In this document: positions 1 through 64,000 of the stretch, piece after piece
Position numbering within the stretch: the first letter of the stretch is position 1
Layout: each line of letters opens with the position of its first letter
From: Deltaproteobacteria bacterium
Lineage (GTDB): Bacteria; Myxococcota_A; Polyangia; Haliangiales; Haliangiaceae
Direction of reading: 5' to 3'
DNA: 64,000 nt
Assembly (NCBI GenBank): GCA_021413675.1
Contig: JAIOQA010000156.1
Coordinates: 1 to 64,000 of the forward strand
Notes under the pieces: model-generated
Told to the model about the DNA's origin: nothing
Database searches by the model: none
Seen by the model: the letters and a program-made list of their open reading frames with translations, nothing else
Program-made: the position numbers and the translations under genes

Positions 1-1
1 G

Positions 2-637
2 CGCAAGACCGATCTGCTGGCGCTCAACGCCGCGGTCGAGGCCGCGCGCGCCGGCGATCACGGCAAGGGCTTCGCGGTCGTCGCGAGCGAGGTCCGCAAG
101 CTCGCCGAGCGGAGCTCGGTGGCGGCCGCCGAGATCAGCGCGCTGTCGCGCAGCGGGGTCGGGCTGGCCGAGGGCGCGGGCGCGATGCTGACGCGGCTGG
201 TCCCCGACATCCGCAAGACCGCCGCGCTGGTCCAGGAGGTCGCGGTCGCGAGCCGCGAGCAGAGCGCAGGCATCGAGCAGACCAACCTCGCGCTCCAGGA
301 GCTCGATCGCGTGACCCAGCAGAACTCCGCGGCCTCCGAAGAGATGGCCTCGACCGCGGTCGAGCTATCGAGCCAGTCGCAGCAGCTGCAGGCCGCGGTC
401 GGGTTCTTCCAGATCGAGACGAGACGTCCCGTGCATGCAGCACCGCCGCGCGTCTCGGGTGCGACGGCGCCACGCCCGATCGTCACTCCGCGCGCGCCGA
501 GCGCGGGCAAGCGCGTCGCCGCGCGGCCGGCGCGGACCGCACGCGGCACCGGCTCGGAAGCCACCGTCGTGGCGGCGCACGGCATCGACCTCGATTTCGC
601 GCCAGGCGCGGATGACGAGCTATTCGAGACGTATTGA
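2..637 (+). CDS. Methyl-accepting chemotaxis protein, C-terminal part (cut by window start)
   Basis: Only the last 211 residues lie in the window. They begin at the hairpin tip of the cytoplasmic signalling domain ([18 protein letters not shown]), which contacts CheW and CheA, and run through the descending helix with its glutamate/glutamine-rich methylation region. A Pro/Ala/Arg-rich flexible tail of about 60 residues follows. The last five residues are LFETY, which fit the x-aromatic-x-x-aromatic pattern of the CheR/CheB tethering pentapeptide (NWETF in E. coli receptors). The segment is nearly identical to the end of the second receptor at 3446-5545. The ligand-binding part is outside the window, so the stimulus cannot be judged. 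The identification as a chemoreceptor is certain. Confidence 0.95.
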
Positions 638-703
638 CCTGCCGCGCCTCTCTCGCGCAGGGCGCTGCCGATGCGCTGCGAGCGTCACGAAACGCCGTCT
701 CGT

Positions 704-1138
704 TCAGGCGGCGGTCCGCTCGCCATCGAGTGAGGCGCGCAGGCGCTCGCGGGTGTCGGCGTCGATCGCGCCAGCGGCCCATTGGTAGAGGTTCCCGTCC
801 TCCCGCGCTGCGTGCCGATGGAGCTCGTCGACCAGCGCTCGCACCGTGCCGACGCGGACGAGATGGAGGTCGACTTCGATCCCGAGTTGCACCATGTGCT
901 GTCGGATGCGGGCGTGATCGTCGCGCAGGAACGCAGCCTCGCTCGGGGCGGCCTCGGCGAAGGCGGGCAGGAGTAGGCGCTCCTCGGCGTCGATGTGCGC
1001 CTCGATGCCGGCCTCGAACTGCCTCCAGCGCGCGCACAGGCTGCGCGGGTCGTCGGCATACGTATCGGAGAGGAGGTCGAGACATGCCACCGCGAGATGG
1101 CGGTGGTGGGCGGCGAGGAGAAATTCGCGCTGGTTCAT
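704..1138 (-). CDS. Hemerythrin-like HHE domain protein
   Basis: A 144-residue protein with the histidine/glutamate pattern of the hemerythrin (HHE cation-binding) four-helix bundle. An HHRH cluster lies near residue 11, HIDAEERLLLP follows in the second helix, DDHARIRQHM in the third, and a further His pair in ELHRHAAREDG. These residues normally hold a di-iron centre that binds O2 or other small ligands in the cytoplasm. I chose the ATG at 1138 (MNQREF), where the conserved fold begins; an upstream in-frame start would add 16 arginine-rich residues. It is transcribed away from cheA and towards the upstream receptor gene. A link to oxygen sensing for chemotaxis is inference from position only. 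Confidence 0.8.
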   Translation of the reverse strand: MNQREFLLAAHHRHLAVACLDLLSDTYADDPRSLCARWRQFEAGIEAHIDAEERLLLPAFAEAAPSEAAFLRDDHARIRQHMVQLGIEVDLHLVRVGTVRALVDELHRHAAREDGNLYQWAAGAIDADTRERLRASLDGERTAA

Positions 1139-1451
1139 GTCGTGAGCACGAGCAAGCCGCGGGCCGGATCGGCGCGCGACCGCCACTGATGGTCACGCCG
1201 TGGGCACGGTGCCTCCGCGCGCGCCGTGATGAGCGGCGGCAGCTCGTGCTGGATTGACGTCACGCGCACGCTGACGCTGGATCCTGGTGTCAACGTTGAC
1301 GGCCGCCGTGCGCGGTCGAGCGCCCACGGCTGGCGTCGGGTTGAGGCGATCACGCAGGTCGTGCGCGCGAACCCGCGCGGTGCGCAGTGCGCGCGCCTTG
1401 CGTTTCGGTGCTCTCTGCGTCGCTGCTCCGGTCGATTTGCATAGGTTACCC
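1139..1451. promoter_or_regulatory. Divergent intergenic region between hemerythrin gene and cheA
   Basis: These 313 bases lie between the divergent starts of the hemerythrin gene and cheA and should hold both promoters. Two short perfect palindromes are visible: TGACGTCA at 1255-1262 and GTCAACGTTGAC at 1289-1300. I could not identify a convincing -35/-10 pair. Open frames crossing the region are arginine-rich shadow translation. Confidence 0.4.
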
Positions 1452-3449
1452 ATGGCAGTACCCATCGACCTCACCACGTTCATCGGCGAGGTCGACGACC
1501 TGCTCGAGAAGGTCGAGGCCTCCGCGCTCGCGCTCGAGTCGCACCCTGATGACGCGGAGCGGATGAACGAGCTGTTCCGTGCATTCCACACGCTCAAGGG
1601 GTCGGCTGGCGTCGTGGGGTTGACCTCGATCGCGCGCTTCACGCATCACGTCGAGAGCGCGCTCGATCATGTCCGCAGCGGCGCGCTGGCGTTGTCGCCG
1701 GCGCTGGTCCAGTGCGTGCTCGCGGCCAAGGACCATGTCGCGGCACTGCTTGCGGCCGAGCTCCGTGGTGTCGCGGTCGCGGCCGGGCCCGGTGACGCGA
1801 TCATCGCGCGGCTCGCGGGGCTGACTGCGAACGCCGCCGACACCGCGACCGCCCTGGTGTTCGCGGCGGTGCCCGCGGCAGCCACCGCGCCCCGCGCCGA
1901 GGTCGACTACTTCATCGAGTTTCGCCCCGGCCCCGAGATCGCGTCGATGGACGTCGGCGCCGACGCGATCTTCGACGGGTTGCGTGGGCTCGGACCGTGC
2001 GAGCGGCTCGGGGGCGATCCATCCGACGCGGGCGCGCTCGCGCCGTGGCGGTTCCAGGTCACCACCCGGCGCGACGTCGCCGAGATCCACGACGTGTTCA
2101 TCTTCGTCGCGAGCGCGGGCGAGCTGCAGATCGATCAGGGCATGACGATGTTCGTGGATGACGAGCCGGCACCCGCGCCGGTCGCACCAGCGCTCCCGTC
2201 GGCCGCGCCGTCGGGCGCAGCCGCTTCGCGTGTTGCGCCGGCGCGGTCCTCGGCCGCCGCCCGGTCCACGGTCCGGGTCTCGTCGGAGCGCCTCGATCAG
2301 CTGGTCAAGCTGATCGGGGAGCTGGTCATCACGCAGTCGCGCTTGCAGCAGGTCCACTCACAGCACGCGATCGCGGAGCTCGCCGGCCCGGTGGAGGCGT
2401 TCGAGCGGCTGATCGGCGACCTGCGGGACGGCGTGCTCGGTCTGCGGATGGTGCCGATCGGCACGATGTTTGGTCGCTTCCACCGGCTCGTCCACGACCT
2501 GTCGGCCGACCTCGCCAAGGACGTCGAGCTGGTGACCGCCGGCGATGATACCGAGCTCGACAAGACCGTCATCGATCAGCTCGGCGACGCGCTGCTCCAC
2601 ATCCTGCGCAACAGCATGGACCACGGCCTCGAGGCGCCCGGCGAACGGATCGCCGCGGGCAAGCCAGCTCGCGGGACCGTGCGCCTGGCCGCAGCGCACG
2701 AGGGCGCGCACGTCGTGATCACGATCGCCGACGACGGTCGCGGCATCGATGCGACCGCGGTCCGGCGCAAGGCCGAGGCCCAGGGGCTGATCGCGCCGGA
2801 CGCCGTGCTGTCCGAACAGGAGACCCTCGCGCTCATCATGCGACCGGGCTTGTCGACCTCGAGGGCCGTCACCGAGGTGTCGGGCCGCGGCGTCGGCATG
2901 GACGTCGTCAAGCGCACCATCGAGAGCCTGCGCGGCACGATCGCGATCAGCAGCCGCGCGGGTGCGGGCACGACGCTGCGGCTCACGCTGCCGCTGACCC
3001 TCGCGATCATCGATGGCCTGCTGGTCGAGGTCGACAGCGGCCGCTTCATCATGCCGATGGCGGCGGTGATGGAGAACCTCGAGCTGACGCACGCCGAGCG
3101 GTGCGCCCACAACGGCCGCAACATGATCGCGGTCCGGGGCGAGCTCGTGCCGTATGTCCGCCTGCGCGACCTGTTCGCGCTCCCCGATGCCGCGGCCGCG
3201 ATCGAGTGCGTGGTCGTCGTCGGCGTCGACGGGGCGCGCGTCGGGCTCGTCGTCGATCGCGTCGTCGGCCTCCACCAGACCGTCATCCAGCCGCTCGGGA
3301 TGTTCTACCGCGGCGTCGAGATGTTCTCCGGCACCACGATCATGGGCGACGGCCGGGTCGCCATGATCCTGGATCTCGCGGGCACCGTGCGACGGATGAC
3401 GGCCGCCAGCGCGCTCAGCTCCTACCCCGGTCCGCAAGGAACTCAATGA
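1452..3449 (+). CDS. cheA: Chemotaxis histidine kinase CheA
   Basis: A 665-residue cytoplasmic histidine kinase that autophosphorylates when driven by chemoreceptors and passes phosphate to CheY and CheB. The N-terminal Hpt domain carries FHTLKGSAG, with the predicted phospho-accepting His at residue 46. An Ala/Pro-rich linker precedes the P3 dimerisation helices (from about 276). The ATPase domain has the N box ([10 protein letters not shown], about 381), G1 (DDGRGID, about 426) and G2 (GRGVGMD, about 477). A CheW-like domain starts near 520. No obvious P2 CheY-binding domain is seen between Hpt and P3. The ATG at 1452 is chosen because the Hpt domain begins there; upstream in-frame sequence is low-complexity. 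The stop overlaps the next start by four bases (ATGA). Confidence 0.96.
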
Positions 3450-5545
3450 AGCTCTCGATCCGCGCAAAGCTCCTGAGCGTCAGTGGCACGCTCCTGGTCC
3501 TCATCGGCGCTACCACCGCCATCGGCATCCAGTCGCTCGCGACCAGCAACGCGCGCCTCGACCAGCTGGTCGAGGGCCCGGCGACCGCGGTCCGCCTGGC
3601 GGGGCAGGTGCAAACGTCGCTGGCGCGGGCCGGGCGCGCGCAGCGCGAGCTCTTGCTCGCGCGCAACGACGAGGAGCGCCAGGCGGCCTCCGCCGCGGTC
3701 GACGGCTTCTTCCAGACGACCGCCGAGAATCGGCGCGCGCTCGGTCTGGTCGTGGGGCCGAGCGCCACCACCGATCTCGCCGAGGTCGACGACACGCTCC
3801 GCAGCATCCTCTCGATCGAGAAGGACATGCGCGCGCTTGCGATGAGGGCGAGCAGCGAGCGCGCGACGACGCTCATGCTCGGGCCCGGCAAGGTCACGGG
3901 CGACGCGGCGCGTGCCTCGCTCGACGAGGTCGCTGCGCAGGTCGCGCGTCGTCCGGACGGCGCCGGGTCGCTGGCGGGCATCGAGCGCGCCGTCCGGGAG
4001 CTGAACGCCATCGAGCGCGACGAGATGACGATGATCATCCTCGCCGATGACGACGCGGATGACGCCGAGCTGGCCGAGATCAGGACTCACGAGCAGGCGC
4101 TCACCGCGGCGCTGGCCCTGTTCGATCGAGGCGCCGCCCCGCCCAGCGAGCGTCGCGCCGGCGACGGCGTGCGCGCTGCGATCGCGGCGTGGACCACCGT
4201 CCACCAGGAGATTCGCAGGCTGGCGCGCGACAACTCGACCACCGCCGCGACGGCGATGCGGGTGACCACGTACCAGCCCGTGGTGGCCCGCAGCAACAAG
4301 GCGCTCGATGCCGTGCTGAAGGACACCGCGACCGACCTGGCGGCGGAGCAAGTCGCGTCGGGTGACGCGTACCGCTCGTCGCGCGCGATGCTGACCGCCG
4401 CGCTCGGGCTCGCGGTCCTCGTCGGCCTCGTCATGACGCTGTGGATCGTACGGTACATCAGCCGGACGCTGCGCGAGGCCGGCGCGATGGCCGCGGCGGT
4501 CGCCAAGGGCGACCTGACCCGGACCGTCGAGGTCGTGAACCACGACGAGGTCGGGCAGATGGTGACGGCGCTCAACGAGATGGTCGGGAACCTCCGTCAG
4601 GTCGCGGGCGAGGTGATCGCTGCGGCCAGCAACGTCGCGACCGGCTCCGACGAGATGAGCTCGACGGCGAATCAGGTGGCCAGCGGCGCCGGCAAGCAGA
4701 GCGCGGCAACCGAGGAGAGCACCGCGGCGATGGAAGAGATGGCGGCGTCGGTCCAGCAGAACGCGGACAACGCCCAGCAGACCGACAAGCTGGCGTCCAA
4801 GGCGTCGGTCGATGCCCAGGCCAGCGGCGAGGCGGTCGCGCAGACCGTGACCGCGATGAAGCGGATCGCGGAGAAGATCACGATCATCGAGGAGATCGCG
4901 CGCAAGACCGATCTCCTGGCGCTCAACGCCGCGGTCGAGGCCGCGCGCGCCGGAGAACACGGCAAGGGCTTCGCGGTCGTCGCGAGCGAGGTCCGCAAGC
5001 TCGCCGAGCGGAGCTCGGTGGCGGCCGCCGAGATCAGCGCGCTGTCGCGCAGCGGGGTCGGGCTGGCCGAGAGCGCGGGCGCGATGCTGACGCGGCTCGT
5101 GCCCGACATCCGCAAGACCGCCGCGCTGGTCCAGGAGGTCGCGGTCGCGAGCCGCGAACAGAGCGCGGGCATCGCGCAGACTAACCTCGCGCTCCAGGAG
5201 CTCGATCGCGTGACTCAGCAGAACTCCGCGGCCTCGGAAGAGATGGCCTCGACTGCCGTCGAGCTGTCGAGCCAGTCGCAGCAGCTGCAGGCCGCGGTCG
5301 GGTTCTTCCAGATCGAGACGGGACGTCCCGTTCACGTTGCACCGCCGCTGCGCGTCTCGGCTGCGGTGGCGCCACGCCCGATCGTCACTCCGCGTGCGTC
5401 GACCGCGGGCAAGCGCGTCGCGGCGCGGCCGCCGCGGACCGCACGCGTCACCGGCTCGGAAGCCACCGTCGTGGGGGCGCACGGCATCCACCTCGATCTC
5501 GACGTCGCGCCTCGCGCGGATGACGAGCTGTTCGAGACGTTCTGA
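3446..5545 (+). CDS. Methyl-accepting chemotaxis protein, full length
   Basis: A 699-residue inner-membrane chemoreceptor. TM1 is near residues 8-30, followed by a helical periplasmic sensor of roughly 280 residues (four-helix-bundle type, heptad-rich, rich in Glu, Arg and Ala). TM2 lies near 314-335. A HAMP domain ([18 protein letters not shown]) leads into the long methyl-accepting coiled coil with the signalling tip [20 protein letters not shown] flexible Pro/Arg tail ends in LFETF, a candidate CheR/CheB docking pentapeptide. It overlaps cheA by four bases, so this receptor probably works with the CheA encoded just upstream. The ligand cannot be named from sequence. From the signalling tip onward it is almost identical to the partial receptor at the window start. 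Confidence 0.95.
4901..5545 (+). repeat. Direct repeat: second copy of the receptor signalling-domain end
   Basis: This stretch matches positions 2-637 almost base for base through the signalling domain. The first ~90 codons differ only at scattered sites. Divergence rises in the tail-coding part, where this copy has three extra codons. The copies are same-orientation and about 4.9 kb apart, flanking the hemerythrin gene and cheA. This fits a receptor duplication kept similar by gene conversion or selection. It is also a site where recombination or misassembly could delete cheA. Confidence 0.85.
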
Positions 5546-5567
5546 ATCAACGCGCGAGGAGCCTGTC

Positions 5568-6049
5568 ATGAGCGCTGATCTGGTCGCGTCCTTTCTCACG
5601 TTCAAGCTCGGTGATGAGCTGTTCGCCATCGACGTCGCGCAGGTGCGCGAGATCCTCGATTTGACCGAGATCACGCGCGTGCCGACCGCGCCGCCATACA
5701 TGCGCGGCGTCGTCAACGTGCGCGGCAGTGCGGTGCCGGTGGTGGACTTGCGGCACAAGTTCGGGTTGCCCGCGACCGCCGACACCGTCAACACACGCAT
5801 CGTCGTGATCGAGGTCGATCTGGACGGCGAGTTGACCGTCCTTGGTGGCCTCGCCGACAGCGTCCACGAGGTGCTCGAGCTCGAGCGGGCGCAGATCCGC
5901 GAGCCGCCGCGGCTCGCGATGCGGTGGCGCGCCGAGATGATCGCGGGTCTGGGCAAGAAGGACGACCAGTTCGTGATCGTCCTCGACATCGCGCGCGTGT
6001 TTGCGAGTGATCAGACGCTGCTCGCGGAGCCGCCGCTCGCCGAGGCCTC

Positions 6050-6053
<4 letters not shown>
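5568..6053 (+). CDS. cheW: Chemotaxis coupling protein CheW
   Basis: A 161-residue single-domain CheW adaptor that joins CheA to receptor tips. Typical features are FKLGDELFAIDVAQVREIL at the start, PYMRGVVNVRGSAVPVVDL in the core and the C-terminal strand DQFVIVLDIARVF. The ATG at 5568 follows a strong ribosome binding site (GCGAGGAG). The TGA overlaps the cheR ATG (ATGA), so translation is probably coupled. The gene sits 22 bases after the receptor stop. Confidence 0.95.
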
Positions 6054-7989
<1,936 letters not shown>

Positions 7990-8174
7990 CCGACGCGATC
8001 ACGGCAGCGACAGCTGGTCCGAGCGCCAGTCGCCTCACCGACCACGGTGGTCGTCCGAAAGCGGCCGACCCGAGGCCAAGGACGTCAGCAGTCGAGTTCC
8101 CGCGTCTCGCCCGTGGCCCATCGGCGCTGATGGGTGACACTACGCCATGGCGCACGTGCAGCCGAGGACGCGTC

Positions 8175-8801
8175 ATGGGCGACCGTGAACACTGGCAGGC
8201 GGTGTACGCGCAGAAGCAGCCCGACGAGGTGAGCTGGTATGCGCCGCACCTGGAGCGATCGCTCGGCTTCATCGCCTCGTGCGCGCTGCCGCCCGACGCG
8301 AGGATTGTCGACGTCGGCGGAGGCGCCTCGACGCTCGTCGACGATCTGCTCGCGAACGGGTACCGGAACGTGGCGGTCATCGACCTGGCGGAGGCAGCGC
8401 TGATGGCGGCCAGAGCCCGTCTCGGCGATCGCGCTGCGGGTGTCGACTGGATCGTTGGCGACGTGACGACGCCGCTGTTGCCGGAGGGCAGCGTCGACCT
8501 CTGGCACGACCGGGCCGTGTTCCACTTCCTGACCGAGCCCGCCGCGCGCGACGCCTATCTGGCGCAGGTGCTGCGCGCGGTGCGCCCTGGTGGCTACGTC
8601 CTCGTGGCGACCTTCGGCCTGGACGGCCCGGCGCGATGCAGTGGCTTGCCGGTCGCGCGCTACGACGCCTCGGGGATTCACACCGTGTTCGGCGACGCGT
8701 TCGAGCGGGTCGCCGACGACGCCGAGAGCCACGCGACGCCGTGGGGCAGCGTGCAGTCGTTCGTGTACTGCTTCTGCCGCCGCCATCCGCGCGCCGCGTG
8801 A
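8175..8801 (+). CDS. SAM-dependent class I methyltransferase
   Basis: A 208-residue protein with a complete Rossmann methyltransferase fold. Motif I is RIVDVGGGASTLVDDLL near residue 37, motif II (VAVIDLAEAAL) ends in the acidic residue that binds the SAM ribose, and the post-IV region has RAVRPGGYVLVATFG. The DLWHDRAVFHFL segment resembles small methyltransferases often annotated as thiopurine- or tellurite-type, but no substrate can be assigned. The ATG at 8175 (MGDREHW) follows a GAGGAC ribosome site; an ATG 15 codons upstream is possible. The 185 bases between cheB and this gene contain nothing recognisable, so it may have its own promoter. Confidence 0.8.
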   Translation: MGDREHWQAVYAQKQPDEVSWYAPHLERSLGFIASCALPPDARIVDVGGGASTLVDDLLANGYRNVAVIDLAEAALMAARARLGDRAAGVDWIVGDVTTPLLPEGSVDLWHDRAVFHFLTEPAARDAYLAQVLRAVRPGGYVLVATFGLDGPARCSGLPVARYDASGIHTVFGDAFERVADDAESHATPWGSVQSFVYCFCRRHPRAA

Positions 8802-8997
8802 CGCGCGGTGGACCGCCGCCGTCTCGGTCGTGACCTCCGCCCGTCAGCAGCTTCACGCTGGCGTCGCGCGGTCGTCGTCGCGCACCCGCCCGGTCCACAC
8901 CGCGAGCCCGACCTCGATGAGCACGGTCAGCGCTGCTTGGTCGCTCGACGCCGAGAACCTTACACACTTGGACGGCGGGCCACCCGAGTGCGTCGCG

Positions 8998-9513
8998 CTA
9001 GTTGCTGTTGCCGGTGTTGCCCGCGCCCTGGCCGGCCTGGTTGCGGTACAGGTTGCCGCCGCCGCTGTAGTAGATGAGCTCGACGACCTCGCGGGGGCTC
9101 TCGGGATAGCGGGTGCAGCGCGAGACCAGGTAGATCCGCATGTCGTTGTCGTGGGTCGGATCGTTGGCCATGCCGACCGGCTCGTCGTCGTTGTCGCGGA
9201 CGGTGACCACGAAGTCGTCGACGCCATCGGCCGGGATGTCGAGGTCACCGCGCACGGGATACCAGCTCGGATCGTTGCTCGGATCGGTGTCGAGGAGGCT
9301 GGCCCACGCGCCGAGCGAGCTGCCGACGATCCCGCGGGCCTTGGTGAGGCCGGCCTCGGCGCAGTAGAGCGCCGCCTTGGCGTCGACGGCGTAGCCGGTC
9401 GAGCGGGTCTCGGCGACGGTCAGGTACGCGCCGAGCAGGCCGACCGTGAGCAGCGACGACACCACCAGCAGCGCGATGAGCATCGCGGCGCCGCGCTCGC
9501 GCGGATCCCTCAT
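8998..9513 (-). CDS. pilX: Minor pilin PilX-like protein
   Basis: A 171-residue pilin-like protein. It starts MRDPRERG/AAMLIALLVV: a short basic leader ending in Gly, then one hydrophobic helix without the usual Glu at +5, which is typical of PilX/GspK-type subunits. The remainder is a periplasmic domain ending in a Gly/Asn-rich tail. It is the last gene of the minor-pilin operon; its ATG overlaps the pilW stop (ATGA). In the M. xanthus and Pseudomonas systems such subunits form the priming tip complex with PilY1. Symbol by synteny and sequence style. The 196 bases between this gene and the convergent methyltransferase gene contain no clear terminator. Confidence 0.75.
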   Translation of the reverse strand: MRDPRERGAAMLIALLVVSSLLTVGLLGAYLTVAETRSTGYAVDAKAALYCAEAGLTKARGIVGSSLGAWASLLDTDPSNDPSWYPVRGDLDIPADGVDDFVVTVRDNDDEPVGMANDPTHDNDMRIYLVSRCTRYPESPREVVELIYYSGGGNLYRNQAGQGAGNTGNSN

Positions 9514-10499
9514 GGGTTCTGCTCCAGGTTGCGGATGTCGACGGTGGTCGTGAGCACGCGCCGCCGATAGACGTCCATCGCGCCGGCCGCGCGGTCCTCG
9601 CCCGCCGCGCGCGCCGACTCCGGCGGGTTCGACGCCAGGTCGGTATAGGTCCGCGCGAACAGGCTGATGCGCACGGTGGTCCAGCGCGTGGTCGTCGGGT
9701 CGGGCGGCGCGGGGTCGCCGGGGTTGTTGTAGAACCACTCGTCGGTGGCCGTGCCGTCCTCGCGCAGGACGCCGTCGCCGTCGAGGTCGATGCCGACCGC
9801 GACCTGCATGTCCTCGACGCCCTCGGCCAGCGGCTGCGCCGCGGCGGGCCCGTTGCCGTCGGGATCCATCCACAGGAACGGCGTCCCATCGCTGGCGTTG
9901 GCGACGTAGAAGCGCGCGACCTTGCCGCGCAGGACCAGCGAGCCGACCGCGAACCCGGCGGTCGGGAACAGGACGTTGGGGCAGGCGGTGGTCGGCGCGT
10001 CGGTGGTCGCGGTCGCCGGGCCCGTGGCGGCGCTGAGCGCGCGGATCGTGACCATGCGACCGACGTCGCCGTTGGAGATGATCACCATGTCGCCGGCGAC
10101 CAGCCCGGCGGACTCCAGCACGTCGAACGAGGTGCTCGAGCCGAGAAACACGCTGCGCAGCGAGGTCAGCACGCCGCCCGAGGCGTAGAGCACGGTGAGC
10201 GCGTCGGGCGCATCGCCGTGGTTCTCGATCGCGATGCCCGCGGCGGTCGTGCAGTGGCTGGCGTCGCGCAGGTCGCCGGTGGTCACGCTCGACGACGCCG
10301 AGCGGACCGCGTCGGCGAGCACCTCCATGCCGGCGCGGGCGCCGCGCTCCGCGGTCTGGGCCTCGCGCATCGAGCGGAACGCGCCGGTGATCGGGATCCC
10401 GATCTGCATCGCCAGGCCGACGACGAGCGCGGTCAGGACCACGCCGACCATCAGCTCGATGAGCGTGAAGCCGGCCTGGCCGCGCCGCGCCCGGCTCAC
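9510..10499 (-). CDS. pilW: Minor pilin PilW-like protein
   Basis: A 329-residue pilin-like protein with a type III prepilin signal: a basic leader followed by G/FTLIELMVGVVLTALVVGLAM, cleaved by PilD before Phe, with the conserved Glu at +5. The long periplasmic domain matches the size of PilW. The GTG start at 10499 overlaps the pilV stop (GTGA) and places the leader correctly; an upstream in-frame extension of 31 residues is implausible. DPDGNGPA and DLDGDGVL in the second half look like short Asp-rich, possibly calcium-binding, loops. Probably part of the tip complex with PilY1. Confidence 0.8.
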   Translation of the reverse strand: MSRARRGQAGFTLIELMVGVVLTALVVGLAMQIGIPITGAFRSMREAQTAERGARAGMEVLADAVRSASSSVTTGDLRDASHCTTAAGIAIENHGDAPDALTVLYASGGVLTSLRSVFLGSSTSFDVLESAGLVAGDMVIISNGDVGRMVTIRALSAATGPATATTDAPTTACPNVLFPTAGFAVGSLVLRGKVARFYVANASDGTPFLWMDPDGNGPAAAQPLAEGVEDMQVAVGIDLDGDGVLREDGTATDEWFYNNPGDPAPPDPTTTRWTTVRISLFARTYTDLASNPPESARAAGEDRAAGAMDVYRRRVLTTTVDIRNLEQNP

Positions 10500-10876
10500 T
10501 GGCCCCTCATCGTGCGGTACGAGATCAGGTGGCTGTCGCCGTCCTCGATCCACGTCACCACCACCTGGACCGTCGCCAGCGTGCCGGTCCACTGCACGTC
10601 CCAGCGCCGCGTGAAGAGGCCGTCGGCGCGCACCACCGCGCGCGCGTCGACGAGATCGCTGCCGCTGGTCAGGCTCGCCGACGGGATCCGGCGCAGCGCC
10701 TCGACCTTGTCCTCGCCGACGACCGAGGCCTCGGTGGCGTGGCGCGCGAAGCCGACCGCGCGGCTGCTGGTCTGCGCGATCGACAGGATCCCGGCGAGCC
10801 CGACCGTGAGCACCAGCATCGCGACCAGGATCTCGATGAGCGTGAAGCCGGCCTCGCGCCGGGCGCGTGCGGTCAT
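10496..10876 (-). CDS. pilV: Minor pilin PilV-like protein
   Basis: A 126-residue prepilin-like protein. The leader MTARARREAG is followed by the cleavage/helix motif FTLIEILVAMLVLTVGLAG with Glu at +5. The short globular part (TRRWDVQWTGTLATVQVVVTW) resembles the PilV/GspI fold. The start overlaps the pilY1 stop and the stop overlaps the pilW start by four bases each, so the operon is translationally linked. It is expected to be processed by PilD and to connect the pilus tip to major pilin. Confidence 0.8.
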   Translation of the reverse strand: MTARARREAGFTLIEILVAMLVLTVGLAGILSIAQTSSRAVGFARHATEASVVGEDKVEALRRIPSASLTSGSDLVDARAVVRADGLFTRRWDVQWTGTLATVQVVVTWIEDGDSHLISYRTMRGQ

Positions 10877-13800
10877 TGCGTGCGAATCCACAGCATGCGG
10901 ACCAACCGCACGATCGTCGCGAGCTCGGTGCCCTCGCCCTGGCTGTCGAAGGTCGACGTGTAGTCGAGGGTCTGCGCGGTCGCGCCGTTGCCGGTGTGCA
11001 CGACGCCGCCCTGGACGTCGACGGGCGCGGCCCCGACGGCGAGCACCGTGCTCGACACGGTCAGGCCGGTGGTGAGCGAGATGCGGCGGAGCGTGGCCGT
11101 GTCGAGCTCGTTCACGCCGTAGAGCGGATCGTTGACGTCCGCGGAGTCGGTGACGACGTAGATCTCGTTGCCGCTGACCACCGCCTGACCGTAGACGCGC
11201 TCGCCCGCGCCGAGGTCGAGGCTGAAGCGCCGGCTCGCGTTCGACCCGGTATCCCGGATCGGCACGGACGCCGCCGGCGGCAGCGCCGCAAACCCCACGA
11301 CGTACTGGTGCTCGGCGGACGGCGCCCACGACGACGCCACCGGATCGACGTAGCCGCCCGAGGCGATCGCGAGGCTGAGCGCGCCATCGCCGTGGTCGTA
11401 GTAGACCGTCGGCGGCGCGCCGACCGGATGGAAGTCGGCGCCGAACTGGAACACCGGGGTGTTGCCGTAGACGGAGGTGCCCGTGGTCGCGTCGAGCACC
11501 CAGACGTCGCCGTAGAGCGTGGGCACCGCGACGTGCGTCAACGAGCCGTTGCGCGCGTGATCGAACGCGGCGACGCCACCGGGAATGCCGGTGTCGGGAA
11601 CCGCGGGCGAGCTGCCGCTCCGCGGCGCGGGATACGCGAGTGACCAGGTCCACACTGGGCTGCCCGTCTCGGTATCGAGCGCGACGGTGAACACGCCAGC
11701 ACCGCCCGTGCCGCCGTTGTTCGATTCGGCGATCGTGAGATTGCGCGGTGACCCGTTGATCATCGTCGGGCCCATCGCGACGTTCAGCCCGACGCCGAGC
11801 TCGGACGCCGTGCGGTTGGTCGGCGGCGCGTACTCCCAGGCGATCGTCGGGTTCGCCGGGTTGGTGACATCCAGCGCGTAGATCGCGGGGTTGCGGCCGG
11901 TGATGCCGGGCTCGCCGCTGCCGAGCTGGAACGTGAGGATCGTGTGCCAGCTGCGCAGGCCGGTGCCGCTGAAGTCGCCGAAGATGTCGGCGACCTTGGG
12001 CGAGCCGTCGATGTTGCCCTCGTTGAAGCGCAGCCGGCCGAGCACCGCGCGCGGCGCGAACGCCCAGAGCTCCTGGCCGCGCGTCTGGCACGGCGACACC
12101 GTGTCGACGCAGAACGCGTGCATCATGCCGTCGGTCGCGCCGACGTAGGCGATCGTCGGGCGCGTGGTGCCGGCGATCGGGCTCGACTCGATCACCGCGG
12201 CGTTGGAGCGATCGATGCCGCCGAGCGCGGGCACCCACGTGCTACCGCTCCGGTGGCCAGCGAGGAGGTGGCTGATCAGCGCGTCGAGGGAGGCGTTGTC
12301 GAAGGTCGCGCCGAGCAGCGGGCCCAGCGTCGCGCGGTTGCTGGTCGCGAGGAAGACGCGGGCCGGGTTGCGGCCCGTGGCCGCGTTGGTGAACACCGTG
12401 CGGCACGAGGCCGTGAACCAGGTGCCGCAGCCCGCCGGGCTCGCCGTGGGCAGGTGATCCGCGGCGTCGAACTGGACCGTGCCGGCCGACGCGGTCATGC
12501 CGCGATAGTGGCCCTTGGTGTACGGGAACTCGAAGAGCGTGGCGTCGCCGACCGCGCTGAAGGTCGGGATCGACGGCGCGGGATCGTTGACGACGTAGCT
12601 GCCCTGGTACTGCGTCAGCGTGCCGCCGACGGTGGCGACGGTCGCGGCCGAGCGCGTGACCTCCGCGGTCCGGCTCGTCGGCGTCTGCGGCACCGTCGCG
12701 AGCGGCAGCGAGATGAGCGTGTCGAGGATCATGCGCAGCTGCGACGGGCCGTTGTTGACCTGGTTGCCGGGCATGTAGAACGCGATGCCGTTGGCGGGCT
12801 CGTCCTTGTAGCGGACGTAGGCCGACACATCGACGACGTCGGCGTTGGCGCTGTTGCCGTAGACATCGCAGGCGCCGCTCGAGCGGTGCTGGGTGCAGAG
12901 GGTGTTGCCGGTCGCCGAGCGGTCTTCGGACACCAGCCGCACGAGGCTGCCGGAGGTCCCGACGTGGCTCGGGTCGTAGCCCTGCGCGCCGTTGCCCCAG
13001 TACTGCCACTTGGTGACGGCGCCCTGCGCGAACGAGGTCGGCAGATCGCCCCACTGCATGAAGATGTTGCTGGGCCGCCGCAGGATCAGCGGCTCCGATG
13101 GCGCGGTGTTCATCGCGGTCAGGCCGACGTTCTTGGCGCCCATCAACTCCTTGCCGGGGCACTTCTCGATGACGTTGATGACGGCCTCCATGAAGACGAC
13201 GTGGCCACCGGCGCGCACGCCGGGGACGTACTGCATGAAGTTCTCGATCGCGTCGACGGTCGCGACCTCCGACGCGGTCCCGCACGGGCTGTTGTCGCTC
13301 CAGTTGTCGAGCCAGGCCCACGTGAACGTGCCGTTCGCGAGCGCGCCGTTCTGGATGTCGGTGAGCGTGGTGCCGCAGTAGACCGCGTCCGACGGGGTGA
13401 ACGCGCCCGAGAGGCAGGCCGGGTAGTCGGCGGGCTCGTCGAGGTTGGCGAGCCCGAGCCAGATCTGCGAGACGCCGGCCGGTGACTGGCGCGCGAGGCG
13501 CGGCGGGGCGTAATCGATGCGCACGGTGACCGGCGCGCCGCTGCCGGCGGCGCCCAGCGCGTAGTTCGGACCGACCGTGCGGAAGTCCTGGTAGACGATC
13601 TTCGCGCCGGCGTTGAGCTCGTAGAGATCGACGTCGGAGAAGTTGTAGTAGCTGTTGCCCGCCAGGCCGGCGTACGCACCGGTGTGCTTCCAGAAGGCGT
13701 TGAACCGGGCGCGATCCTCGGCGGCGATCACGAAGGCGCTGCCGCGCACCGGAACGCCGTCGCGTTGTACGTGTCGCTGATCGGCGCGAGCGTCGAGGCG

Positions 13801-14339
13801 TTGAGCCGCCGCACCGGATCGACGCACGAGCCGTTGCACGCGGTCAGCGCGCTGGTGCCGGCCGGCGGCGTCGCGGTCGTCGGGTTCAGGACCCAGAAGT
13901 CGATGTCGCGCGCGATGTAGGTCTGCGAGTTGGCGTTCTGGTTGATCGTGAGCGCAGGCGCGTCCTTCGTCGGGTTGATGAGCCAGTGCACGGGGATGCC
14001 CTGCTGCATCAAGCGATAGACCAGGCCGTACGTGTGGTAGAGGCCGTTGTCGTTGGAGCTGAACGGCCCCGCGTCCTGGCACCACGCCGGCGCCGCGCTC
14101 GACGGCGGCGCGTACTTGCCGGACTGCGACACCACCTGGTGACAGCGGTCCATCGGGATGACGATCGCGCGATCGGTCGCGACCGCGTCGAACGGGCGAT
14201 AGCAGCAGTTGTCGGTGTTGGCGTCACACGCGACCAGATCGGCCGAGCACGACGCGAAGTCGGTCGTGGGCTGGGCCTGCGCCGCCGGCGCGAGGACCGC
14301 GATCACCGCCGCTGCCACGATCGCCGCGACGAGCCGCAC
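10873..14339 (-). CDS. pilY1: Type IV pilus tip protein PilY1, reading frame broken by a frameshift
   Basis: A product of about 1,155 residues if the frame is restored. It begins with a GTG at 14339 and a signal peptide (LVAAIVAAAVIAVLAPAAQA). The C-terminal half shows the PilY1/PilC beta-propeller hallmarks: YVGATDGMMHAF, ELWAFAPRAVLGRL, and blades such as GDVWVLDATTG. PilY1 sits at the pilus tip as adhesin, retraction regulator and calcium-sensitive sensor. The first ~200 codons run in one frame to a stop at 13728. Coding then continues in another frame (VPVRGSAFVIAAEDR onwards). One base appears to be missing at about 13752-13763. Both halves look intact otherwise, so this is either a sequencing error, a recent mutation or phase variation. 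It is embedded between fimU and pilV. Confidence 0.8.
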
Positions 14340-14342
14340 GGA

Positions 14343-14885
14343 CTACCACCCCCCGCGGACGAGCACCGAGCCCGTCGCCTCGAAGACGATCACCCGGGTC
14401 GGCTGGCGCGCGTTCCGGGTCTGGAGGTACAGGGTCCGGGCCACGCTGGAGCCGTCCGGGGCGAACACCACGCCGGTCGCCAGGCCGGTGCCCGCGGCCG
14501 GCACCGTGCCACCGGCCTCGACGGCGCTCGCCGCGGCGATCGCCGTGAGGCGGACATCGCTGTCGATCGTGATCGTGGCCAGTTGCGTCCAGGCCGTCGG
14601 CAGGACCATTCCGAGCGAATCGCCCTGCTGGATCGAGGCGACCTGGCCCGCGAACACCACGCGCTGCCAGCGGTGGCTCGACATCGCGCGGAGTCGCGCG
14701 GCATCGAACTCCCCGGAGAGCTCCCCGGCGGTGCCATCGACGTTGGCCTCCATCTCGTCGGGCGCCGAAACGGCAACGGCGCTGAGCACCGCGACGATCG
14801 CGATGGTCACCATCATCTCGGTGAGCGTGAAGCCGCGCTCGCTGCGCGGAGCCCGGCGGATCGCCACCTGACGCGGGATTCCCAT
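14343..14885 (-). CDS. fimU: Minor pilin FimU/FimT-like (GspH fold)
   Basis: A 180-residue prepilin-like protein. The basic leader (MGIPRQVAIRRAPRSERG) is followed by FTLTEMMVTIAIVAVLSAV with Glu at +5, then a GspH-type domain (LRAMSSHRWQRVVFAG, TGVVFAPDGS). It is first in the pilus tip operon and ends three bases before pilY1. The gene order fimU-pilY1-pilV-pilW-pilX matches the minor-pilin clusters known from Myxococcus. The upstream 14886-15172 region is shared with a divergent gene and should hold its promoter; I could not pick one. Confidence 0.78.
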   Translation of the reverse strand: MGIPRQVAIRRAPRSERGFTLTEMMVTIAIVAVLSAVAVSAPDEMEANVDGTAGELSGEFDAARLRAMSSHRWQRVVFAGQVASIQQGDSLGMVLPTAWTQLATITIDSDVRLTAIAAASAVEAGGTVPAAGTGLATGVVFAPDGSSVARTLYLQTRNARQPTRVIVFEATGSVLVRGGW

Positions 14886-15172
14886 GGTTCGTCGGTGGGA
14901 CCGGCGATGGCGTTGGTCGCAGAAATCCTCGGAGGTTGGGGCGTCGCTGGGGTAGCGAGCCATCAAGGGCGCCGCGTTCTGGTCCGGTCCCGCCGCACCG
15001 CGGCCCGGGCACGCGTGCGGCGACGGGGGCGAACGGACGCCGTGCACCGACATGGCGCGAGGACCGCGGGCGCGGTTGCGAGACGCGCCGCCACCGCCCG
15101 AGGACGAGTGACGCTGCGGCGAGGTCCCGGTTGCTCGTCGCGCGGGCGGCCGTCGCGTACGCTCGTCGTCGC

Positions 15173-16018
15173 ATGTCCCCCACTGCCGCGCTCCACAATG
15201 CGTGCCGGAGATATTGCATCGATCGCATCGCGCACTGGAATCGCGTCTATGCGGCGCTCTCCGCGGCCGGTGCGGATCACATCCGCCGCGGCAGTTCGTG
15301 GATCTACACGGACGACGCGTATCGGACCTTTCCCCGCTACGAGGTGCTCGAGGTCATTCTCGCCTCGATCGAGACGTTCACGCCGGGCGATTTCGCGACG
15401 ATCGCGGACGCGCGCGAGCTGCTCGCCGAGGCGGGACGAACGGCGCAAGGCCCGTTCACCCGGGGGGCGACGAACCCGATCTGGGCCCTGGCGATGGCCG
15501 AGGAGCGCGAGGCGTTCGTGGCCTTCGTCGACAGGTCTCGGCCGGAGGACTGGGCCACCTTCGCGATGCTGCCGTTTCGCAGAGGGCTGGGAAAGGCCGA
15601 GCATCTCCATGTCTCCGAGGCCTTCCGCGCGCGCTGGGGGCGATGGGATGTCGATCGCGCCGACCGGCCGATCGATGCCCCGTATCTGGCGCTGCACGTC
15701 GAGGTCATGGACGTGCTTCGGGGCCCGGAGTGGGCGCTTCGAGGTCTGCTCGAAGCGCAGGGGATCACGCGGCTGTGCGAGCTCCGCGAGAGCGGCGATG
15801 GCTTCGAGGTCGACCTCGAGGCCGCGAGCTTCGCGTACAACGGCCTCGAGGGCTTCTGGTTCACGCGTGCGCTGGACTGGATGATCTACGCCTCCCACGA
15901 GGCATCGATCGTCTTCGGCGGCGGGTGGCTCGTCGACGCGCTGCGCGCGCGCGTGCCCGACCTCGATCGGTACACCTACCGCGGGTGGGATCAGCCGCCC
16001 AGCGCCCGCGCGAGGTGA
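15173..16018 (+). CDS. Hypothetical protein, soluble
   Basis: A 281-residue protein I do not recognise. It starts MSPTAALHNACRRYCIDRIAHW and has no signal peptide or membrane segment. It is rich in Trp, Phe and acidic residues with short motifs such as SSWIYTDDAYRTFPRYEVLE and LEGFWFTRALDWMIYASHE, suggesting a folded cytoplasmic domain. Codon use matches its neighbours. The ATG at 15173 is the first start after a region without coding character. It is divergent from the pilus operon and convergent with the monooxygenase gene, so context says nothing about function. Confidence 0.65.
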   Translation: MSPTAALHNACRRYCIDRIAHWNRVYAALSAAGADHIRRGSSWIYTDDAYRTFPRYEVLEVILASIETFTPGDFATIADARELLAEAGRTAQGPFTRGATNPIWALAMAEEREAFVAFVDRSRPEDWATFAMLPFRRGLGKAEHLHVSEAFRARWGRWDVDRADRPIDAPYLALHVEVMDVLRGPEWALRGLLEAQGITRLCELRESGDGFEVDLEAASFAYNGLEGFWFTRALDWMIYASHEASIVFGGGWLVDALRARVPDLDRYTYRGWDQPPSARAR

Positions 16019-16052
16019 CAGCGCGCGGCGCGTCCGGCGCGGATCCGCGCGG

Positions 16053-17516
<1,464 letters not shown>

Positions 17517-17704
17517 GGTCGCTGACTCTGCGCCACCACCCGGGGCTTGTGGCAATCCCCGGTCGCTGGGATACTCTCGACGTGACAGAGGGTGGCGCCG
17601 CGCGACCGCGCTGCGCGCCGGCACCCCGCGAGGTACCCCGCGCCAGCCCCACGCTGACCCGATGTCTCACGCTCGGCTGCGTAGGCTGTCATCGGGATGG
17701 CAGC

Positions 17705-18115
17705 GTGACCCCGAGCCTCTCGATCTTGCTGGTCGATGATGACGCGACGATCCGCCGCGTCGTGCGCCGCCACCTGATCGCGCGCGGGCACGAGGTCGTC
17801 GAGGCCAGCGACGGCTCGGGCGGGGTGGAGTTGCTCGGGACGCGGGCGTTCGACGTCGTGATCGTCGATCTGCGGATGCCCCAGGTCGATGGCCTGGCGT
17901 TGACCGCGCACGCGCGCACCGCGCTGGGCGCCGACGGCCCGGCGATCTGGATCATGACCGGATCGGTCGATCCGGGCATCGAGGGCGCGGCGCGGCAGGC
18001 GGGCGCCGATGCGGTGATCCTGAAGCCGTTCCAGGGGCAGGAGCTCGACGTCTGGCTGGCCCGCCTGGCCGCGCGGCGGTCGCTCGACGATCGTGGGGGC
18101 GCGCCCGGCGTTTGA
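17705..18115 (+). CDS. Single-domain response regulator
   Basis: A receiver domain of about 136 residues. The acidic triplet ILLVDDDATIRRVV, the phosphorylation-site segment VIVDLRMPQVDG, the Thr in IWIMTGS and the Lys in VILKPF are all present. No output domain follows, so it is CheY/Spo0F-like and works by protein contact. I prefer the GTG at 17705 immediately before the first strand; upstream in-frame sequence (from 17549) is Pro/Arg-rich and overlaps the likely promoter of the divergent monooxygenase. No histidine kinase is adjacent. It could be the missing chemotaxis CheY, but nothing in the sequence shows that. Confidence 0.75.
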   Translation: MTPSLSILLVDDDATIRRVVRRHLIARGHEVVEASDGSGGVELLGTRAFDVVIVDLRMPQVDGLALTAHARTALGADGPAIWIMTGSVDPGIEGAARQAGADAVILKPFQGQELDVWLARLAARRSLDDRGGAPGV

Positions 18116-18131
18116 CCTCGTCGAGCAGGCT

Positions 18132-18869
18132 TCACGCCACCTCGGCGACGAACGCGTCGATCGCCTGGAACGTCGCGGCGGGCTGCTCGAGGTGCGGGAG
18201 ATGGCCGGCCTCCGCGATCGTCTCGAAGCGCGCGCCGGGGATCGCGGCGGCGTAGGCGCGGCCATAGGCGGTGCCGACGACGCCATCCGACGCGCCCCAG
18301 AGCACGAGGGTCGGGATGCGGATCCCGCCGAGCCGGGCCAGCAGCGTGGGATCGCAGCCGTAGGGCGTGCCGGCGATCGCCGCGAGCGTGGCCTGGTTCG
18401 CGCGCATGACCGCGAGGCTCTCCGGGGTCGGCGGCGGCGCGCCGGCGCCGAACCTGGACGGATCGTGGAAGCTGATCGCGGCGATCTCCTGCGGCGCGAG
18501 CCCGCTGAGGTTCCGGATCGGATGCCCGGTGACCTCGACGCCGACGCCGTTGATGATGACAAGCGCGGCGATCCGTCGCGCGGTGTCGCGCAGCGCGAGC
18601 TCGGCGCCCAGCCAGCCGCCGATCGAGGAGCCGATGACCACGACGTCGGTCAGCGCCTCCGCGGCGAGGTAGCGCAGGTACTCGTCGGCGTACGCGGCGA
18701 TGCGGTCGAGCGCGGGCGGCCGCGGCGTCCCGTTCCAGCCGGGCAGGGTCGGCGCGATCACGCGGGCCGTGGGCGCGAGGTGCGCGCCGAGGCTGGCGAC
18801 GGTCTGCGGGCCGCCGCCGCCGTGGAGCAGGAGGATCGTGCGGGTGGATTCGGCTCGTCGGGGCATCAT
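18132..18869 (-). CDS. Alpha/beta hydrolase
   Basis: A 245-residue alpha/beta hydrolase. TILLLHGGGG supplies the oxyanion-hole region, VIGSSIGGWLG carries the nucleophile Ser in the elbow, and the late AGHLPHLEQP carries the catalytic His; an acidic residue in LWGASDGVVG is the likely third member. The substrate is unknown. Several starts are possible (GTG 18878, ATG 18869, ATG 18866); I chose 18869. It is divergent from a MarR-family gene, with a perfect palindrome between them, so it is probably the target of that repressor. Confidence 0.85.
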   Translation of the reverse strand: MMPRRAESTRTILLLHGGGGPQTVASLGAHLAPTARVIAPTLPGWNGTPRPPALDRIAAYADEYLRYLAAEALTDVVVIGSSIGGWLGAELALRDTARRIAALVIINGVGVEVTGHPIRNLSGLAPQEIAAISFHDPSRFGAGAPPPTPESLAVMRANQATLAAIAGTPYGCDPTLLARLGGIRIPTLVLWGASDGVVGTAYGRAYAAAIPGARFETIAEAGHLPHLEQPAATFQAIDAFVAEVA

Positions 18870-18880
18870 GAGGGTCACCG

Positions 18881-18900
18881 TATATCAACATGTTGATATA
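18881..18900. promoter_or_regulatory. Perfect 20-base palindrome, candidate MarR operator
   Basis: The sequence TATATCAACATGTTGATATA is its own reverse complement. It lies in an AT-rich island between the divergent hydrolase and marR starts, 11 bases before the hydrolase ATG and 22 before the marR ATG. MarR proteins bind such palindromes and often repress both divergent genes. A partial half-site, TGATAT, follows at 18908-18913. Binding by this regulator is inferred from position. Confidence 0.8.
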
Positions 18901-18922
18901 CGCAAGCTGATATGATGACGGC

Positions 18923-19339
18923 ATGATCGATCTCCAGGCCACCGGGCGGCTGCTCAAGCGCGCGCAGTACCGCAACCACCGCGCGATGGAGCGCGCGCTC
19001 GCGACCGTCGGCACGACGCTCGCGCAGTGGGACGCGCTGCGCGCGATCGCCGAGGCCCCGGACTCGTCCGCGCACGATCTCGCGGTGACGACCTTCCAGA
19101 GCGACCAGGCGTTCGGGACGCTCGCCAACCGGCTCGAGGCGCAGGACCTGATCAAGCGGACCGCGGGCAAGGGCCGGCGCGTCGAGCACCAGCTGACCGC
19201 GGCCGGCCGCAAGATGCTCGCCGCCGGCCAGGCGGTCGCGGCGGGCGTCTCGGTCCGCGCGTTCGCGCGGCTGTCGAAGGCCGAGGTCGCGACGTTGCAC
19301 GAGCTGCTGTTGCGCGTGGCCGAGACCGACGACGCCTGA
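18923..19339 (+). CDS. MarR-family transcriptional regulator
   Basis: A 138-residue winged-helix regulator. N-terminal dimerisation helix (TGRLLKRAQYRNHRAMERAL), central LAQWDALRAIAEAPDSSAHDL and recognition helix QAFGTLANRLEAQDLIKR, then the wing GKGRRVEHQLTAAG and a C-terminal helix. It would bind as a dimer, most likely to the palindrome just upstream, and respond to a small phenolic or similar ligand. Divergent from the hydrolase gene; autoregulation is likely. The ATG at 18923 is the natural start. Confidence 0.9.
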   Translation: MIDLQATGRLLKRAQYRNHRAMERALATVGTTLAQWDALRAIAEAPDSSAHDLAVTTFQSDQAFGTLANRLEAQDLIKRTAGKGRRVEHQLTAAGRKMLAAGQAVAAGVSVRAFARLSKAEVATLHELLLRVAETDDA

Positions 19340-19353
19340 CGTGCGCGCCGGCG

Positions 19354-20298
19354 TCACGCGGCGCGGCACGCGGCGAACGCGCGCGCGAGGGCCTGGCGAT
19401 CGAGGCCAAACCCGACGAGCACGACGCGGCTCGTGCGCGGCGCGTCGCCCCAGGGCTCGCCGAAGGTCACCTCGACGAGGTCAGCCACGCCCTGCACGAT
19501 CATCCGCTCCGGCACGCCATCGACCGCGAGGATGCCCTTGGTGCGGAACAGCCGGCCGGCGACCGCGGCGAGCTCCTCTTCCATGAACGCGGCGAAGCGC
19601 TCGCCGTCGACCTCGCCGTCGATGACCAGCGACACCGAGTCGTAGACGGCGTGGCGCGGGGCGGTCACCATCGCGCGCGGCACGAGATCCGCGCGCCGGT
19701 GGTCGAGGAGCGCCGCGAGCGATGACAGGGCAGGGTCCTCGAGCTCGCCGCGCGCCGCGGCCACGATCAGCGCGGCGCCGTTCTGGGCGGCGATCACGGC
19801 CTCGGCGTGGTCGCGCTGCGCCCGATCGACGCGATCCGCGCGCGACAGCACGACGACGTCCGCGAACCCGACCTGCTCGATCGCGAGATCGTGCGCGCGC
19901 AGCCGATCGATCCGCGACGCGTCGACGACGGTGATCACGCCATCGAGCGCGTGGGTACCGCGCGCGCCGCCCGCGGCGATCGCGCGCAGCACGCCGGCCG
20001 GCGACGCGGCGCCCGAGGTCTCGATCAGGATCCGCGCGGGCGGCGCCGGGCCCGTGGCCAGCTCCTCGAGCGCCCGGACCAGCTCGGCGTGGGTGACGCA
20101 GCAGACGCAGCCGCCGGCGATCTCGACGAGCTCCTGGGCGCGGGCCGCGAGCAACGCGCCATCGATCCCGATCTCGCCGACCTCGTTGACGATGACCGCG
20201 ACCGCGCCGCGCGGCAGGTCCGCGAGCCACCGGTTCACGAGCGTGGTCTTCCCGGCGCCGAGGAAGCCGGTCACGATCGTCACCGGCACCGGGTCCAT
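19354..20298 (-). CDS. COG0523 (CobW/YjiA/ZigA) family GTPase, metal chaperone
   Basis: A 314-residue G3E GTPase. Walker A is TGFLGAGKTT, the family metal-binding motif is GGCVCC (CxCC), the Walker B region is ILIETSG, the guanine-specificity position is taken by SRADR, and the C-terminal CobW_C domain begins around residue 200. Members deliver zinc, cobalt or iron to target enzymes. The family includes CobW, but this gene is about 16 kb from the cobalamin operon and has no Zur site that I can see, so the metal is unresolved. It is divergent from the osmoprotectant transporter over only 41 bases. Confidence 0.88.
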   Translation of the reverse strand: MDPVPVTIVTGFLGAGKTTLVNRWLADLPRGAVAVIVNEVGEIGIDGALLAARAQELVEIAGGCVCCVTHAELVRALEELATGPAPPARILIETSGAASPAGVLRAIAAGGARGTHALDGVITVVDASRIDRLRAHDLAIEQVGFADVVVLSRADRVDRAQRDHAEAVIAAQNGAALIVAAARGELEDPALSSLAALLDHRRADLVPRAMVTAPRHAVYDSVSLVIDGEVDGERFAAFMEEELAAVAGRLFRTKGILAVDGVPERMIVQGVADLVEVTFGEPWGDAPRTSRVVLVGFGLDRQALARAFAACRAA

Positions 20299-20339
20299 CC
20301 GGCGATGGTACGCGAAGCGCGCGCGGGCTATCGTGCGGC

Positions 20340-21080
20340 GTGATCGAGCTGCGCGGCGTTGCCCGGCGGTACGGCGAGGAGGTCGCGCTCGAGCCGACCG
20401 ATCTCGCGATCGCGCGCGGCCAGACGACCGTGCTGATCGGGCCGAGCGGCTGCGGCAAGTCGACGCTCCTGCGCACGATCATCGGCCTCGTGGCCCCCGA
20501 TACCGGCGAGGTGATCTTCGATGGCGTGCGGGTCGACGCCGCGAGCGTGCGAGCGGTCCGGCGCCGCACCGGCTACGTCATCCAGGACGGCGGCCTGTTC
20601 CCGCACCTGTCGGCGGCCGACAACGTCGCGCTGATGGCGCGCCACCTCGGCTGGGACGCGCCCCGGCGCCAGGCGCGCCTCGACGAGCTCGCCGCGCTGG
20701 TCCGGCTGCCGCGCGAGCTGCTCGGGCGCCCGCCCGGCGCGCTGTCCGGCGGGCAGCGGCAGCGCGTGTCGCTGATGCGCGCGCTGATGCTCGATCCCGA
20801 GGCGCTCTTGCTCGACGAGCCGCTCGGCGCGCTCGACCCGATGGTGCGGATCGAGCTGCAGGATGATCTGCGCGCGATCTTCGCGACGCTGGGCAAGACC
20901 GTCGTGATGGTCACGCACGATCTCGCCGAGGCCGCGTTCTTCGCCGACCGGGTCGTGCTGATGCGCGCCGGCGCGATCGTCCAGGCCGGCGCGGTCGCGG
21001 ACCTCGAGCGCGCGCCCGCCGACGAGTTCGTCACCCGCTTCTTGCGCGCGCAGCGGCGCGGCTTTGGCGGGGCGGCGTGA
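20340..21080 (+). CDS. Osmoprotectant (quaternary amine) ABC transporter ATP-binding protein
   Basis: A 246-residue ABC ATPase. Walker A IGPSGCGKST, Q-loop VIQDGG, signature LSGGQRQR, Walker B ALLLDEPLGALDP, and switch His in VTHDLAEA. The sequence resembles the glycine-betaine/carnitine/choline (OpuCA/OsmV) type but has no C-terminal CBS domains, stopping at the usual ATPase end. GTG start at 20340. Its stop overlaps the start of the fused binding protein-permease gene, which is its obvious partner. Confidence 0.88.
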   Translation: MIELRGVARRYGEEVALEPTDLAIARGQTTVLIGPSGCGKSTLLRTIIGLVAPDTGEVIFDGVRVDAASVRAVRRRTGYVIQDGGLFPHLSAADNVALMARHLGWDAPRRQARLDELAALVRLPRELLGRPPGALSGGQRQRVSLMRALMLDPEALLLDEPLGALDPMVRIELQDDLRAIFATLGKTVVMVTHDLAEAAFFADRVVLMRAGAIVQAGAVADLERAPADEFVTRFLRAQRRGFGGAA

Positions 21081-22585
21081 GGATCGCGGTGCTGGTGCTC
21101 GTGCTCTGCGCCGCGTGCGGCGATGGCGCGCGGGTCCGGATCGGCTCGAAGAAGTTCACCGAGAGCGTGATCCTCGCCGAGGCCGGGACCGCGCTGGTGC
21201 GCGAGGCCGGCCTCGAGGTCGAGCACCGCCGCGAGCTCGGCGGCACGACGATCCTGTGGAACGCGCTGGTCGCCGGCGACATCGATGCGTACCCCGAGTA
21301 CACCGGGACGATCGCCGCCGAGCTCCTGGCCGACGCGCACCTCGACGCCGACGACGACGTCGCGATGCGCAAGGCGCTCGCGGATCGCGGCATCGTGATG
21401 TCGTCGCCGCTCGGGTTCAGCGACACCTACGCGCTCGGCATGCGCGAGGACGAGGCCGCGCGGCTGGGCATCACGCGGATCTCGCAGCTGCGCGCGCACC
21501 CCGAGCTCGCGTACGCGCTGTCGCACGAGTTCCTCGAGCGCAAGGAGGGCTGGCCGACCCTGCGCGAGCGCTACGGGCTCGACGCGACGCCCGCCGGCAT
21601 GGACCACGAGCTCGCGTACCGCGGCCTGGTCGCGGGCTCGGCGCAGGTCACCGATCTGTACTCGACCGACGCCGAGATCGCGGTCGGGCACCTGCGCGTG
21701 CTCGTCGACGATCTCCACCACTTCCCCGACTACCGCGCGGTGTGGCTGTGGCGCGCGGACCTCGCGCCGGCGGCGGCGGCGCAGCTCGAGCGGTTCGCCG
21801 GCCGGATCTCGGTGGCCGAGATGATCCGCGCCAACGCCCGGGCGCGGATCGACGGCGAGCCCGAGGCCGCGGTCGCGGCGGATCTGGTCGCGCGCGTGCT
21901 CGGGGTCCGGGTCGCGGCGGTGAGCGCGAGCCGCGCAGATCGCATCCTTACCCACACCGGCGAGCACCTCGGCATGGTCGCGATCTCGATGCTGCTCGCG
22001 ACGCTCGTCGCGATCCCGCTCGGGATCCTCGCGGCGCGGCGGCGGCGCACCGGCGCGGTCATCCTCGCGCTGGTGGGCGTGATCCAGACGGTGCCGTCCC
22101 TGGCGCTCCTGGTCTTCATGATCCCGCTGCTCGGCATCGGCTGGGTCCCGGCGGTCGTGGCGCTGTTCCTCTACAGCCTCTTGCCGATCGTCCGCAACAC
22201 CGCACAGGGGCTCACCGGCATCGCGCCGTCCCTGCGCGAGTCGGCGGAGGCGCTCGGGCTCACCGCGTGGGCGCGGCTGTGGCGCATCGAGCTGCCGCTC
22301 GCGACGCCGGCGATCATCGCGGGCATGAAGACCGCCGCGGTGATCAACGTCGGCACCGCGACCCTGGGCGCGCTGATCGGCGCGGGCGGCTACGGCCAGT
22401 CGATCATGGCGGGCATCCGGCTCTCCGATCGCGCGACCATCCTCGAGGGCGCGGTGCCCGCAGCGGTGCTCGCGCTCGCGGTCCAGGGCGTGTTCAGCCT
22501 GGCCGAGCGCTGGCTGGTGCCGCGTGGGCTGCGGCCGGCGCGGGGCGCGCGTGCTAGGGTCCCTGCCGTCGATGGCGCCGCGTGA
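21077..22585 (+). CDS. Osmoprotectant ABC transporter, substrate-binding protein fused to permease
   Basis: A 502-residue fusion. Residues 1-15 form a hydrophobic leader with a possible lipobox (CAACGD). Residues 20-275 are an OpuAC/OsmF-type binding protein (RIGSKKFTESVILAE, DIDAYPEYTGTI). From about 290 a five- to six-helix BPD permease carries the EAA-loop-like segment ESAEALGLTAWARLWRIELP. It imports quaternary amines such as glycine betaine or choline; binding-site aromatics are not resolved here. The order binding protein then permease is the reverse of lactococcal OpuABC. GTG start overlapping the ATPase stop (GTGA). Confidence 0.85.
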   Translation: MRIAVLVLVLCAACGDGARVRIGSKKFTESVILAEAGTALVREAGLEVEHRRELGGTTILWNALVAGDIDAYPEYTGTIAAELLADAHLDADDDVAMRKALADRGIVMSSPLGFSDTYALGMREDEAARLGITRISQLRAHPELAYALSHEFLERKEGWPTLRERYGLDATPAGMDHELAYRGLVAGSAQVTDLYSTDAEIAVGHLRVLVDDLHHFPDYRAVWLWRADLAPAAAAQLERFAGRISVAEMIRANARARIDGEPEAAVAADLVARVLGVRVAAVSASRADRILTHTGEHLGMVAISMLLATLVAIPLGILAARRRRTGAVILALVGVIQTVPSLALLVFMIPLLGIGWVPAVVALFLYSLLPIVRNTAQGLTGIAPSLRESAEALGLTAWARLWRIELPLATPAIIAGMKTAAVINVGTATLGALIGAGGYGQSIMAGIRLSDRATILEGAVPAAVLALAVQGVFSLAERWLVPRGLRPARGARARVPAVDGAA

Positions 22586-23222
22586 TGCGAGACGATGGCT
22601 GGTCGCGGCGAGCCTGCTCGTCGGCGCCTGCACCGGCGCCGCGCCACCCGGCGCGCCCGACGCCGCCGCGGCCGCGGGCGGCCTGACCTTCGCGTGGCGC
22701 GCGGTGCCCGCGATCCCTGGTGACCTCGGCGGCGATGTCGTGGTCGACGCGGCCGGGCTGGTGCTGCGCGACCTCCGGGTCTTCGGCGACGCCGCCACCG
22801 GCGACGCCCGCACCAACGTCGCGATGGTCACGCTGATCTGGGATGGCCTCGGGCAACCGGCCACGGTCGGCTTTCCCGTCGCGCCGCCGGGGCTCTACTC
22901 GGCGCTCGAGATGCGCGCCGACGGCGGGATCGACGATTCGCTCACGATCCACGGGCACGCACGGCAGGGCGATGTCGTCTACCCGTTCGAGCTCGAGGTC
23001 GATGGCGCGGTCGCGATCGCGGTGCCGCTCGAGCTCGAGCTCGACGTCGGGCGCGGCGCCGCGGTGCGCGTCGACGTCGACCTCGGCGCGGTCGTCGGTA
23101 CCGTCGACTGGGCGCAGGTCCCGGTCGACGCGGCCGGCGTGCTCCGCCACGAGGAGATCGACGCCGGCCCGGCGAGCGCCGCGCTCGCACGCGCGTTCTC
23201 GGCGCACGCCGCCGACCCGTAG
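22572..23222 (+). CDS. Putative lipoprotein, unknown function
   Basis: A 216-residue exported protein. The signal peptide RRWLVAASLLVGAC has a lipobox (VGAC) and lies directly before a Pro/Ala-rich linker. The body is rich in beta-strand-like repeats and acidic residues (DGGIDDSLTIHGHA, LELELDVGRGAAVRVDVD) and looks like a beta-sandwich. I do not recognise the family. Its start lies 14 bases inside the transporter gene, so it may be co-expressed. Its 3' end is followed by a 71-base gap before the cytochrome gene. Confidence 0.65.
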   Translation: MAPRDARRWLVAASLLVGACTGAAPPGAPDAAAAAGGLTFAWRAVPAIPGDLGGDVVVDAAGLVLRDLRVFGDAATGDARTNVAMVTLIWDGLGQPATVGFPVAPPGLYSALEMRADGGIDDSLTIHGHARQGDVVYPFELEVDGAVAIAVPLELELDVGRGAAVRVDVDLGAVVGTVDWAQVPVDAAGVLRHEEIDAGPASAALARAFSAHAADP

Positions 23223-23293
23223 GCCGCACCCGCCACGCGGGCTTCCGTGCGACGCTGCGCTCCGGGCGCACGCCGGCCCGGAGGAGCCACAAC

Positions 23294-23740
23294 ATGCGGG
23301 CATGGGGGATGCTGGTCGCGGTGATGTTGAGCGGGTGCGGCAGCGACTGCCCGCCAGGCGCGCCGGTCGCGGCGCCGGCTGCCGTGCGCGATGCGGCGCC
23401 GCCGGGCAACGCCGTGCAGGCCGAGATGCGGCTCCTGCACGCGGCCATGCAGGCGGCGCTGTCGGGCGTCGCGTACGGCGACGTGCGCGCGGTGCCCGAG
23501 GCGCTCGAGGCGGTGGATCGCGCGAAGGCGGCGACCGAGGCGGCGCTGGAATCCGGCCAGTACACGCTCGCGCGCGGCGGTGATCGGCTCGCGCGCTTCC
23601 GCGAGCTCGACGAGTCTTTTCACGGCCAGCTCGAGGCGCTGGTCACCGCCGCCCGGCAGAACGACGTCGCCGCCACCGCGACGGCGCTGGGCGTCGCGAT
23701 GCAGGCCTGCCAGGCCTGTCACGCCGAGTTCCGGAAGTGA
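23294..23740 (+). CDS. Cytochrome c'-like lipoprotein
   Basis: A 148-residue lipoprotein. The signal peptide ends in LSGC (lipobox). It is followed by about 100 helical residues and one heme c motif, CQACH, close to the C-terminus (CQACHAEFRK). A C-terminal CxxCH on a four-helix bundle is the signature of the cytochrome c'/c556 family, which binds NO or acts in electron transfer. A good GGAG site precedes the ATG. The gene ends flush against the convergent nitrate-reductase-like operon. A role in handling NO made from nitrite is an inference from that position. Confidence 0.8.
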   Translation: MRAWGMLVAVMLSGCGSDCPPGAPVAAPAAVRDAAPPGNAVQAEMRLLHAAMQAALSGVAYGDVRAVPEALEAVDRAKAATEAALESGQYTLARGGDRLARFRELDESFHGQLEALVTAARQNDVAATATALGVAMQACQACHAEFRK

Positions 23741-23986
23741 CTAGCGCGCCGGGCGATCGAGCCGGCGGATGAACAGGAACAGCCCGAACGATCCCGCGAA
23801 CAGCACCGCCGAGGTGATCGCGCCGACGAGCGCGCTGTCGCGATGGCCCGCGAGGTAGGACTCGAGCGAGGCCCCGAGCACCCACATCTGGGCGATCAGG
23901 ATCACGACCAGCAGCGCGATCGCGCCGTCGAGCGCGGCGAGCGCGCGGTGGCGATCGGGGCCGGGCGGCGACGGCGGCGCGCGCAT
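23741..23986 (-). CDS. Small two-helix membrane protein of the nitrate-reductase-like operon
   Basis: An 81-residue protein with two predicted membrane segments (ALDGAIALLVVILIAQMWVLGASL and ALVGAITSAVLFAGSFGLFLFI) ending in RRLDRPAR. It resembles small DUF6755-type proteins that I recall next to Rieske and molybdoenzyme genes, but this family assignment is tentative. It is the last gene of the operon; its ATG shares one base with the Rieske gene stop (TGATG). It may anchor or stabilise the complex. No cofactor ligands are visible. Confidence 0.7.
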   Translation of the reverse strand: MRAPPSPPGPDRHRALAALDGAIALLVVILIAQMWVLGASLESYLAGHRDSALVGAITSAVLFAGSFGLFLFIRRLDRPAR

Positions 23987-24510
23987 CAGCCGCGATCTCC
24001 GTCATCGGACGGATCGCCGTCATCGCCATCCTCGACGCCGATCGCGTAGACGCCATCGGCGCGCTCCTCGACCGCGATGCGCGGCAGCGGCCGCGGCGGC
24101 GGGCCGGCCAGGACCGCGCCGGTGCGCACCGAGAACACGCCATCGTGGCACGGGCACTCGAGGCGATCGCGCGCCGCCGAGTACACGACCGCGCACGACA
24201 GGTGCGTGCACTTCTGGCTGAAGGCGTGGAGCTGACCGTCCGGCGTGCGGACGAGCAGGCAGCGGTCCTCGGGCTCGGGATAGGTGAACAGCGCGACCGC
24301 GCCGCGCGCGGGCTCACCGGGCGCGGCGATGCGCGCGGGCGCGAGGCGGGCCGCCGCGCCGCGCAGCCCGGCCTTGATCAAGAGCCACGTGTTGCCGGCC
24401 AGCATGCCCAGGCTGGTCAGCACCAGGAACTTGCCGAGCTGGCGCCGACTCACGTAGCGCTCGTCGGCGCTGCGGATGCTGACCTCGTCGCGCCACAGCG
24501 GAGTCGTCAT
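23986..24510 (-). CDS. Rieske [2Fe-2S] protein with N-terminal membrane anchor
   Basis: A 174-residue Rieske protein. The N-terminal half contains SRRQLGKF directly before a hydrophobic segment ([18 protein letters not shown]), a Tat-like signal anchor. The cluster ligands are C101/H103 in CTHLSC and C119/H122 in CPCH. C106 and C121 are placed to form the disulfide seen in high-potential, quinol-oxidising Rieske proteins. The C-terminus is acidic. Linked by short overlaps to the ferredoxin subunit and the small membrane protein. It probably carries electrons in the complex encoded here; which side of the membrane it faces is an open question. Confidence 0.88.
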
Positions 24511-25081
24511 GGTCGGTCCTCCCAGACGTGATCGGCGACGTCGATCGCCACGCGCTCGGTGCCCTCTGGAACCATCAGGAACACCTTGGTCGTGACGACC
24601 TGCTGGCCGAAGACGAACTCGTTGATCGGCGTGTCGCGCCGCTCGCGCTCGACCTCGCCGACCGGCCGGTAGCTCAGCGCCTGGCTCGGGCACACCGTCG
24701 CGCACATCGGGCGCAGGCCCTCGGACGTGCGGTCGAAGCACATGTCGCACTTCATCATCTGCTCGGCGCGCACGACCATCTTGGGCACGCCGAACGGGCA
24801 CGCGAGCACGCAGTTCGAGCACGCGATGCAGCGGGGTTTCAGCGACGACATGACCACGCCGTCCTCGGTCTGCTTGATGGCATCGGCCGGGCAGACCTCG
24901 GCGCAGGTCGGATCGGTGCAGTGCATGCAGATCGTGGGCACGGTCTCGATACCGCGCGCGCGATCGACGAAGTCGACGTGGATCATCGGCACGCCGCGGT
25001 GGGTGTCGCACTCTGCGCACGCGTTCTCGCACGAGCGACAGCCGATGCAGCGCGAGGGATCGATGACGAACTGGTACGCGA

Positions 25082-25085
<4 letters not shown>
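24507..25085 (-). CDS. Four-cluster ferredoxin-type electron-transfer subunit
   Basis: A 192-residue iron-sulfur protein of the HycB/DmsB/NrfC type. Four cysteine groups are visible: [35 protein letters not shown] and CDMC with CATVC, enough for four [4Fe-4S] clusters. There is no Tat signal, so it is cytoplasmic. It would pass electrons from the membrane cytochrome domain of the upstream fusion protein to the molybdoenzyme encoded next to it. GTG start at 25085 overlaps the molybdoenzyme stop (GTGA); in-frame sequence further upstream is a shadow. Confidence 0.9.
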
Positions 25086-27287
<2,202 letters not shown>

Positions 27288-27310
<23 letters not shown>

Positions 27311-29537
27311 GGGGCCTCTTCTGCAGCGCGAGCTGGGCGATCGCGAGTTGCTTGCGCTTGCACGGCGGGCAGACGTCCTGCCAGCGCGCGGCGCCGTCGG
27401 GCGTCAGGCGGTAGTCGAAGCCGAGGCGCTCGAGGACGATCGCGAGATCGTCGAGCTGGGCCTGGCTCGCGAACGCCGCGCCGCAGCGCGCGCACGCCGC
27501 GGTCTCGCCGCGTGCGGCCTGCTCGAGATAGATCTTCACGCCGAGCTGCGCGGGCCGCTGGAAGATGTGGAAGAACTTGCCGAACGGCAGGAACAGCAGT
27601 GTGGCGATCACCGTGACCGCGTGGATGTACGACAGGAACTGGTAGCCCGCGCCGCGCATCCACAGGCTCGACACGGTGAGCAAGAGGCCGGTCACCGAGA
27701 CCGCGAACAACAGGAACAGCGGGAACAGATCGCGCGCGAACGACTGCAGCGCCATCGCGCCGCGATCGCGCATGCGGCGCCACAGCGCCAGCGCGATGCC
27801 GGCGAGCACCAGCACCGCGGCGATGTCGAGCAGGTGGAAGATGATCCACGCGAGCGGCGTGCCGAGCGCGAAGCTGCCGGTCTCGAACCCGAACAGGTGC
27901 ACGACGTAGCGGCCCGGATCATCGACCTGGCTGGTGAAGTTCACCCAGCCGAAGACCAGCGGGAACGTGACCGCGGCGGCGAGCAGGCAGCCCCAGAACA
28001 GGAGCTGGTGCATCCACCAGCGCAGCGGCGAGCGCCGGTAGATGAAGGTCTGGCCGACGAGGTGGGTGCCCGCGAGCGAGATCGCGCGGAGCGCGGCGCG
28101 CCCGCGGCCGGTGACCAGCGCCTGCCAGCCGCGGGTCCAGTACATCGCGGTCGGCGGCTTCGAGAGCCAGACCCGGTAGTGGTAGACGATGCCCCAGGTC
28201 GCGAACACGACCGCGAACGTGTAGATGACGAGCGCGGGATCGAAGTTCTCGAGGTTGCGCGAGCCGACGACGATCGCGGCGCCGAGCAGCGCGGTGACGA
28301 GCGTGGCCCAGGCGCCGGCGCGCAGCCGCTCGACCGCGGGCTCCCAGCCGGTCGGGATGGAGAGCACGGGCGCGTGATCGCGCGGCACGAGCACGGTGCG
28401 CGCGAGGACATGCAAGCCGAGCGCGGTCGCGGCGAGCAGCAGGAACGCCGGCCAGACCGCGCCGAGCGCGTCGCGGGTGACGCCGAGCAGGAGCGGTGGA
28501 AAGAACCCGCCGAGGCCGCCGACCGCGCCGACCAGCCCGGTGACGGTGCCGGCGTGCTGCGGGAAGTGCCGCGGCACCTGCTGGAACACCGCGCCGTTGC
28601 CGACGCCGAGCAGCGCCGCGCAGCCGAGCGCGCCGACGGTGAACGGCAGGAGCGCGGGCCACGCCAGGAGCAGCGCGAACGGCACGACGCCGAGCAGCGC
28701 GCCCGACAGCACGCGCGCGCCGCCGAGCCGATCGGCGAGCCAGCCGCCGAGCGGGCGCATGCCGGTGGCGAGCGCGACGAAGCCCGCGGCGCGCATGCCG
28801 GCGTCGGCAGGCGAGCGATGGAAGCCGTCGACGAGCAGCGTCGGCAGGTAGACCGAGAACGCGACGAAGCCGCCGAAGGTGAGGAAGTAGAACCCGGCCA
28901 AGGCCCAGGCCAGGCGCTCGCGGCGCAGCACGCCGATCATCGCGGCCAGGCCCTGGGGCGGCGCGGTGCGCGGGGCGTCGCGGGCGATCGCGCCGAACAC
29001 CAGGCCCCACACCACGAGCGCCGCGGCGACCGCGTGGAAGACCGTCGGCCAGCCGACCTCGTGGGCGACCAGCGGCCCGAGGAAGATCGCGATCGACTGC
29101 CCGCCGTTGCCGACGCCGAACACGCCGAGCGCGGTGCCGCGCCGCGCCGGCGGCGCCCAGCCCGAGACGTACGACACGCCGGCCGCGAAGGTCGCGCCGG
29201 CGAAGCCGAGCATGATCGCGCCCGCGACCAGCGCGGTGAAGCTCGGCGCGTGCGGCACGTACGCCACCGGCGCGGCGCAGGCGATCATCAGGATCGCGAG
29301 CACGCGGCGCGCGCCGAAGCGATCGGCGAGCAGGCCGATCGGCAGGCGCGCCAGCGCGCCGAGCAGCACCGGCGCCGCGACCAGGAGGCCGGTCTCGGAT
29401 CCCGAGAGGCCGAAGCGGCTGCGCCACACCGTCGCCGAGGCGCTGATCAGGCCCCAGGCCGCGAAGCTCAGCGCGAACGACGCGGTCCCGAGCGCGAGAT
29501 GTCGCCCGAGCCGCCCTGGGTCCCCGTCCGTCGCCAC
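27288..29537 (-). CDS. NarK-type transporter fused to NarI-like cytochrome b and zinc-ribbon tail
   Basis: A fusion of about 749 residues. The first ~390 residues are a twelve-helix MFS transporter of the nitrate/nitrite (NarK/NasA) type (LADRFGARRVLAI, ALGVFGVGNGGQS, GALGCAALLGVGNGAVFQQVP). The next ~270 are five to six helices with His residues in membrane context (RWWMHQLL, WIIFHLLD, YIHAVTV, FFHIFQRP) as in the quinol-oxidising NarI/DsrM cytochrome b. The last ~80 carry CARCG and CPPCK pairs, probably a zinc ribbon. It is the first gene of the operon. The start is uncertain: GTG 29537 (with GGGA 11 bases upstream) or GTG 29546; the TTG at 29573 lies inside a palindrome and is rejected. 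Confidence 0.85.
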
Positions 29538-29553
29538 GCGGGGCACTGTCCCA

Positions 29554-29573
29554 TTGCATGGGACCCCATGCAA
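29554..29573. promoter_or_regulatory. Interrupted perfect palindrome before the nitrate-reductase-like operon
   Basis: TTGCATGGG-AC-CCCATGCAA is a perfect 9-2-9 inverted repeat, 7-17 bases ahead of the possible starts of the first operon gene and in the 106-base gap after the upstream cytochrome gene. Its size and symmetry fit an operator for a dimeric regulator. It is not a match to the FNR/CRP box that I would expect for anaerobic control. The regulator is unknown. Confidence 0.65.
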
Positions 29574-29643
29574 GGCGGCGCGCGCGTGAGATCCGCGCGG
29601 CGCGAGGGTGTGCGCCAGCGCTCGGGGTGCTGCGGTCCGGTGG

Positions 29644-30225
29644 CTACTCCGGGCAGGGCGCGCCGGCGGCGGCCCAGGTCTCCCACGCGGCGATGAACGC
29701 GGGATACGGCGTCGACACCGGCGCGCGGCCGAAGCCCGGGGCCCAGCCCCAGGTGACGAGCGGCGTGTCGAGGTGGGCGCGCAGCGCCGCCAGATCGCGG
29801 CCGCCGTTGCGCGCCGGATCCTTGATCTGCTCGCACAGCGCGCGCGGCGCGACGCCCACGAACGTGAGCGGCTGCTCCGGCGGCGGCATGCGCCAGCCCT
29901 CGATCGCGCCGGGCGGCACGTGCAGGCCGTAGTTGCTCGGCGGGTTCGCCGGGCCGTGGCAGGTCGTGCACTCCTCGCCGGGCCGGCCGCGGCCCTCGGG
30001 CCCGCGCTGCACGTTCATCGCGTGCGCGTGGCTGTCGTCGCCCTGCAGCGGCGCGTCGCCGGCGGGGTGGCAGTTCTGGCAGCGCGGGTGCTGGAGCACC
30101 GCGCGCACGGTCGCGAACGCGGCCACACCGGCGGCGCGATCCGGCGCGGCGGGGACCGGCGCGGCCGGCGACCTGGCGTTGCCGCACGCGACCAGCGCGA
30201 GGGCGATCATCGCAGCGGAACGCAT
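29644..30225 (-). CDS. Diheme cytochrome c lipoprotein
   Basis: A 193-residue exported protein. The signal peptide ends in a lipobox (LVACGN). Two heme c motifs are seen: CQNCH (HPRCQNCHPAG) and CTTCH (EECTTCHGPAN). It follows the isoquinoline oxidoreductase-type large subunit gene with a one-base overlap (TGATG), so it is its likely periplasmic electron acceptor. A tail rich in Trp and Pro follows the second heme. In related operons of Bacteroidetes and Myxococcota a cytochrome c commonly accompanies such molybdenum hydroxylases. Confidence 0.85.
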   Translation of the reverse strand: MRSAAMIALALVACGNARSPAAPVPAAPDRAAGVAAFATVRAVLQHPRCQNCHPAGDAPLQGDDSHAHAMNVQRGPEGRGRPGEECTTCHGPANPPSNYGLHVPPGAIEGWRMPPPEQPLTFVGVAPRALCEQIKDPARNGGRDLAALRAHLDTPLVTWGWAPGFGRAPVSTPYPAFIAAWETWAAAGAPCPE

Positions 30226-32372
30226 CAGCGGGCCTCCGGGGCGAGGCGCAGCGGCAGCGTGCGCAGGCGCTGGCGGGTGAGGGCGAACACCGCGTTCGCG
30301 ACCGCGGGCGCGACCGGCGGGGTCGCGGGCTCGCCGATGCCGCCCATGGGCGCGTCGCTGGCCAGCACGTGCACGCGGATCGCCGGCATCTCGAACATGC
30401 GCAGCATCGGGTAGTCGTGGAAGTTGCTCTCCACGACCGCGCCGCCCTCGATCGTGAGCTTGCCGTGCAGCGCGGCGGTGAGCCCGAACGCGATCGCGCC
30501 CTGGACCTGCGCCTCGATGCCGAGCGGGTTGACCGCGGTGCCGCAGTCGACCGCCGCGGTCACCGCGTGGACCTTGATGCGGCCGTCCTCGATCGAGACC
30601 TCGGCGACCTCGGCGACGATCGAGCCGAACGCCTCGTGGACCGCGAGGCCGCGAGCCCGACCGGCCGGCGGCGGCGTGCTCCAGCCGGCCTCCTTCGCCG
30701 CGGTCTCGAGCGCGCGCGCGAACCGCGGCTTGCCCGCGAGCAGCGCCAGGCGATAGGCGAGCGGATCCTGGCCCGCGGCGTGGGCGAGCTCGTCGATCAT
30801 GCTCTCCATCGCGAACGCGGTGTGGGTGTGGCCGACCGACCGCCACCACAGCACCGTGATCGGCGTCCGCGGCGAGTGCAGCGACACGTGCTTCGCGGCG
30901 GTGTGCTCGAGGTAGGGCGAGTCGGCGATGCCCTCGACCGAGGTCGCGTCGACGCCGTTGTGGACCGCGAACTTCTCGAACGGCGTGCCGACGAGGATCG
31001 ACTGCCCGACGACGACGTGGTGCCACGCGGCGGGCGCGCCGGCGGCGTCGACGCCGACCCGCACGCGGTGGACGTACGCGGGGCGGTAGTAGCCACCGCG
31101 CACGTCGTCCTCGCGGGTCCAGATCACCTTGACCGGGACGCCGGCCGCCTTCGCGACGGTCACCGCCTCGGCCACGAAGTCCGAGGCGGGGTTGCCGCGC
31201 CGACCGAAGCCGCCGCCGAGGAACGGCGTGTGGATCGTGACCTTGTCAGGCGTGGTCCCGAGGATCGCCGCGGCGGCGCCCTGATCGACGGTCGGGAACT
31301 GCGTGCCGGTCCAGATCTCGCAGCGATCACCGTCGATTTTGACGGTGCAGTTGAGCGGCTCCATCGGCGCGTGCGCCAGGTACGGCACCTCGTAGGTCGC
31401 GTCGAGGGTGCGGGCGGCGCCGGCGAGCGTGGGCTTGAGGTCGCCGGTGGTCGCGACCACGGCGCCCTCGCGCTCGGCGAGATCGCGGAAGCTGGCGAGG
31501 AGCGCCGCGGTGCTGACCCCGCCACCCTCGGGCGTGGACCAGGTGGCGCGGACCGCGTCGCGCCCGAGCTTGGCCGCCCAGAAGTGCGCGGCGATGACCG
31601 CCACGCCGTTCGCGGTCTTCACGACCTGCTCGACGCCGGGGATCGTGAGCGCGTCGCTGCCATCGAACGACTGGAGCGTCGCGCCGAACGCCGGCGGTCG
31701 CAGCACGACCGCGGTTCGCAGCCCGGGGAACGCGACGTCGATGCCGAACTGCGCCCGGCCGGTGATCTTCTCGGGCGTGTCGAGCCGGCGCACCGCGGTG
31801 CCGATGAGCCGCCACGCCTTCGGCTCCTTGAGCGTGACGGACTTCGGCGGCGGCAGCGCCATCGCCGCCGCGGCGACCTCGCCGTAGCGCAGCGTCTTGC
31901 CGCCGAACGCGATCACGCCGTTCTGCGCGGTGAGCTTCGCCGGCGAGGTCTTCCAGCGCGCGGCGGCGGCGCGCAGGAGCATCGCCTTCGCGGTCGCGCC
32001 CACCGTGCGGTAGCGATCGAACTCGCCGTTGGTCGACGACGATCCGCCGGTCATCTGCAGCCCCATCCCGGGGAAGCCGTAGACCGGGGCGGCGGGCGCG
32101 TGCTCCGAGCGCACCTTGGCCCAGTCGCAGTCGAGCTCCTCGGCGATCAGCATCGCGAGGCCGGTCCAGATGCCCTGGCCCATCTCGGCGTGCGCGAGCA
32201 CCACGGTCACCGAGTCGTCGCTGCCGATCCGCAGGAACGCGTTCGGCGTCGGCGACGCCGGCGTCGGCGTCATCGCGGCGGCGCGCGCGGCGCCCGGCAC
32301 GTAGAAGCTGACCACCAGCCCGGCGGTGCCCGCCGCCGCACCGGCGAGGAAGCCCCGACGCGAGATCGTCAC
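30225..32372 (-). CDS. Molybdenum hydroxylase large subunit (isoquinoline 1-oxidoreductase beta type)
   Basis: A 715-residue Mo-binding subunit of the xanthine oxidase family. It starts with a clear Tat signal ([20 protein letters not shown]), so it is exported folded to the periplasm. Family marks are [16 protein letters not shown] in the Mo-pterin domain, PMEPLNC earlier, and the catalytic Glu region [18 protein letters not shown] near the C-terminus. It hydroxylates N-heterocycles or oxidises aldehydes; substrate not predictable. GTG start at 32372 overlaps the small-subunit stop. There is no FAD subunit, as expected for the IorAB branch, which passes electrons to cytochrome c. Confidence 0.9.
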
Positions 32373-32836
32373 TTGCCACCTCGCTGCAGGCGCGCGGCGA
32401 CGTGGACCGCCTCGCGCACGCGCACGTACGTGCCGCAGCGGCAGATGTTGCCCGACAGCGCGGCGTCGATGTCGGCGTCGGTCGGATCGGGCCGCTTCGC
32501 GAGCAGCGCGACCGCGGTCATGATCTGCCCCGACTGGCAGTAGCCGCACTGCACGACGTCGACCTCGGCCCACGCCTGCTGCACCGGGTGCGAGCCGTCG
32601 GGCGACAGGCCCTCGATCGTCGTCACCTTGCGCGCGCCGACGGTCGCGACCGGCGTGACGCACGCGCGCACGGGCTGGCCATCGAGGTGCACGGTGCACG
32701 CTCCGCACTGCGCCATGCCGCAGCCGTACTTCGTGCCGCTGAGCTGCAGCAGGTCGCGCAGGACCCACAGGAGCGGCATGTCATCGGGCGCATCGACCTC
32801 GCGGACCGCGCCATTCACGTGGAGCTTGATCGCCAT
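32369..32836 (-). CDS. Molybdenum hydroxylase [2Fe-2S] small subunit (isoquinoline 1-oxidoreductase alpha type)
   Basis: A 155-residue iron-sulfur subunit. The N-terminal plant-ferredoxin-like cluster motif is [21 protein letters not shown], read here in parts: CGMAQCGAC with the fourth Cys at VRAC. The C-terminal helical domain binds the second cluster through CGYCQSG and CRCG. It has no signal of its own and is normally exported with the Tat-bearing large subunit. It is the first gene of the three-gene operon; the ATG at 32836 is well placed. The 209 bases upstream contain its promoter, not identified. Confidence 0.92.
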
Positions 32837-33045
32837 GTCATCCCTCCCGTCGCCGAGTCGGCGGACGTCGCGGGCGCAGGCTAGCATCGAGCGTCGCGAG
32901 CGGCGATCGCGCGGGGCGCGGCGGTGAACGCGGGCGACGATGCCTGTCCCGGACGCGATCGGGCCCACCGTTCTCGAGGGGGCCGATCGGCTGATCGATG
33001 CGATTCGCACCTGCGCTCCGCCGGACCGCGTGCTACCCAGGATCC

Positions 33046-33351
33046 GTGCGCTGGCTGGCCTCCCTCGTCGTGCTGTGCCTGCTGGCCGCCGGCGGGCCGC
33101 GCCCGCGCGTCGAGGCCCGCGAGCCGCGGGGCGCGCAGCTCCAGGCCCCGGACGGGGTTGCGCCGCAGCTATCCGCGCGCCGCAGCGTGGCCGCGCCCGA
33201 GCAGCGCCTCGCGCCGTTCGTGCTCGCGCCGCGCGCGCCGGCGATCGCGCTGGTCGTCGCGATCGCGGTGCGCGACGCGACCATCGCCGTCGCGCGCCCG
33301 CCGGGCGTGGCGCGGCTCGCGCACGCGGCGCGCGGCCCGCCGCGGGCGTAG
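33046..33351 (+). CDS. Possible small secreted protein
   Basis: A GTG-started frame of 101 codons. It opens with a plausible signal peptide ([17 protein letters not shown]) followed by an Arg/Pro/Ala-rich sequence and a second hydrophobic patch ([19 protein letters not shown]). No family is recognised. High GC makes such frames common by chance, so the call is weak. It lies in the 640-base stretch between the molybdenum hydroxylase operon and the small membrane protein gene. Confidence 0.35.
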
Positions 33352-33477
33352 GTCGCGCTCGCGTCGCGTTGTTCTCGTCCGGTGCGCGCCTCGATCGGCG
33401 CGCGCCACGCCCTCCATTTCTCTTCATCCGGTTCGCCAGAACCGCCGCGCCTGCGCACGCGGGCGAGGAGCACTTCC

Positions 33478-33600
33478 ATGTCCGAGAATCCCGAGATCCG
33501 TCGCCCCACCACGTGGGTCGACCGCCACGGTTCGAGCCTCGTCGGGCTCGCCTGCTTCGTCATCCTCGCCCTGCTGATCGCGATGCAGGTAGCATGCTGA
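33478..33600 (+). CDS. Small single-span membrane protein
   Basis: A 40-residue protein, [20 protein letters not shown] followed by one membrane helix ([17 protein letters not shown]). The start has a strong ribosome binding site (GCGAGGAG, eight bases before the ATG), and the composition (Asn, Glu, Trp, Asp, His in the head) is unlike the Ala/Arg shadows around it. Function is unknown. It is 51 bases before the antiporter gene, so it may be its small partner. Confidence 0.6.
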
Positions 33601-33651
33601 GGTGATCCGCCCGCGCCTCACCGCACCGCCGCGCCCGCCCGGGGATGCACG

Positions 33652-35706
33652 GTGACGTTCTCCCGGGTCCTCGTCGAGCTGGTCGTGGTGCTGGGCACCG
33701 CCGCGGTGATCACCGTGGCGTTCCAGGCGCTGCGGCTACCGGTGGTGCTCGGCTACGTGCTGGCCGGGCTCCTGATCGGACCGCACGTACCGGTGCCGCT
33801 CGTCGCCAGCCCGGGCCTCGTGCACGTGCTGAGCGAGCTCGGCGTGATCCTCCTGATGTTCACGGTCGGCACCGAGCTGCGACTGTCGACGATCGCGCGG
33901 GTCGGGGTCCCGGCCGCGATGACCGCGCTGTTCGAGGTCGCGCTGGTGATCCTCGTCGGGATGCTGGTCGCGCGCGCGCTCGGCTTCGCGCCGGTCGAGG
34001 CGCTGTTCGCCGGCGCGTGCCTCGGCATCTCGAGCACGATGCTGGTCGCGAAGGCGTTCGAGGAGCACGGCTGGAAGGGCGGCTTCACCGAGATCGTCTT
34101 CGCGATCCTGGTGTTCGAGGATCTGATCGCGATCGTGCTGCTCGCGATCCTCACCGGCGTCGCGACCGGCGCCGGCCTCGACGGGCCGGAGCTCGTGCGG
34201 ATGGTCGGGCGGCTCGGCGGGTTCCTGGTCGCGCTCCTGGTCGGCGGGTTGATCGTGGTCCCGCGGGTGCTGCGCTTCGTCGCGGCCCGCGCGCGCACCG
34301 AGACCCTGCTGATCGTGTCGCTCGCGGTGTGCTTCGGCGCCTCGGCGGTCGCCGATCACGCGGGCTACTCGGTCGCGCTCGGCGCGTTCATCGCCGGCGT
34401 GCTGGTCGCCGAGTCGGGCCACGGCCACGCGGTGTTCGAGCTGGTGAAGCCGTTCCGCGACGTGTTCGCGATGGTGTTCTTCGTGTCGGTCGGCATGTCG
34501 ATCCAGCCCGCCGAGCTCTACGCCGAGCTGCCGGCGATCCTGGTGTTCACGCTGGTCGTGCTGCTCGTGAAGCCGCTGGGCGTGGCGATCGGCGGGTTCT
34601 TCGCCGGCAACGGCGTGCGCCCGGCGGTGCGCGCCGGCATCAGCCTGTCGCAGATCGGCGAGCTGTCGTTCGTGATCGCCGGCATCGGCGCGACCAGCGG
34701 CGTGGCGCGGCCGTCGCTCCTGGCGATCGCGGTCGGGGTGTCGTGCGTGACGACCCTGACCTCGGGCGTGCTGATCGCGCGGTCCGACGCCGCCGCCGGC
34801 GCGGTCGCGCGCTGGCTGCCCGGCCGCGTCACCCGGTTCGAGAGCTTCTACGCGGCCTGGCTCGGCCGGCTGCGGACCCGCCCGGTGACGCCGTGGCGCC
34901 AGCTGCGTCGCCCGGCGGTCGTGCTCGTGCTCGACGCGGGGCTGCTGGTCGCGATCGTGATCGCGGCCGCCACCGCCGCGCCGCTCGGGGCCGCGGCGAT
35001 CGGCCTGGTCGGCGCGCCGGCGCGGATGGCGATCGTCGGCGGCGCGGCGGTGATCGCCACGCCGTTCGTGGTCAGCCTGGTCCGCCGGGTCGCGGTGATC
35101 GCGCGGATCCTCGCGCTCGAGGTCATCCCGGCGCGCGTCGATCCTGCGCTCCCGGACGCGGCGGGATCGGTCTCGCTCGATCTCGGGCGCGCGCCCCGGC
35201 GCTCGCTGACGGTCATGCTGCAGCTCGGCCTGGGCCTCGTGGTCGCGGTGCCGATCGTGGCGGCGACCCAGCCGTTCGTGCCGGGCGGGCCGCTGGTCAT
35301 CATGGTCGTCGTGCTCGGGCTGGTGATCGTCGTGCGGCGCGCGCTCCGCGACTTCGACGGCCACGTGCGCGCGGGCAGCGAGATGATCCTCGAGCTGATG
35401 CGGCAGCCGAGCGAGGCGGCCCACGAGCCGGCGTCGCTGGCCGCGGTCGAGGCGGTGCTGCCCGGGTTCGGCGGGCTGGCGTCGGTCACGATCGGGCCGG
35501 CGTCCTCCGCGGTCGGGCGGTCGCTCGCCGAGCTCGACCTGCGGGCGCGCACCGGCGCGACCGTGCTGGCGATCGCGCGCGGCCAGGGCGCGGGCATGGC
35601 GACACCGGCGCCGACCGAGCCGCTCGCGGCCGGCGACGTGCTGGCGATGGCGGGATCGGACGAGGCGATCGCGGCGGCGCGCGCGATCTTCGACGTCCAC
35701 GCCTGA
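33652..35706 (+). CDS. CPA2-family cation:proton antiporter (KefB/TrkA-C type)
   Basis: A 684-residue membrane protein. About 390 N-terminal residues form a Na+/H+ exchanger (KefB-like) domain of twelve or so helices, with LLMFTVGTELRL, FEDLIAIVLL and SLSQIGELSFVIAG as recognisable segments. Then come further hydrophobic helices and, at the C-terminus from about 610, an RCK_C/TrkA_C-like domain (VGRSLAELDLRARTGATVLAI, LAAGDVLAMAGSDEAI) that would sense a ligand. No TrkA_N NAD-binding domain is evident. It exchanges K+ or Na+ for protons across the inner membrane. GTG start at 33652. Confidence 0.88.
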   Translation: MTFSRVLVELVVVLGTAAVITVAFQALRLPVVLGYVLAGLLIGPHVPVPLVASPGLVHVLSELGVILLMFTVGTELRLSTIARVGVPAAMTALFEVALVILVGMLVARALGFAPVEALFAGACLGISSTMLVAKAFEEHGWKGGFTEIVFAILVFEDLIAIVLLAILTGVATGAGLDGPELVRMVGRLGGFLVALLVGGLIVVPRVLRFVAARARTETLLIVSLAVCFGASAVADHAGYSVALGAFIAGVLVAESGHGHAVFELVKPFRDVFAMVFFVSVGMSIQPAELYAELPAILVFTLVVLLVKPLGVAIGGFFAGNGVRPAVRAGISLSQIGELSFVIAGIGATSGVARPSLLAIAVGVSCVTTLTSGVLIARSDAAAGAVARWLPGRVTRFESFYAAWLGRLRTRPVTPWRQLRRPAVVLVLDAGLLVAIVIAAATAAPLGAAAIGLVGAPARMAIVGGAAVIATPFVVSLVRRVAVIARILALEVIPARVDPALPDAAGSVSLDLGRAPRRSLTVMLQLGLGLVVAVPIVAATQPFVPGGPLVIMVVVLGLVIVVRRALRDFDGHVRAGSEMILELMRQPSEAAHEPASLAAVEAVLPGFGGLASVTIGPASSAVGRSLAELDLRARTGATVLAIARGQGAGMATPAPTEPLAAGDVLAMAGSDEAIAAARAIFDVHA

Positions 35707-35790
35707 GCGCGTGCGTCGTGGCCGCGGCGGTCACGATCGGTCAGCGGGTAGGTGGCGGCGGATCGCGGCATCGCGCCTATGCTGCAGGCC

Positions 35791-36018
35791 ATGGTCGATC
35801 GCGCCGCCGTGTCCCCGTCCGATGCGCCGCGCCTGCGCCCGCGCCACCTCGTGCCGCTCGTCGGGTTCGTCGTGCCGACGATCGCGATCGGCTACGGCTT
35901 CGTGCTGCCGCGCAACGGCATGGGCGGCGTCAACGAGCTGTCGATCGGCTTCGGGACGACGATCCTCGCGGCGAGCGTGACGTACGTCGTCGGCGTGCTC
36001 GCGGCGCTCAAGCGCTGA
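35791..36018 (+). CDS. Small membrane protein, unknown function
   Basis: A 75-residue protein with two probable membrane segments (HLVPLVGFVVPTIAIGYGFVL and IGFGTTILAASVTYVVGVLAAL), separated by a conserved-looking polar turn (PRNGMGGVNELS). I do not recognise it. The ATG at 35791 is used; a start at 35752 would add 13 residues. It ends one base from the convergent stop of cobQ. Confidence 0.55.
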   Translation: MVDRAAVSPSDAPRLRPRHLVPLVGFVVPTIAIGYGFVLPRNGMGGVNELSIGFGTTILAASVTYVVGVLAALKR

Positions 36019-37539
36019 TCACCGCTGGCGCGCCAGGCGGCGTAGCAGGTCGCGATCGAGGCTGTCGCCGACCGCGGCGGCCAGCCGATCGTACTCGGCC
36101 TGGCGCGTCGGGATGCGCGCGACCCCGGGCGAGGCCAGGCCTTTTCGCCCGCGCAGGTAGCTCAGGAGGCTCGCGCGCACGCTCGCGTTCTCGAACAGGC
36201 CGTGGATCATCGTGCCGACGACTGCGCCCGTCGCGTCGATCGCGCCGTCGGCGACCTGGGTCGCGGCGCCGTTGCGCGTGGTGATCGCGAACGGCGAGCG
36301 GGCGGCGCCGCGCTGGGTGATCGCCCCCATGTGGATCTCGTAGCCGGTGAGCTCGTCGTCGCGATCCGCGGTGAGAAACGATCGCGCCGCGGCGCGCGCG
36401 CGGACCTGCGCGGTGATCTTCGCGGCGGTGAACCGGGTGGCGATCGGCAGGAGCCCGAGGCCCGCGACCCGCGCGATGTCGGACTCGACGCCGTCGGGAT
36501 CGTCGAGGACCTCGCCGAGCATCTGGCAGCCGCCGCAGATGCCGAGGACCGGCTCGCCGGCGCGGGCGCGCGCGACGATCACCTGATCGATCTCGCTGGC
36601 GCGCAGCCAGGCCAGATCGGCGGCGGTGCTCTTCGAGCCGGGCAGGATGACCAGATCGGCGCCCTGGACCTCGGCGGCGCGGTCCGCGAACCGGACGACC
36701 ACGCCGGGCTCGTGCTCGAGCGGCTCGACGTCGTCGTGGTTCGAGATCCGGGGCAGGCGGACCACCGCGATGTCGAGCTGATCGGCGCCCGGTCGGCGGC
36801 GCACCGCGCGGTCCTCGAGCGACACCGAGTCCTCGTCGGCGATGCGCAGGCGCGGCACGTGCGGCACGACGCCGAGCACCGGCACGCCGGTGCGCGCGGT
36901 GATGAAGTCGAGGCCGGGCTGGAGCAGCGCCAGGTCGCCGCGGAACTTGTTGACCACCAGCGCGGCGACGCGCGCGCGGTCCGCGGCCTCGAGCAGCTCC
37001 AGCGTGCCGACGAACGCCGCGAACACGCCGCCGCGATCGATGTCGCCGACCAGCAGCACCGGCGCGTCGGCGAGGTGGGCGATGCGCATGTTCACGATGT
37101 CGCGATCGCGCAGGTTGATCTCCGCCGGGCTGCCCGCGCCTTCGATGATGACCAGCTCGTGCGCGGTGCGCAGGCGGGTCAGCGCGCCGGCGATCGTGTC
37201 GAGCAACGCCGGCTTGTGGGCGTGGTAGTCGACCGCGCTCATGCTGCCGATGGGCTTGCCCATGACCACCACCTGCGACCGGCGATCGCCCTCGGGCTTG
37301 AGCAGGATCGGGTTCATATCGGCGGAGGGTTCGAGGCCGGCGGCCCCGGCCTGCACCGCCTGCGCGCGGCCGATCTCGAGGCCGTCGGCGGTGACCGCGG
37401 CGTTGAGCGCCATGTTCTGGGCCTTGAACGGGGCGACCCGCACGCCCTCGTTGCGGAACAGGCGGCACAGCGCGGTGACCAGCAGGCTCTTGCCGACCGA
37501 CGACGCGGTGCCCTGGATCATGATCGTGGGTGCGAGCAT
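36019..37539 (-). CDS. cobQ: Cobyric acid synthase CobQ (CbiP)
   Basis: A 506-residue ATP- and glutamine-dependent amidase that amidates positions b, d, e and g of adenosyl-cobyrinic diamide. The N-terminal P-loop domain has GTASSVGKS and APFKAQNMALNA; the C-terminal class I-like glutaminase has the nucleophile Cys in GICGGCQMLG and the late His in HGLFEN. Full length for the family. It is the last gene of the cobalamin operon and its start lies 22 bases inside the upstream decarboxylase gene. Confidence 0.95.
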   Translation of the reverse strand: MLAPTIMIQGTASSVGKSLLVTALCRLFRNEGVRVAPFKAQNMALNAAVTADGLEIGRAQAVQAGAAGLEPSADMNPILLKPEGDRRSQVVVMGKPIGSMSAVDYHAHKPALLDTIAGALTRLRTAHELVIIEGAGSPAEINLRDRDIVNMRIAHLADAPVLLVGDIDRGGVFAAFVGTLELLEAADRARVAALVVNKFRGDLALLQPGLDFITARTGVPVLGVVPHVPRLRIADEDSVSLEDRAVRRRPGADQLDIAVVRLPRISNHDDVEPLEHEPGVVVRFADRAAEVQGADLVILPGSKSTAADLAWLRASEIDQVIVARARAGEPVLGICGGCQMLGEVLDDPDGVESDIARVAGLGLLPIATRFTAAKITAQVRARAAARSFLTADRDDELTGYEIHMGAITQRGAARSPFAITTRNGAATQVADGAIDATGAVVGTMIHGLFENASVRASLLSYLRGRKGLASPGVARIPTRQAEYDRLAAAVGDSLDRDLLRRLARQR

Positions 37540-38576
37540 CCGAGCTCCTGGCGAAGGGCGGTGACGAGGCGGGCGCGATCCGCGGGCGGCCGCGCGGCGA
37601 TGCGAATGTAGCCGGGCAGGCCGAACGACGCGCAGTCGCGCACGAGCATCGCGTGGCGGGCGAGGCGTGCGCGCAGCGCGGTCGCGTCGGGCACGGACAC
37701 CAGCACGAACGGCGCGGTCGAGGGTGCCGGTATGAGGCCGAGGTCGCGGAGCGCGGTCACGAGCTCGGCGCGATCGTCGCGCAGGCGCAGGCGGCTGGCG
37801 TCGACGAAGGCGCGCGAGCTCAGCGCGGCGCGCGCGGCGGCCTGGGCCAGCGCGCTGGTCGACCACGCCGGACGCTGGGCCTCGATGCGCGCGACGAGGG
37901 CAGGGGCGGCGATCAGGTAGCCGACGCGCACGCCCGCGAGAGCGTGATCCTTGGTGAGCGAGCGGACCCGGATCACGTTGGCGGGCATCGCGACGGTCGC
38001 ATCCTCGGCGTGATCGGCGAGGGACAGGAACGACTGATCGAGGACGATCACGGTGTCGGGACATGTGGCGGCCCACGCCGCGACCTCGTCGGCGCGGACG
38101 GTGGCGCCGGTCGGCGTGCTGGGCGTGCAGAGATAGACCAGCCGCGCGTCGCCGAGGTGTCGCGCGATCGCGGCCAGGTCGATCTGGAAGCGATCCGCGG
38201 CGGCGCGCCACTCGCGGATCCGCGCGCCCAGCGCGATCGCGGCGGTGCGCAGCTCGGAGAACGTGGGCTCGGCGATCAGCGCGGTGTCGCCAGGGCGCAG
38301 GACCGCGCGCGCGACCGCCCAGAGCAGCTCGGCGGCGCCGTTGCCGAGGACGAGCTGCTCCGGGGGCACACCGACGAGCGGCGCCATCGCGATGCGGGTC
38401 GCGTGGCTGGTCGGATCGGGGTAGCGATCGAGCGCGGCCGCGCGGATCGCCGCGACCACGGTCGGGCAGGGGCCGTACGGGTTGGTGCTGACGCTGAAAT
38501 CGAGGACGTGCGCCGGGTCGAGGCCGAGGGCCCGCAGCTCGGCGTCGCGGGGGCCGCCGTGGACGCGATCGGTCAT
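37518..38576 (-). CDS. cobD: Threonine-phosphate decarboxylase, CobD/CobC type
   Basis: A 352-residue PLP enzyme of the HisC-like aminotransferase fold. The N-terminus DFSVSTNPYGPCP, the central TPTGATV and the Schiff-base lysine segment SLTKDHALAGVRVGY are visible. In a cobalamin operon this is L-threonine-O-3-phosphate decarboxylase, supplying (R)-1-aminopropan-2-ol phosphate for the nucleotide loop. A histidinol-phosphate aminotransferase would be the alternative but the context argues against it. Two bases separate it from cbiB. Confidence 0.88.
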   Translation of the reverse strand: MTDRVHGGPRDAELRALGLDPAHVLDFSVSTNPYGPCPTVVAAIRAAALDRYPDPTSHATRIAMAPLVGVPPEQLVLGNGAAELLWAVARAVLRPGDTALIAEPTFSELRTAAIALGARIREWRAAADRFQIDLAAIARHLGDARLVYLCTPSTPTGATVRADEVAAWAATCPDTVIVLDQSFLSLADHAEDATVAMPANVIRVRSLTKDHALAGVRVGYLIAAPALVARIEAQRPAWSTSALAQAAARAALSSRAFVDASRLRLRDDRAELVTALRDLGLIPAPSTAPFVLVSVPDATALRARLARHAMLVRDCASFGLPGYIRIAARPPADRARLVTALRQELGCSHPRS

Positions 38577-38578
38577 GG

Positions 38579-39520
38579 TCAGAGCCCCCGCGCGAGCACC
38601 GCGGCGAGGGCGATCGCGGCGGCCGAGAGCGCGGCGCGATGCACGATGCGCCAGGCGTGATCGATCGTGCTCGCGGTGAGCGGCGCGCCCGGATCGCCGA
38701 GCCGGTAGTGGCCGGGCTTGACTAGCTGCACGCCGAGGAGGCCGGCCATGGTCGCCATCGGACGTCCGGCGTTCGGACTCGCGGTCGCGCCGGCGTCCCG
38801 CCGCCAGATCGCCCAGCCGCGGCGCGCGTCGGCTCCGGACAGCGCGCCCGCGACGAGCAGCAGCGCCGCGGTCAGCCGCGCGGGCACGAGGTTGAGCAGA
38901 TCGTCGAGACGCGCCGACGCCTTGCCGAGGTACTCGTAGCGGCCGCGATAGCCCAGGCGCGCGTCGAGCGTGTTCACCGCGCGGTAGCCGAGCGCGCCGG
39001 GCAGGCCGAACAGCGCGTAGTAGAACAGCGGCGCGACCACGCTGTCGGAGGCGTTCTCGGCGACCGACTCGACCGCGGCGGCGGCCAGCTCGGGTCCATC
39101 GAGCCCGCGCGGATCGCGGCTGCACAGGCTGCGGAGCGCGTCGCGGGCGGCGGGGAGATCGTCCCTGGCGAGCGCGTCGCGCACGGCGAACGCGGCGTGG
39201 CCCAGCGCGCGGATCGCGAACGACGAGGTCAGGAGCCAGATCGCGAGCAGGAACGCGAGCGGCGACGGAGCTGCGGATGCCACCGCCGCGCCCAGCCCGA
39301 TGAACGCGAGCGGCACCGCGAGCGCGATCGCGGCCCCGGCGCCGAGCTGGCGGAGCGGGCCCCGGCGCGGCGCCCGACGCTCGCAGGCGGCGATCATCCG
39401 GCCCATCCAGACGACCGGGTGGAGCGCGATCGGCGGCTCGCCCCAGGCGAGGTCGATCGCGAGTGCCGCGGCCAGCGCGAGCGCGGCGAGCCCGTGATCG
39501 GTGAGCGCAGCGACGATCAT
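38579..39520 (-). CDS. cbiB: Adenosylcobinamide-phosphate synthase CbiB (CobD)
   Basis: A 313-residue integral membrane protein joining aminopropanol phosphate to adenosylcobyric acid. Family segments include [10 protein letters not shown] near residue 34, [30 protein letters not shown], and [19 protein letters not shown]. About five membrane helices are predicted. Start overlaps the cobU stop (ATGA). Confidence 0.95.
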
Positions 39521-40065
39521 CGGAGCGGGCGTGCGAGCGCGACCGGCGCCGGGTGGATGCGCAGGATCGCGCCGAGCATCGCGATATCGACCTCGTCGGC
39601 GATCGCGGCGAGGCGCTGGTGCGCGATGCCGCAGACGTCGCGGAACGCGCGGCCCAGCGGCGACGGCGGCACGACGCCCATGCCGACCTCGTTGGTCACC
39701 AGGATCGCGTGGCAGGCGCGGCGCGCGAGCACCGCGACCAGATCATCGACGCGCCGGAGGATCGGCGCGGGCGCGGCGTCGATCAGCAGCAGGTTCGACA
39801 GCCACAGCGTCAGGCAGTCGACGACCACGACGTCGACGTCGCGCAGCGCGGCGATCGCCTCGGGCACGGCGAGCGGCTCCTCGATCGTCGCGAAGTCGGG
39901 CCCGCGCTCGCGCCGGTGCTGCGCGATCCGGTCGCGCATCTCGTCGTCGAAGGCCTGGGCGGTGGCGAGGAAGGCTCGGCGCGGTCCGAGCTCGCGCGCG
40001 CGCTCGAGGGCGAAGGCGCTCTTGCCCGAGCGCACGCCGCCGCCGATCACGATCACGCGGTTCAT
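39517..40065 (-). CDS. cobU: Adenosylcobinamide kinase/guanylyltransferase CobU
   Basis: A 182-residue bifunctional enzyme that phosphorylates adenosylcobinamide and then transfers GMP. P-loop GGVRSGKS, the GTP/His region ([14 protein letters not shown]) and [11 protein letters not shown] are all present. Translationally coupled to cbiZ upstream and cbiB downstream by four-base overlaps. Cobalamin-5-phosphate synthase (CobS), the next enzyme, is not in this window. Confidence 0.95.
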
Positions 40066-40799
40066 CGCCCGAGGCTCCGGGCGCGCTCGTCCTGCCACGC
40101 CGCGACGCCGCGGCGCGTGGCGTCGTGGACCGACGCGCCGATCACGTGGCCGATCGCGGTGTGCTTGCCGGCGTAGGCCGCGCCGCGCGGTCGATCGGGC
40201 GCGGCGATCACGATGCAGTCCGTGCCGGTGCCCGAGGCGGGCAGCCCGCTGCGCTGGCTCGCGACGCCGGCCTCGCGCACCACCAGCGCGCGCGCCTCGG
40301 CGGCGAGCGCCAGGGCCTCGAGCAGGGCGTTGTCGGTGAGCGGCGTCGAGAGCTGGCAGAGGGTGTTGATCGTGCCGATGCGCGCGGATGCCCCCGGTGG
40401 ATCGCCGGCGCGGAGCGCGTTGCCCAGCCCCACGGTGGTGATGCACCGCGCGCGGACGTCCTGGTACGCGACCGCGTGCTCGACGTAGGCATCGAGGTCG
40501 CGGCTGGTGAGCAGGCCGACCGCGCCGGAGCATCCAGCGCTGGCGAGCTGATCCGCGAGGTAGCGCCGCGCGTCGACGGGCGGTCGCAGATCGGCGTCGC
40601 AGACGCGCAGCCACGCGACGGTGTCGGCCCGGCGCAGGCCGCCGCCGACGATCGCCCAGCTCGCGAGACGATGGGGCGCGCCGAGGTGGACGAAGAGCCA
40701 GCGGCCGTCGCGGCGCACGCCTGCTGCGGGCGTCACGTGCGATGCAGCGTTCGCCCGCGTCATCGCATCACCCATCGGCTCACTCATCGGATCACTCAT
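40062..40799 (-). CDS. cbiZ: Adenosylcobinamide amidohydrolase CbiZ
   Basis: A 245-residue enzyme that cleaves adenosylcobinamide or pseudocobalamin precursors to adenosylcobyric acid, a salvage reaction. Family segments: TSRDLDAYVEHAV, TTVGLGNALRAGDPP, INTLCQLSTPLTDNALLEA, and ASGTGTDCIVIAAP. The N-terminus is a micro-repeat (MSDPMSEPMGDAM) that offers four in-frame ATG codons; the first overlaps the cbiA stop and is used here. Having CbiZ inside a complete de novo operon suggests remodelling of imported corrinoids. Confidence 0.92.
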   Translation of the reverse strand: MSDPMSEPMGDAMTRANAASHVTPAAGVRRDGRWLFVHLGAPHRLASWAIVGGGLRRADTVAWLRVCDADLRPPVDARRYLADQLASAGCSGAVGLLTSRDLDAYVEHAVAYQDVRARCITTVGLGNALRAGDPPGASARIGTINTLCQLSTPLTDNALLEALALAAEARALVVREAGVASQRSGLPASGTGTDCIVIAAPDRPRGAAYAGKHTAIGHVIGASVHDATRRGVAAWQDERARSLGR

Positions 40800-42160
40800 C
40801 GCGCGCCCTCCGCGCAGCGCTCGACGAAGCCCTGGGCGACCAGCGGGTTCGAGGCCCAGTGCGCGTGGACGTACGAGCCCAGCACGCTGCCGACCTGGTA
40901 GCCCTCGCGCACCACCTCGCCGCTGCGTCGGCGGCGCACGCTGTACGCGCGATCGATCGCTCCGGACAGGTCGCGCAGCTCCGAGTAGCGGAACTGGTGG
41001 CCGCGGAAGCGCAGGCCGGGCGGGCCGAGCACCGAGCGCGCCTGGGTCTCGACCTCCACGTAGCCGAGGGCCTGGAGCCGCTCGTTCATGACCGCCTCGG
41101 CATCGACGAGTCCCACCATCGGGTGGCGGGCACCGTCGAGCGTGACGATCGCGCGCGCGAGGTACATGAGCCCGCCGCACTCGGCGTAGATCGGCCGGCC
41201 CGCGCCGGCGAACGCGCTGATCGCCGCGCGCATGGAGCCGTTCGCCGCAAGCGCAGCCGCGTGGACCTCGGGGTATCCGCCGCCGAGGTAGAGCCCGTCG
41301 ACCGCGGGCAGCGCGCGATCGTGGATCGGCGAGAACCGGACCAGCTCGGCGCCGAGCGCCTCGAGGCGCCGCAGGTTATCGGCGTAGTAGAAGTGGAAGG
41401 CCTCGTCGTGCGCGAGCCCGATGCGGCAGCGTCGCGGCGCGGTGATGGCCGAGGGCACCTCGATTTCGGGCAACGGCGGCGCGGCGCGCGCGATCGCGAC
41501 CATCGCGTCGACATCGATCCACGCGGCGACCCGCTCGCCCCAGGCCGCGAACAGCGCCTCGGGCACCGCGTCGCGCTCGGCGGTGCGCAGGCCGAGGTGG
41601 CGATCGGGGAACCCCAGCGCCGGCTCCTTCGGCAACCCGCCGAGCACGGGCGGCGAGCCACCGGTGGCGGTGCGCAGGATCTCGAGGTGGCCGCGGCTGC
41701 CGACGCGATTGCCGATCACGCCGGCGAGCTGCAGGTCCGGATCGAAGCTCGCGAACCCGCGGGCCAGCGCCGCGATGCTGCGGGCCATGCCGCTCGCGTC
41801 GCACACGAGGACGACCGGCACGCCCAGCCACTTCGCGATCTCGGCGGTCGAGCCGGCGTCGCCGACCGGCGAGGCGCCGTCGTAGAGGCCCATCACGCCC
41901 TCGAGGAGCGCGATGTCGGCGCCGCGCGCGGCGTGGGCGAAGGTCGCGCGCACCGCGTCCTGACCCATCATCCAGCCGTCGAGGTTGTGGCACGGGCCGG
42001 CGATCGCGCGGGCGTGATACGTGGGGTCGAGGTAGTCGGGGCCGCACTTGAACAGCGCGACGCGCAGGCCGCGCGCCCGCAGCGCGCGCGCGAGGCCCAC
42101 CGTGATCGTGGTCTTGCCGACGCCGCTGGCGGTCCCGGCGATGACGAGGCGCGGGATCAT
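40796..42160 (-). CDS. cbiA: Cobyrinic acid a,c-diamide synthase CbiA/CobB
   Basis: A 454-residue glutamine- and ATP-dependent amidase. N-terminal dethiobiotin-synthetase-like domain with GTASGVGKTT, FKCGPDYLDP and LLEGVMGLYDG; C-terminal glutaminase with Cys in YAECGGLMYL. It amidates the a and c acetates of (cobalt) cobyrinic acid. Absence of CobN/S/T and presence of CbiX/D/G make the cobalt-containing form the likely substrate. Shares one base with the upstream gene stop. Confidence 0.95.
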   Translation of the reverse strand: MIPRLVIAGTASGVGKTTITVGLARALRARGLRVALFKCGPDYLDPTYHARAIAGPCHNLDGWMMGQDAVRATFAHAARGADIALLEGVMGLYDGASPVGDAGSTAEIAKWLGVPVVLVCDASGMARSIAALARGFASFDPDLQLAGVIGNRVGSRGHLEILRTATGGSPPVLGGLPKEPALGFPDRHLGLRTAERDAVPEALFAAWGERVAAWIDVDAMVAIARAAPPLPEIEVPSAITAPRRCRIGLAHDEAFHFYYADNLRRLEALGAELVRFSPIHDRALPAVDGLYLGGGYPEVHAAALAANGSMRAAISAFAGAGRPIYAECGGLMYLARAIVTLDGARHPMVGLVDAEAVMNERLQALGYVEVETQARSVLGPPGLRFRGHQFRYSELRDLSGAIDRAYSVRRRRSGEVVREGYQVGSVLGSYVHAHWASNPLVAQGFVERCAEGAR

Positions 42161-43398
42161 CAGTAATCGATCCCCAGCGCGGCCTTGTGGCCCTGCTGGA
42201 ACGGGTGCTTGGGCGAGGTCATCTCGGTCACCAGATCGGCAGCGGCGCACAGCGCCTCGGGCGCCTGACGGCCGGTGATGACCACATGCACGTGCGGCGG
42301 TCGCGTTGCGAGCGCGGCGATGACCTCGGCGCCGTCGAGGAAGCCGTAGTTGATCGCGTAGGTCAGCTCGTCGAGGACGACCAGCGAATGATCGCCAGCG
42401 GCGATCAGCTGCTTCGATCGCTCCCACGCCGCGATCGCCGCGTTGCGATCCCGCGACAGGTCATCGCTGTCCCACGTGAACCCCTGGCCCATGACCAGGA
42501 AGGTCAGCTCGGGCAGGGTCTCGGCGAACATGCGCTCGCCGGTCTTCCACTTGCCCTTGATGAACTGCACGACCGCGACGGGCAGGCCGCGGCCCATCGC
42601 GCGGAACACCAGGCCCAGCGCCGCGGTGGTCTTGCCCTTGCCCTGGCCGGTGTAGACCAGCAGCAGGCCGCGACCGGTGGGCGGCGCGGCCGGCGCCGGG
42701 CGCGGCGCGACCTCGTGCGCGATCGCGGCCGCGAGCGCTGGCGCCGCGGGCTGGCCCCACGCGCCGCCGAAGACCAGCTCGCCCAGCGGCAGCCGCGGCA
42801 GCCAGCCCGCGGTCTCGAGCGTCGGGCGATCGGGAAACGAATCGACGTGGCCCAGGCACAGGTACGCGATCGGCGCGACCCGCGCGGGGATGCCGAGGAT
42901 CGCGCGCAGCGCCTGCGGCTCGAGGATGCTGACCCAGCCGACGCCGATGCCCTCGGCGCGCGCGGCGAGCCAGAGGTTCTGGATCGCGCCGCAGGTGCTG
43001 TACGCCGAGGTCTCCGGCATCGTATGGCGCCCGATCACCGCGGGGCCCGCGCGATCGGGATCGCAGGTCACGCAGATGTTCAGCGGCGCGTCGAGGATGC
43101 CTTCGAGCTTGAAGCCCAGGTACGCCGCCCTGCGCGCATCGTCGAAGGCCTCGGCGGCGCGCAGCCGCTCGGCCTGGACGTGGGCGTGCACCGCTTCGCG
43201 AGTCGCGCGATCCTCGACGACGATGAAGCTCCACGGCTGCGAGAAGCCGACCGACCCCGCGTGGTGCGCCGCGGAGAGGATGCGCGCCAGCACCTCGGGC
43301 GCGATCGGATCGGGGCGGAACGCGCGGATGTCGCGGCGGCCGGCGATGGCCTCGTAGACGCCGCGGCGCCACGCGGCGGGGAAGCGCAGATCGGTCAT
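42160..43398 (-). CDS. Fused BluB (dimethylbenzimidazole synthase) and CobO/BtuR (corrinoid adenosyltransferase)
   Basis: A 412-residue two-domain enzyme. Residues 1-205 are BluB-like nitroreductase fold (YEAIAGRRDIRAFRPDPI, GFSQPWSFIVVED, AAYLGFKLEGILDAPLNI), which in known members destroys FMNH2 with O2 to make 5,6-dimethylbenzimidazole. A short Ala/Pro linker leads to residues 235-412, a CobO/CobA-type ATP:corrinoid adenosyltransferase with P-loop VYTGQGKGKTTAALG, VVQFIKGKWKTGE and VLDELTYAINYG. The two activities are normally separate proteins. One base overlap with cbiA and a four-base overlap with the upstream fusion. Confidence 0.9.
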   Translation of the reverse strand: MTDLRFPAAWRRGVYEAIAGRRDIRAFRPDPIAPEVLARILSAAHHAGSVGFSQPWSFIVVEDRATREAVHAHVQAERLRAAEAFDDARRAAYLGFKLEGILDAPLNICVTCDPDRAGPAVIGRHTMPETSAYSTCGAIQNLWLAARAEGIGVGWVSILEPQALRAILGIPARVAPIAYLCLGHVDSFPDRPTLETAGWLPRLPLGELVFGGAWGQPAAPALAAAIAHEVAPRPAPAAPPTGRGLLLVYTGQGKGKTTAALGLVFRAMGRGLPVAVVQFIKGKWKTGERMFAETLPELTFLVMGQGFTWDSDDLSRDRNAAIAAWERSKQLIAAGDHSLVVLDELTYAINYGFLDGAEVIAALATRPPHVHVVITGRQAPEALCAAADLVTEMTSPKHPFQQGHKAALGIDY

Positions 43399-45389
43399 GG
43401 GGCTCCCAGGGTGGCCAGCGCGCACGCGATCAGCGCGGCCGGGGTGTCGTCCGCGGCCCGGACGATGTGGCGCGCGCCGTGCGCGCGCGCCGCGGCCTCG
43501 GTGGCGGGCCCCATCGCCACCATCGGGACCGCGTGCAGCGCGTCGGGCGCGCCGGCGAGCAGGTTGCGCGCCGCCGACGAGCTGGGCAGCACGACCAGAT
43601 CGATCGGCGGCAGCGGCGGCCGCACCTCCGCGAGGTGCTGGCGATACGCGACGACGGTGTCGACCTCCGCGCCGACGGCGGTCAGCTCGTTCACGAGCGC
43701 CGGGCGGCCGGCGTCCGAGGTCACGAGCAGGAACCGGCGACCGGCGAAGGTCGCGGCGTGCTCGGCGAGCGCCTCGGCGCAGGCGCCGCGCAGGGCGAGC
43801 TGCGGCGTGATCCCGAGGTCGGCCAGCGCGCCGGCGGCGCCGGTGCCGATCGCGATGACCGGCCGCGCGCCCAGATCGGCGGCGATCGCGCGCGCGCCGG
43901 CCGCGCAGCCGATGAGGAGTGCGGCGTGATCTGCATCAGGCGTGATCGCGAGCGACGCGGGCACGACCGTGATCGCCGGGGCCTCGATCACATCCGCGCC
44001 GAGGCCGCGCAGCGCCCGCGCGATCGCCGACGGCTCGGGCCGCGCGCGCGCCACGATCAGCCGGCGGCCGTCGAGGGCGCGATCGCGCTCGAACCACGCG
44101 ATCGTGTCGCGCAGCCCGACGACCTCGCCCACGAGGATCAGCGCTGGCACCGCGGGATCGACGTCCGCGATCCGCGCTGCGAGCGTGGCCAGCGTCCCGA
44201 CGATGACCCGCTGCGCCGGCGTGCTCGCCGCGCCGATGTACGCGGCCGGCGTGGTCGGCGCGCGGCCGCCTTCGACCAGCCGCGCGAGGTTCGCGGCGAG
44301 GCCGTGGGCCGCCATGTACATCGCGATCGTGCCGGTGCCCGCGGCCAGCGCGGCCCAGTCGGTGCGCGAGGTGGCACCGCCGCTGTCGTGGCCGCTCACG
44401 AACGTCACGTCGGAGGCGAGCGCGCGGTGTGTGAGCGGGATGCCGGCACACGCCGCCGCGCCCAGCGCCGCCGAGATGCCGGGCACGATCGTGAACGGGA
44501 TGCCGGCCTCGGTCAGCTCCTCGGCCTCCTCGCCGCCGCGGCCGAAGATCATCGGATCGCCGGCCTTGAGCCGGACCACGGTCTTGCCGGCGCGCGCGCG
44601 CTCGAGCACCGCCGGGTGCAGGCGGTAGGTCGTCGGGCCGCCGCCGTGCCGGCGCCCGACCGGCAACAGCTCGGCGCGCGGGTTCGCCAGCGCGAGGATC
44701 GCCGGCGGTACCAGCGCGTCGTGCGCGATCACGTCGGCGGTGCGCAGGAGCTCGGCGGCGCGCACGGTGAGGAGCCCCGGATCGCCCGGGCCCGCGCCCA
44801 CGAGGTGGACGATGCCGCCGCGCTCGGGCGCCGGGTCGAGCACGCGCAGCGCCCACGCGAAGCGATCGGCCCGCGAGGTGCAGTCCTCGGGCAGGTGATG
44901 CACGACCCGCGGGTCGGCGTGGCGGCGCAAGAGCCCGTCGAGGATGTGCTGGTAGCGCAGCTGCAGGAACGGCCGCGGCGGGCGCACGCCGTCGCGCACG
45001 TAGGGCAGGACGCCGGCGGGCAGGACGAGGATCGCGTCGTAGCGCGCCAGATGCTCGACCGGTCCGCGCAACAGCTCGGGCGGGGCGTCCCACCCCTCGC
45101 CGTCGACGCAGCCGTGGTAGAGCGCGTACGCCGCGAAGTCGATGCAGGCGTTGTCGGCGATGAACGCGGGCGTCGCGCGCTCGCGTGCGGCGCGGCCGCG
45201 CCACATCGCGAGCAGGATCGCCTGCGCCTCGTCGGTCGGCAGCGCGGCGAGCGACCGCCGCGTGCGCACCAGGTGCGCGCGCATCTCCTCCTCGAACAGC
45301 GGCAGCTCGAGCTCGGCCGCGAGCATCGTCGCGAGCGTGGTCTTGCCCACCCCCGCCGCGCCCGCGATCCCGATGCGCCTAGCCCGCAT
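43395..45389 (-). CDS. Triple fusion: P-loop NTPase, uroporphyrinogen-III C-methyltransferase (CobA), uroporphyrinogen-III synthase (HemD)
   Basis: A 664-residue protein. Residues 1-188 form a P-loop NTPase/kinase (GAAGVGKTT at 10-18, later RYDAILVLPAG and a basic lid) resembling NadR-type AAA ATPases. Residues 192-435 are a SUMT domain (VHLVGAGPGDPGLLTVRAAE, VVRLKAGDPMIFGRGGEE, VPGISAALGAAACAGIPLTHR) that makes precorrin-2. Residues 440-664 are a HemD domain (RRLIVARARPEPSAIARALR, LVVLPSSSAARNLLAG). CobA-HemD fusions are known; the NTPase head is unexpected. The start lies 11 bases inside cobM. The function of the head, perhaps gating substrate entry, is unknown. Confidence 0.88.
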   Translation of the reverse strand: MRARRIGIAGAAGVGKTTLATMLAAELELPLFEEEMRAHLVRTRRSLAALPTDEAQAILLAMWRGRAARERATPAFIADNACIDFAAYALYHGCVDGEGWDAPPELLRGPVEHLARYDAILVLPAGVLPYVRDGVRPPRPFLQLRYQHILDGLLRRHADPRVVHHLPEDCTSRADRFAWALRVLDPAPERGGIVHLVGAGPGDPGLLTVRAAELLRTADVIAHDALVPPAILALANPRAELLPVGRRHGGGPTTYRLHPAVLERARAGKTVVRLKAGDPMIFGRGGEEAEELTEAGIPFTIVPGISAALGAAACAGIPLTHRALASDVTFVSGHDSGGATSRTDWAALAAGTGTIAMYMAAHGLAANLARLVEGGRAPTTPAAYIGAASTPAQRVIVGTLATLAARIADVDPAVPALILVGEVVGLRDTIAWFERDRALDGRRLIVARARPEPSAIARALRGLGADVIEAPAITVVPASLAITPDADHAALLIGCAAGARAIAADLGARPVIAIGTGAAGALADLGITPQLALRGACAEALAEHAATFAGRRFLLVTSDAGRPALVNELTAVGAEVDTVVAYRQHLAEVRPPLPPIDLVVLPSSSAARNLLAGAPDALHAVPMVAMGPATEAAARAHGARHIVRAADDTPAALIACALATLGAP

Positions 45390-46164
45390 CGCGCGCGCCG
45401 TCCTTGCGCGCGGTGCCGCGGCGGAAGCGATGGGTGAACGCCGGGTCGTAGAGCTTCGAGGCCGCGAAGTCGGTCGCGGTCAGCACCCGGCCGACGAGGA
45501 TCATCGACTGCGACCGGATCTTCGCCGCCTTCACCTGCGCGGCGATGTCGGCCAGCGTGCCGCGCACGATCTGCTGATCGGGGCAGGTCGCCTTGTGCAC
45601 GACCGCGACCGGGCAATCGGCGCCGTACGCAGGGATCAGCTCCTCGACCACGTCGGCGAGCAGCGTGATGCTGAGGAACAGCGCGAGGGTCGCGCCGTGG
45701 CGGGCGAGGTCGGCGAGCTTCTCGCGCTCGGGCATCGGCGTCCGGCCCTCGGCGCGGGTCAGGATCACCGTCTGGCTGAGCTCGGGCAGCGTGAGCTCGC
45801 GGCCGAGCACCGCCGCCGCCGCGGTGAACGACGACACGCCGGGCACGATCTCGTAGGCGATGCCGAGCTCGTCCATGCGCCGCATCTGCTCGCCGGTCGA
45901 GCCGAACACCGAGGGATCGCCGGTGTGGACGCGGGCGACGTCGTGATCGGCGTCGCGCGCGGCGACGATCACGTCGAGGATCTGCGCGAGGGTCATCGCC
46001 GCGGAGTCGAGGACCTGCGCGTCCGGACGGGCGCGGGCCAGCACCTCGCGCGGCACCAGCGAGCCGGTGTAGAGGACGACCGGGCAGCGGGCGATGAGCG
46101 CCGCGCCGCGCAGCGTGAGCAGCTCCGGGTCGCCCGGGCCCGCACCGATGATGTAGACGCGCAT
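45379..46164 (-). CDS. cobM: Precorrin-4 / cobalt-precorrin-4 C11-methyltransferase CobM (CbiF)
   Basis: A 261-residue tetrapyrrole methylase. VYIIGAGPGDPELLTLRGAA at the N-terminus, LYTGSLVPREVL, RVHTGDPSVFGSTGEQM, and YEIVPGVSSFTAAAAVLGREL are hallmarks of CobM/CbiF. The C-terminal YDPAFTHRFR is typical of the subgroup. Its gene follows a hypothetical gene after 23 bases, one of the few gaps in this operon. Confidence 0.94.
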   Translation of the reverse strand: MRVYIIGAGPGDPELLTLRGAALIARCPVVLYTGSLVPREVLARARPDAQVLDSAAMTLAQILDVIVAARDADHDVARVHTGDPSVFGSTGEQMRRMDELGIAYEIVPGVSSFTAAAAVLGRELTLPELSQTVILTRAEGRTPMPEREKLADLARHGATLALFLSITLLADVVEELIPAYGADCPVAVVHKATCPDQQIVRGTLADIAAQVKAAKIRSQSMILVGRVLTATDFAASKLYDPAFTHRFRRGTARKDGARDAG

Positions 46165-46187
46165 GGATTCCTCGAGAGTGGGAGGGG

Positions 46188-46601
46188 CTAGCTGCAGCGC
46201 AGGACCGCGTCGCGGACGATCTGCCAGACCGGCGCGGGCAGCTCCGCGAGCCAGCGGCCCGGGATGGCGGTGGGGACGGGCGCGTCGTCGTCGTCGCGCT
46301 GGCCGGTGGCGAGCCGCCACAGCCGTTCGCTGATCGACCCGGTGCGCGGGATGACGAAGGAATGGACCAGGAGACGCGCGAGCCCCTCGCCCTCGACATC
46401 GAGGGTCAGCCACGGCGGCGCGAGGTCCGGCGGCCGGACAACATGGAGATGGATGAATGGCGTGGTCAGCGCGTCGATCGCGCCCGGCGGCGCGAACCCC
46501 GCCGCCTCCCAGTCGCACGGCACCTTGGGGTTGCCGACGAGGTAGTACGCACCGTCGGTGTCGGCGAGGATCGCGCCGGCCAGGCGGCCGACCCGCGCCA
46601 T
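46188..46601 (-). CDS. Conserved-looking protein of unknown function within the cobalamin operon
   Basis: A 137-residue soluble protein, MARVGRLAGAILADTDGAYYL at the start, with PPWLTLDVEGEGLARLLVHSF and a C-terminal half rich in Asp and Trp (PGRWLAELPAPVWQIVRDAV). No signal, membrane helix or cofactor motif is seen. It is joined by a one-base overlap (TGATG) to cobJ and lies between cobJ and cobM, so a role in C-ring or corrin handling, or an accessory to these methylases, is possible. I do not recognise a family. Confidence 0.75.
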   Translation of the reverse strand: MARVGRLAGAILADTDGAYYLVGNPKVPCDWEAAGFAPPGAIDALTTPFIHLHVVRPPDLAPPWLTLDVEGEGLARLLVHSFVIPRTGSISERLWRLATGQRDDDDAPVPTAIPGRWLAELPAPVWQIVRDAVLRCS

Positions 46602-47443
46602 CACGCCACCTCCGGGCCGGCCGCGGGCGGCGGATCGACGACCAGCGAGAACCCGGCCCGCTGCCCGGCGTGGATCGCGCCGTCGGCGTCGTACTTGTTG
46701 CCGTAGCCGCGCGGCGTGACCATGTAGCCCTCGAACGCGTAGGTCTGCGACGAGCCGACCAGCACGGTCGTCAGCATCCCGATCTCGTAGTCGAGGAAGT
46801 GATCGACGTCGGTGACGACCGCGTCCTGGAGCTTGCGGTAGGCGCTCTTGACCAGCGCGACCGGGGTCGTGCCGCTGCGGTGGCGCCGGATGATCGCCTG
46901 CGCCGTCACGATCTGGCGCGTGCGCCGGCCGCTGGCGGGGTTGTACAGGCCGATCACGAAGTCCGCCGCAGCGGCGGCTTCGATGCGGCGCTCGATCACC
47001 GGCCATGGCGTGAGCAGGTCCGAGAGCGAGATCGCGCAGAAGTCGTGGACCAGCGGTGCGCCGACCAGCGAGCCGCACGAGTTGAGCGCGGTCATGCCGG
47101 GGATCAAGCGCAGCTCCGGCGAGGCGCCGCGGGTCCAGCCGAGGTCGCGCAGCACCTGGAACACGAGGCCGGCCATGCCGTACACGCCCGGATCGCCCGA
47201 CGAGATCAGCGCGACCTTCGCGCCGTCGCGCGCGCGCTCGACCGCGGCCCTGGCCCGGCCGATCTCCTCGGTCATGCCGGTGCGGATGACCTCCTTGCCG
47301 ACGATCAGCTCGCGGACGAGCTTGATGTACGTGGTGTAGCCGACGATGACGTCGGCGTCGGCGATCGCGGCCAGCGCCGCGGGGGTCGTGTGGGCGTGGG
47401 CGCCGGGCCCGATGCCGACGACGTAGAGGATGCCGTGGCTCAT
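46601..47443 (-). CDS. cobJ: Precorrin-3B / cobalt-factor III C17-methyltransferase CobJ (CbiH)
   Basis: A 280-residue methylase that also drives ring contraction. Hallmarks: LYVVGIGPGAHAHTTPAAL, VIVGYTTYIKLVREL, ISSGDPGVYGMAGLVFQ, IPGMTALNSCGSLVGAPLVHDF, and LYNPASGRRTRQI. C-terminal GYMVTPRGYGNKY is typical. Unfused and of normal length. Starts four bases inside cbiG's stop region (ATGA) and shares one base with the following hypothetical gene. Confidence 0.95.
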   Translation of the reverse strand: MSHGILYVVGIGPGAHAHTTPAALAAIADADVIVGYTTYIKLVRELIVGKEVIRTGMTEEIGRARAAVERARDGAKVALISSGDPGVYGMAGLVFQVLRDLGWTRGASPELRLIPGMTALNSCGSLVGAPLVHDFCAISLSDLLTPWPVIERRIEAAAAADFVIGLYNPASGRRTRQIVTAQAIIRRHRSGTTPVALVKSAYRKLQDAVVTDVDHFLDYEIGMLTTVLVGSSQTYAFEGYMVTPRGYGNKYDADGAIHAGQRAGFSLVVDPPPAAGPEVA

Positions 47444-48573
47444 GCGACTCCAGGGGATAGGGCGCGGCGCGGGTGCGGGATGCGCGCGACCGCCACGGTC
47501 ATCGAGCGCCCGGCGCCGGGCTCGGTGTAGATCTGCTTGGTGACCGCGAGTGCGCGCGCGCCGGCCGCGCGCAGCGCCGCGGGCTCGCACACCCCGCGGG
47601 TGCCGACGTGGCGCTGCACGACGGTCGACGGCGTCTCGATGCCGGCGGTGGCGTCGAGCTCGTCCGCGGTGAAGGTCATCAGCGGCCAGCGGTGGCGCGC
47701 GCACAGCGCGAGGAACGCGGGCTCACTGGCCTTGAGATCGATCGTGGCGATCGCCTGGATCGATCGCGGCGACAGCTGGTGGCGGGCCAGCACGGTCATG
47801 AGCCCACGCTCGACCATCGCCGGATCCGCGCCGCGATCGCAGCCCAGGCCCACGACCAGGCTGCGCGGCCGGTAGATGACCGCGTTGGCCCAGTGCGCGG
47901 GGTGCGAGTCGCGCAGCTCGCGATCGGTCGCGATCAGCAGGATCTCGGCGGCGGCAGGATCGACGTCGTCGAGCGCGGTCGTGTAGCGCACGCCCTCGGG
48001 CAGCGTCCGGTCCTCGGGCCAGAAGCCGGGCTCGCCGGCCTCCTGCACGAACACCACGGGCGCCGCGTTGACCACCGCGGCGCAGCCGCGCGTGACGTTG
48101 CGGTCCGGATCGTCGAGCTCCCAGCCCAGCTCGCGGCCGAGGATGTCGACGGTCAGCGTGCCGCGGACATCGGACGCGGTCGTGATGACGGGTACCGCCG
48201 CGAGCGCGGCCGCGACCCGCGCGGTCAGCTCGTTGCCGCGGCCGACGTGGCCCGACAGCACGCAGATCGCGAAGCGCGCGTCGTCGTCGACGCAGACCAC
48301 CGCCGGATCGACCTTCTTGTCGCGCAGGAGCGGCGCGACCATGCGCACCACCGCGCCGACGCTGATCACGAAGACGTGGCAGTCGTACTGGCCGAAGAGT
48401 TCGACGAGCCACGGCCCCATCGGCAACGGCATCGGACGGGCCTCGGGCGGCGCCAGCGCGCGGACCTTGTCGGAGGCGAAGAGGTGGGCCGCGGGGAACG
48501 CCGCGAGCAGGCGCTGTGCGATGCCGACGCCGTGGCGGGTGATCGCGTGGATCGCCATGGGCGCGCGGGTCAT
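47440..48573 (-). CDS. cbiG: Cobalt-precorrin-5A hydrolase CbiG
   Basis: A 377-residue protein that opens the lactone of cobalt-precorrin-5A in the anaerobic pathway. The CbiG N-terminal and middle domains (HVFVISVGAVVRMVAPLL, CVLSGHVGRGNELT) are followed by the C-terminal domain (VVGLGCDRGADPAMVERGL, TIDLKASEPAFLAL). The ATG at 48573 overlaps the cobI stop; an internal ATG at 48558 is the only alternative. Its presence together with CbiD marks the early-cobalt-insertion route. Confidence 0.94.
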   Translation of the reverse strand: MTRAPMAIHAITRHGVGIAQRLLAAFPAAHLFASDKVRALAPPEARPMPLPMGPWLVELFGQYDCHVFVISVGAVVRMVAPLLRDKKVDPAVVCVDDDARFAICVLSGHVGRGNELTARVAAALAAVPVITTASDVRGTLTVDILGRELGWELDDPDRNVTRGCAAVVNAAPVVFVQEAGEPGFWPEDRTLPEGVRYTTALDDVDPAAAEILLIATDRELRDSHPAHWANAVIYRPRSLVVGLGCDRGADPAMVERGLMTVLARHQLSPRSIQAIATIDLKASEPAFLALCARHRWPLMTFTADELDATAGIETPSTVVQRHVGTRGVCEPAALRAAGARALAVTKQIYTEPGAGRSMTVAVARIPHPRRALSPGVA

Positions 48574-49331
48574 GCGCAGATGCTCCGCAGCGGGGTGCCG
48601 GCGAGCACGCCGCTGTGCTCCTTGCGCGACACGATGATCATCGCGAAGCAGTCGCCGCGCGCCGCCGGCACCTCGCGCAGGTCGCGAAGGATGCGCTGGT
48701 CGGCCATCGTCGCGCGCGAGACGTAGACCGCGCGATCGAGCAGCCCGACCCGCGTGAGCGTGGCGATGATGTGGGGCAGCTCGCCTCCGAGCTTCATCAG
48801 CACGACGGTGTCGAACGCGGCGAGCAGCGCCTCGAGATCGCCGAGGCCATAGGTCGCGGGGATGATCGCGATCCGTTCCTGGCCATCGGCGAGGGGCACG
48901 CCGGTCACCGACGGCACCGCGGTGATCGAGGTGATGCCGGGCACGACCTCGACCTTGACGCCGGGCCAGCGCGAGGGGGCCGCCTGCGCGAGATAGATGA
49001 AGCTCGAGAACAGCGACGGATCGCCCTCGGTGGCGAACGCGACGTCGCGGCCCGCCTCGAGGTGTGCGCCGATCGCGGCCAGCGCGGCATCCCATGCCGG
49101 GCGCAGCCGCGCCGGGTCCTTGCTCATCGGGAAGGTGAGGAACAGCCGGAGCTGATCGGCGACCGCGCCGAGGGTCGGGCGCAGGATCTGCCAGGCCATC
49201 GACGCACCGTGATCGTTGCTGCGCGGCAGCGCGAGCACCGGCGCGCGGCGCAGCACGTCGAGCGCGCGCAGCGTGATCAAGTCCGGTGCGCCGGGGCCAA
49301 CCCCGACGCCGTAGAGCGTGCCGTAGTTCAT
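48570..49331 (-). CDS. cobI: Precorrin-2 / cobalt-factor II C20-methyltransferase CobI (CbiL)
   Basis: A 253-residue tetrapyrrole methylase with GTLYGVGVGPGAPDLITLRAL, FATEGDPSLFSSFIYL, VVPGITSITAVPSVTGVPLA and VVLMKLGGELP, typical of the C20 enzyme. Joined to cobL and cbiG by four-base overlaps. In this CbiX/CbiD context the substrate is probably cobalt-factor II. Confidence 0.94.
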   Translation of the reverse strand: MNYGTLYGVGVGPGAPDLITLRALDVLRRAPVLALPRSNDHGASMAWQILRPTLGAVADQLRLFLTFPMSKDPARLRPAWDAALAAIGAHLEAGRDVAFATEGDPSLFSSFIYLAQAAPSRWPGVKVEVVPGITSITAVPSVTGVPLADGQERIAIIPATYGLGDLEALLAAFDTVVLMKLGGELPHIIATLTRVGLLDRAVYVSRATMADQRILRDLREVPAARGDCFAMIIVSRKEHSGVLAGTPLRSICA

Positions 49332-50590
49332 CGCGCCTCCGGTACCGGGCGCGATGGCGCGGTGACCGCGAAGATCTGGATCGGGTTGAGCGCCTCGTAG
49401 CGCAGGTAGCGCGCGAGCGGCTCGGCCCGCGCGATCTGCACCAGCGTGACGTCGGGTACCAGGTCGCGGCCGCGCAGCGCCTGGTAGACCTCGGCGGCGT
49501 TCTCGAGCGTGATCGCGTTGACCACCAGCCGGCCGCCGGGCCGCAGCCGCGCGAGCGCAACGTCGACGATCGCGGTCATGCTGCCCTTGCTGCCGCCGAT
49601 GAAGACCGCGTCGGGAGCGGGCAGGTCGGCGAGCGCGTCCGGGGCGAGCCCGGGGATGACGTGGACGTTGTCGACGCCGAGCTCGCGGGCGTTGGCGCGG
49701 CACAGCGCGACGCCCTCGGGATCGACCTCGATCGCGTAGGTGCGGCCCTCGGGCGCGAGCATCGCCGCCTCGATCGCGATCGAGCCCGAGCCCGCGCCGA
49801 CGTCCCACACCACGCTGTCGCGGCGCAGCGCCATCGCGCCGAGGGTGAGGAGCCGGATCTCGCGCTTGGTGATGAGGCCCTTCTTCGGCGTGCGCCGTGC
49901 GAACGCGTCCTCGTGCAGGAACGGGATCGTCGGCGGCGCGCGCCAGGCGGTGTCGGTCCGGACCAGGATCAGCACGTTCAGCGGATCGACGTCGGAGACC
50001 AGGGCAAGCTCGGCGAGCGGCAGCTGGCGGACGCGCTCGTCGGCGCCGCCCAGGCGCTCGCACACCCACGCGGTCCACGCCGCCTCGCCGTACTCGATCA
50101 TCTGCGCGGCGATCCGCGGCGGCGAGTGCTCGTCGTCGGTGAGGAGCGCGACCTTGGCCAGGCGTGCGAGTCGGGTCACGAGGCCGTCGAGGGAGCGGCC
50201 GTGCACCGACAGCAGCGCCGCGTCGCCCCAGTCGAGGCCGGCGCGGGCGAAGGCGAGCTGCATCGAGCTCGGCTGCGGGATGATCTCCACGTGGGGCGCG
50301 CCGAGGCGCGCGATCACCCGCCGGCCAACGCCGAAGAACAGCGGGTCGCCCGAGGCCAGGATGCAGACGTTCTGATCCTCGGCCAGCGCGGCGACGCGAT
50401 CGAGGATCGCGGTCAGGCCGCCGCGCAGGGCGATGCGCTCACCCGCGAACTGCGGGAAGAAGGCGAGATGGCGCTCGCCGCCGACCAGCACCGCGGCGCG
50501 ACTGACCGCGCCCACCGCGCGGCTGGTCAGGCCGAGGCAGCCGTCGTCGCCGATGCCGACGAGCGTGACCGCGCGCGTCGGGGCGTTCAT
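49328..50590 (-). CDS. cobL: Precorrin-6B C5,15-methyltransferase/decarboxylase CobL (CbiE-CbiT fusion)
   Basis: A 420-residue fusion. Residues 1-200 are the CbiE-type methylase (LVGIGDDGCLGLTSRA, VGGERHLAFFP, ASGDPLFFGVGRR). Residues 215-420 are the CbiT-type Rossmann methyltransferase/decarboxylase (GLITKREIRLLTLG, WDVGAGSGSIAIEAA, IGGSKGSMTAI). The fused arrangement is typical of the aerobic set and of many anaerobic-type pathways. Start overlaps the cbiC stop. Confidence 0.95.
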   Translation of the reverse strand: MNAPTRAVTLVGIGDDGCLGLTSRAVGAVSRAAVLVGGERHLAFFPQFAGERIALRGGLTAILDRVAALAEDQNVCILASGDPLFFGVGRRVIARLGAPHVEIIPQPSSMQLAFARAGLDWGDAALLSVHGRSLDGLVTRLARLAKVALLTDDEHSPPRIAAQMIEYGEAAWTAWVCERLGGADERVRQLPLAELALVSDVDPLNVLILVRTDTAWRAPPTIPFLHEDAFARRTPKKGLITKREIRLLTLGAMALRRDSVVWDVGAGSGSIAIEAAMLAPEGRTYAIEVDPEGVALCRANARELGVDNVHVIPGLAPDALADLPAPDAVFIGGSKGSMTAIVDVALARLRPGGRLVVNAITLENAAEVYQALRGRDLVPDVTLVQIARAEPLARYLRYEALNPIQIFAVTAPSRPVPEAR

Positions 50591-51234
50591 GCGGCCTCCT
50601 GCGACAAGAGGAGCAGCGCGTGGATGATCGCGACCGCGATCGGGCTGCCGCCCTTGCGGCCGCGCGCCACGATGTGGGGCGCGGACAGCGCGAGCACTGC
50701 CTCCTTGGATTCCGCCGCGGACACGAACCCGACCGGCACGCCGATGATCAGCGCCGGGCGGGCGCCCTCGCGCTCGATCAGGCGCACGACCTCGAGCAGC
50801 GCGGTCGGCGCGTTGCCGATCGCGACGATCGCGCCGTCGAGCACGCCGGCGCGGTGGGCCTTGCGCATCGCCTCGATCGCGCGCGTGGTGTTCGCCTGGC
50901 GCGCGGTCGCGATCACGTCGTCATCGGAGATGTTGGCGTGGATCGCGCAGCCGTAGGCGTCGAGGCGATCCTGGTTGAGTCCCGCCGCGATCATCCGGAC
51001 GTCGACGACGATCGGGCAACCGCCGCGCAGCGCCGCGATGCCTGACGCCACGGCGTCGGACGACAGGCGCAGGAGCGACTTGAACTCGAAGTCGGCGGTC
51101 GCGTGGATCACCCGGCGCACGACCTGCCATTCACGGGGGCCGAAGTCGTGGGCGCCGGCCTCGGCGTCGACGATCGCGAAGGAGCCGTCCTCGATGCTGC
51201 GGCCGAGCGCGGTCAGCTGGCGCATGTCGTTCAT
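50587..51234 (-). CDS. cbiC: Precorrin-8X methylmutase CbiC (CobH)
   Basis: A 215-residue isomerase moving the C11 methyl to C12. The conserved catalytic His is in VRRVIHATADFEF, and GNAPTALLEVVRLIEREGA and GVPVGFVSAAESKEAVLA are family marks. Full length. Overlaps cbiD upstream and cobL downstream by four bases each. Confidence 0.95.
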   Translation of the reverse strand: MNDMRQLTALGRSIEDGSFAIVDAEAGAHDFGPREWQVVRRVIHATADFEFKSLLRLSSDAVASGIAALRGGCPIVVDVRMIAAGLNQDRLDAYGCAIHANISDDDVIATARQANTTRAIEAMRKAHRAGVLDGAIVAIGNAPTALLEVVRLIEREGARPALIIGVPVGFVSAAESKEAVLALSAPHIVARGRKGGSPIAVAIIHALLLLSQEAA

Positions 51235-52328
51235 GGCGCGTGCTCCGGGAACTGCCCGAGCACGCCGCCGCCGAAATCGACGAGGCGCGCGTGCACGGCG
51301 AGGGGGCCGCCGGCGTGGCGCGCGCACTGCGCGACCACCTTGCGGCAGATGAGGGTCGTGATGCCGACCAGGCCGGCGTCCTTGCACAGCTCGAGCACGT
51401 GGCGCGCGGTGTTGGCGGTGCGGACCGCGGCGACCAGCGGCGCGTCGCCGCCGAGCTCGGCGGTGAGGTCGGCGAGGGCGTCGAGATCGACCTCGGAGCC
51501 GGCCACGTGGGTCTGCATCCGGCCGTTCGCCATCTTCGACAGCTTCCCGATCATCCCGACGATCGTGACGAGCGCGATGCTGCGCCGCGCGCACGCCTTG
51601 AGCCCCACGCCGATGAAGTCGCCGACCTGGATGAACGCCGATTGGGGCAGGTGCGGCAGCATCGCCATCGCGTACTGCTCGGACTTGCCGCCGGTGGTCA
51701 GCACCAGCTCGCGCAGGCCGGCGTGCGCGGCGACGTCGATCGCCTGCACGACGCTCGCCTTGTAGGCCGCGGTCGAGTACGGCGTGACGATGCCCGAGGT
51801 CCCGAGGATCGACAGCCCGCCGATCAGGCCGAGGCGCGCGTTGGTGGTCTGCAGCGCGCGGGTCTCGCCGTCGGGCACGCTGATCGTCACGATCGCCCCG
51901 CCGGACGCGAGCTCCTCGCTCACCATCTCGGTGATGTTGCGTCGCGGCACCGGGTTGATCGCCGGGCCGCCGACCTCGAGCCCGAGCCCGGCCTTGGTCA
52001 CGGTCGCGACGCCGGTGCCGCCGCGGATCTCCACGCCTGCGGTGGCGCGCAGCTCGACCTCGGCGACAAGCTCGGCGCCGTGGGTGCAGTCGGGGTCGTC
52101 GCCCGCGTCCTTGATGATGCTGCAAAGCGCGCGCGCGCCGATCCGCTCGCACCGCGCCAGCGGGAACGTGACCTTCGCCCGGTTGGGCAGCGTGGTCTCG
52201 ATCTCAGCGAGCACGGTGTCCCTCACCAGGCAGCGGGTCGCCGCCTTCGCCGCCGCGGCGGCGCACGCGCCGGTCGTGAAGCCGGTGCGCAGGCCCTGCT
52301 TGTCGCGAGGCGGGACGCGCGCTTCCAT
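51231..52328 (-). CDS. cbiD: Cobalt-precorrin-5B C1-methyltransferase CbiD
   Basis: A 365-residue enzyme unique to the anaerobic pathway. RTGFTTGACAAAAAKAA at the N-terminus, NPVPRRNITEMV, LGTSGIVTPYSTAAYKASV and QVGDFIGVGLKACARR identify it. It is followed at four-base overlap by cbiC. It lies nine bases after the FNR-type reductase gene. Confidence 0.96.
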   Translation of the reverse strand: MEARVPPRDKQGLRTGFTTGACAAAAAKAATRCLVRDTVLAEIETTLPNRAKVTFPLARCERIGARALCSIIKDAGDDPDCTHGAELVAEVELRATAGVEIRGGTGVATVTKAGLGLEVGGPAINPVPRRNITEMVSEELASGGAIVTISVPDGETRALQTTNARLGLIGGLSILGTSGIVTPYSTAAYKASVVQAIDVAAHAGLRELVLTTGGKSEQYAMAMLPHLPQSAFIQVGDFIGVGLKACARRSIALVTIVGMIGKLSKMANGRMQTHVAGSEVDLDALADLTAELGGDAPLVAAVRTANTARHVLELCKDAGLVGITTLICRKVVAQCARHAGGPLAVHARLVDFGGGVLGQFPEHAP

Positions 52329-52337
52329 CGGGGCCGG

Positions 52338-53060
52338 TCACGCCGACTTCTTCGGCATGTTGAAGAACGAGTCGACGCTGTCGCGGTTCGCGGGCACGCC
52401 CGCGGTGACCAGATCGTCGAGCAAGGCGTAGTTGATCGCGCCATCTCCGGCGATGAACGCCTGGGCCGGCGCGCGGCTGGCGAGGAGTTGACGGAGGACG
52501 ACGCGAGCGTGCGGCACGCGCTCGGGGTGGCCGATCGCCGGGATGGGCTCGATCGCGAAGTCGCAGCCCGCCGGCAGCCGCGCGCGCACGAACGCCTCGG
52601 GCAGGAAGTAGTCGGCGTGCATGCGCAGCCAGCGCACCGCGGTCTGTCCGAGCAGCGGACGAAGCCGCGCGCCCTGGAGCAGGCCGAGCGCCGCGGTGAT
52701 GCCGGTGTCGGTCGCGACCACCAGCGTGCGGCCCTGGGCATCCGGCGCCGGGTGGAACTTGCCCCACGGGCCGCTGAAGGTGATCGCGTCGCCGGGCGCG
52801 AGGTGGTGCAGGAACCCCGAGCACGGACCCGAAGGGATGCGCATCACCGCGAGGTCGAAGCGGTGCTGGTCGGCGTCCGCGGACAGGATCGAGTACGCGC
52901 GCTTGGCGGCCTTGCCGCCGGGCAGGATCACACCGCTGTCGACGATCACGTACTGCCCGCCGACGAAGCCGAGCGGCGCGTCGACGACCAGCGACAGCAC
53001 GCGGGTCTCGGCGCCGAAGTCGCGGGTCTCCACGACGGTCGCGGTGCGCGCGGTCGCCAT
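52338..53060 (-). CDS. FNR-type flavin/NAD(P)H reductase in the cobalamin operon; candidate substitute for CbiJ/CobK
   Basis: A 240-residue ferredoxin:NADP reductase-fold protein. The FAD motif RAYS (KRAYSILSAD, about 73) and the nicotinamide-domain GTG-like segment (VVATDTGITAALGLLQG, about 130) are clear; the C-terminus (FIAGDGAINYALLDDLV, DSFFNMPKK) is complete. No iron-sulfur domain is fused. Precorrin-6A/cobalt-precorrin-6A reductase (CbiJ/CobK) is missing from an otherwise complete corrin-ring set, so this protein may do that step. Other possibilities are cobalt reduction before adenosylation or reducing the CbiX ferredoxin domain. Confidence 0.85.
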   Translation of the reverse strand: MATARTATVVETRDFGAETRVLSLVVDAPLGFVGGQYVIVDSGVILPGGKAAKRAYSILSADADQHRFDLAVMRIPSGPCSGFLHHLAPGDAITFSGPWGKFHPAPDAQGRTLVVATDTGITAALGLLQGARLRPLLGQTAVRWLRMHADYFLPEAFVRARLPAGCDFAIEPIPAIGHPERVPHARVVLRQLLASRAPAQAFIAGDGAINYALLDDLVTAGVPANRDSVDSFFNMPKKSA

Positions 53061-53446
53061 CACGCGGCTCCCGGGCCGGCGGGATAGATCTCGTGGACGA
53101 AGTCGTGCATCTCCTCGAGGTCGCGCGACAGGTGCGCGAGGCCGTCGATCTGGTGGCCGAGCTCGAGCTCGACCTTCTTGGTCAAGACGACCAGCGTGCG
53201 CAGGTAGGGCAGCTCGGAATCGCCGGCCGGCGTGCGCGACACCCGGGCCTCGAGCTCGGCGATCGCGGCCTCGTAGCTGCGCCGCATCGACGCGAGGTCG
53301 CGCGCGCCGCACAGCGCGCGGATCGGCCCGGGCGCCTCGGCGCCATCGCCGAGCTCGGCCAGCTCGTGCTGGCGCTCGGCGGGGTCGGTGTTGCCCAGCA
53401 CCTCCATCAGGGCGAGGCGAAGCGCGGCGATCTCGTGGCAGGCCAT
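53060..53446 (-). CDS. DUF3209-family protein, cobalamin-associated
   Basis: A 128-residue soluble helical protein starting MACHEIAALRLALMEVLGN, which I recognise as the DUF3209 family, recurrent beside cbiX in other cobalamin operons (for example in haloarchaea). The Cys3-His4 pair and the helical body (RDLASMRRSYEAAIAELEAR) are visible. Biochemical role unknown; a metal or chelatase accessory is plausible from the N-terminal CHE and the neighbour. One base overlap with the FNR-type gene. Confidence 0.82.
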   Translation of the reverse strand: MACHEIAALRLALMEVLGNTDPAERQHELAELGDGAEAPGPIRALCGARDLASMRRSYEAAIAELEARVSRTPAGDSELPYLRTLVVLTKKVELELGHQIDGLAHLSRDLEEMHDFVHEIYPAGPGAA

Positions 53447-53457
53447 GGGCGTGACTC

Positions 53458-54645
53458 CTACTGCATGATGTTGTCGACCAGGCGACCGACGAGGCGGTCG
53501 CCCAGCAGGTGATCGCGGACCAGCTCCGCGGCGTCGGCATCGGTGACGCCGCGGTACCAGATGCCATCGGGGTAGACCGCGACCGTCGGGCCCTCGCCGC
53601 AGCGGCCGAGGCACGAGGTGCGGGTCACGCGGATGTCGCGATCGCGGCCCGCGTCCTTCACGAGCCGGCGCAGCGTGGTCAGGAGCGCGACGCTGCCGCG
53701 CGCGGCGCAGTCGGCATTGGCGCAGACCAGCACGTGCTTGGCGAGCGGCCGGTGCGCGTGCACGTGCGGCATCGCCTGGGCGTGGGTGAAGCCGTGGCGC
53801 AGGCTCCAGAGCAGCGCCTTGACGCCGCCGACGTTGGCGGCCACGCCGGCGATCGGTGCGCGGTACTGGCACGTATCGCATGGCAGCGGGCGCTCGCCGG
53901 CGGTCGCCTCGCGCACGCGCTCGTCGAGGATCCGCAAGAGCGGCGCGTCGCCGCCGAGGTGGGGCGCGAGCGTCGTCGGGATCCACGGCGTGCGCGCCTG
54001 GAACGCCGCGACCTGGGTCGCGAGCTTGTCGATGAGCCGGCCGCCGAACAGCATGTACGGCACGACCGCGATGCGCTCGGGCCGCGCGCGCGCGAGGAGC
54101 TCGGCCGCGTCCTCGAAGCTCGGGCGCGCGATGCCGATGAAGCTGGGCACGACCCAGCCCAGGCCGCGGCCCTCGCCGATCAGGCGCACCAGCTTGCAGA
54201 AGTCGCCGTTGGCGTCGGGATCGCTGGCGCCGCGGCCGACGACGATGACCGCGGTCTTCGCGCGATCGCGGGCGACCTCGAGGATCGGCGCCGCGCGCGT
54301 GAACGCCAGCTCGACCAGCTCGGGGTGCACGCCGAGGGCGCGGGCCGCGGTGAACTCGATCGCGGGATGGGCCGCGCGCGCGCGGGACAGCGCGAGGGGC
54401 AGGTCGTTCTTGACGTGACCGGCGGCGAACAGGAACAGCGGGACGACGATGACGTGCGCGACCTGGCGCGCGATCGCAGCGAGGGCGGCGTCGAGGCCGG
54501 GCTCGGCCAGCTCGACGTAGGCGTGGGCGGTCACCTGCGCGGGGTGCGCGGCGCGATAGGCGTCGACCAGCGCGAGGAACTCGCGGTTCGCGGCGGGATC
54601 GCGGCTGCCGTGGCCGACGATCAGTACGCCGAGGTTCGTGGTCAT
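53458..54645 (-). CDS. cbiX: Sirohydrochlorin cobaltochelatase CbiX, long form with C-terminal [2Fe-2S] domain
   Basis: A 395-residue class II chelatase that inserts cobalt into sirohydrochlorin. Two repeated chelatase domains: GVLIVGHGSRDPAANREF with His12 first, and VIVVGRGASDPDANGDF later. FAAGHVKNDLP supplies a further metal His. After a CDTCQYRAP segment, a thioredoxin-like ferredoxin domain carries CANADC and CLGRC, four Cys for a [2Fe-2S] cluster as in CbiXL/CbiW. Its presence fixes the early cobalt insertion route. Overlaps btuD by four bases. Confidence 0.95.
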   Translation of the reverse strand: MTTNLGVLIVGHGSRDPAANREFLALVDAYRAAHPAQVTAHAYVELAEPGLDAALAAIARQVAHVIVVPLFLFAAGHVKNDLPLALSRARAAHPAIEFTAARALGVHPELVELAFTRAAPILEVARDRAKTAVIVVGRGASDPDANGDFCKLVRLIGEGRGLGWVVPSFIGIARPSFEDAAELLARARPERIAVVPYMLFGGRLIDKLATQVAAFQARTPWIPTTLAPHLGGDAPLLRILDERVREATAGERPLPCDTCQYRAPIAGVAANVGGVKALLWSLRHGFTHAQAMPHVHAHRPLAKHVLVCANADCAARGSVALLTTLRRLVKDAGRDRDIRVTRTSCLGRCGEGPTVAVYPDGIWYRGVTDADAAELVRDHLLGDRLVGRLVDNIMQ

Positions 54646-55412
54646 GCGGCCTCCGGGACGGGCGCGATGATGCGGAGGAGCGGCGGGCCGCCCTCGGGAT
54701 CGTCGAGGCGGCGGACGCGCACGCCGAGCGTGGTGGCGAGGTGCGGGGGCGTGAGCATGTCGTGCGGGGCGCCAACTGCCGCGATGCGGCCGCCGTGCAG
54801 GAGCGCGACGCGATCGCAGCGCGCGGCGAGCGCGAGATCGTGGGTCGCGAGGACGACCGCGTGCGGCGCGCGCCGATCGAGCCACGCGTGCAGCGCCGCC
54901 TGGCGCGCGGGGTCGAGGTGGTTGGTCGGCTCGTCGAGGAGCAGCACCCGCGGGCCCGCGACCAGCGCGCGCGCCAGCACCGCGCGCTGGGCCTCGCCGC
55001 CCGACAAGGTCGCGCACGGGCGATCGGCGAGCGCGGTGAGGCCGCCGTCGGCGATCGCGGTCTCCACGCGCGCGCGCGCGTGCGCATCGGCGGGCCCATC
55101 GAGCGCGAGGCCGAGGGTGACGAGCTCGCGGACCGTGAACCTCGATGGCGGCTCGGTCTGGAACAGCACGCCGATCGCGCGGACCCGGGCCGAGCCGCGG
55201 GGCAGGGGGCCGCCGGACCAGCGGATCTCGCCGGCCCGCGGGCGATCGAGGCCGGCGAGCGCCCGCAGGAGGGTGGTCTTGCCGCTGCCGTTGGCGCCGA
55301 CCAGCGCGAGGTGCTCGCCGGCGGCGATGGCGAGATCGATCGCCGACAGCACCGCGGTCGCGCCGCGGCCGACGGACAGATCGCGGGCCTCGAGTACCGG
55401 CATCGCGGTCAT
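54642..55412 (-). CDS. btuD: Cobalamin/corrinoid ABC transporter ATP-binding protein BtuD
   Basis: A 256-residue ABC ATPase. Walker A VGANGSGKTT, signature LSGGEAQR, Walker B VLLLDEPTNHLDP and switch His in LATHDLAL. With the BtuC-like and BtuF-like neighbours it forms an importer of the FecCD type. Iron-siderophore transport is the family alternative; the riboswitch and cobalamin genes make corrinoid the better substrate. Start overlaps the permease stop by four bases. Confidence 0.88.
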   Translation of the reverse strand: MTAMPVLEARDLSVGRGATAVLSAIDLAIAAGEHLALVGANGSGKTTLLRALAGLDRPRAGEIRWSGGPLPRGSARVRAIGVLFQTEPPSRFTVRELVTLGLALDGPADAHARARVETAIADGGLTALADRPCATLSGGEAQRAVLARALVAGPRVLLLDEPTNHLDPARQAALHAWLDRRAPHAVVLATHDLALAARCDRVALLHGGRIAAVGAPHDMLTPPHLATTLGVRVRRLDDPEGGPPLLRIIAPVPEAA

Positions 55413-56335
55413 CGCGGCGCCCGCTGCAGCTGCCACAGGAAGAACGGCCCGCCGAGCGCGGCGGTGACCAGGCCGACCGGCACCTCGCGCGGCGCGAAGG
55501 CGGTGCGCGCGATCGCGTCGGCCGCCATGACGAGGATCGCGCCGATCAGCGCGGCCAGCGCGATCAGCCGGCGATGTGCGGCGCCACCGAGGCGGCGCGC
55601 GGCGTGCGGCGCGATCAGGCCAACGAACCCGACCAGCCCGCTGGCCGCCACCGCGAGCGCGGTCAGGACGACGGCGATCGCGACGGCGCCGCGGCGCACG
55701 CGCGCGACCTCGACGCCGAGCGAGGTCGCGACATCGTCGCCGAGGGTGAGGCGATCGAGCCGCGCGGCGTTGATGCCGAGCCACACCAGCGCGAGCCCCA
55801 GCGCGATCGCTGGCAGCGCGAGCTCGGTCCAGCGGGGCGTGCCGAGCCCGCCATAGAGCCACGCGCTGGTCGAGCGCAGCAGCTGGGCCGCGGGCGCGAG
55901 CGTGAGGACGAGGCCGGTGGCGCTCGCGAGGATCGAGCTGACCGCGACGCCCGCGAGCAGGAGCCGCACCGGATCGTGGGGCCCGCGGGCCAGCGCGCGG
56001 ACCAGGAGCGCGGCAGTCGCCGCACCGATCGCCGCCGCCGGCCCCGGTGCCATCGCCGGGCGCAGCGCGAGCGAGGTCACCGCGCCCGCCGAGGCGCCGC
56101 CCGACAGGCCGAGCACGTACGGATCCGCGAGGTCGTTGCGAAGGAGCGTCTGCATCGCCGCGCCGGCGACCGCGAGCGAGGCCCCGACCAGCCCGGCGAG
56201 CACCACCCGCGGGCCGCGCAGCTCGACCAGGACGCCGGTCAGCTGCCAGGGCGCGTGCCAGCCGGTCGAGCCCGCGCACAGCGCGGCGGTCGCGACGATC
56301 GGGCCGCCGATCGCGAGCGCAGCGATCGCGCGCAT
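55409..56335 (-). CDS. btuC: Cobalamin/corrinoid ABC transporter permease BtuC
   Basis: A 308-residue FecCD-family permease with eight to ten membrane helices. LRGPRVVLAGLVGASLAVAG and the signature ADPYVLGLSGGASAGAV are typical, as are GLVGFVGLIAPHAARRLGG and PREVPVGLVTAALGGPFF at the C-terminus. It is slightly short at the N-terminus relative to E. coli BtuC. One base overlap with btuF. Confidence 0.88.
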   Translation of the reverse strand: MRAIAALAIGGPIVATAALCAGSTGWHAPWQLTGVLVELRGPRVVLAGLVGASLAVAGAAMQTLLRNDLADPYVLGLSGGASAGAVTSLALRPAMAPGPAAAIGAATAALLVRALARGPHDPVRLLLAGVAVSSILASATGLVLTLAPAAQLLRSTSAWLYGGLGTPRWTELALPAIALGLALVWLGINAARLDRLTLGDDVATSLGVEVARVRRGAVAIAVVLTALAVAASGLVGFVGLIAPHAARRLGGAAHRRLIALAALIGAILVMAADAIARTAFAPREVPVGLVTAALGGPFFLWQLQRAPR

Positions 56336-57144
56336 CAGCCGCCTCCGATCGCGGCGCGCAGGCGCGCGAGACCATCCACGCTGCGCACGCCGCCGAGCGC
56401 CTCGCCGAGCGGCAGCACCACGGTCGGCACCGTCGCCAGCGACGGGATCGCGTGGACCGCGCGGAGCTTCGCGTCGACGTCGCCCTGGCCCTCGTAGCGA
56501 TACGCGTCGACGACGATCAGCGCGGGCCGGCGCGCGACCACCGCCTCCCAGGACACATGCGTCCAGTCGGCGTCGAGATCGGCGAACACGTTCGCGCCGC
56601 CGGCGCGCGCGATCAGATCGTTCAGGACCGTGCCGCCGCCGGTCGTGAACGGCGGATCGCAACAGTCGTAGACGAACACCGGCACCGGCGATCCCGACGC
56701 GGGCGTGATCGCGGCGGCCCGCGCGCGCAGCTGCGTCGCGAGCGGCGCGCCATCCACGCCGAGCCGCGCTGCGACCGCATCGGCCAGCCCGAAGACATCC
56801 TCGAGCCCCGCCGGGTCGCCGAGGAACACCTCGACACCCGCCTCGCGCAGGCGCGCGACCAGCGCGGGATCCTGCGCGGCGACGACCGCGGTGCCGAGCA
56901 CGACGCTCGGGCGCAGCGCGAGGATCGCCTCGAGCCCGTCGACGCGCGGCACGCCGGCCACCGCGCCGATCGTCGCGTCGTCGAGGTCGACCGGCGCGGC
57001 GATGCCGACCAGGCGATCGGTCGCGCCCAGCGCCACCACCAGCTCGGTGGTCACGTCGTGCAGGCTGACCACGCGCCGCTCGGCGGGCGCGGCCGGGCGC
57101 TCGGCGCAGGCGCACACGGCAAAGAGGAGGACGACGAGCTTCAC
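56335..57144 (-). CDS. btuF: Corrinoid-binding lipoprotein BtuF-like
   Basis: A 269-residue periplasmic binding protein of the helical-backbone metal-receptor type. The signal peptide with Cys12 or Cys14 (FAVCAC) suggests lipid attachment. The fold marks are RRVVSLHDVTTELVVALGA at the start, LEAILALRPSVVLGT, and VSWEAVVARRPALIVVD at the end. Substrate by context. Six bases after the beta-propeller gene. Confidence 0.85.
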   Translation of the reverse strand: MKLVVLLFAVCACAERPAAPAERRVVSLHDVTTELVVALGATDRLVGIAAPVDLDDATIGAVAGVPRVDGLEAILALRPSVVLGTAVVAAQDPALVARLREAGVEVFLGDPAGLEDVFGLADAVAARLGVDGAPLATQLRARAAAITPASGSPVPVFVYDCCDPPFTTGGGTVLNDLIARAGGANVFADLDADWTHVSWEAVVARRPALIVVDAYRYEGQGDVDAKLRAVHAIPSLATVPTVVLPLGEALGGVRSVDGLARLRAAIGGG

Positions 57145-57150
57145 GGGGGC

Positions 57151-58344
57151 TCAGTGGCAGTAGTTCTGGCCATCCGGGATCGTGACGCTCCACGGATAGC
57201 TGCCGACGTCGTCGAAGGTCTTCACGATCGCGTTGGTCTCCGCGTCGATCACGACGACCTGGTTCGCGCTCGACACCGCCGCGACGATCCACTTGCCGTC
57301 GGCGGTGGTCGACGCGGTCTCGGTGTTGCCGCCGACCGGTATGCGCGCCGTGATCGTGCCGCGCGCGGTGTCGACGACCGCGATGTCCTCGCGGACGCGG
57401 TTCATGACGAACGCCTTGTCGGGCGTCAGCGGCGAGTAGTTGACCCCGAAGGCCTCCTGGTCGCCGGGCATCGCCGCGACCACCGCGCGCGCTGCGCCAT
57501 CGATGATCGAGACCTGCTGGTCGCCGAAGGTCGGCACCAGGTGGCGGCGCGGCAGGTCGGCGAACGGATGCTCGGCGTAGACGATCCACGGGTGCGGCCC
57601 GACGGTCAGCTCGGGTTGCTTCGCGCGCGCGACGGTGTCGTAGACCAGCACCTTGCCGCTCGCGCTGTGCGCCGCGTAGAGCATGCCGGTCGCGTCGATC
57701 TGCGCGTCGGCGAAGCCGCCCTCGCCGGGCGCGCGGGTCTCGTCCGGCGGCCCGGCGAAGCCGTCGAGCGCGATGGTGCCGTCGATGGTCAGCGTCGACA
57801 GATCGACGCGGGTCAGGTGGTACGCGTCGAGGTTGGCCACGTAGCCGTAGCGGCCGTCGGGGGCGAAGCGCATGAAGTGCGGCGTGTAGAACCCGCCGAG
57901 GCGCGCCACCTCGCGGTCGGTCGCGGTGTCGATGAACGAGACCGCGCCGGTGCCCTCGTCCTCGTCCATCACCGCGAGCAGGCGGCCATCGCGCGACAGG
58001 GACGCGTGGGTCGGGTGGCGGCCGAGCGGGATGCGGCCGGTCACGGTGAGCGAGCGGGTGTCGATGACCACGGCCTCGTCGCTCGCCGACGAGTCGACGT
58101 AGAGCTTGGTGAAGTCGGCGTTGAGCTCGGCCATGTGGTTGAGCACGCCGGTCGTGGGGATCCGGCCGATGATCGCGAGGCGATCGAGGTCGATGACCGT
58201 GAGCTCGCTGGAGTCGCGGGCCACGATGTACGCGCGGTGGCGGAGGTCATCGGTGGTGGTGCCGGTGACGTCGTCGGCGCAGCCACCGACGAGCGCGAGC
58301 GCGGCGGCGGCGGCGGCGAGCGTGAAGCGAGGAGTCGTGTTCAT
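57151..58344 (-). CDS. YncE/YVTN-type beta-propeller lipoprotein, BtuG-like candidate
   Basis: A 397-residue lipoprotein. Signal peptide with lipobox VGGC, then repeated propeller blades of 40-45 residues (AYIVARDSSELTVIDLDRL, EAVVIDTRSLTVTGRIPLG, VSFIDTATDREVARLG, VVVIDAETNAIVKTFDDVG). I count about seven blades. It is second in the riboswitch-controlled operon, directly before btuFCD. In Bacteroides, BtuG is a surface beta-propeller lipoprotein that captures cobalamin with very high affinity; this protein has the same architecture and position. Orthology is not shown and no TonB receptor gene is nearby. Confidence 0.82.
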   Translation of the reverse strand: MNTTPRFTLAAAAAALALVGGCADDVTGTTTDDLRHRAYIVARDSSELTVIDLDRLAIIGRIPTTGVLNHMAELNADFTKLYVDSSASDEAVVIDTRSLTVTGRIPLGRHPTHASLSRDGRLLAVMDEDEGTGAVSFIDTATDREVARLGGFYTPHFMRFAPDGRYGYVANLDAYHLTRVDLSTLTIDGTIALDGFAGPPDETRAPGEGGFADAQIDATGMLYAAHSASGKVLVYDTVARAKQPELTVGPHPWIVYAEHPFADLPRRHLVPTFGDQQVSIIDGAARAVVAAMPGDQEAFGVNYSPLTPDKAFVMNRVREDIAVVDTARGTITARIPVGGNTETASTTADGKWIVAAVSSANQVVVIDAETNAIVKTFDDVGSYPWSVTIPDGQNYCH

Positions 58345-58387
58345 GCGGTCATTCCTTGGAGACGAAGGGCGCGGCCGAAACGCGAAT

Positions 58388-58473
58388 AGCCCCGGCCAGA
58401 GCCCGACTCGCGGACTCCACACCGGGGCTCGAGTGCTTCGACAACCCACCACGCCGCCACGAGGTGTGGCGGC
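58388..58473 (-). other. Two inverted repeats between the YezD-like and beta-propeller genes
   Basis: In the 152-base gap two perfect stems can form. AGCCCCGG at 58388-58395 pairs with CCGGGGCT at 58422-58429, and GCCGCCAC at 58453-58460 pairs with GTGGCGGC at 58466-58473 across a five-base loop. Neither is followed by a T-run on the minus strand, so they are not intrinsic terminators. They may adjust mRNA stability or processing between the first gene and the rest of the operon. Confidence 0.55.
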
Positions 58474-58496
58474 TATCGATCAATCATTGTTGTGAA

Positions 58497-58694
58497 CTAC
58501 AGGTCTTCGAGCTTCTTGGTCTGCTCGATCTTCACGTCATGGGCCTTGCCGTTCTGGAACGACACGGTGACGCGCCCGAAGAACCCGCCAGCGGCGAGCT
58601 TGTCGAGAAACGAGTGCAGGCGCTCCAGTGACGGCGGGCCGTTGTCGGCCGCCCGAGTCCGATCAGTCGCTCGCTGATCCGCGATCGCAGGCAT
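58497..58694 (-). CDS. Small YezD/DUF2292-like protein, first gene of the cobalamin operon
   Basis: A 65-residue protein. The C-terminal part (FFGRVTVSFQNGKAHDVKIEQ) follows the GxVTixiqdGkvvqIek pattern of DUF2292/YezD small proteins, and an N-terminal amphipathic helix (LERLHSFLDKLAAGG) precedes it. Function of the family is unknown. The ATG at 58694 is six to seven bases after GAGAGG, which lies in the 3' arm of the terminator hairpin of the cobalamin riboswitch, so its translation should be under riboswitch control. Confidence 0.75.
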   Translation of the reverse strand: MPAIADQRATDRTRAADNGPPSLERLHSFLDKLAAGGFFGRVTVSFQNGKAHDVKIEQTKKLEDL

Positions 58695-58695
58695 G

Positions 58696-58730
58696 AAAAA
58701 ACCTCTCACTCCGCGTCGGAAATGAGAGGT
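58696..58730 (-). terminator. Intrinsic terminator / ribosome-site sequestering hairpin of the riboswitch
   Basis: On the minus strand ACCTCTCA and TGAGAGGT form a perfect 8-base stem around a 14-base loop, followed by six T (58696-58701) and the ATG of the first gene. The 3' arm contains GAGAGG, the likely ribosome binding site. An alternative pairing exists between 58709-58716 and 58777-58784 (8 bases), which would break this hairpin. That arrangement fits a riboswitch expression platform that can act on both transcription and translation. Confidence 0.82.
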
Positions 58731-58796
58731 CACGTGCCCGGCGCATTCTTCCCGGGCAAGCGAACTCCCCGTTTCCACGCGGAGAGAACAGCGTCT

Positions 58797-58975
58797 GCTC
58801 GGGTAGGTCTCCTGGCTCGTGACGATGGAATCGCTTCCGTGCTCCCCCTGTCTTCCCCGGAGTCGCCGCGCTGGCGTTCTCCGAGTGACGTATCGGGGTT
58901 GCTCCTCACATACAGTGGCGGGACCGCGCCGGTCTTTCACCGGCTTCCCTGTTATGCCCTCGCGGGCACCCGAGC
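58797..58975 (-). ncRNA. Cobalamin riboswitch aptamer
   Basis: The minus strand shows the cobalamin aptamer core in order. P1 is closed by GCTCGGG at the 5' side (58969-58975) and CCCGAGC at the 3' side (58797-58803). Inside, CAGGGAAGCCGGTG and GCGGTCCCGCCACTGTA are the conserved core, followed by the variable P-region and the B12 box CCAGGAGACCTACC near 58802-58816. Binding of adenosylcobalamin should favour the downstream terminator hairpin. It precedes the 24-gene operon and so should shut down synthesis and transport when cobalamin is plentiful. Confidence 0.95.
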
Positions 58976-58999
58976 GACTATTCGATTGTCAGAGTCCGA

Positions 59000-59029
59000 C
59001 CAGTACTGCACTCGCGTACTCGCTGTCAA
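59000..59029 (-). promoter_or_regulatory. Sigma70-like promoter of the cobalamin operon
   Basis: On the minus strand a perfect TTGACA (59029-59024) is followed after 18 bases by TACTGG (59005-59000), a weak -10. Transcription would start near 58993, about 18 bases before the riboswitch P1 stem. The -35 is notable in such GC-rich DNA; the -10 match is 3 of 6, so the pair is likely but not certain. Confidence 0.6.
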
Positions 59030-59084
59030 GCGACGTTCGCGAGCTGGGTTGGGTTGATTCGCGGTCACGGCGCGGGTGACGGCC

Positions 59085-61511
59085 TCACAGGCGCTGTGAC
59101 AGCAGGCGTGCCTCGTCGGCGACCACGACGTACCACCAGCCGAGCGACGCGATCGGCGTGATCGCGATGTGCTTGCGGGCGCCGTCGATCTCGATCGTCA
59201 CGTGGTCGTGCAGCGCCGCGGCCTGCACGCCGCCCGCGATCGCCGCGCGCACCTCGGGGTACGGGAGCGCCGCGAGCGGGAGGGTCGCGTCCTCGTCGTC
59301 GCGCGGCGCGGCCACCGGCGGCCGCGCGTCGCGCCCGCCGACGCTCACGATCACCGAGCCGCGCGCGTCGACCAGGAACGCGGCGTCGACGTAGGGCTCC
59401 GACATCGGGACGAGGTGCGCCTCGAGCCAGTCGAAGGTCATCTCCATGCCGGTCACGCCCACGATGGCGCCGTCGGGCCCGGCGATCGCCGTCGATGCCG
59501 CGAGCACCGCGCCCTGGCCATGGCGGTCGGCGATCGGGTTGCCCCAGGTGATCACGCCCGGCGGTCGCCCGGCGGCGAGCGTGTACTTCGGGCGGTGGCG
59601 ACCGTCGTAGCCCGGGGCATAGCCACCCATGCCCGGGTACGAGGCGTGGACGCCGCTGGCCAGCGTGATGAACGTGCGCAGCGCCGGCACCCCGACGTCG
59701 AGGATGGCGCGGCGCGCGTCCGCGGGGGCGATCGGGGTCGAGGCGGTGCCCAGCATCAGCTCGGTGAACGCGGGCCGCAGGCTGGCGAGCCGCGCGACGT
59801 CGTCGGCGACCGCGGCCGGATCGACGCCGGGCGACAGCTTGATCACGACGTGCTCGAAGGACGCCCGCGCGACGGCGCCGTCCGCGCGGTAGTGCGCCGC
59901 GGGCGCGAGATCCGGCGGCCCCTGGCCACCGTCGTAGTCGGCGGCCAGGTACGCGCGGGTCGCAACAGGCGCGCCCGCCATCACCTCGGCGACGCGCCCG
60001 CTCAGGCGCGCGATCTGCTCCTGATAGCGGAAGAGCTCGGCGTCGATCGCGTGGCCGCGGCGCGCGACCGCGAGCTGGAGCTCCTCGATGGCGCGCGCGT
60101 GGGCGTCCGCGGCGGCGACCCGCTGGCCGCTGACGATCAGCTCGACGATCGTCGCGCCGGCCCCGAGCAGCAGCACCGCGAGCAGCGCGGTCAACGTCGC
60201 GCCCTTGTGCCGCCCGATCCACCGCATCGCGCGCTCGATCGGGTTGTCGCGCCGGGCGCTGACCGGATCGCCGCGCAGGTACGCGCGGACGTCGGCGGCG
60301 AGCGCCGCGACGTCGCGGTAGCGATCGCCGGGCGCCCGCGCCGTGGCCTTGTCGATGACCGCCGCGAGGTCGCGGGAGATCGGCGCGCCGTGCACGCGAT
60401 GGCCGAGCGGCGCCTTGGTGCCGCTGGTCGCCGCGGCCAGCGACTCCTGCAGCGTGGCGCCGGGGTTGGCCGGGCGCAGCGCGACCAGCTCGTAGAGGAT
60501 GAGGCCGAGCGCGTACTGGTCGCTGCGGCCGTCGAGCTCGGGCACCTTGCCCGCGGCCTGCTCGGGCGACATGTAGCCTGGCGTGCCGATGATCGCGCCG
60601 TACATCGTCCGACCGTGCTGCGCGCTGGCCCCGAGCCGCTCGATGATCTCGTCGGCGGTCTCGTCGGCGGTGCCGATGATCCGGCAGATGCCCCAGTCCA
60701 TGACGTAGACCTGCGAGTACGACCCGATCATCAGGTTGTCGGGCTTGAGGTCGCGGTGCAGCACGCCCTTCGCGTGCGCGAAGCCGATCGCGTCGCACAC
60801 CGCGAGGAAGATCCGCAGGCGCTCGGCCAGCCGCGCGGGCTCGCCGGCGCGATCGCCCGCGACCAGCGCGGCGCGGTGGGCCTCGAGCAGCGAGGTGAGC
60901 GTGCGGCCCTCGACCAGCTTCATCGCGTAGCCGCTGGCGCGGCCGTCGGTCAGCGCCACGTCGTAGATCGACACGACGTTCGGGTGATCGAGCTGCGAGG
61001 TGATCTGGGCCTCGGCGAAGAACCGCGTGGCCACCGCGCCGTGACCGCTCAGCTCGGCGACGACGCGCTTGTAGGCGACGATCCGGCCGAGCGCGCGATC
61101 GCGCGCGATCTGCACCTCGCCCATCGCGCCGGCGCCGATCCGCCCGAGCAGCTGGTAGCGGTCGGTCGCGGTCGCCGCGCCGGGCGGCATCGGCGGCGCG
61201 GCGCGGGCCTCGCCGAGCGCCGGGATCACGGTGCGTGCCTCGGGCGCGGCGGCGGCGAGCGCCTGCGCCACCGGGACCACCGCGTGGTCGGGCTCCGCGC
61301 GGAGGTCGGCGAGGGTGGGCAGGCGCAGGGGCAGGCCGGCGTAGATCGCGCAGAGCATGCCGCCGGAGATCCGGTCGCGCGCGCGCAGGTCGGCGACGAA
61401 GGCCTCGAGATCCGCGGTTCCCGCGGTCCCGCGCTCGGCCGCGAACCGCGCCAGCTCGGCGTCGACGTCGAGCACATCGCGCAGCCGCGCGCGCAACCCC
61501 TCCAGCTCCAT
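59085..61511 (-). CDS. Transmembrane Ser/Thr protein kinase with C-terminal Cache-like sensor
   Basis: An 808-residue kinase. An N-terminal helical region of about 110 residues precedes the kinase domain (GRIGAGAMGEV glycine loop, AYKRVV Lys, HRDLKPDN catalytic loop, DWGI in place of DFG, GTPGYMSPEQ activation segment). DWG instead of DFG is common in myxobacterial kinases. One membrane helix (TLTALLAVLLLGAGATIVELIV) is near 435. The extracytoplasmic part has a Cache-like fold (VITWGNPIADRHGQGAVLAASTAI, DGAIVGVTGMEMTFDWLEAH). It would sense a ligand outside and phosphorylate targets inside. Ends just upstream of the cobalamin promoter. Confidence 0.85.
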   Translation of the reverse strand: MELEGLRARLRDVLDVDAELARFAAERGTAGTADLEAFVADLRARDRISGGMLCAIYAGLPLRLPTLADLRAEPDHAVVPVAQALAAAAPEARTVIPALGEARAAPPMPPGAATATDRYQLLGRIGAGAMGEVQIARDRALGRIVAYKRVVAELSGHGAVATRFFAEAQITSQLDHPNVVSIYDVALTDGRASGYAMKLVEGRTLTSLLEAHRAALVAGDRAGEPARLAERLRIFLAVCDAIGFAHAKGVLHRDLKPDNLMIGSYSQVYVMDWGICRIIGTADETADEIIERLGASAQHGRTMYGAIIGTPGYMSPEQAAGKVPELDGRSDQYALGLILYELVALRPANPGATLQESLAAATSGTKAPLGHRVHGAPISRDLAAVIDKATARAPGDRYRDVAALAADVRAYLRGDPVSARRDNPIERAMRWIGRHKGATLTALLAVLLLGAGATIVELIVSGQRVAAADAHARAIEELQLAVARRGHAIDAELFRYQEQIARLSGRVAEVMAGAPVATRAYLAADYDGGQGPPDLAPAAHYRADGAVARASFEHVVIKLSPGVDPAAVADDVARLASLRPAFTELMLGTASTPIAPADARRAILDVGVPALRTFITLASGVHASYPGMGGYAPGYDGRHRPKYTLAAGRPPGVITWGNPIADRHGQGAVLAASTAIAGPDGAIVGVTGMEMTFDWLEAHLVPMSEPYVDAAFLVDARGSVIVSVGGRDARPPVAAPRDDEDATLPLAALPYPEVRAAIAGGVQAAALHDHVTIEIDGARKHIAITPIASLGWWYVVVADEARLLSQRL

Positions 61512-61615
61512 ACCGCGATGATGCCTCGCGGCCCGGCAGCGCGATAGCCGGGCACGGCGGCTGTTAGGTGCCGTCGCTTTACCGATCTCACGCGCGCTGG
61601 CACGCTGCCCACGCC

Positions 61616-62818
61616 ATGACGAGCTACCGCCGGCCGATCTCGATGATCGAGAAGATCTACCTCGCGTTCGATCGCGCCCGGCCGCCGTTCGCCAACCAGG
61701 TCGTGGTCGAGGGCACGGGCCGGATCGATCCGGTCGCGCTCGAGGCGGCGTCGGCGCGGGCCGCGGAGGCCAACCCGGGCGCGATGCTCGCGTTCGAGGG
61801 CCGCCTCGGGCGCGCCACCTGGGTGCCGCAGGTCCCGCCGCGCGTGACGGTGATCCGCGACGCGCGCTGGGACGGCCGCAGCGAGGCCGGCGCGATCTTC
61901 CTCGATCGCCGCCTCGATCGCCGCGGCCCGAGCTGCGAGATCCAGCTGATCCTTGCCGGCGCGCGCACGTTCCTGATCTTCCGATCGCTGCACGCGGTGA
62001 TGGACGGCCTGGGCACGCTCCTCTGGGCGCAAGATGTCATGCGCGCGCTGCGCGGTGAGGCGCCGATCGGTCACCCGAGCGCGATGACCGACGTCGAGTT
62101 CGCCGCCGGGCTCAACGATCAGCCGCTGTCGCTGCCGCCGCCCGACGCGCTGCACCCGTGCGGCACCGCCGACGCGGTGACCTCGGGCAACGACTTCCAG
62201 TGGCGTCGGGTCACGATCGACGCGCCCGCCGAGGTGCCGGTCGTGGCCGCGCTCGCGGTGACGATCGCGCGCGCGGCGCGCCGCCATGGCGAGGGGCCGG
62301 TCCGCTTCAACATCCCCGCCGACCTGCGGTTCTTCCACCAGGACCAGCGCTCGACCGGCAACGTGATCGGCACGCTGTTCGTCGACGTGCCGGCGGGCGC
62401 GACGATCGACGACGTTGCGCGCGATCTCAAGGCGCGGCTCAAGGCCAAGGACCACGCGCGCCGACCGGCGCGCTACCAGGCGATGCGCTGGATCCCGCAG
62501 GGCGCGATCGAGGGCGCGATCGGCCGCGGCTTCCTGCAGGAGCACGCGACCGGGCGCTACGGCATGAGCGCGACGGTCTCGTTCCTGGGCACCGTCGAGC
62601 CCGCCGCGATGACCGCGCCCGGGTTCACGCCGACCGCCACGTTCTGGATCCCGCCGATGGCCGATCAGACCTGCTTCGTCTCGGTGAGCAAGTTCGCCGG
62701 GCGGCTGCAGCTCCTGCTCGCGCTGCCGCGGGTGCTCGGCAGCCGCGGCCGGTTCGACGCGCTGCTCGACGAGCTGACCGCGGCCTTGTCGGCGCCGGCG
62801 GCGTCAGCGTCCGCGTAG
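61616..62818 (+). CDS. Condensation/acyltransferase-fold protein (CoA-dependent acyltransferase superfamily)
   Basis: A 400-residue protein of the chloramphenicol acetyltransferase-like superfamily, in which HxxxD is the active-site motif: here SLHAVMDGLGTLLW, His near residue 126. The rest resembles condensation or PapA/WES-type acyltransferases (VRFNIPADLRFFHQDQRST, TGNVIGTLFVDVPAG). Acyl donor and acceptor are unknown. The ATG at 61616 is chosen over 61568 because the fold starts at SYRRPISMIEKIYL. Its 3' end overlaps the convergent gene by 15 bases. Confidence 0.78.
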   Translation: MTSYRRPISMIEKIYLAFDRARPPFANQVVVEGTGRIDPVALEAASARAAEANPGAMLAFEGRLGRATWVPQVPPRVTVIRDARWDGRSEAGAIFLDRRLDRRGPSCEIQLILAGARTFLIFRSLHAVMDGLGTLLWAQDVMRALRGEAPIGHPSAMTDVEFAAGLNDQPLSLPPPDALHPCGTADAVTSGNDFQWRRVTIDAPAEVPVVAALAVTIARAARRHGEGPVRFNIPADLRFFHQDQRSTGNVIGTLFVDVPAGATIDDVARDLKARLKAKDHARRPARYQAMRWIPQGAIEGAIGRGFLQEHATGRYGMSATVSFLGTVEPAAMTAPGFTPTATFWIPPMADQTCFVSVSKFAGRLQLLLALPRVLGSRGRFDALLDELTAALSAPAASASA

Positions 62819-64000
62819 CGCCGGATCGCCGGTGATGCCGGCGCCGAGCGTGGCCCAGATGTCGTCGACGAGCGCGAGCGCGCCCGGCCGATCGAAGCAC
62901 GGCTCGGGCCAGTTGAACGACACCTGCAGGCTGCCGCCGTACGAGCTGGCGAAGCCGTTGAAGATGTCGAGCCCCGACGGCGCCGCGACGGTGTGGATGC
63001 GCTCGATCGTCAGGCCCGGCGGGGCAAGGACGTCGATGCGGCCGAGGTTGGTGACGCCGGTGGTGCCGTTGGTCGCCGCCCAGCGCCGACCGAACTCCTC
63101 GGGCGAGCCCTTGTCGCCGCCGAGCGAGCCGTAGAACAGCCCGACGAGCGGCAGCGCGTCGAGGGCGCGCCCGCCCTCGACATCGCGCACGATGCGATCG
63201 CGGATGCCGCGGGCGATCGCCCAGAAGCGCGTCTCCGGTCCGATCCGCGCGACGTACTGGGAGGCCGCCAGGTACATGCCGAGCTGATCGCCGACCGGCG
63301 GCTCGAGCTGCGCGCGCACGTCGATCGGCGAGCCGAACACCACCGCGCGCTCGCGATCGACGCCGGCGAGCCGCGCCATCGCGAGCAGCATCGCCGCGCC
63401 GATCGCGCCGTGCACCGTCGACTGCTCGGCGCGCGCGCGCGTCGCGAGGGCGGTCGTGGTCGCGACATCGAAGACCCGCGGCTCGATGTGATAGGTGCGC
63501 TCGTGCGGGGCCGCGGGGTGCAAGACCGGGCACTTCAGCCGGTCGCGGTAGCGCGCGCCCTCGGCGATCAGCTGCGCCAGCAGCTTGGCGCGGCGCGCCG
63601 TGCCGCCCAGGCCGCGGACCTTCGCCGGCAGCGCCTGCTCGCACGCGACCGATCGCTCGAAGACGGTCGGCGACCACGGCTTGCCCGCGGTCGCCTCCCA
63701 CAAGAGGTCGCGCATCGCCGCCACCGCGCTGCGGCCGTCGCCGATCGAGTGATGGAGGAACAGCGCGAGCGACTCGCCGCGCGCGCCGTGATCGAGCAGG
63801 ATCGCCCGCGCGAGCGGGGCCCGGCGCCAGCGCAGGCCGCGGCGCAGCTCGGCCTCGAAGAACGCCGGCCACGCGTCGCGATCGATCGCGTGCTGCGCGA
63901 GCTCGATCGGCGGGACCTCGACCGGCCACTCGAACCAGGGCGTGCCGTCACGCAGCGCGATGTGCGCGCGCAGCAGCGGGTGCCGCGCCTGCAGGCCATC
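62804..64000 (-). CDS. Condensation/acyltransferase-fold protein, N-terminus cut by window end
   Basis: The visible 398 residues run off the window. They open with a hallmark of the superfamily (LQARHPLLRAHIALRDG) and carry the active-site motif in FLHHSIGDGRSAV (HHxxxDG). Downstream segments are VFGSPIDVRAQLEPPVGDQLG and the C-terminal VTNLGRIDVLAPPG, resembling PapA/alcohol acetyltransferase-type enzymes. It is convergent with a second member of the superfamily at 61616-62818, which suggests a lipid or conjugate-forming pair. Substrate unknown. Confidence 0.78.
   Translation of the reverse strand, partial: DGLQARHPLLRAHIALRDGTPWFEWPVEVPPIELAQHAIDRDAWPAFFEAELRRGLRWRRAPLARAILLDHGARGESLALFLHHSIGDGRSAVAAMRDLLWEATAGKPWSPTVFERSVACEQALPAKVRGLGGTARRAKLLAQLIAEGARYRDRLKCPVLHPAAPHERTYHIEPRVFDVATTTALATRARAEQSTVHGAIGAAMLLAMARLAGVDRERAVVFGSPIDVRAQLEPPVGDQLGMYLAASQYVARIGPETRFWAIARGIRDRIVRDVEGGRALDALPLVGLFYGSLGGDKGSPEEFGRRWAATNGTTGVTNLGRIDVLAPPGLTIERIHTVAAPSGLDIFNGFASSYGGSLQVSFNWPEPCFDRPGALALVDDIWATLGAGITGDPALRGR

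Follow-up and report, generated by a model that had tools for sequence, protein, structure and literature searches.

What does a P-loop NTPase domain do in front of CobA-HemD, in the middle of an operon for vitamin B12 synthesis? The question is raised by a gene in the 64,000-nt window that we analyzed from contig JAIOQA010000156.1 of a Deltaproteobacteria bacterium (Haliangiaceae; assembly GCA_021413675.1). The initial annotation, made from the sequence, had described its product as a NadR-like NTPase head with an intact GAAGVGKTT loop, followed by CobA and HemD. ORF calling and translation showed one uninterrupted ORF that opens with ATG and encodes 664 aa, and the domain matches within it bore out the proposed order (Table 1): Pfam AAA_28 (PF13521) covered residues 5–160 of the head with 51.2 bits against a gathering cut-off of 27, NCBIfam cobA_cysG_Cterm (TIGR01469) began at residue 192 with 254 bits against an equivalog-domain cut-off of 185, Pfam TP_methylase covered residues 194–404 with 173 bits, and Pfam HEM4 (PF02602) covered residues 455–655 with 96 bits against a cut-off of 27.5. 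The P-loop is present as described. An AF2 model of the full-length protein showed three separate domains, with a low-confidence linker at residues 187–189 and an unreliable placement of the domains relative to each other (pTM 0.48).

The initial annotation had also allowed that translation truly starts near residue 190 and that the head belongs to a separate gene. This was ruled out by the junction itself: no in-frame ATG lies near residue 190, and no stop codon occurs in any frame between approximately residues 141 and 219, so that the head cannot be a gene terminating ahead of CobA, nor could a single indel have masked its stop codon. Nearest to the head/CobA junction, the possible in-frame starts are two GTG codons (183 and 197), for which inspection by eye showed no obvious ribosome-binding site, and codon-position GC stays in phase across the whole ORF and the junction (GC3 ~0.95). 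On these sequence grounds, a simple frameshift artefact is an unlikely origin of the fusion ORF. The fusion is real in the assembly, which comprises 564 contigs.

Table 1. Features of the fusion gene and its surroundings (positions within the window)
Feature	Position	Strand	Basis
B12 operon, btuF to cbiP	36019..57144	-	ORFs and family matches
Cobalamin riboswitch, upstream of the operon	58785..58988	-	RF00174, 101 bits
CbiX with C-terminal ferredoxin domain	53458-54645	-	
Ferredoxin-reductase-like gene	52338-53090	-	FAD_binding_6
138-aa ORF between cobM and cobJ	46188-46604	-	
ORF with cobM/cbiF, directly upstream of the fusion gene	45379..46518	-	TIGR01465, 345 bits
Fusion gene, NadR/AAA_28-like head + CobA + HemD	43395..45389	-	one ORF, 664 aa
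Head domain, residues 1-185, P-loop kinase-like	44835..45389	-	Pfam AAA_28, AF2 model, family alignment
Walker A GAAGVGKTT, residues 10-18	45336..45362	-	translation; Lys invariant in family alignment
Short linker, residues 186-191, low confidence in full-length model	44817..44834	-	AF2 pLDDT < 50 at 187-189
CobA, uroporphyrinogen-III C-methyltransferase, residues 192-427	44109..44816	-	TIGR01469
HemD, uroporphyrinogen-III synthase, residues 455-655	43425..44027	-	Pfam HEM4
bluB-cobO fusion, directly downstream of the fusion gene	42160..43398	-	TIGR02476, 264 bits; CobO, 230 bits
cbiZ	40062-40799	-	

The operon that contains the fusion gene is a complete anaerobic-type B12 pathway set behind a cobalamin riboswitch. 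Its genes follow each other in the order btuF-btuC-btuD, cbiX-ferredoxin, an FAD oxidoreductase gene, cbiD, cbiC, cobL, cobI, cbiG, cobJ, an orphan ORF and cobM, and then the fusion gene, bluB-cobO, cbiA, cbiZ, cobU, cbiB, cobD and cbiP; cbiD, cobL, cobI, cobJ, cbiA, cbiP and btuC were identified from sequence by eye or through searches in which they served as queries. The fusion gene overlaps its neighbors on both sides, by 11 nt with the end of cobM at its ATG and by 4 nt with the start of bluB at its stop codon. The bluB-cobO ORF joins BluB (DMB synthase) to CobO (corrinoid adenosyltransferase), and the cobaltochelatase CbiX carries a C-terminal thioredoxin-like 2Fe-2S ferredoxin domain. 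No CbiJ/CobK was recognized among the operon genes scanned, and a ferredoxin-reductase-like gene stands at the place expected for this precorrin-6A reductase. The short ORF between cobM and cobJ had no Pfam or NCBIfam match, and CbiZ, a corrinoid-remodelling/salvage amidohydrolase, is encoded within what is a de novo synthesis operon. No threonine kinase or CobC phosphatase was recognized in the operon, and CobT and CobS are encoded outside it, on contig C181 of the same genome. The hemC gene lies with hemA on a different contig of the host genome (C231), and the sole HemD detectable in that genome is the HemD of the fusion, with the reservation that HemD diverges fast and a second copy may be missed. 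Since the only HemD detected is part of a riboswitch-controlled fusion, the organism may rely on a B12-regulated gene to make heme.

The NTPase-CobA-HemD fusion was found in one genome only; it was absent from 29 other genomes of the family, from a class sample of 290 genomes and from a phylum sample of 379 genomes. CobA proteins from 22 of the 29 family genomes, some of them with HemD, aligned with the fusion protein only from approximately residue 135–192 onward, and two relatives from the same taxonomic family (L011 and L013) aligned over CobA and HemD at 39–42% identity and had no NTPase head. Residues 192–655 are an ordinary CobA-HemD pair, and it is the head that sets the protein apart from known CobA-HemD relatives. 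Head matches within the order were weak (E 1e-6 to 1e-3, 28–40% identity over part of the head), the one inspected more closely (L007) proved to be a generic AAA_28 protein with unrelated genes as neighbors, and the class sample contained no better match. With headless CobA in 22 genomes and only generic AAA_28-type weak matches, a family- or order-wide fusion was ruled out. No plasmid copies of the head were found. The pathway can do without the head, since relatives that lack it also have B12 genes.

Beyond the order, the head belongs to a small family that has not been described before. Strong matches (E ~1e-12 or better) occurred in 34 of the 379 phylum-sample genomes at 33–47% identity, all except the window's own in other classes, the nearest relative matching at E 7e-33. 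A database scan with an alignment of these relatives added heads from Planctomycetota, Binatota and Azospirillum-type Alphaproteobacteria, and searches of Alphaproteobacteria and of the order of Azospirillum (Azospirillales) yielded further ones. In a 26-row alignment, 24 columns were invariant, including G10, G15, K16 and T18 of the P-loop, E34, R37, D79, D84, and D133, G134 and R136 of the lid. Loss of the P-loop Lys in relatives, which would have spoken against a functional head, was not seen, and the conservation of this Lys, the acidic residue and the lid Arg across the alignment marks a real family. In a tree, a branch with support of 100/100 separated the window head and these relatives from generic AAA_28 proteins; the window head itself sits on a branch of length 2.07, compared with a median end branch of 0.22. 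It lacks several near-invariant residues of the family (S11A, G35E, H48A and R80N, the last removing the Arg of the DR[SAT] motif) and keeps the P-loop Lys, D79, E34, R37 and the lid DGVR.

Structure prediction agreed with the NadR-like fold assigned initially. The AF2 model of the head (pLDDT 88) retrieved NadR as the top Foldseek match (E 2e-6, TM 0.67–0.77), followed by thymidylate and deoxynucleoside kinases, and a search of the PDB with a head-family profile brought up NadR at E 1.4e-10, in an alignment where the P-loop, E..R, acidic and DG-R lid motifs coincide. The ribosylnicotinamide kinase domain of NadR (PF13521; PDB 6gye/6gyf/6gzo, 1lw7) shares the fold and the motifs align, but the head is only ~20% identical to it, has no adenylyltransferase domain, stands in another gene context and has motifs of its own, EGMR and DR[SAT]..DF..F; its score with the NadR model TIGR01526 is far below the equivalog cut-off (17.9 bits against 341). 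The thymidylate and deoxynucleoside kinases (TMK, dNK), the second-best folds, resemble the head in sequence around the P-loop only. The D-R-S motif of the head family is reminiscent of the DRY/ERS motif of TMK/dNK kinases, the Arg of which is missing from the window head; in NadR itself, aligned with the head family, the Walker B Asp is not followed by an Arg.

The gene company of the relatives points to B12 by a different route than the operon of the window does. The initial annotation had proposed a search for the head as a stand-alone gene in other cobalamin operons; none of the 29 phylum loci (within 1.5 kb) and none of the 23 database loci (within 10 kb) placed a head beside corrin-ring genes. 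Stand-alone and fused relatives instead accompany corrinoid uptake (btu) genes and a CobC-like phosphatase. At least 11 loci encode a histidine phosphatase with the head fused to its C-terminus; among NCBIfam models, this phosphatase fits the alpha-ribazole phosphatase CobC (TIGR03162) best, at 138–151 bits and below the equivalog cut-off of 162.9. All other-class head genomes of the phylum that we tested had this CobC-like phosphatase, fused or apart; genomes of family f51 encode head and phosphatase in separate genes. There (L149, L150), the phosphatase gene lies between genes that we take by eye to be birA-like and coaX-like (type III pantothenate kinase), and we found no B12 link around it and no B12 neighbors of the stand-alone heads. 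In Azospirillales, 16 of the 17 heads are divergent to btuF/btuC (12 loci) or btuB (4 loci), with a cobalamin riboswitch between head and btuB in all four of the latter, and genome G634 has the same riboswitch-btuB-btuFCD arrangement by its head. This synteny is probably one inherited event. On the head's other side, most Azospirillales loci (L104, L105, L164, L166, L169-L173 and others) carry a gene for a pentapeptide-repeat protein. No cobalamin riboswitch was found at the CobC-like-fused heads or the f51 heads.

The head also co-occurs with CobU. In the 379 phylum-sample genomes, 23 had both, 11 the head only, 20 CobU only and 325 neither, which corresponds to CobU in 23 of 34 genomes with the head and 20 of 345 without it (odds ratio 34, Fisher p 4e-17); these statistics ignore shared ancestry, and their p-values overstate the evidence. 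Counted by genus, the corresponding numbers were 13, 3, 14 and 206, and outside the window's own class, among genomes first met in the phylum-wide head search, they were 22, 11, 11 and 227. When 20 head carriers were tested for CobU, CobS, CobT, CbiB, CbiC and CbiP (E 1e-8), 13 had no match to CbiB, and among these G396, G298, G407, G345 and G360 kept CobU with CobS and/or CobT. No nucleotide-loop gene was found in genome G293 or in the MAGs G567 and G569; G293, estimated as 100% complete, has a phosphatase-head fusion and yet none of the six genes. The repeated presence of head relatives with B12-uptake and B12-finishing genes suggests that the head may be a kinase of the sugar or nucleoside type with a link to the metabolism of B12.

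Our preferred reading, to which we give a probability of roughly 40%, is that the head is a NadR/deoxynucleoside-kinase-fold domain from a family of riboside-type kinases that serve corrinoid metabolism, tethered in this genome to CobA-HemD. We favor a riboside-type kinase of the salvage or nucleotide-loop arm because of the fold, the retained ATP-site residues and the recurrent B12 company. The head would phosphorylate a small substrate of one of these arms, our best guess being alpha-ribazole, giving alpha-ribazole phosphate for CobS, or nicotinate riboside feeding CobT. Three points speak for alpha-ribazole: like nicotinamide riboside, it is a base-riboside, its phosphate is the substrate of CobS, and a CobC-type phosphatase acts after CobS (PMC7242693, PMC6461909). 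The joining to CobA-HemD would have put the head under the cobalamin riboswitch together with the entire pathway. CobA and HemD catalyze the first steps of the pathway, whereas the kinase would belong to another arm; what the fusion provides is therefore most likely tethering and stoichiometric co-expression rather than chemical coupling, a purely organizational role. For the earlier idea that the head couples nucleotide level to precorrin-2 formation, we found no support beyond the fusion itself. Several observations weigh against the riboside-kinase reading: the gene content of G293, the below-cut-off score of the partner phosphatase and its birA/coaX-like neighborhood in f51, a co-occurrence uncorrected for phylogeny and an Azospirillales synteny that probably reflects a single event, the lack of a close CobC-like partner in the host genome, and the long branch of a window copy that has lost S11, G35, H48 and R80.

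Some of the same observations would suit a kinase that acts on nucleosides or cofactors in general, without any particular tie to B12, and that came to be joined to CobA-HemD when a chance deletion removed a gene boundary. The carriers that have no nucleotide-loop genes, the f51 heads and phosphatases in their B12-free surroundings and the restriction of the fusion to one genome all fit, but the separate links to the CobC-like phosphatase, btu genes and CobU, and ATP-site residues conserved despite strong divergence, make such an accident rather unlikely in our view. The strong divergence of the window copy, with R80N and H48A, raises the possibility of a repurposed or non-catalytic domain. 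In that case the head, a diverged domain that binds ATP or a nucleotide, would have given up kinase activity and would regulate CobA-HemD or act as its assembly scaffold, as its branch length and the loss of near-invariant residues, G35 among them, could indicate. Against this stand the P-loop Lys, D79, E34, R37 and lid that it has kept, the example of NadR, which also does without an Arg after the Walker B Asp, and a full-length model with no confident packing of the head on CobA-HemD; we regard loss of kinase function as possible, if on the unlikely side. That the head is the operon's missing L-threonine kinase, standing in for PduX or BluE and providing the decarboxylase CobD, as well as CbiB, with L-threonine phosphate, strikes us as improbable. 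PduX and BluE would fill the same gap in the pathway, and PduX is a GHMP kinase with a fold that differs from that of the head. The operon does encode the threonine-phosphate decarboxylase and CbiB with no recognized threonine kinase, the step is an open gap, pduX being absent from the majority of verified cobamide producers (PMC6461909), and a switch to another substrate would agree with the long branch on which the window head sits. The many head carriers that have no CbiB match, some of which keep CobU with CobS and/or CobT, nevertheless argue against this function for the family; the closest folds are riboside and nucleoside kinases, and no Rhodobacterales-type BluE locus was recognized in the Alphaproteobacteria search, as judged by locus and not by BluE sequence. 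The initial annotation is partly borne out: domain order, intact P-loop and NadR-like fold hold, and threonine or aminopropanol as the substrate of a kinase is weakened by the many carriers with no CbiB match.

Returning to the riboside-kinase reading, we tentatively propose, with the odds somewhat against so specific a statement, that the head family is a previously unrecognized cobamide small-molecule kinase that in some lineages has acquired a CobC-like phosphatase as its fusion partner and here CobA-HemD. It could phosphorylate alpha-ribazole, as an enzyme with no relation to CblS, or could be the L-threonine kinase that is missing in the organism studied here. CblS is the alpha-ribazole kinase of Firmicutes (PMC6461909) and would catalyze the same reaction if alpha-ribazole is the substrate of the head; the two are likened by function, not by sequence. 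The protein combines known domain types in what is apparently a single-genome fusion, and its head family is linked to B12 by several lines. The fusion is a clean gene-fusion hint tying an unnamed family to the B12 pathway, in which steps without a known gene remain in most producers. This family, found with CobU, a CobC-like phosphatase, a corrinoid importer and once CobA-HemD, offers a concrete candidate, and one that is easy to test, for a missing step or a salvage route.
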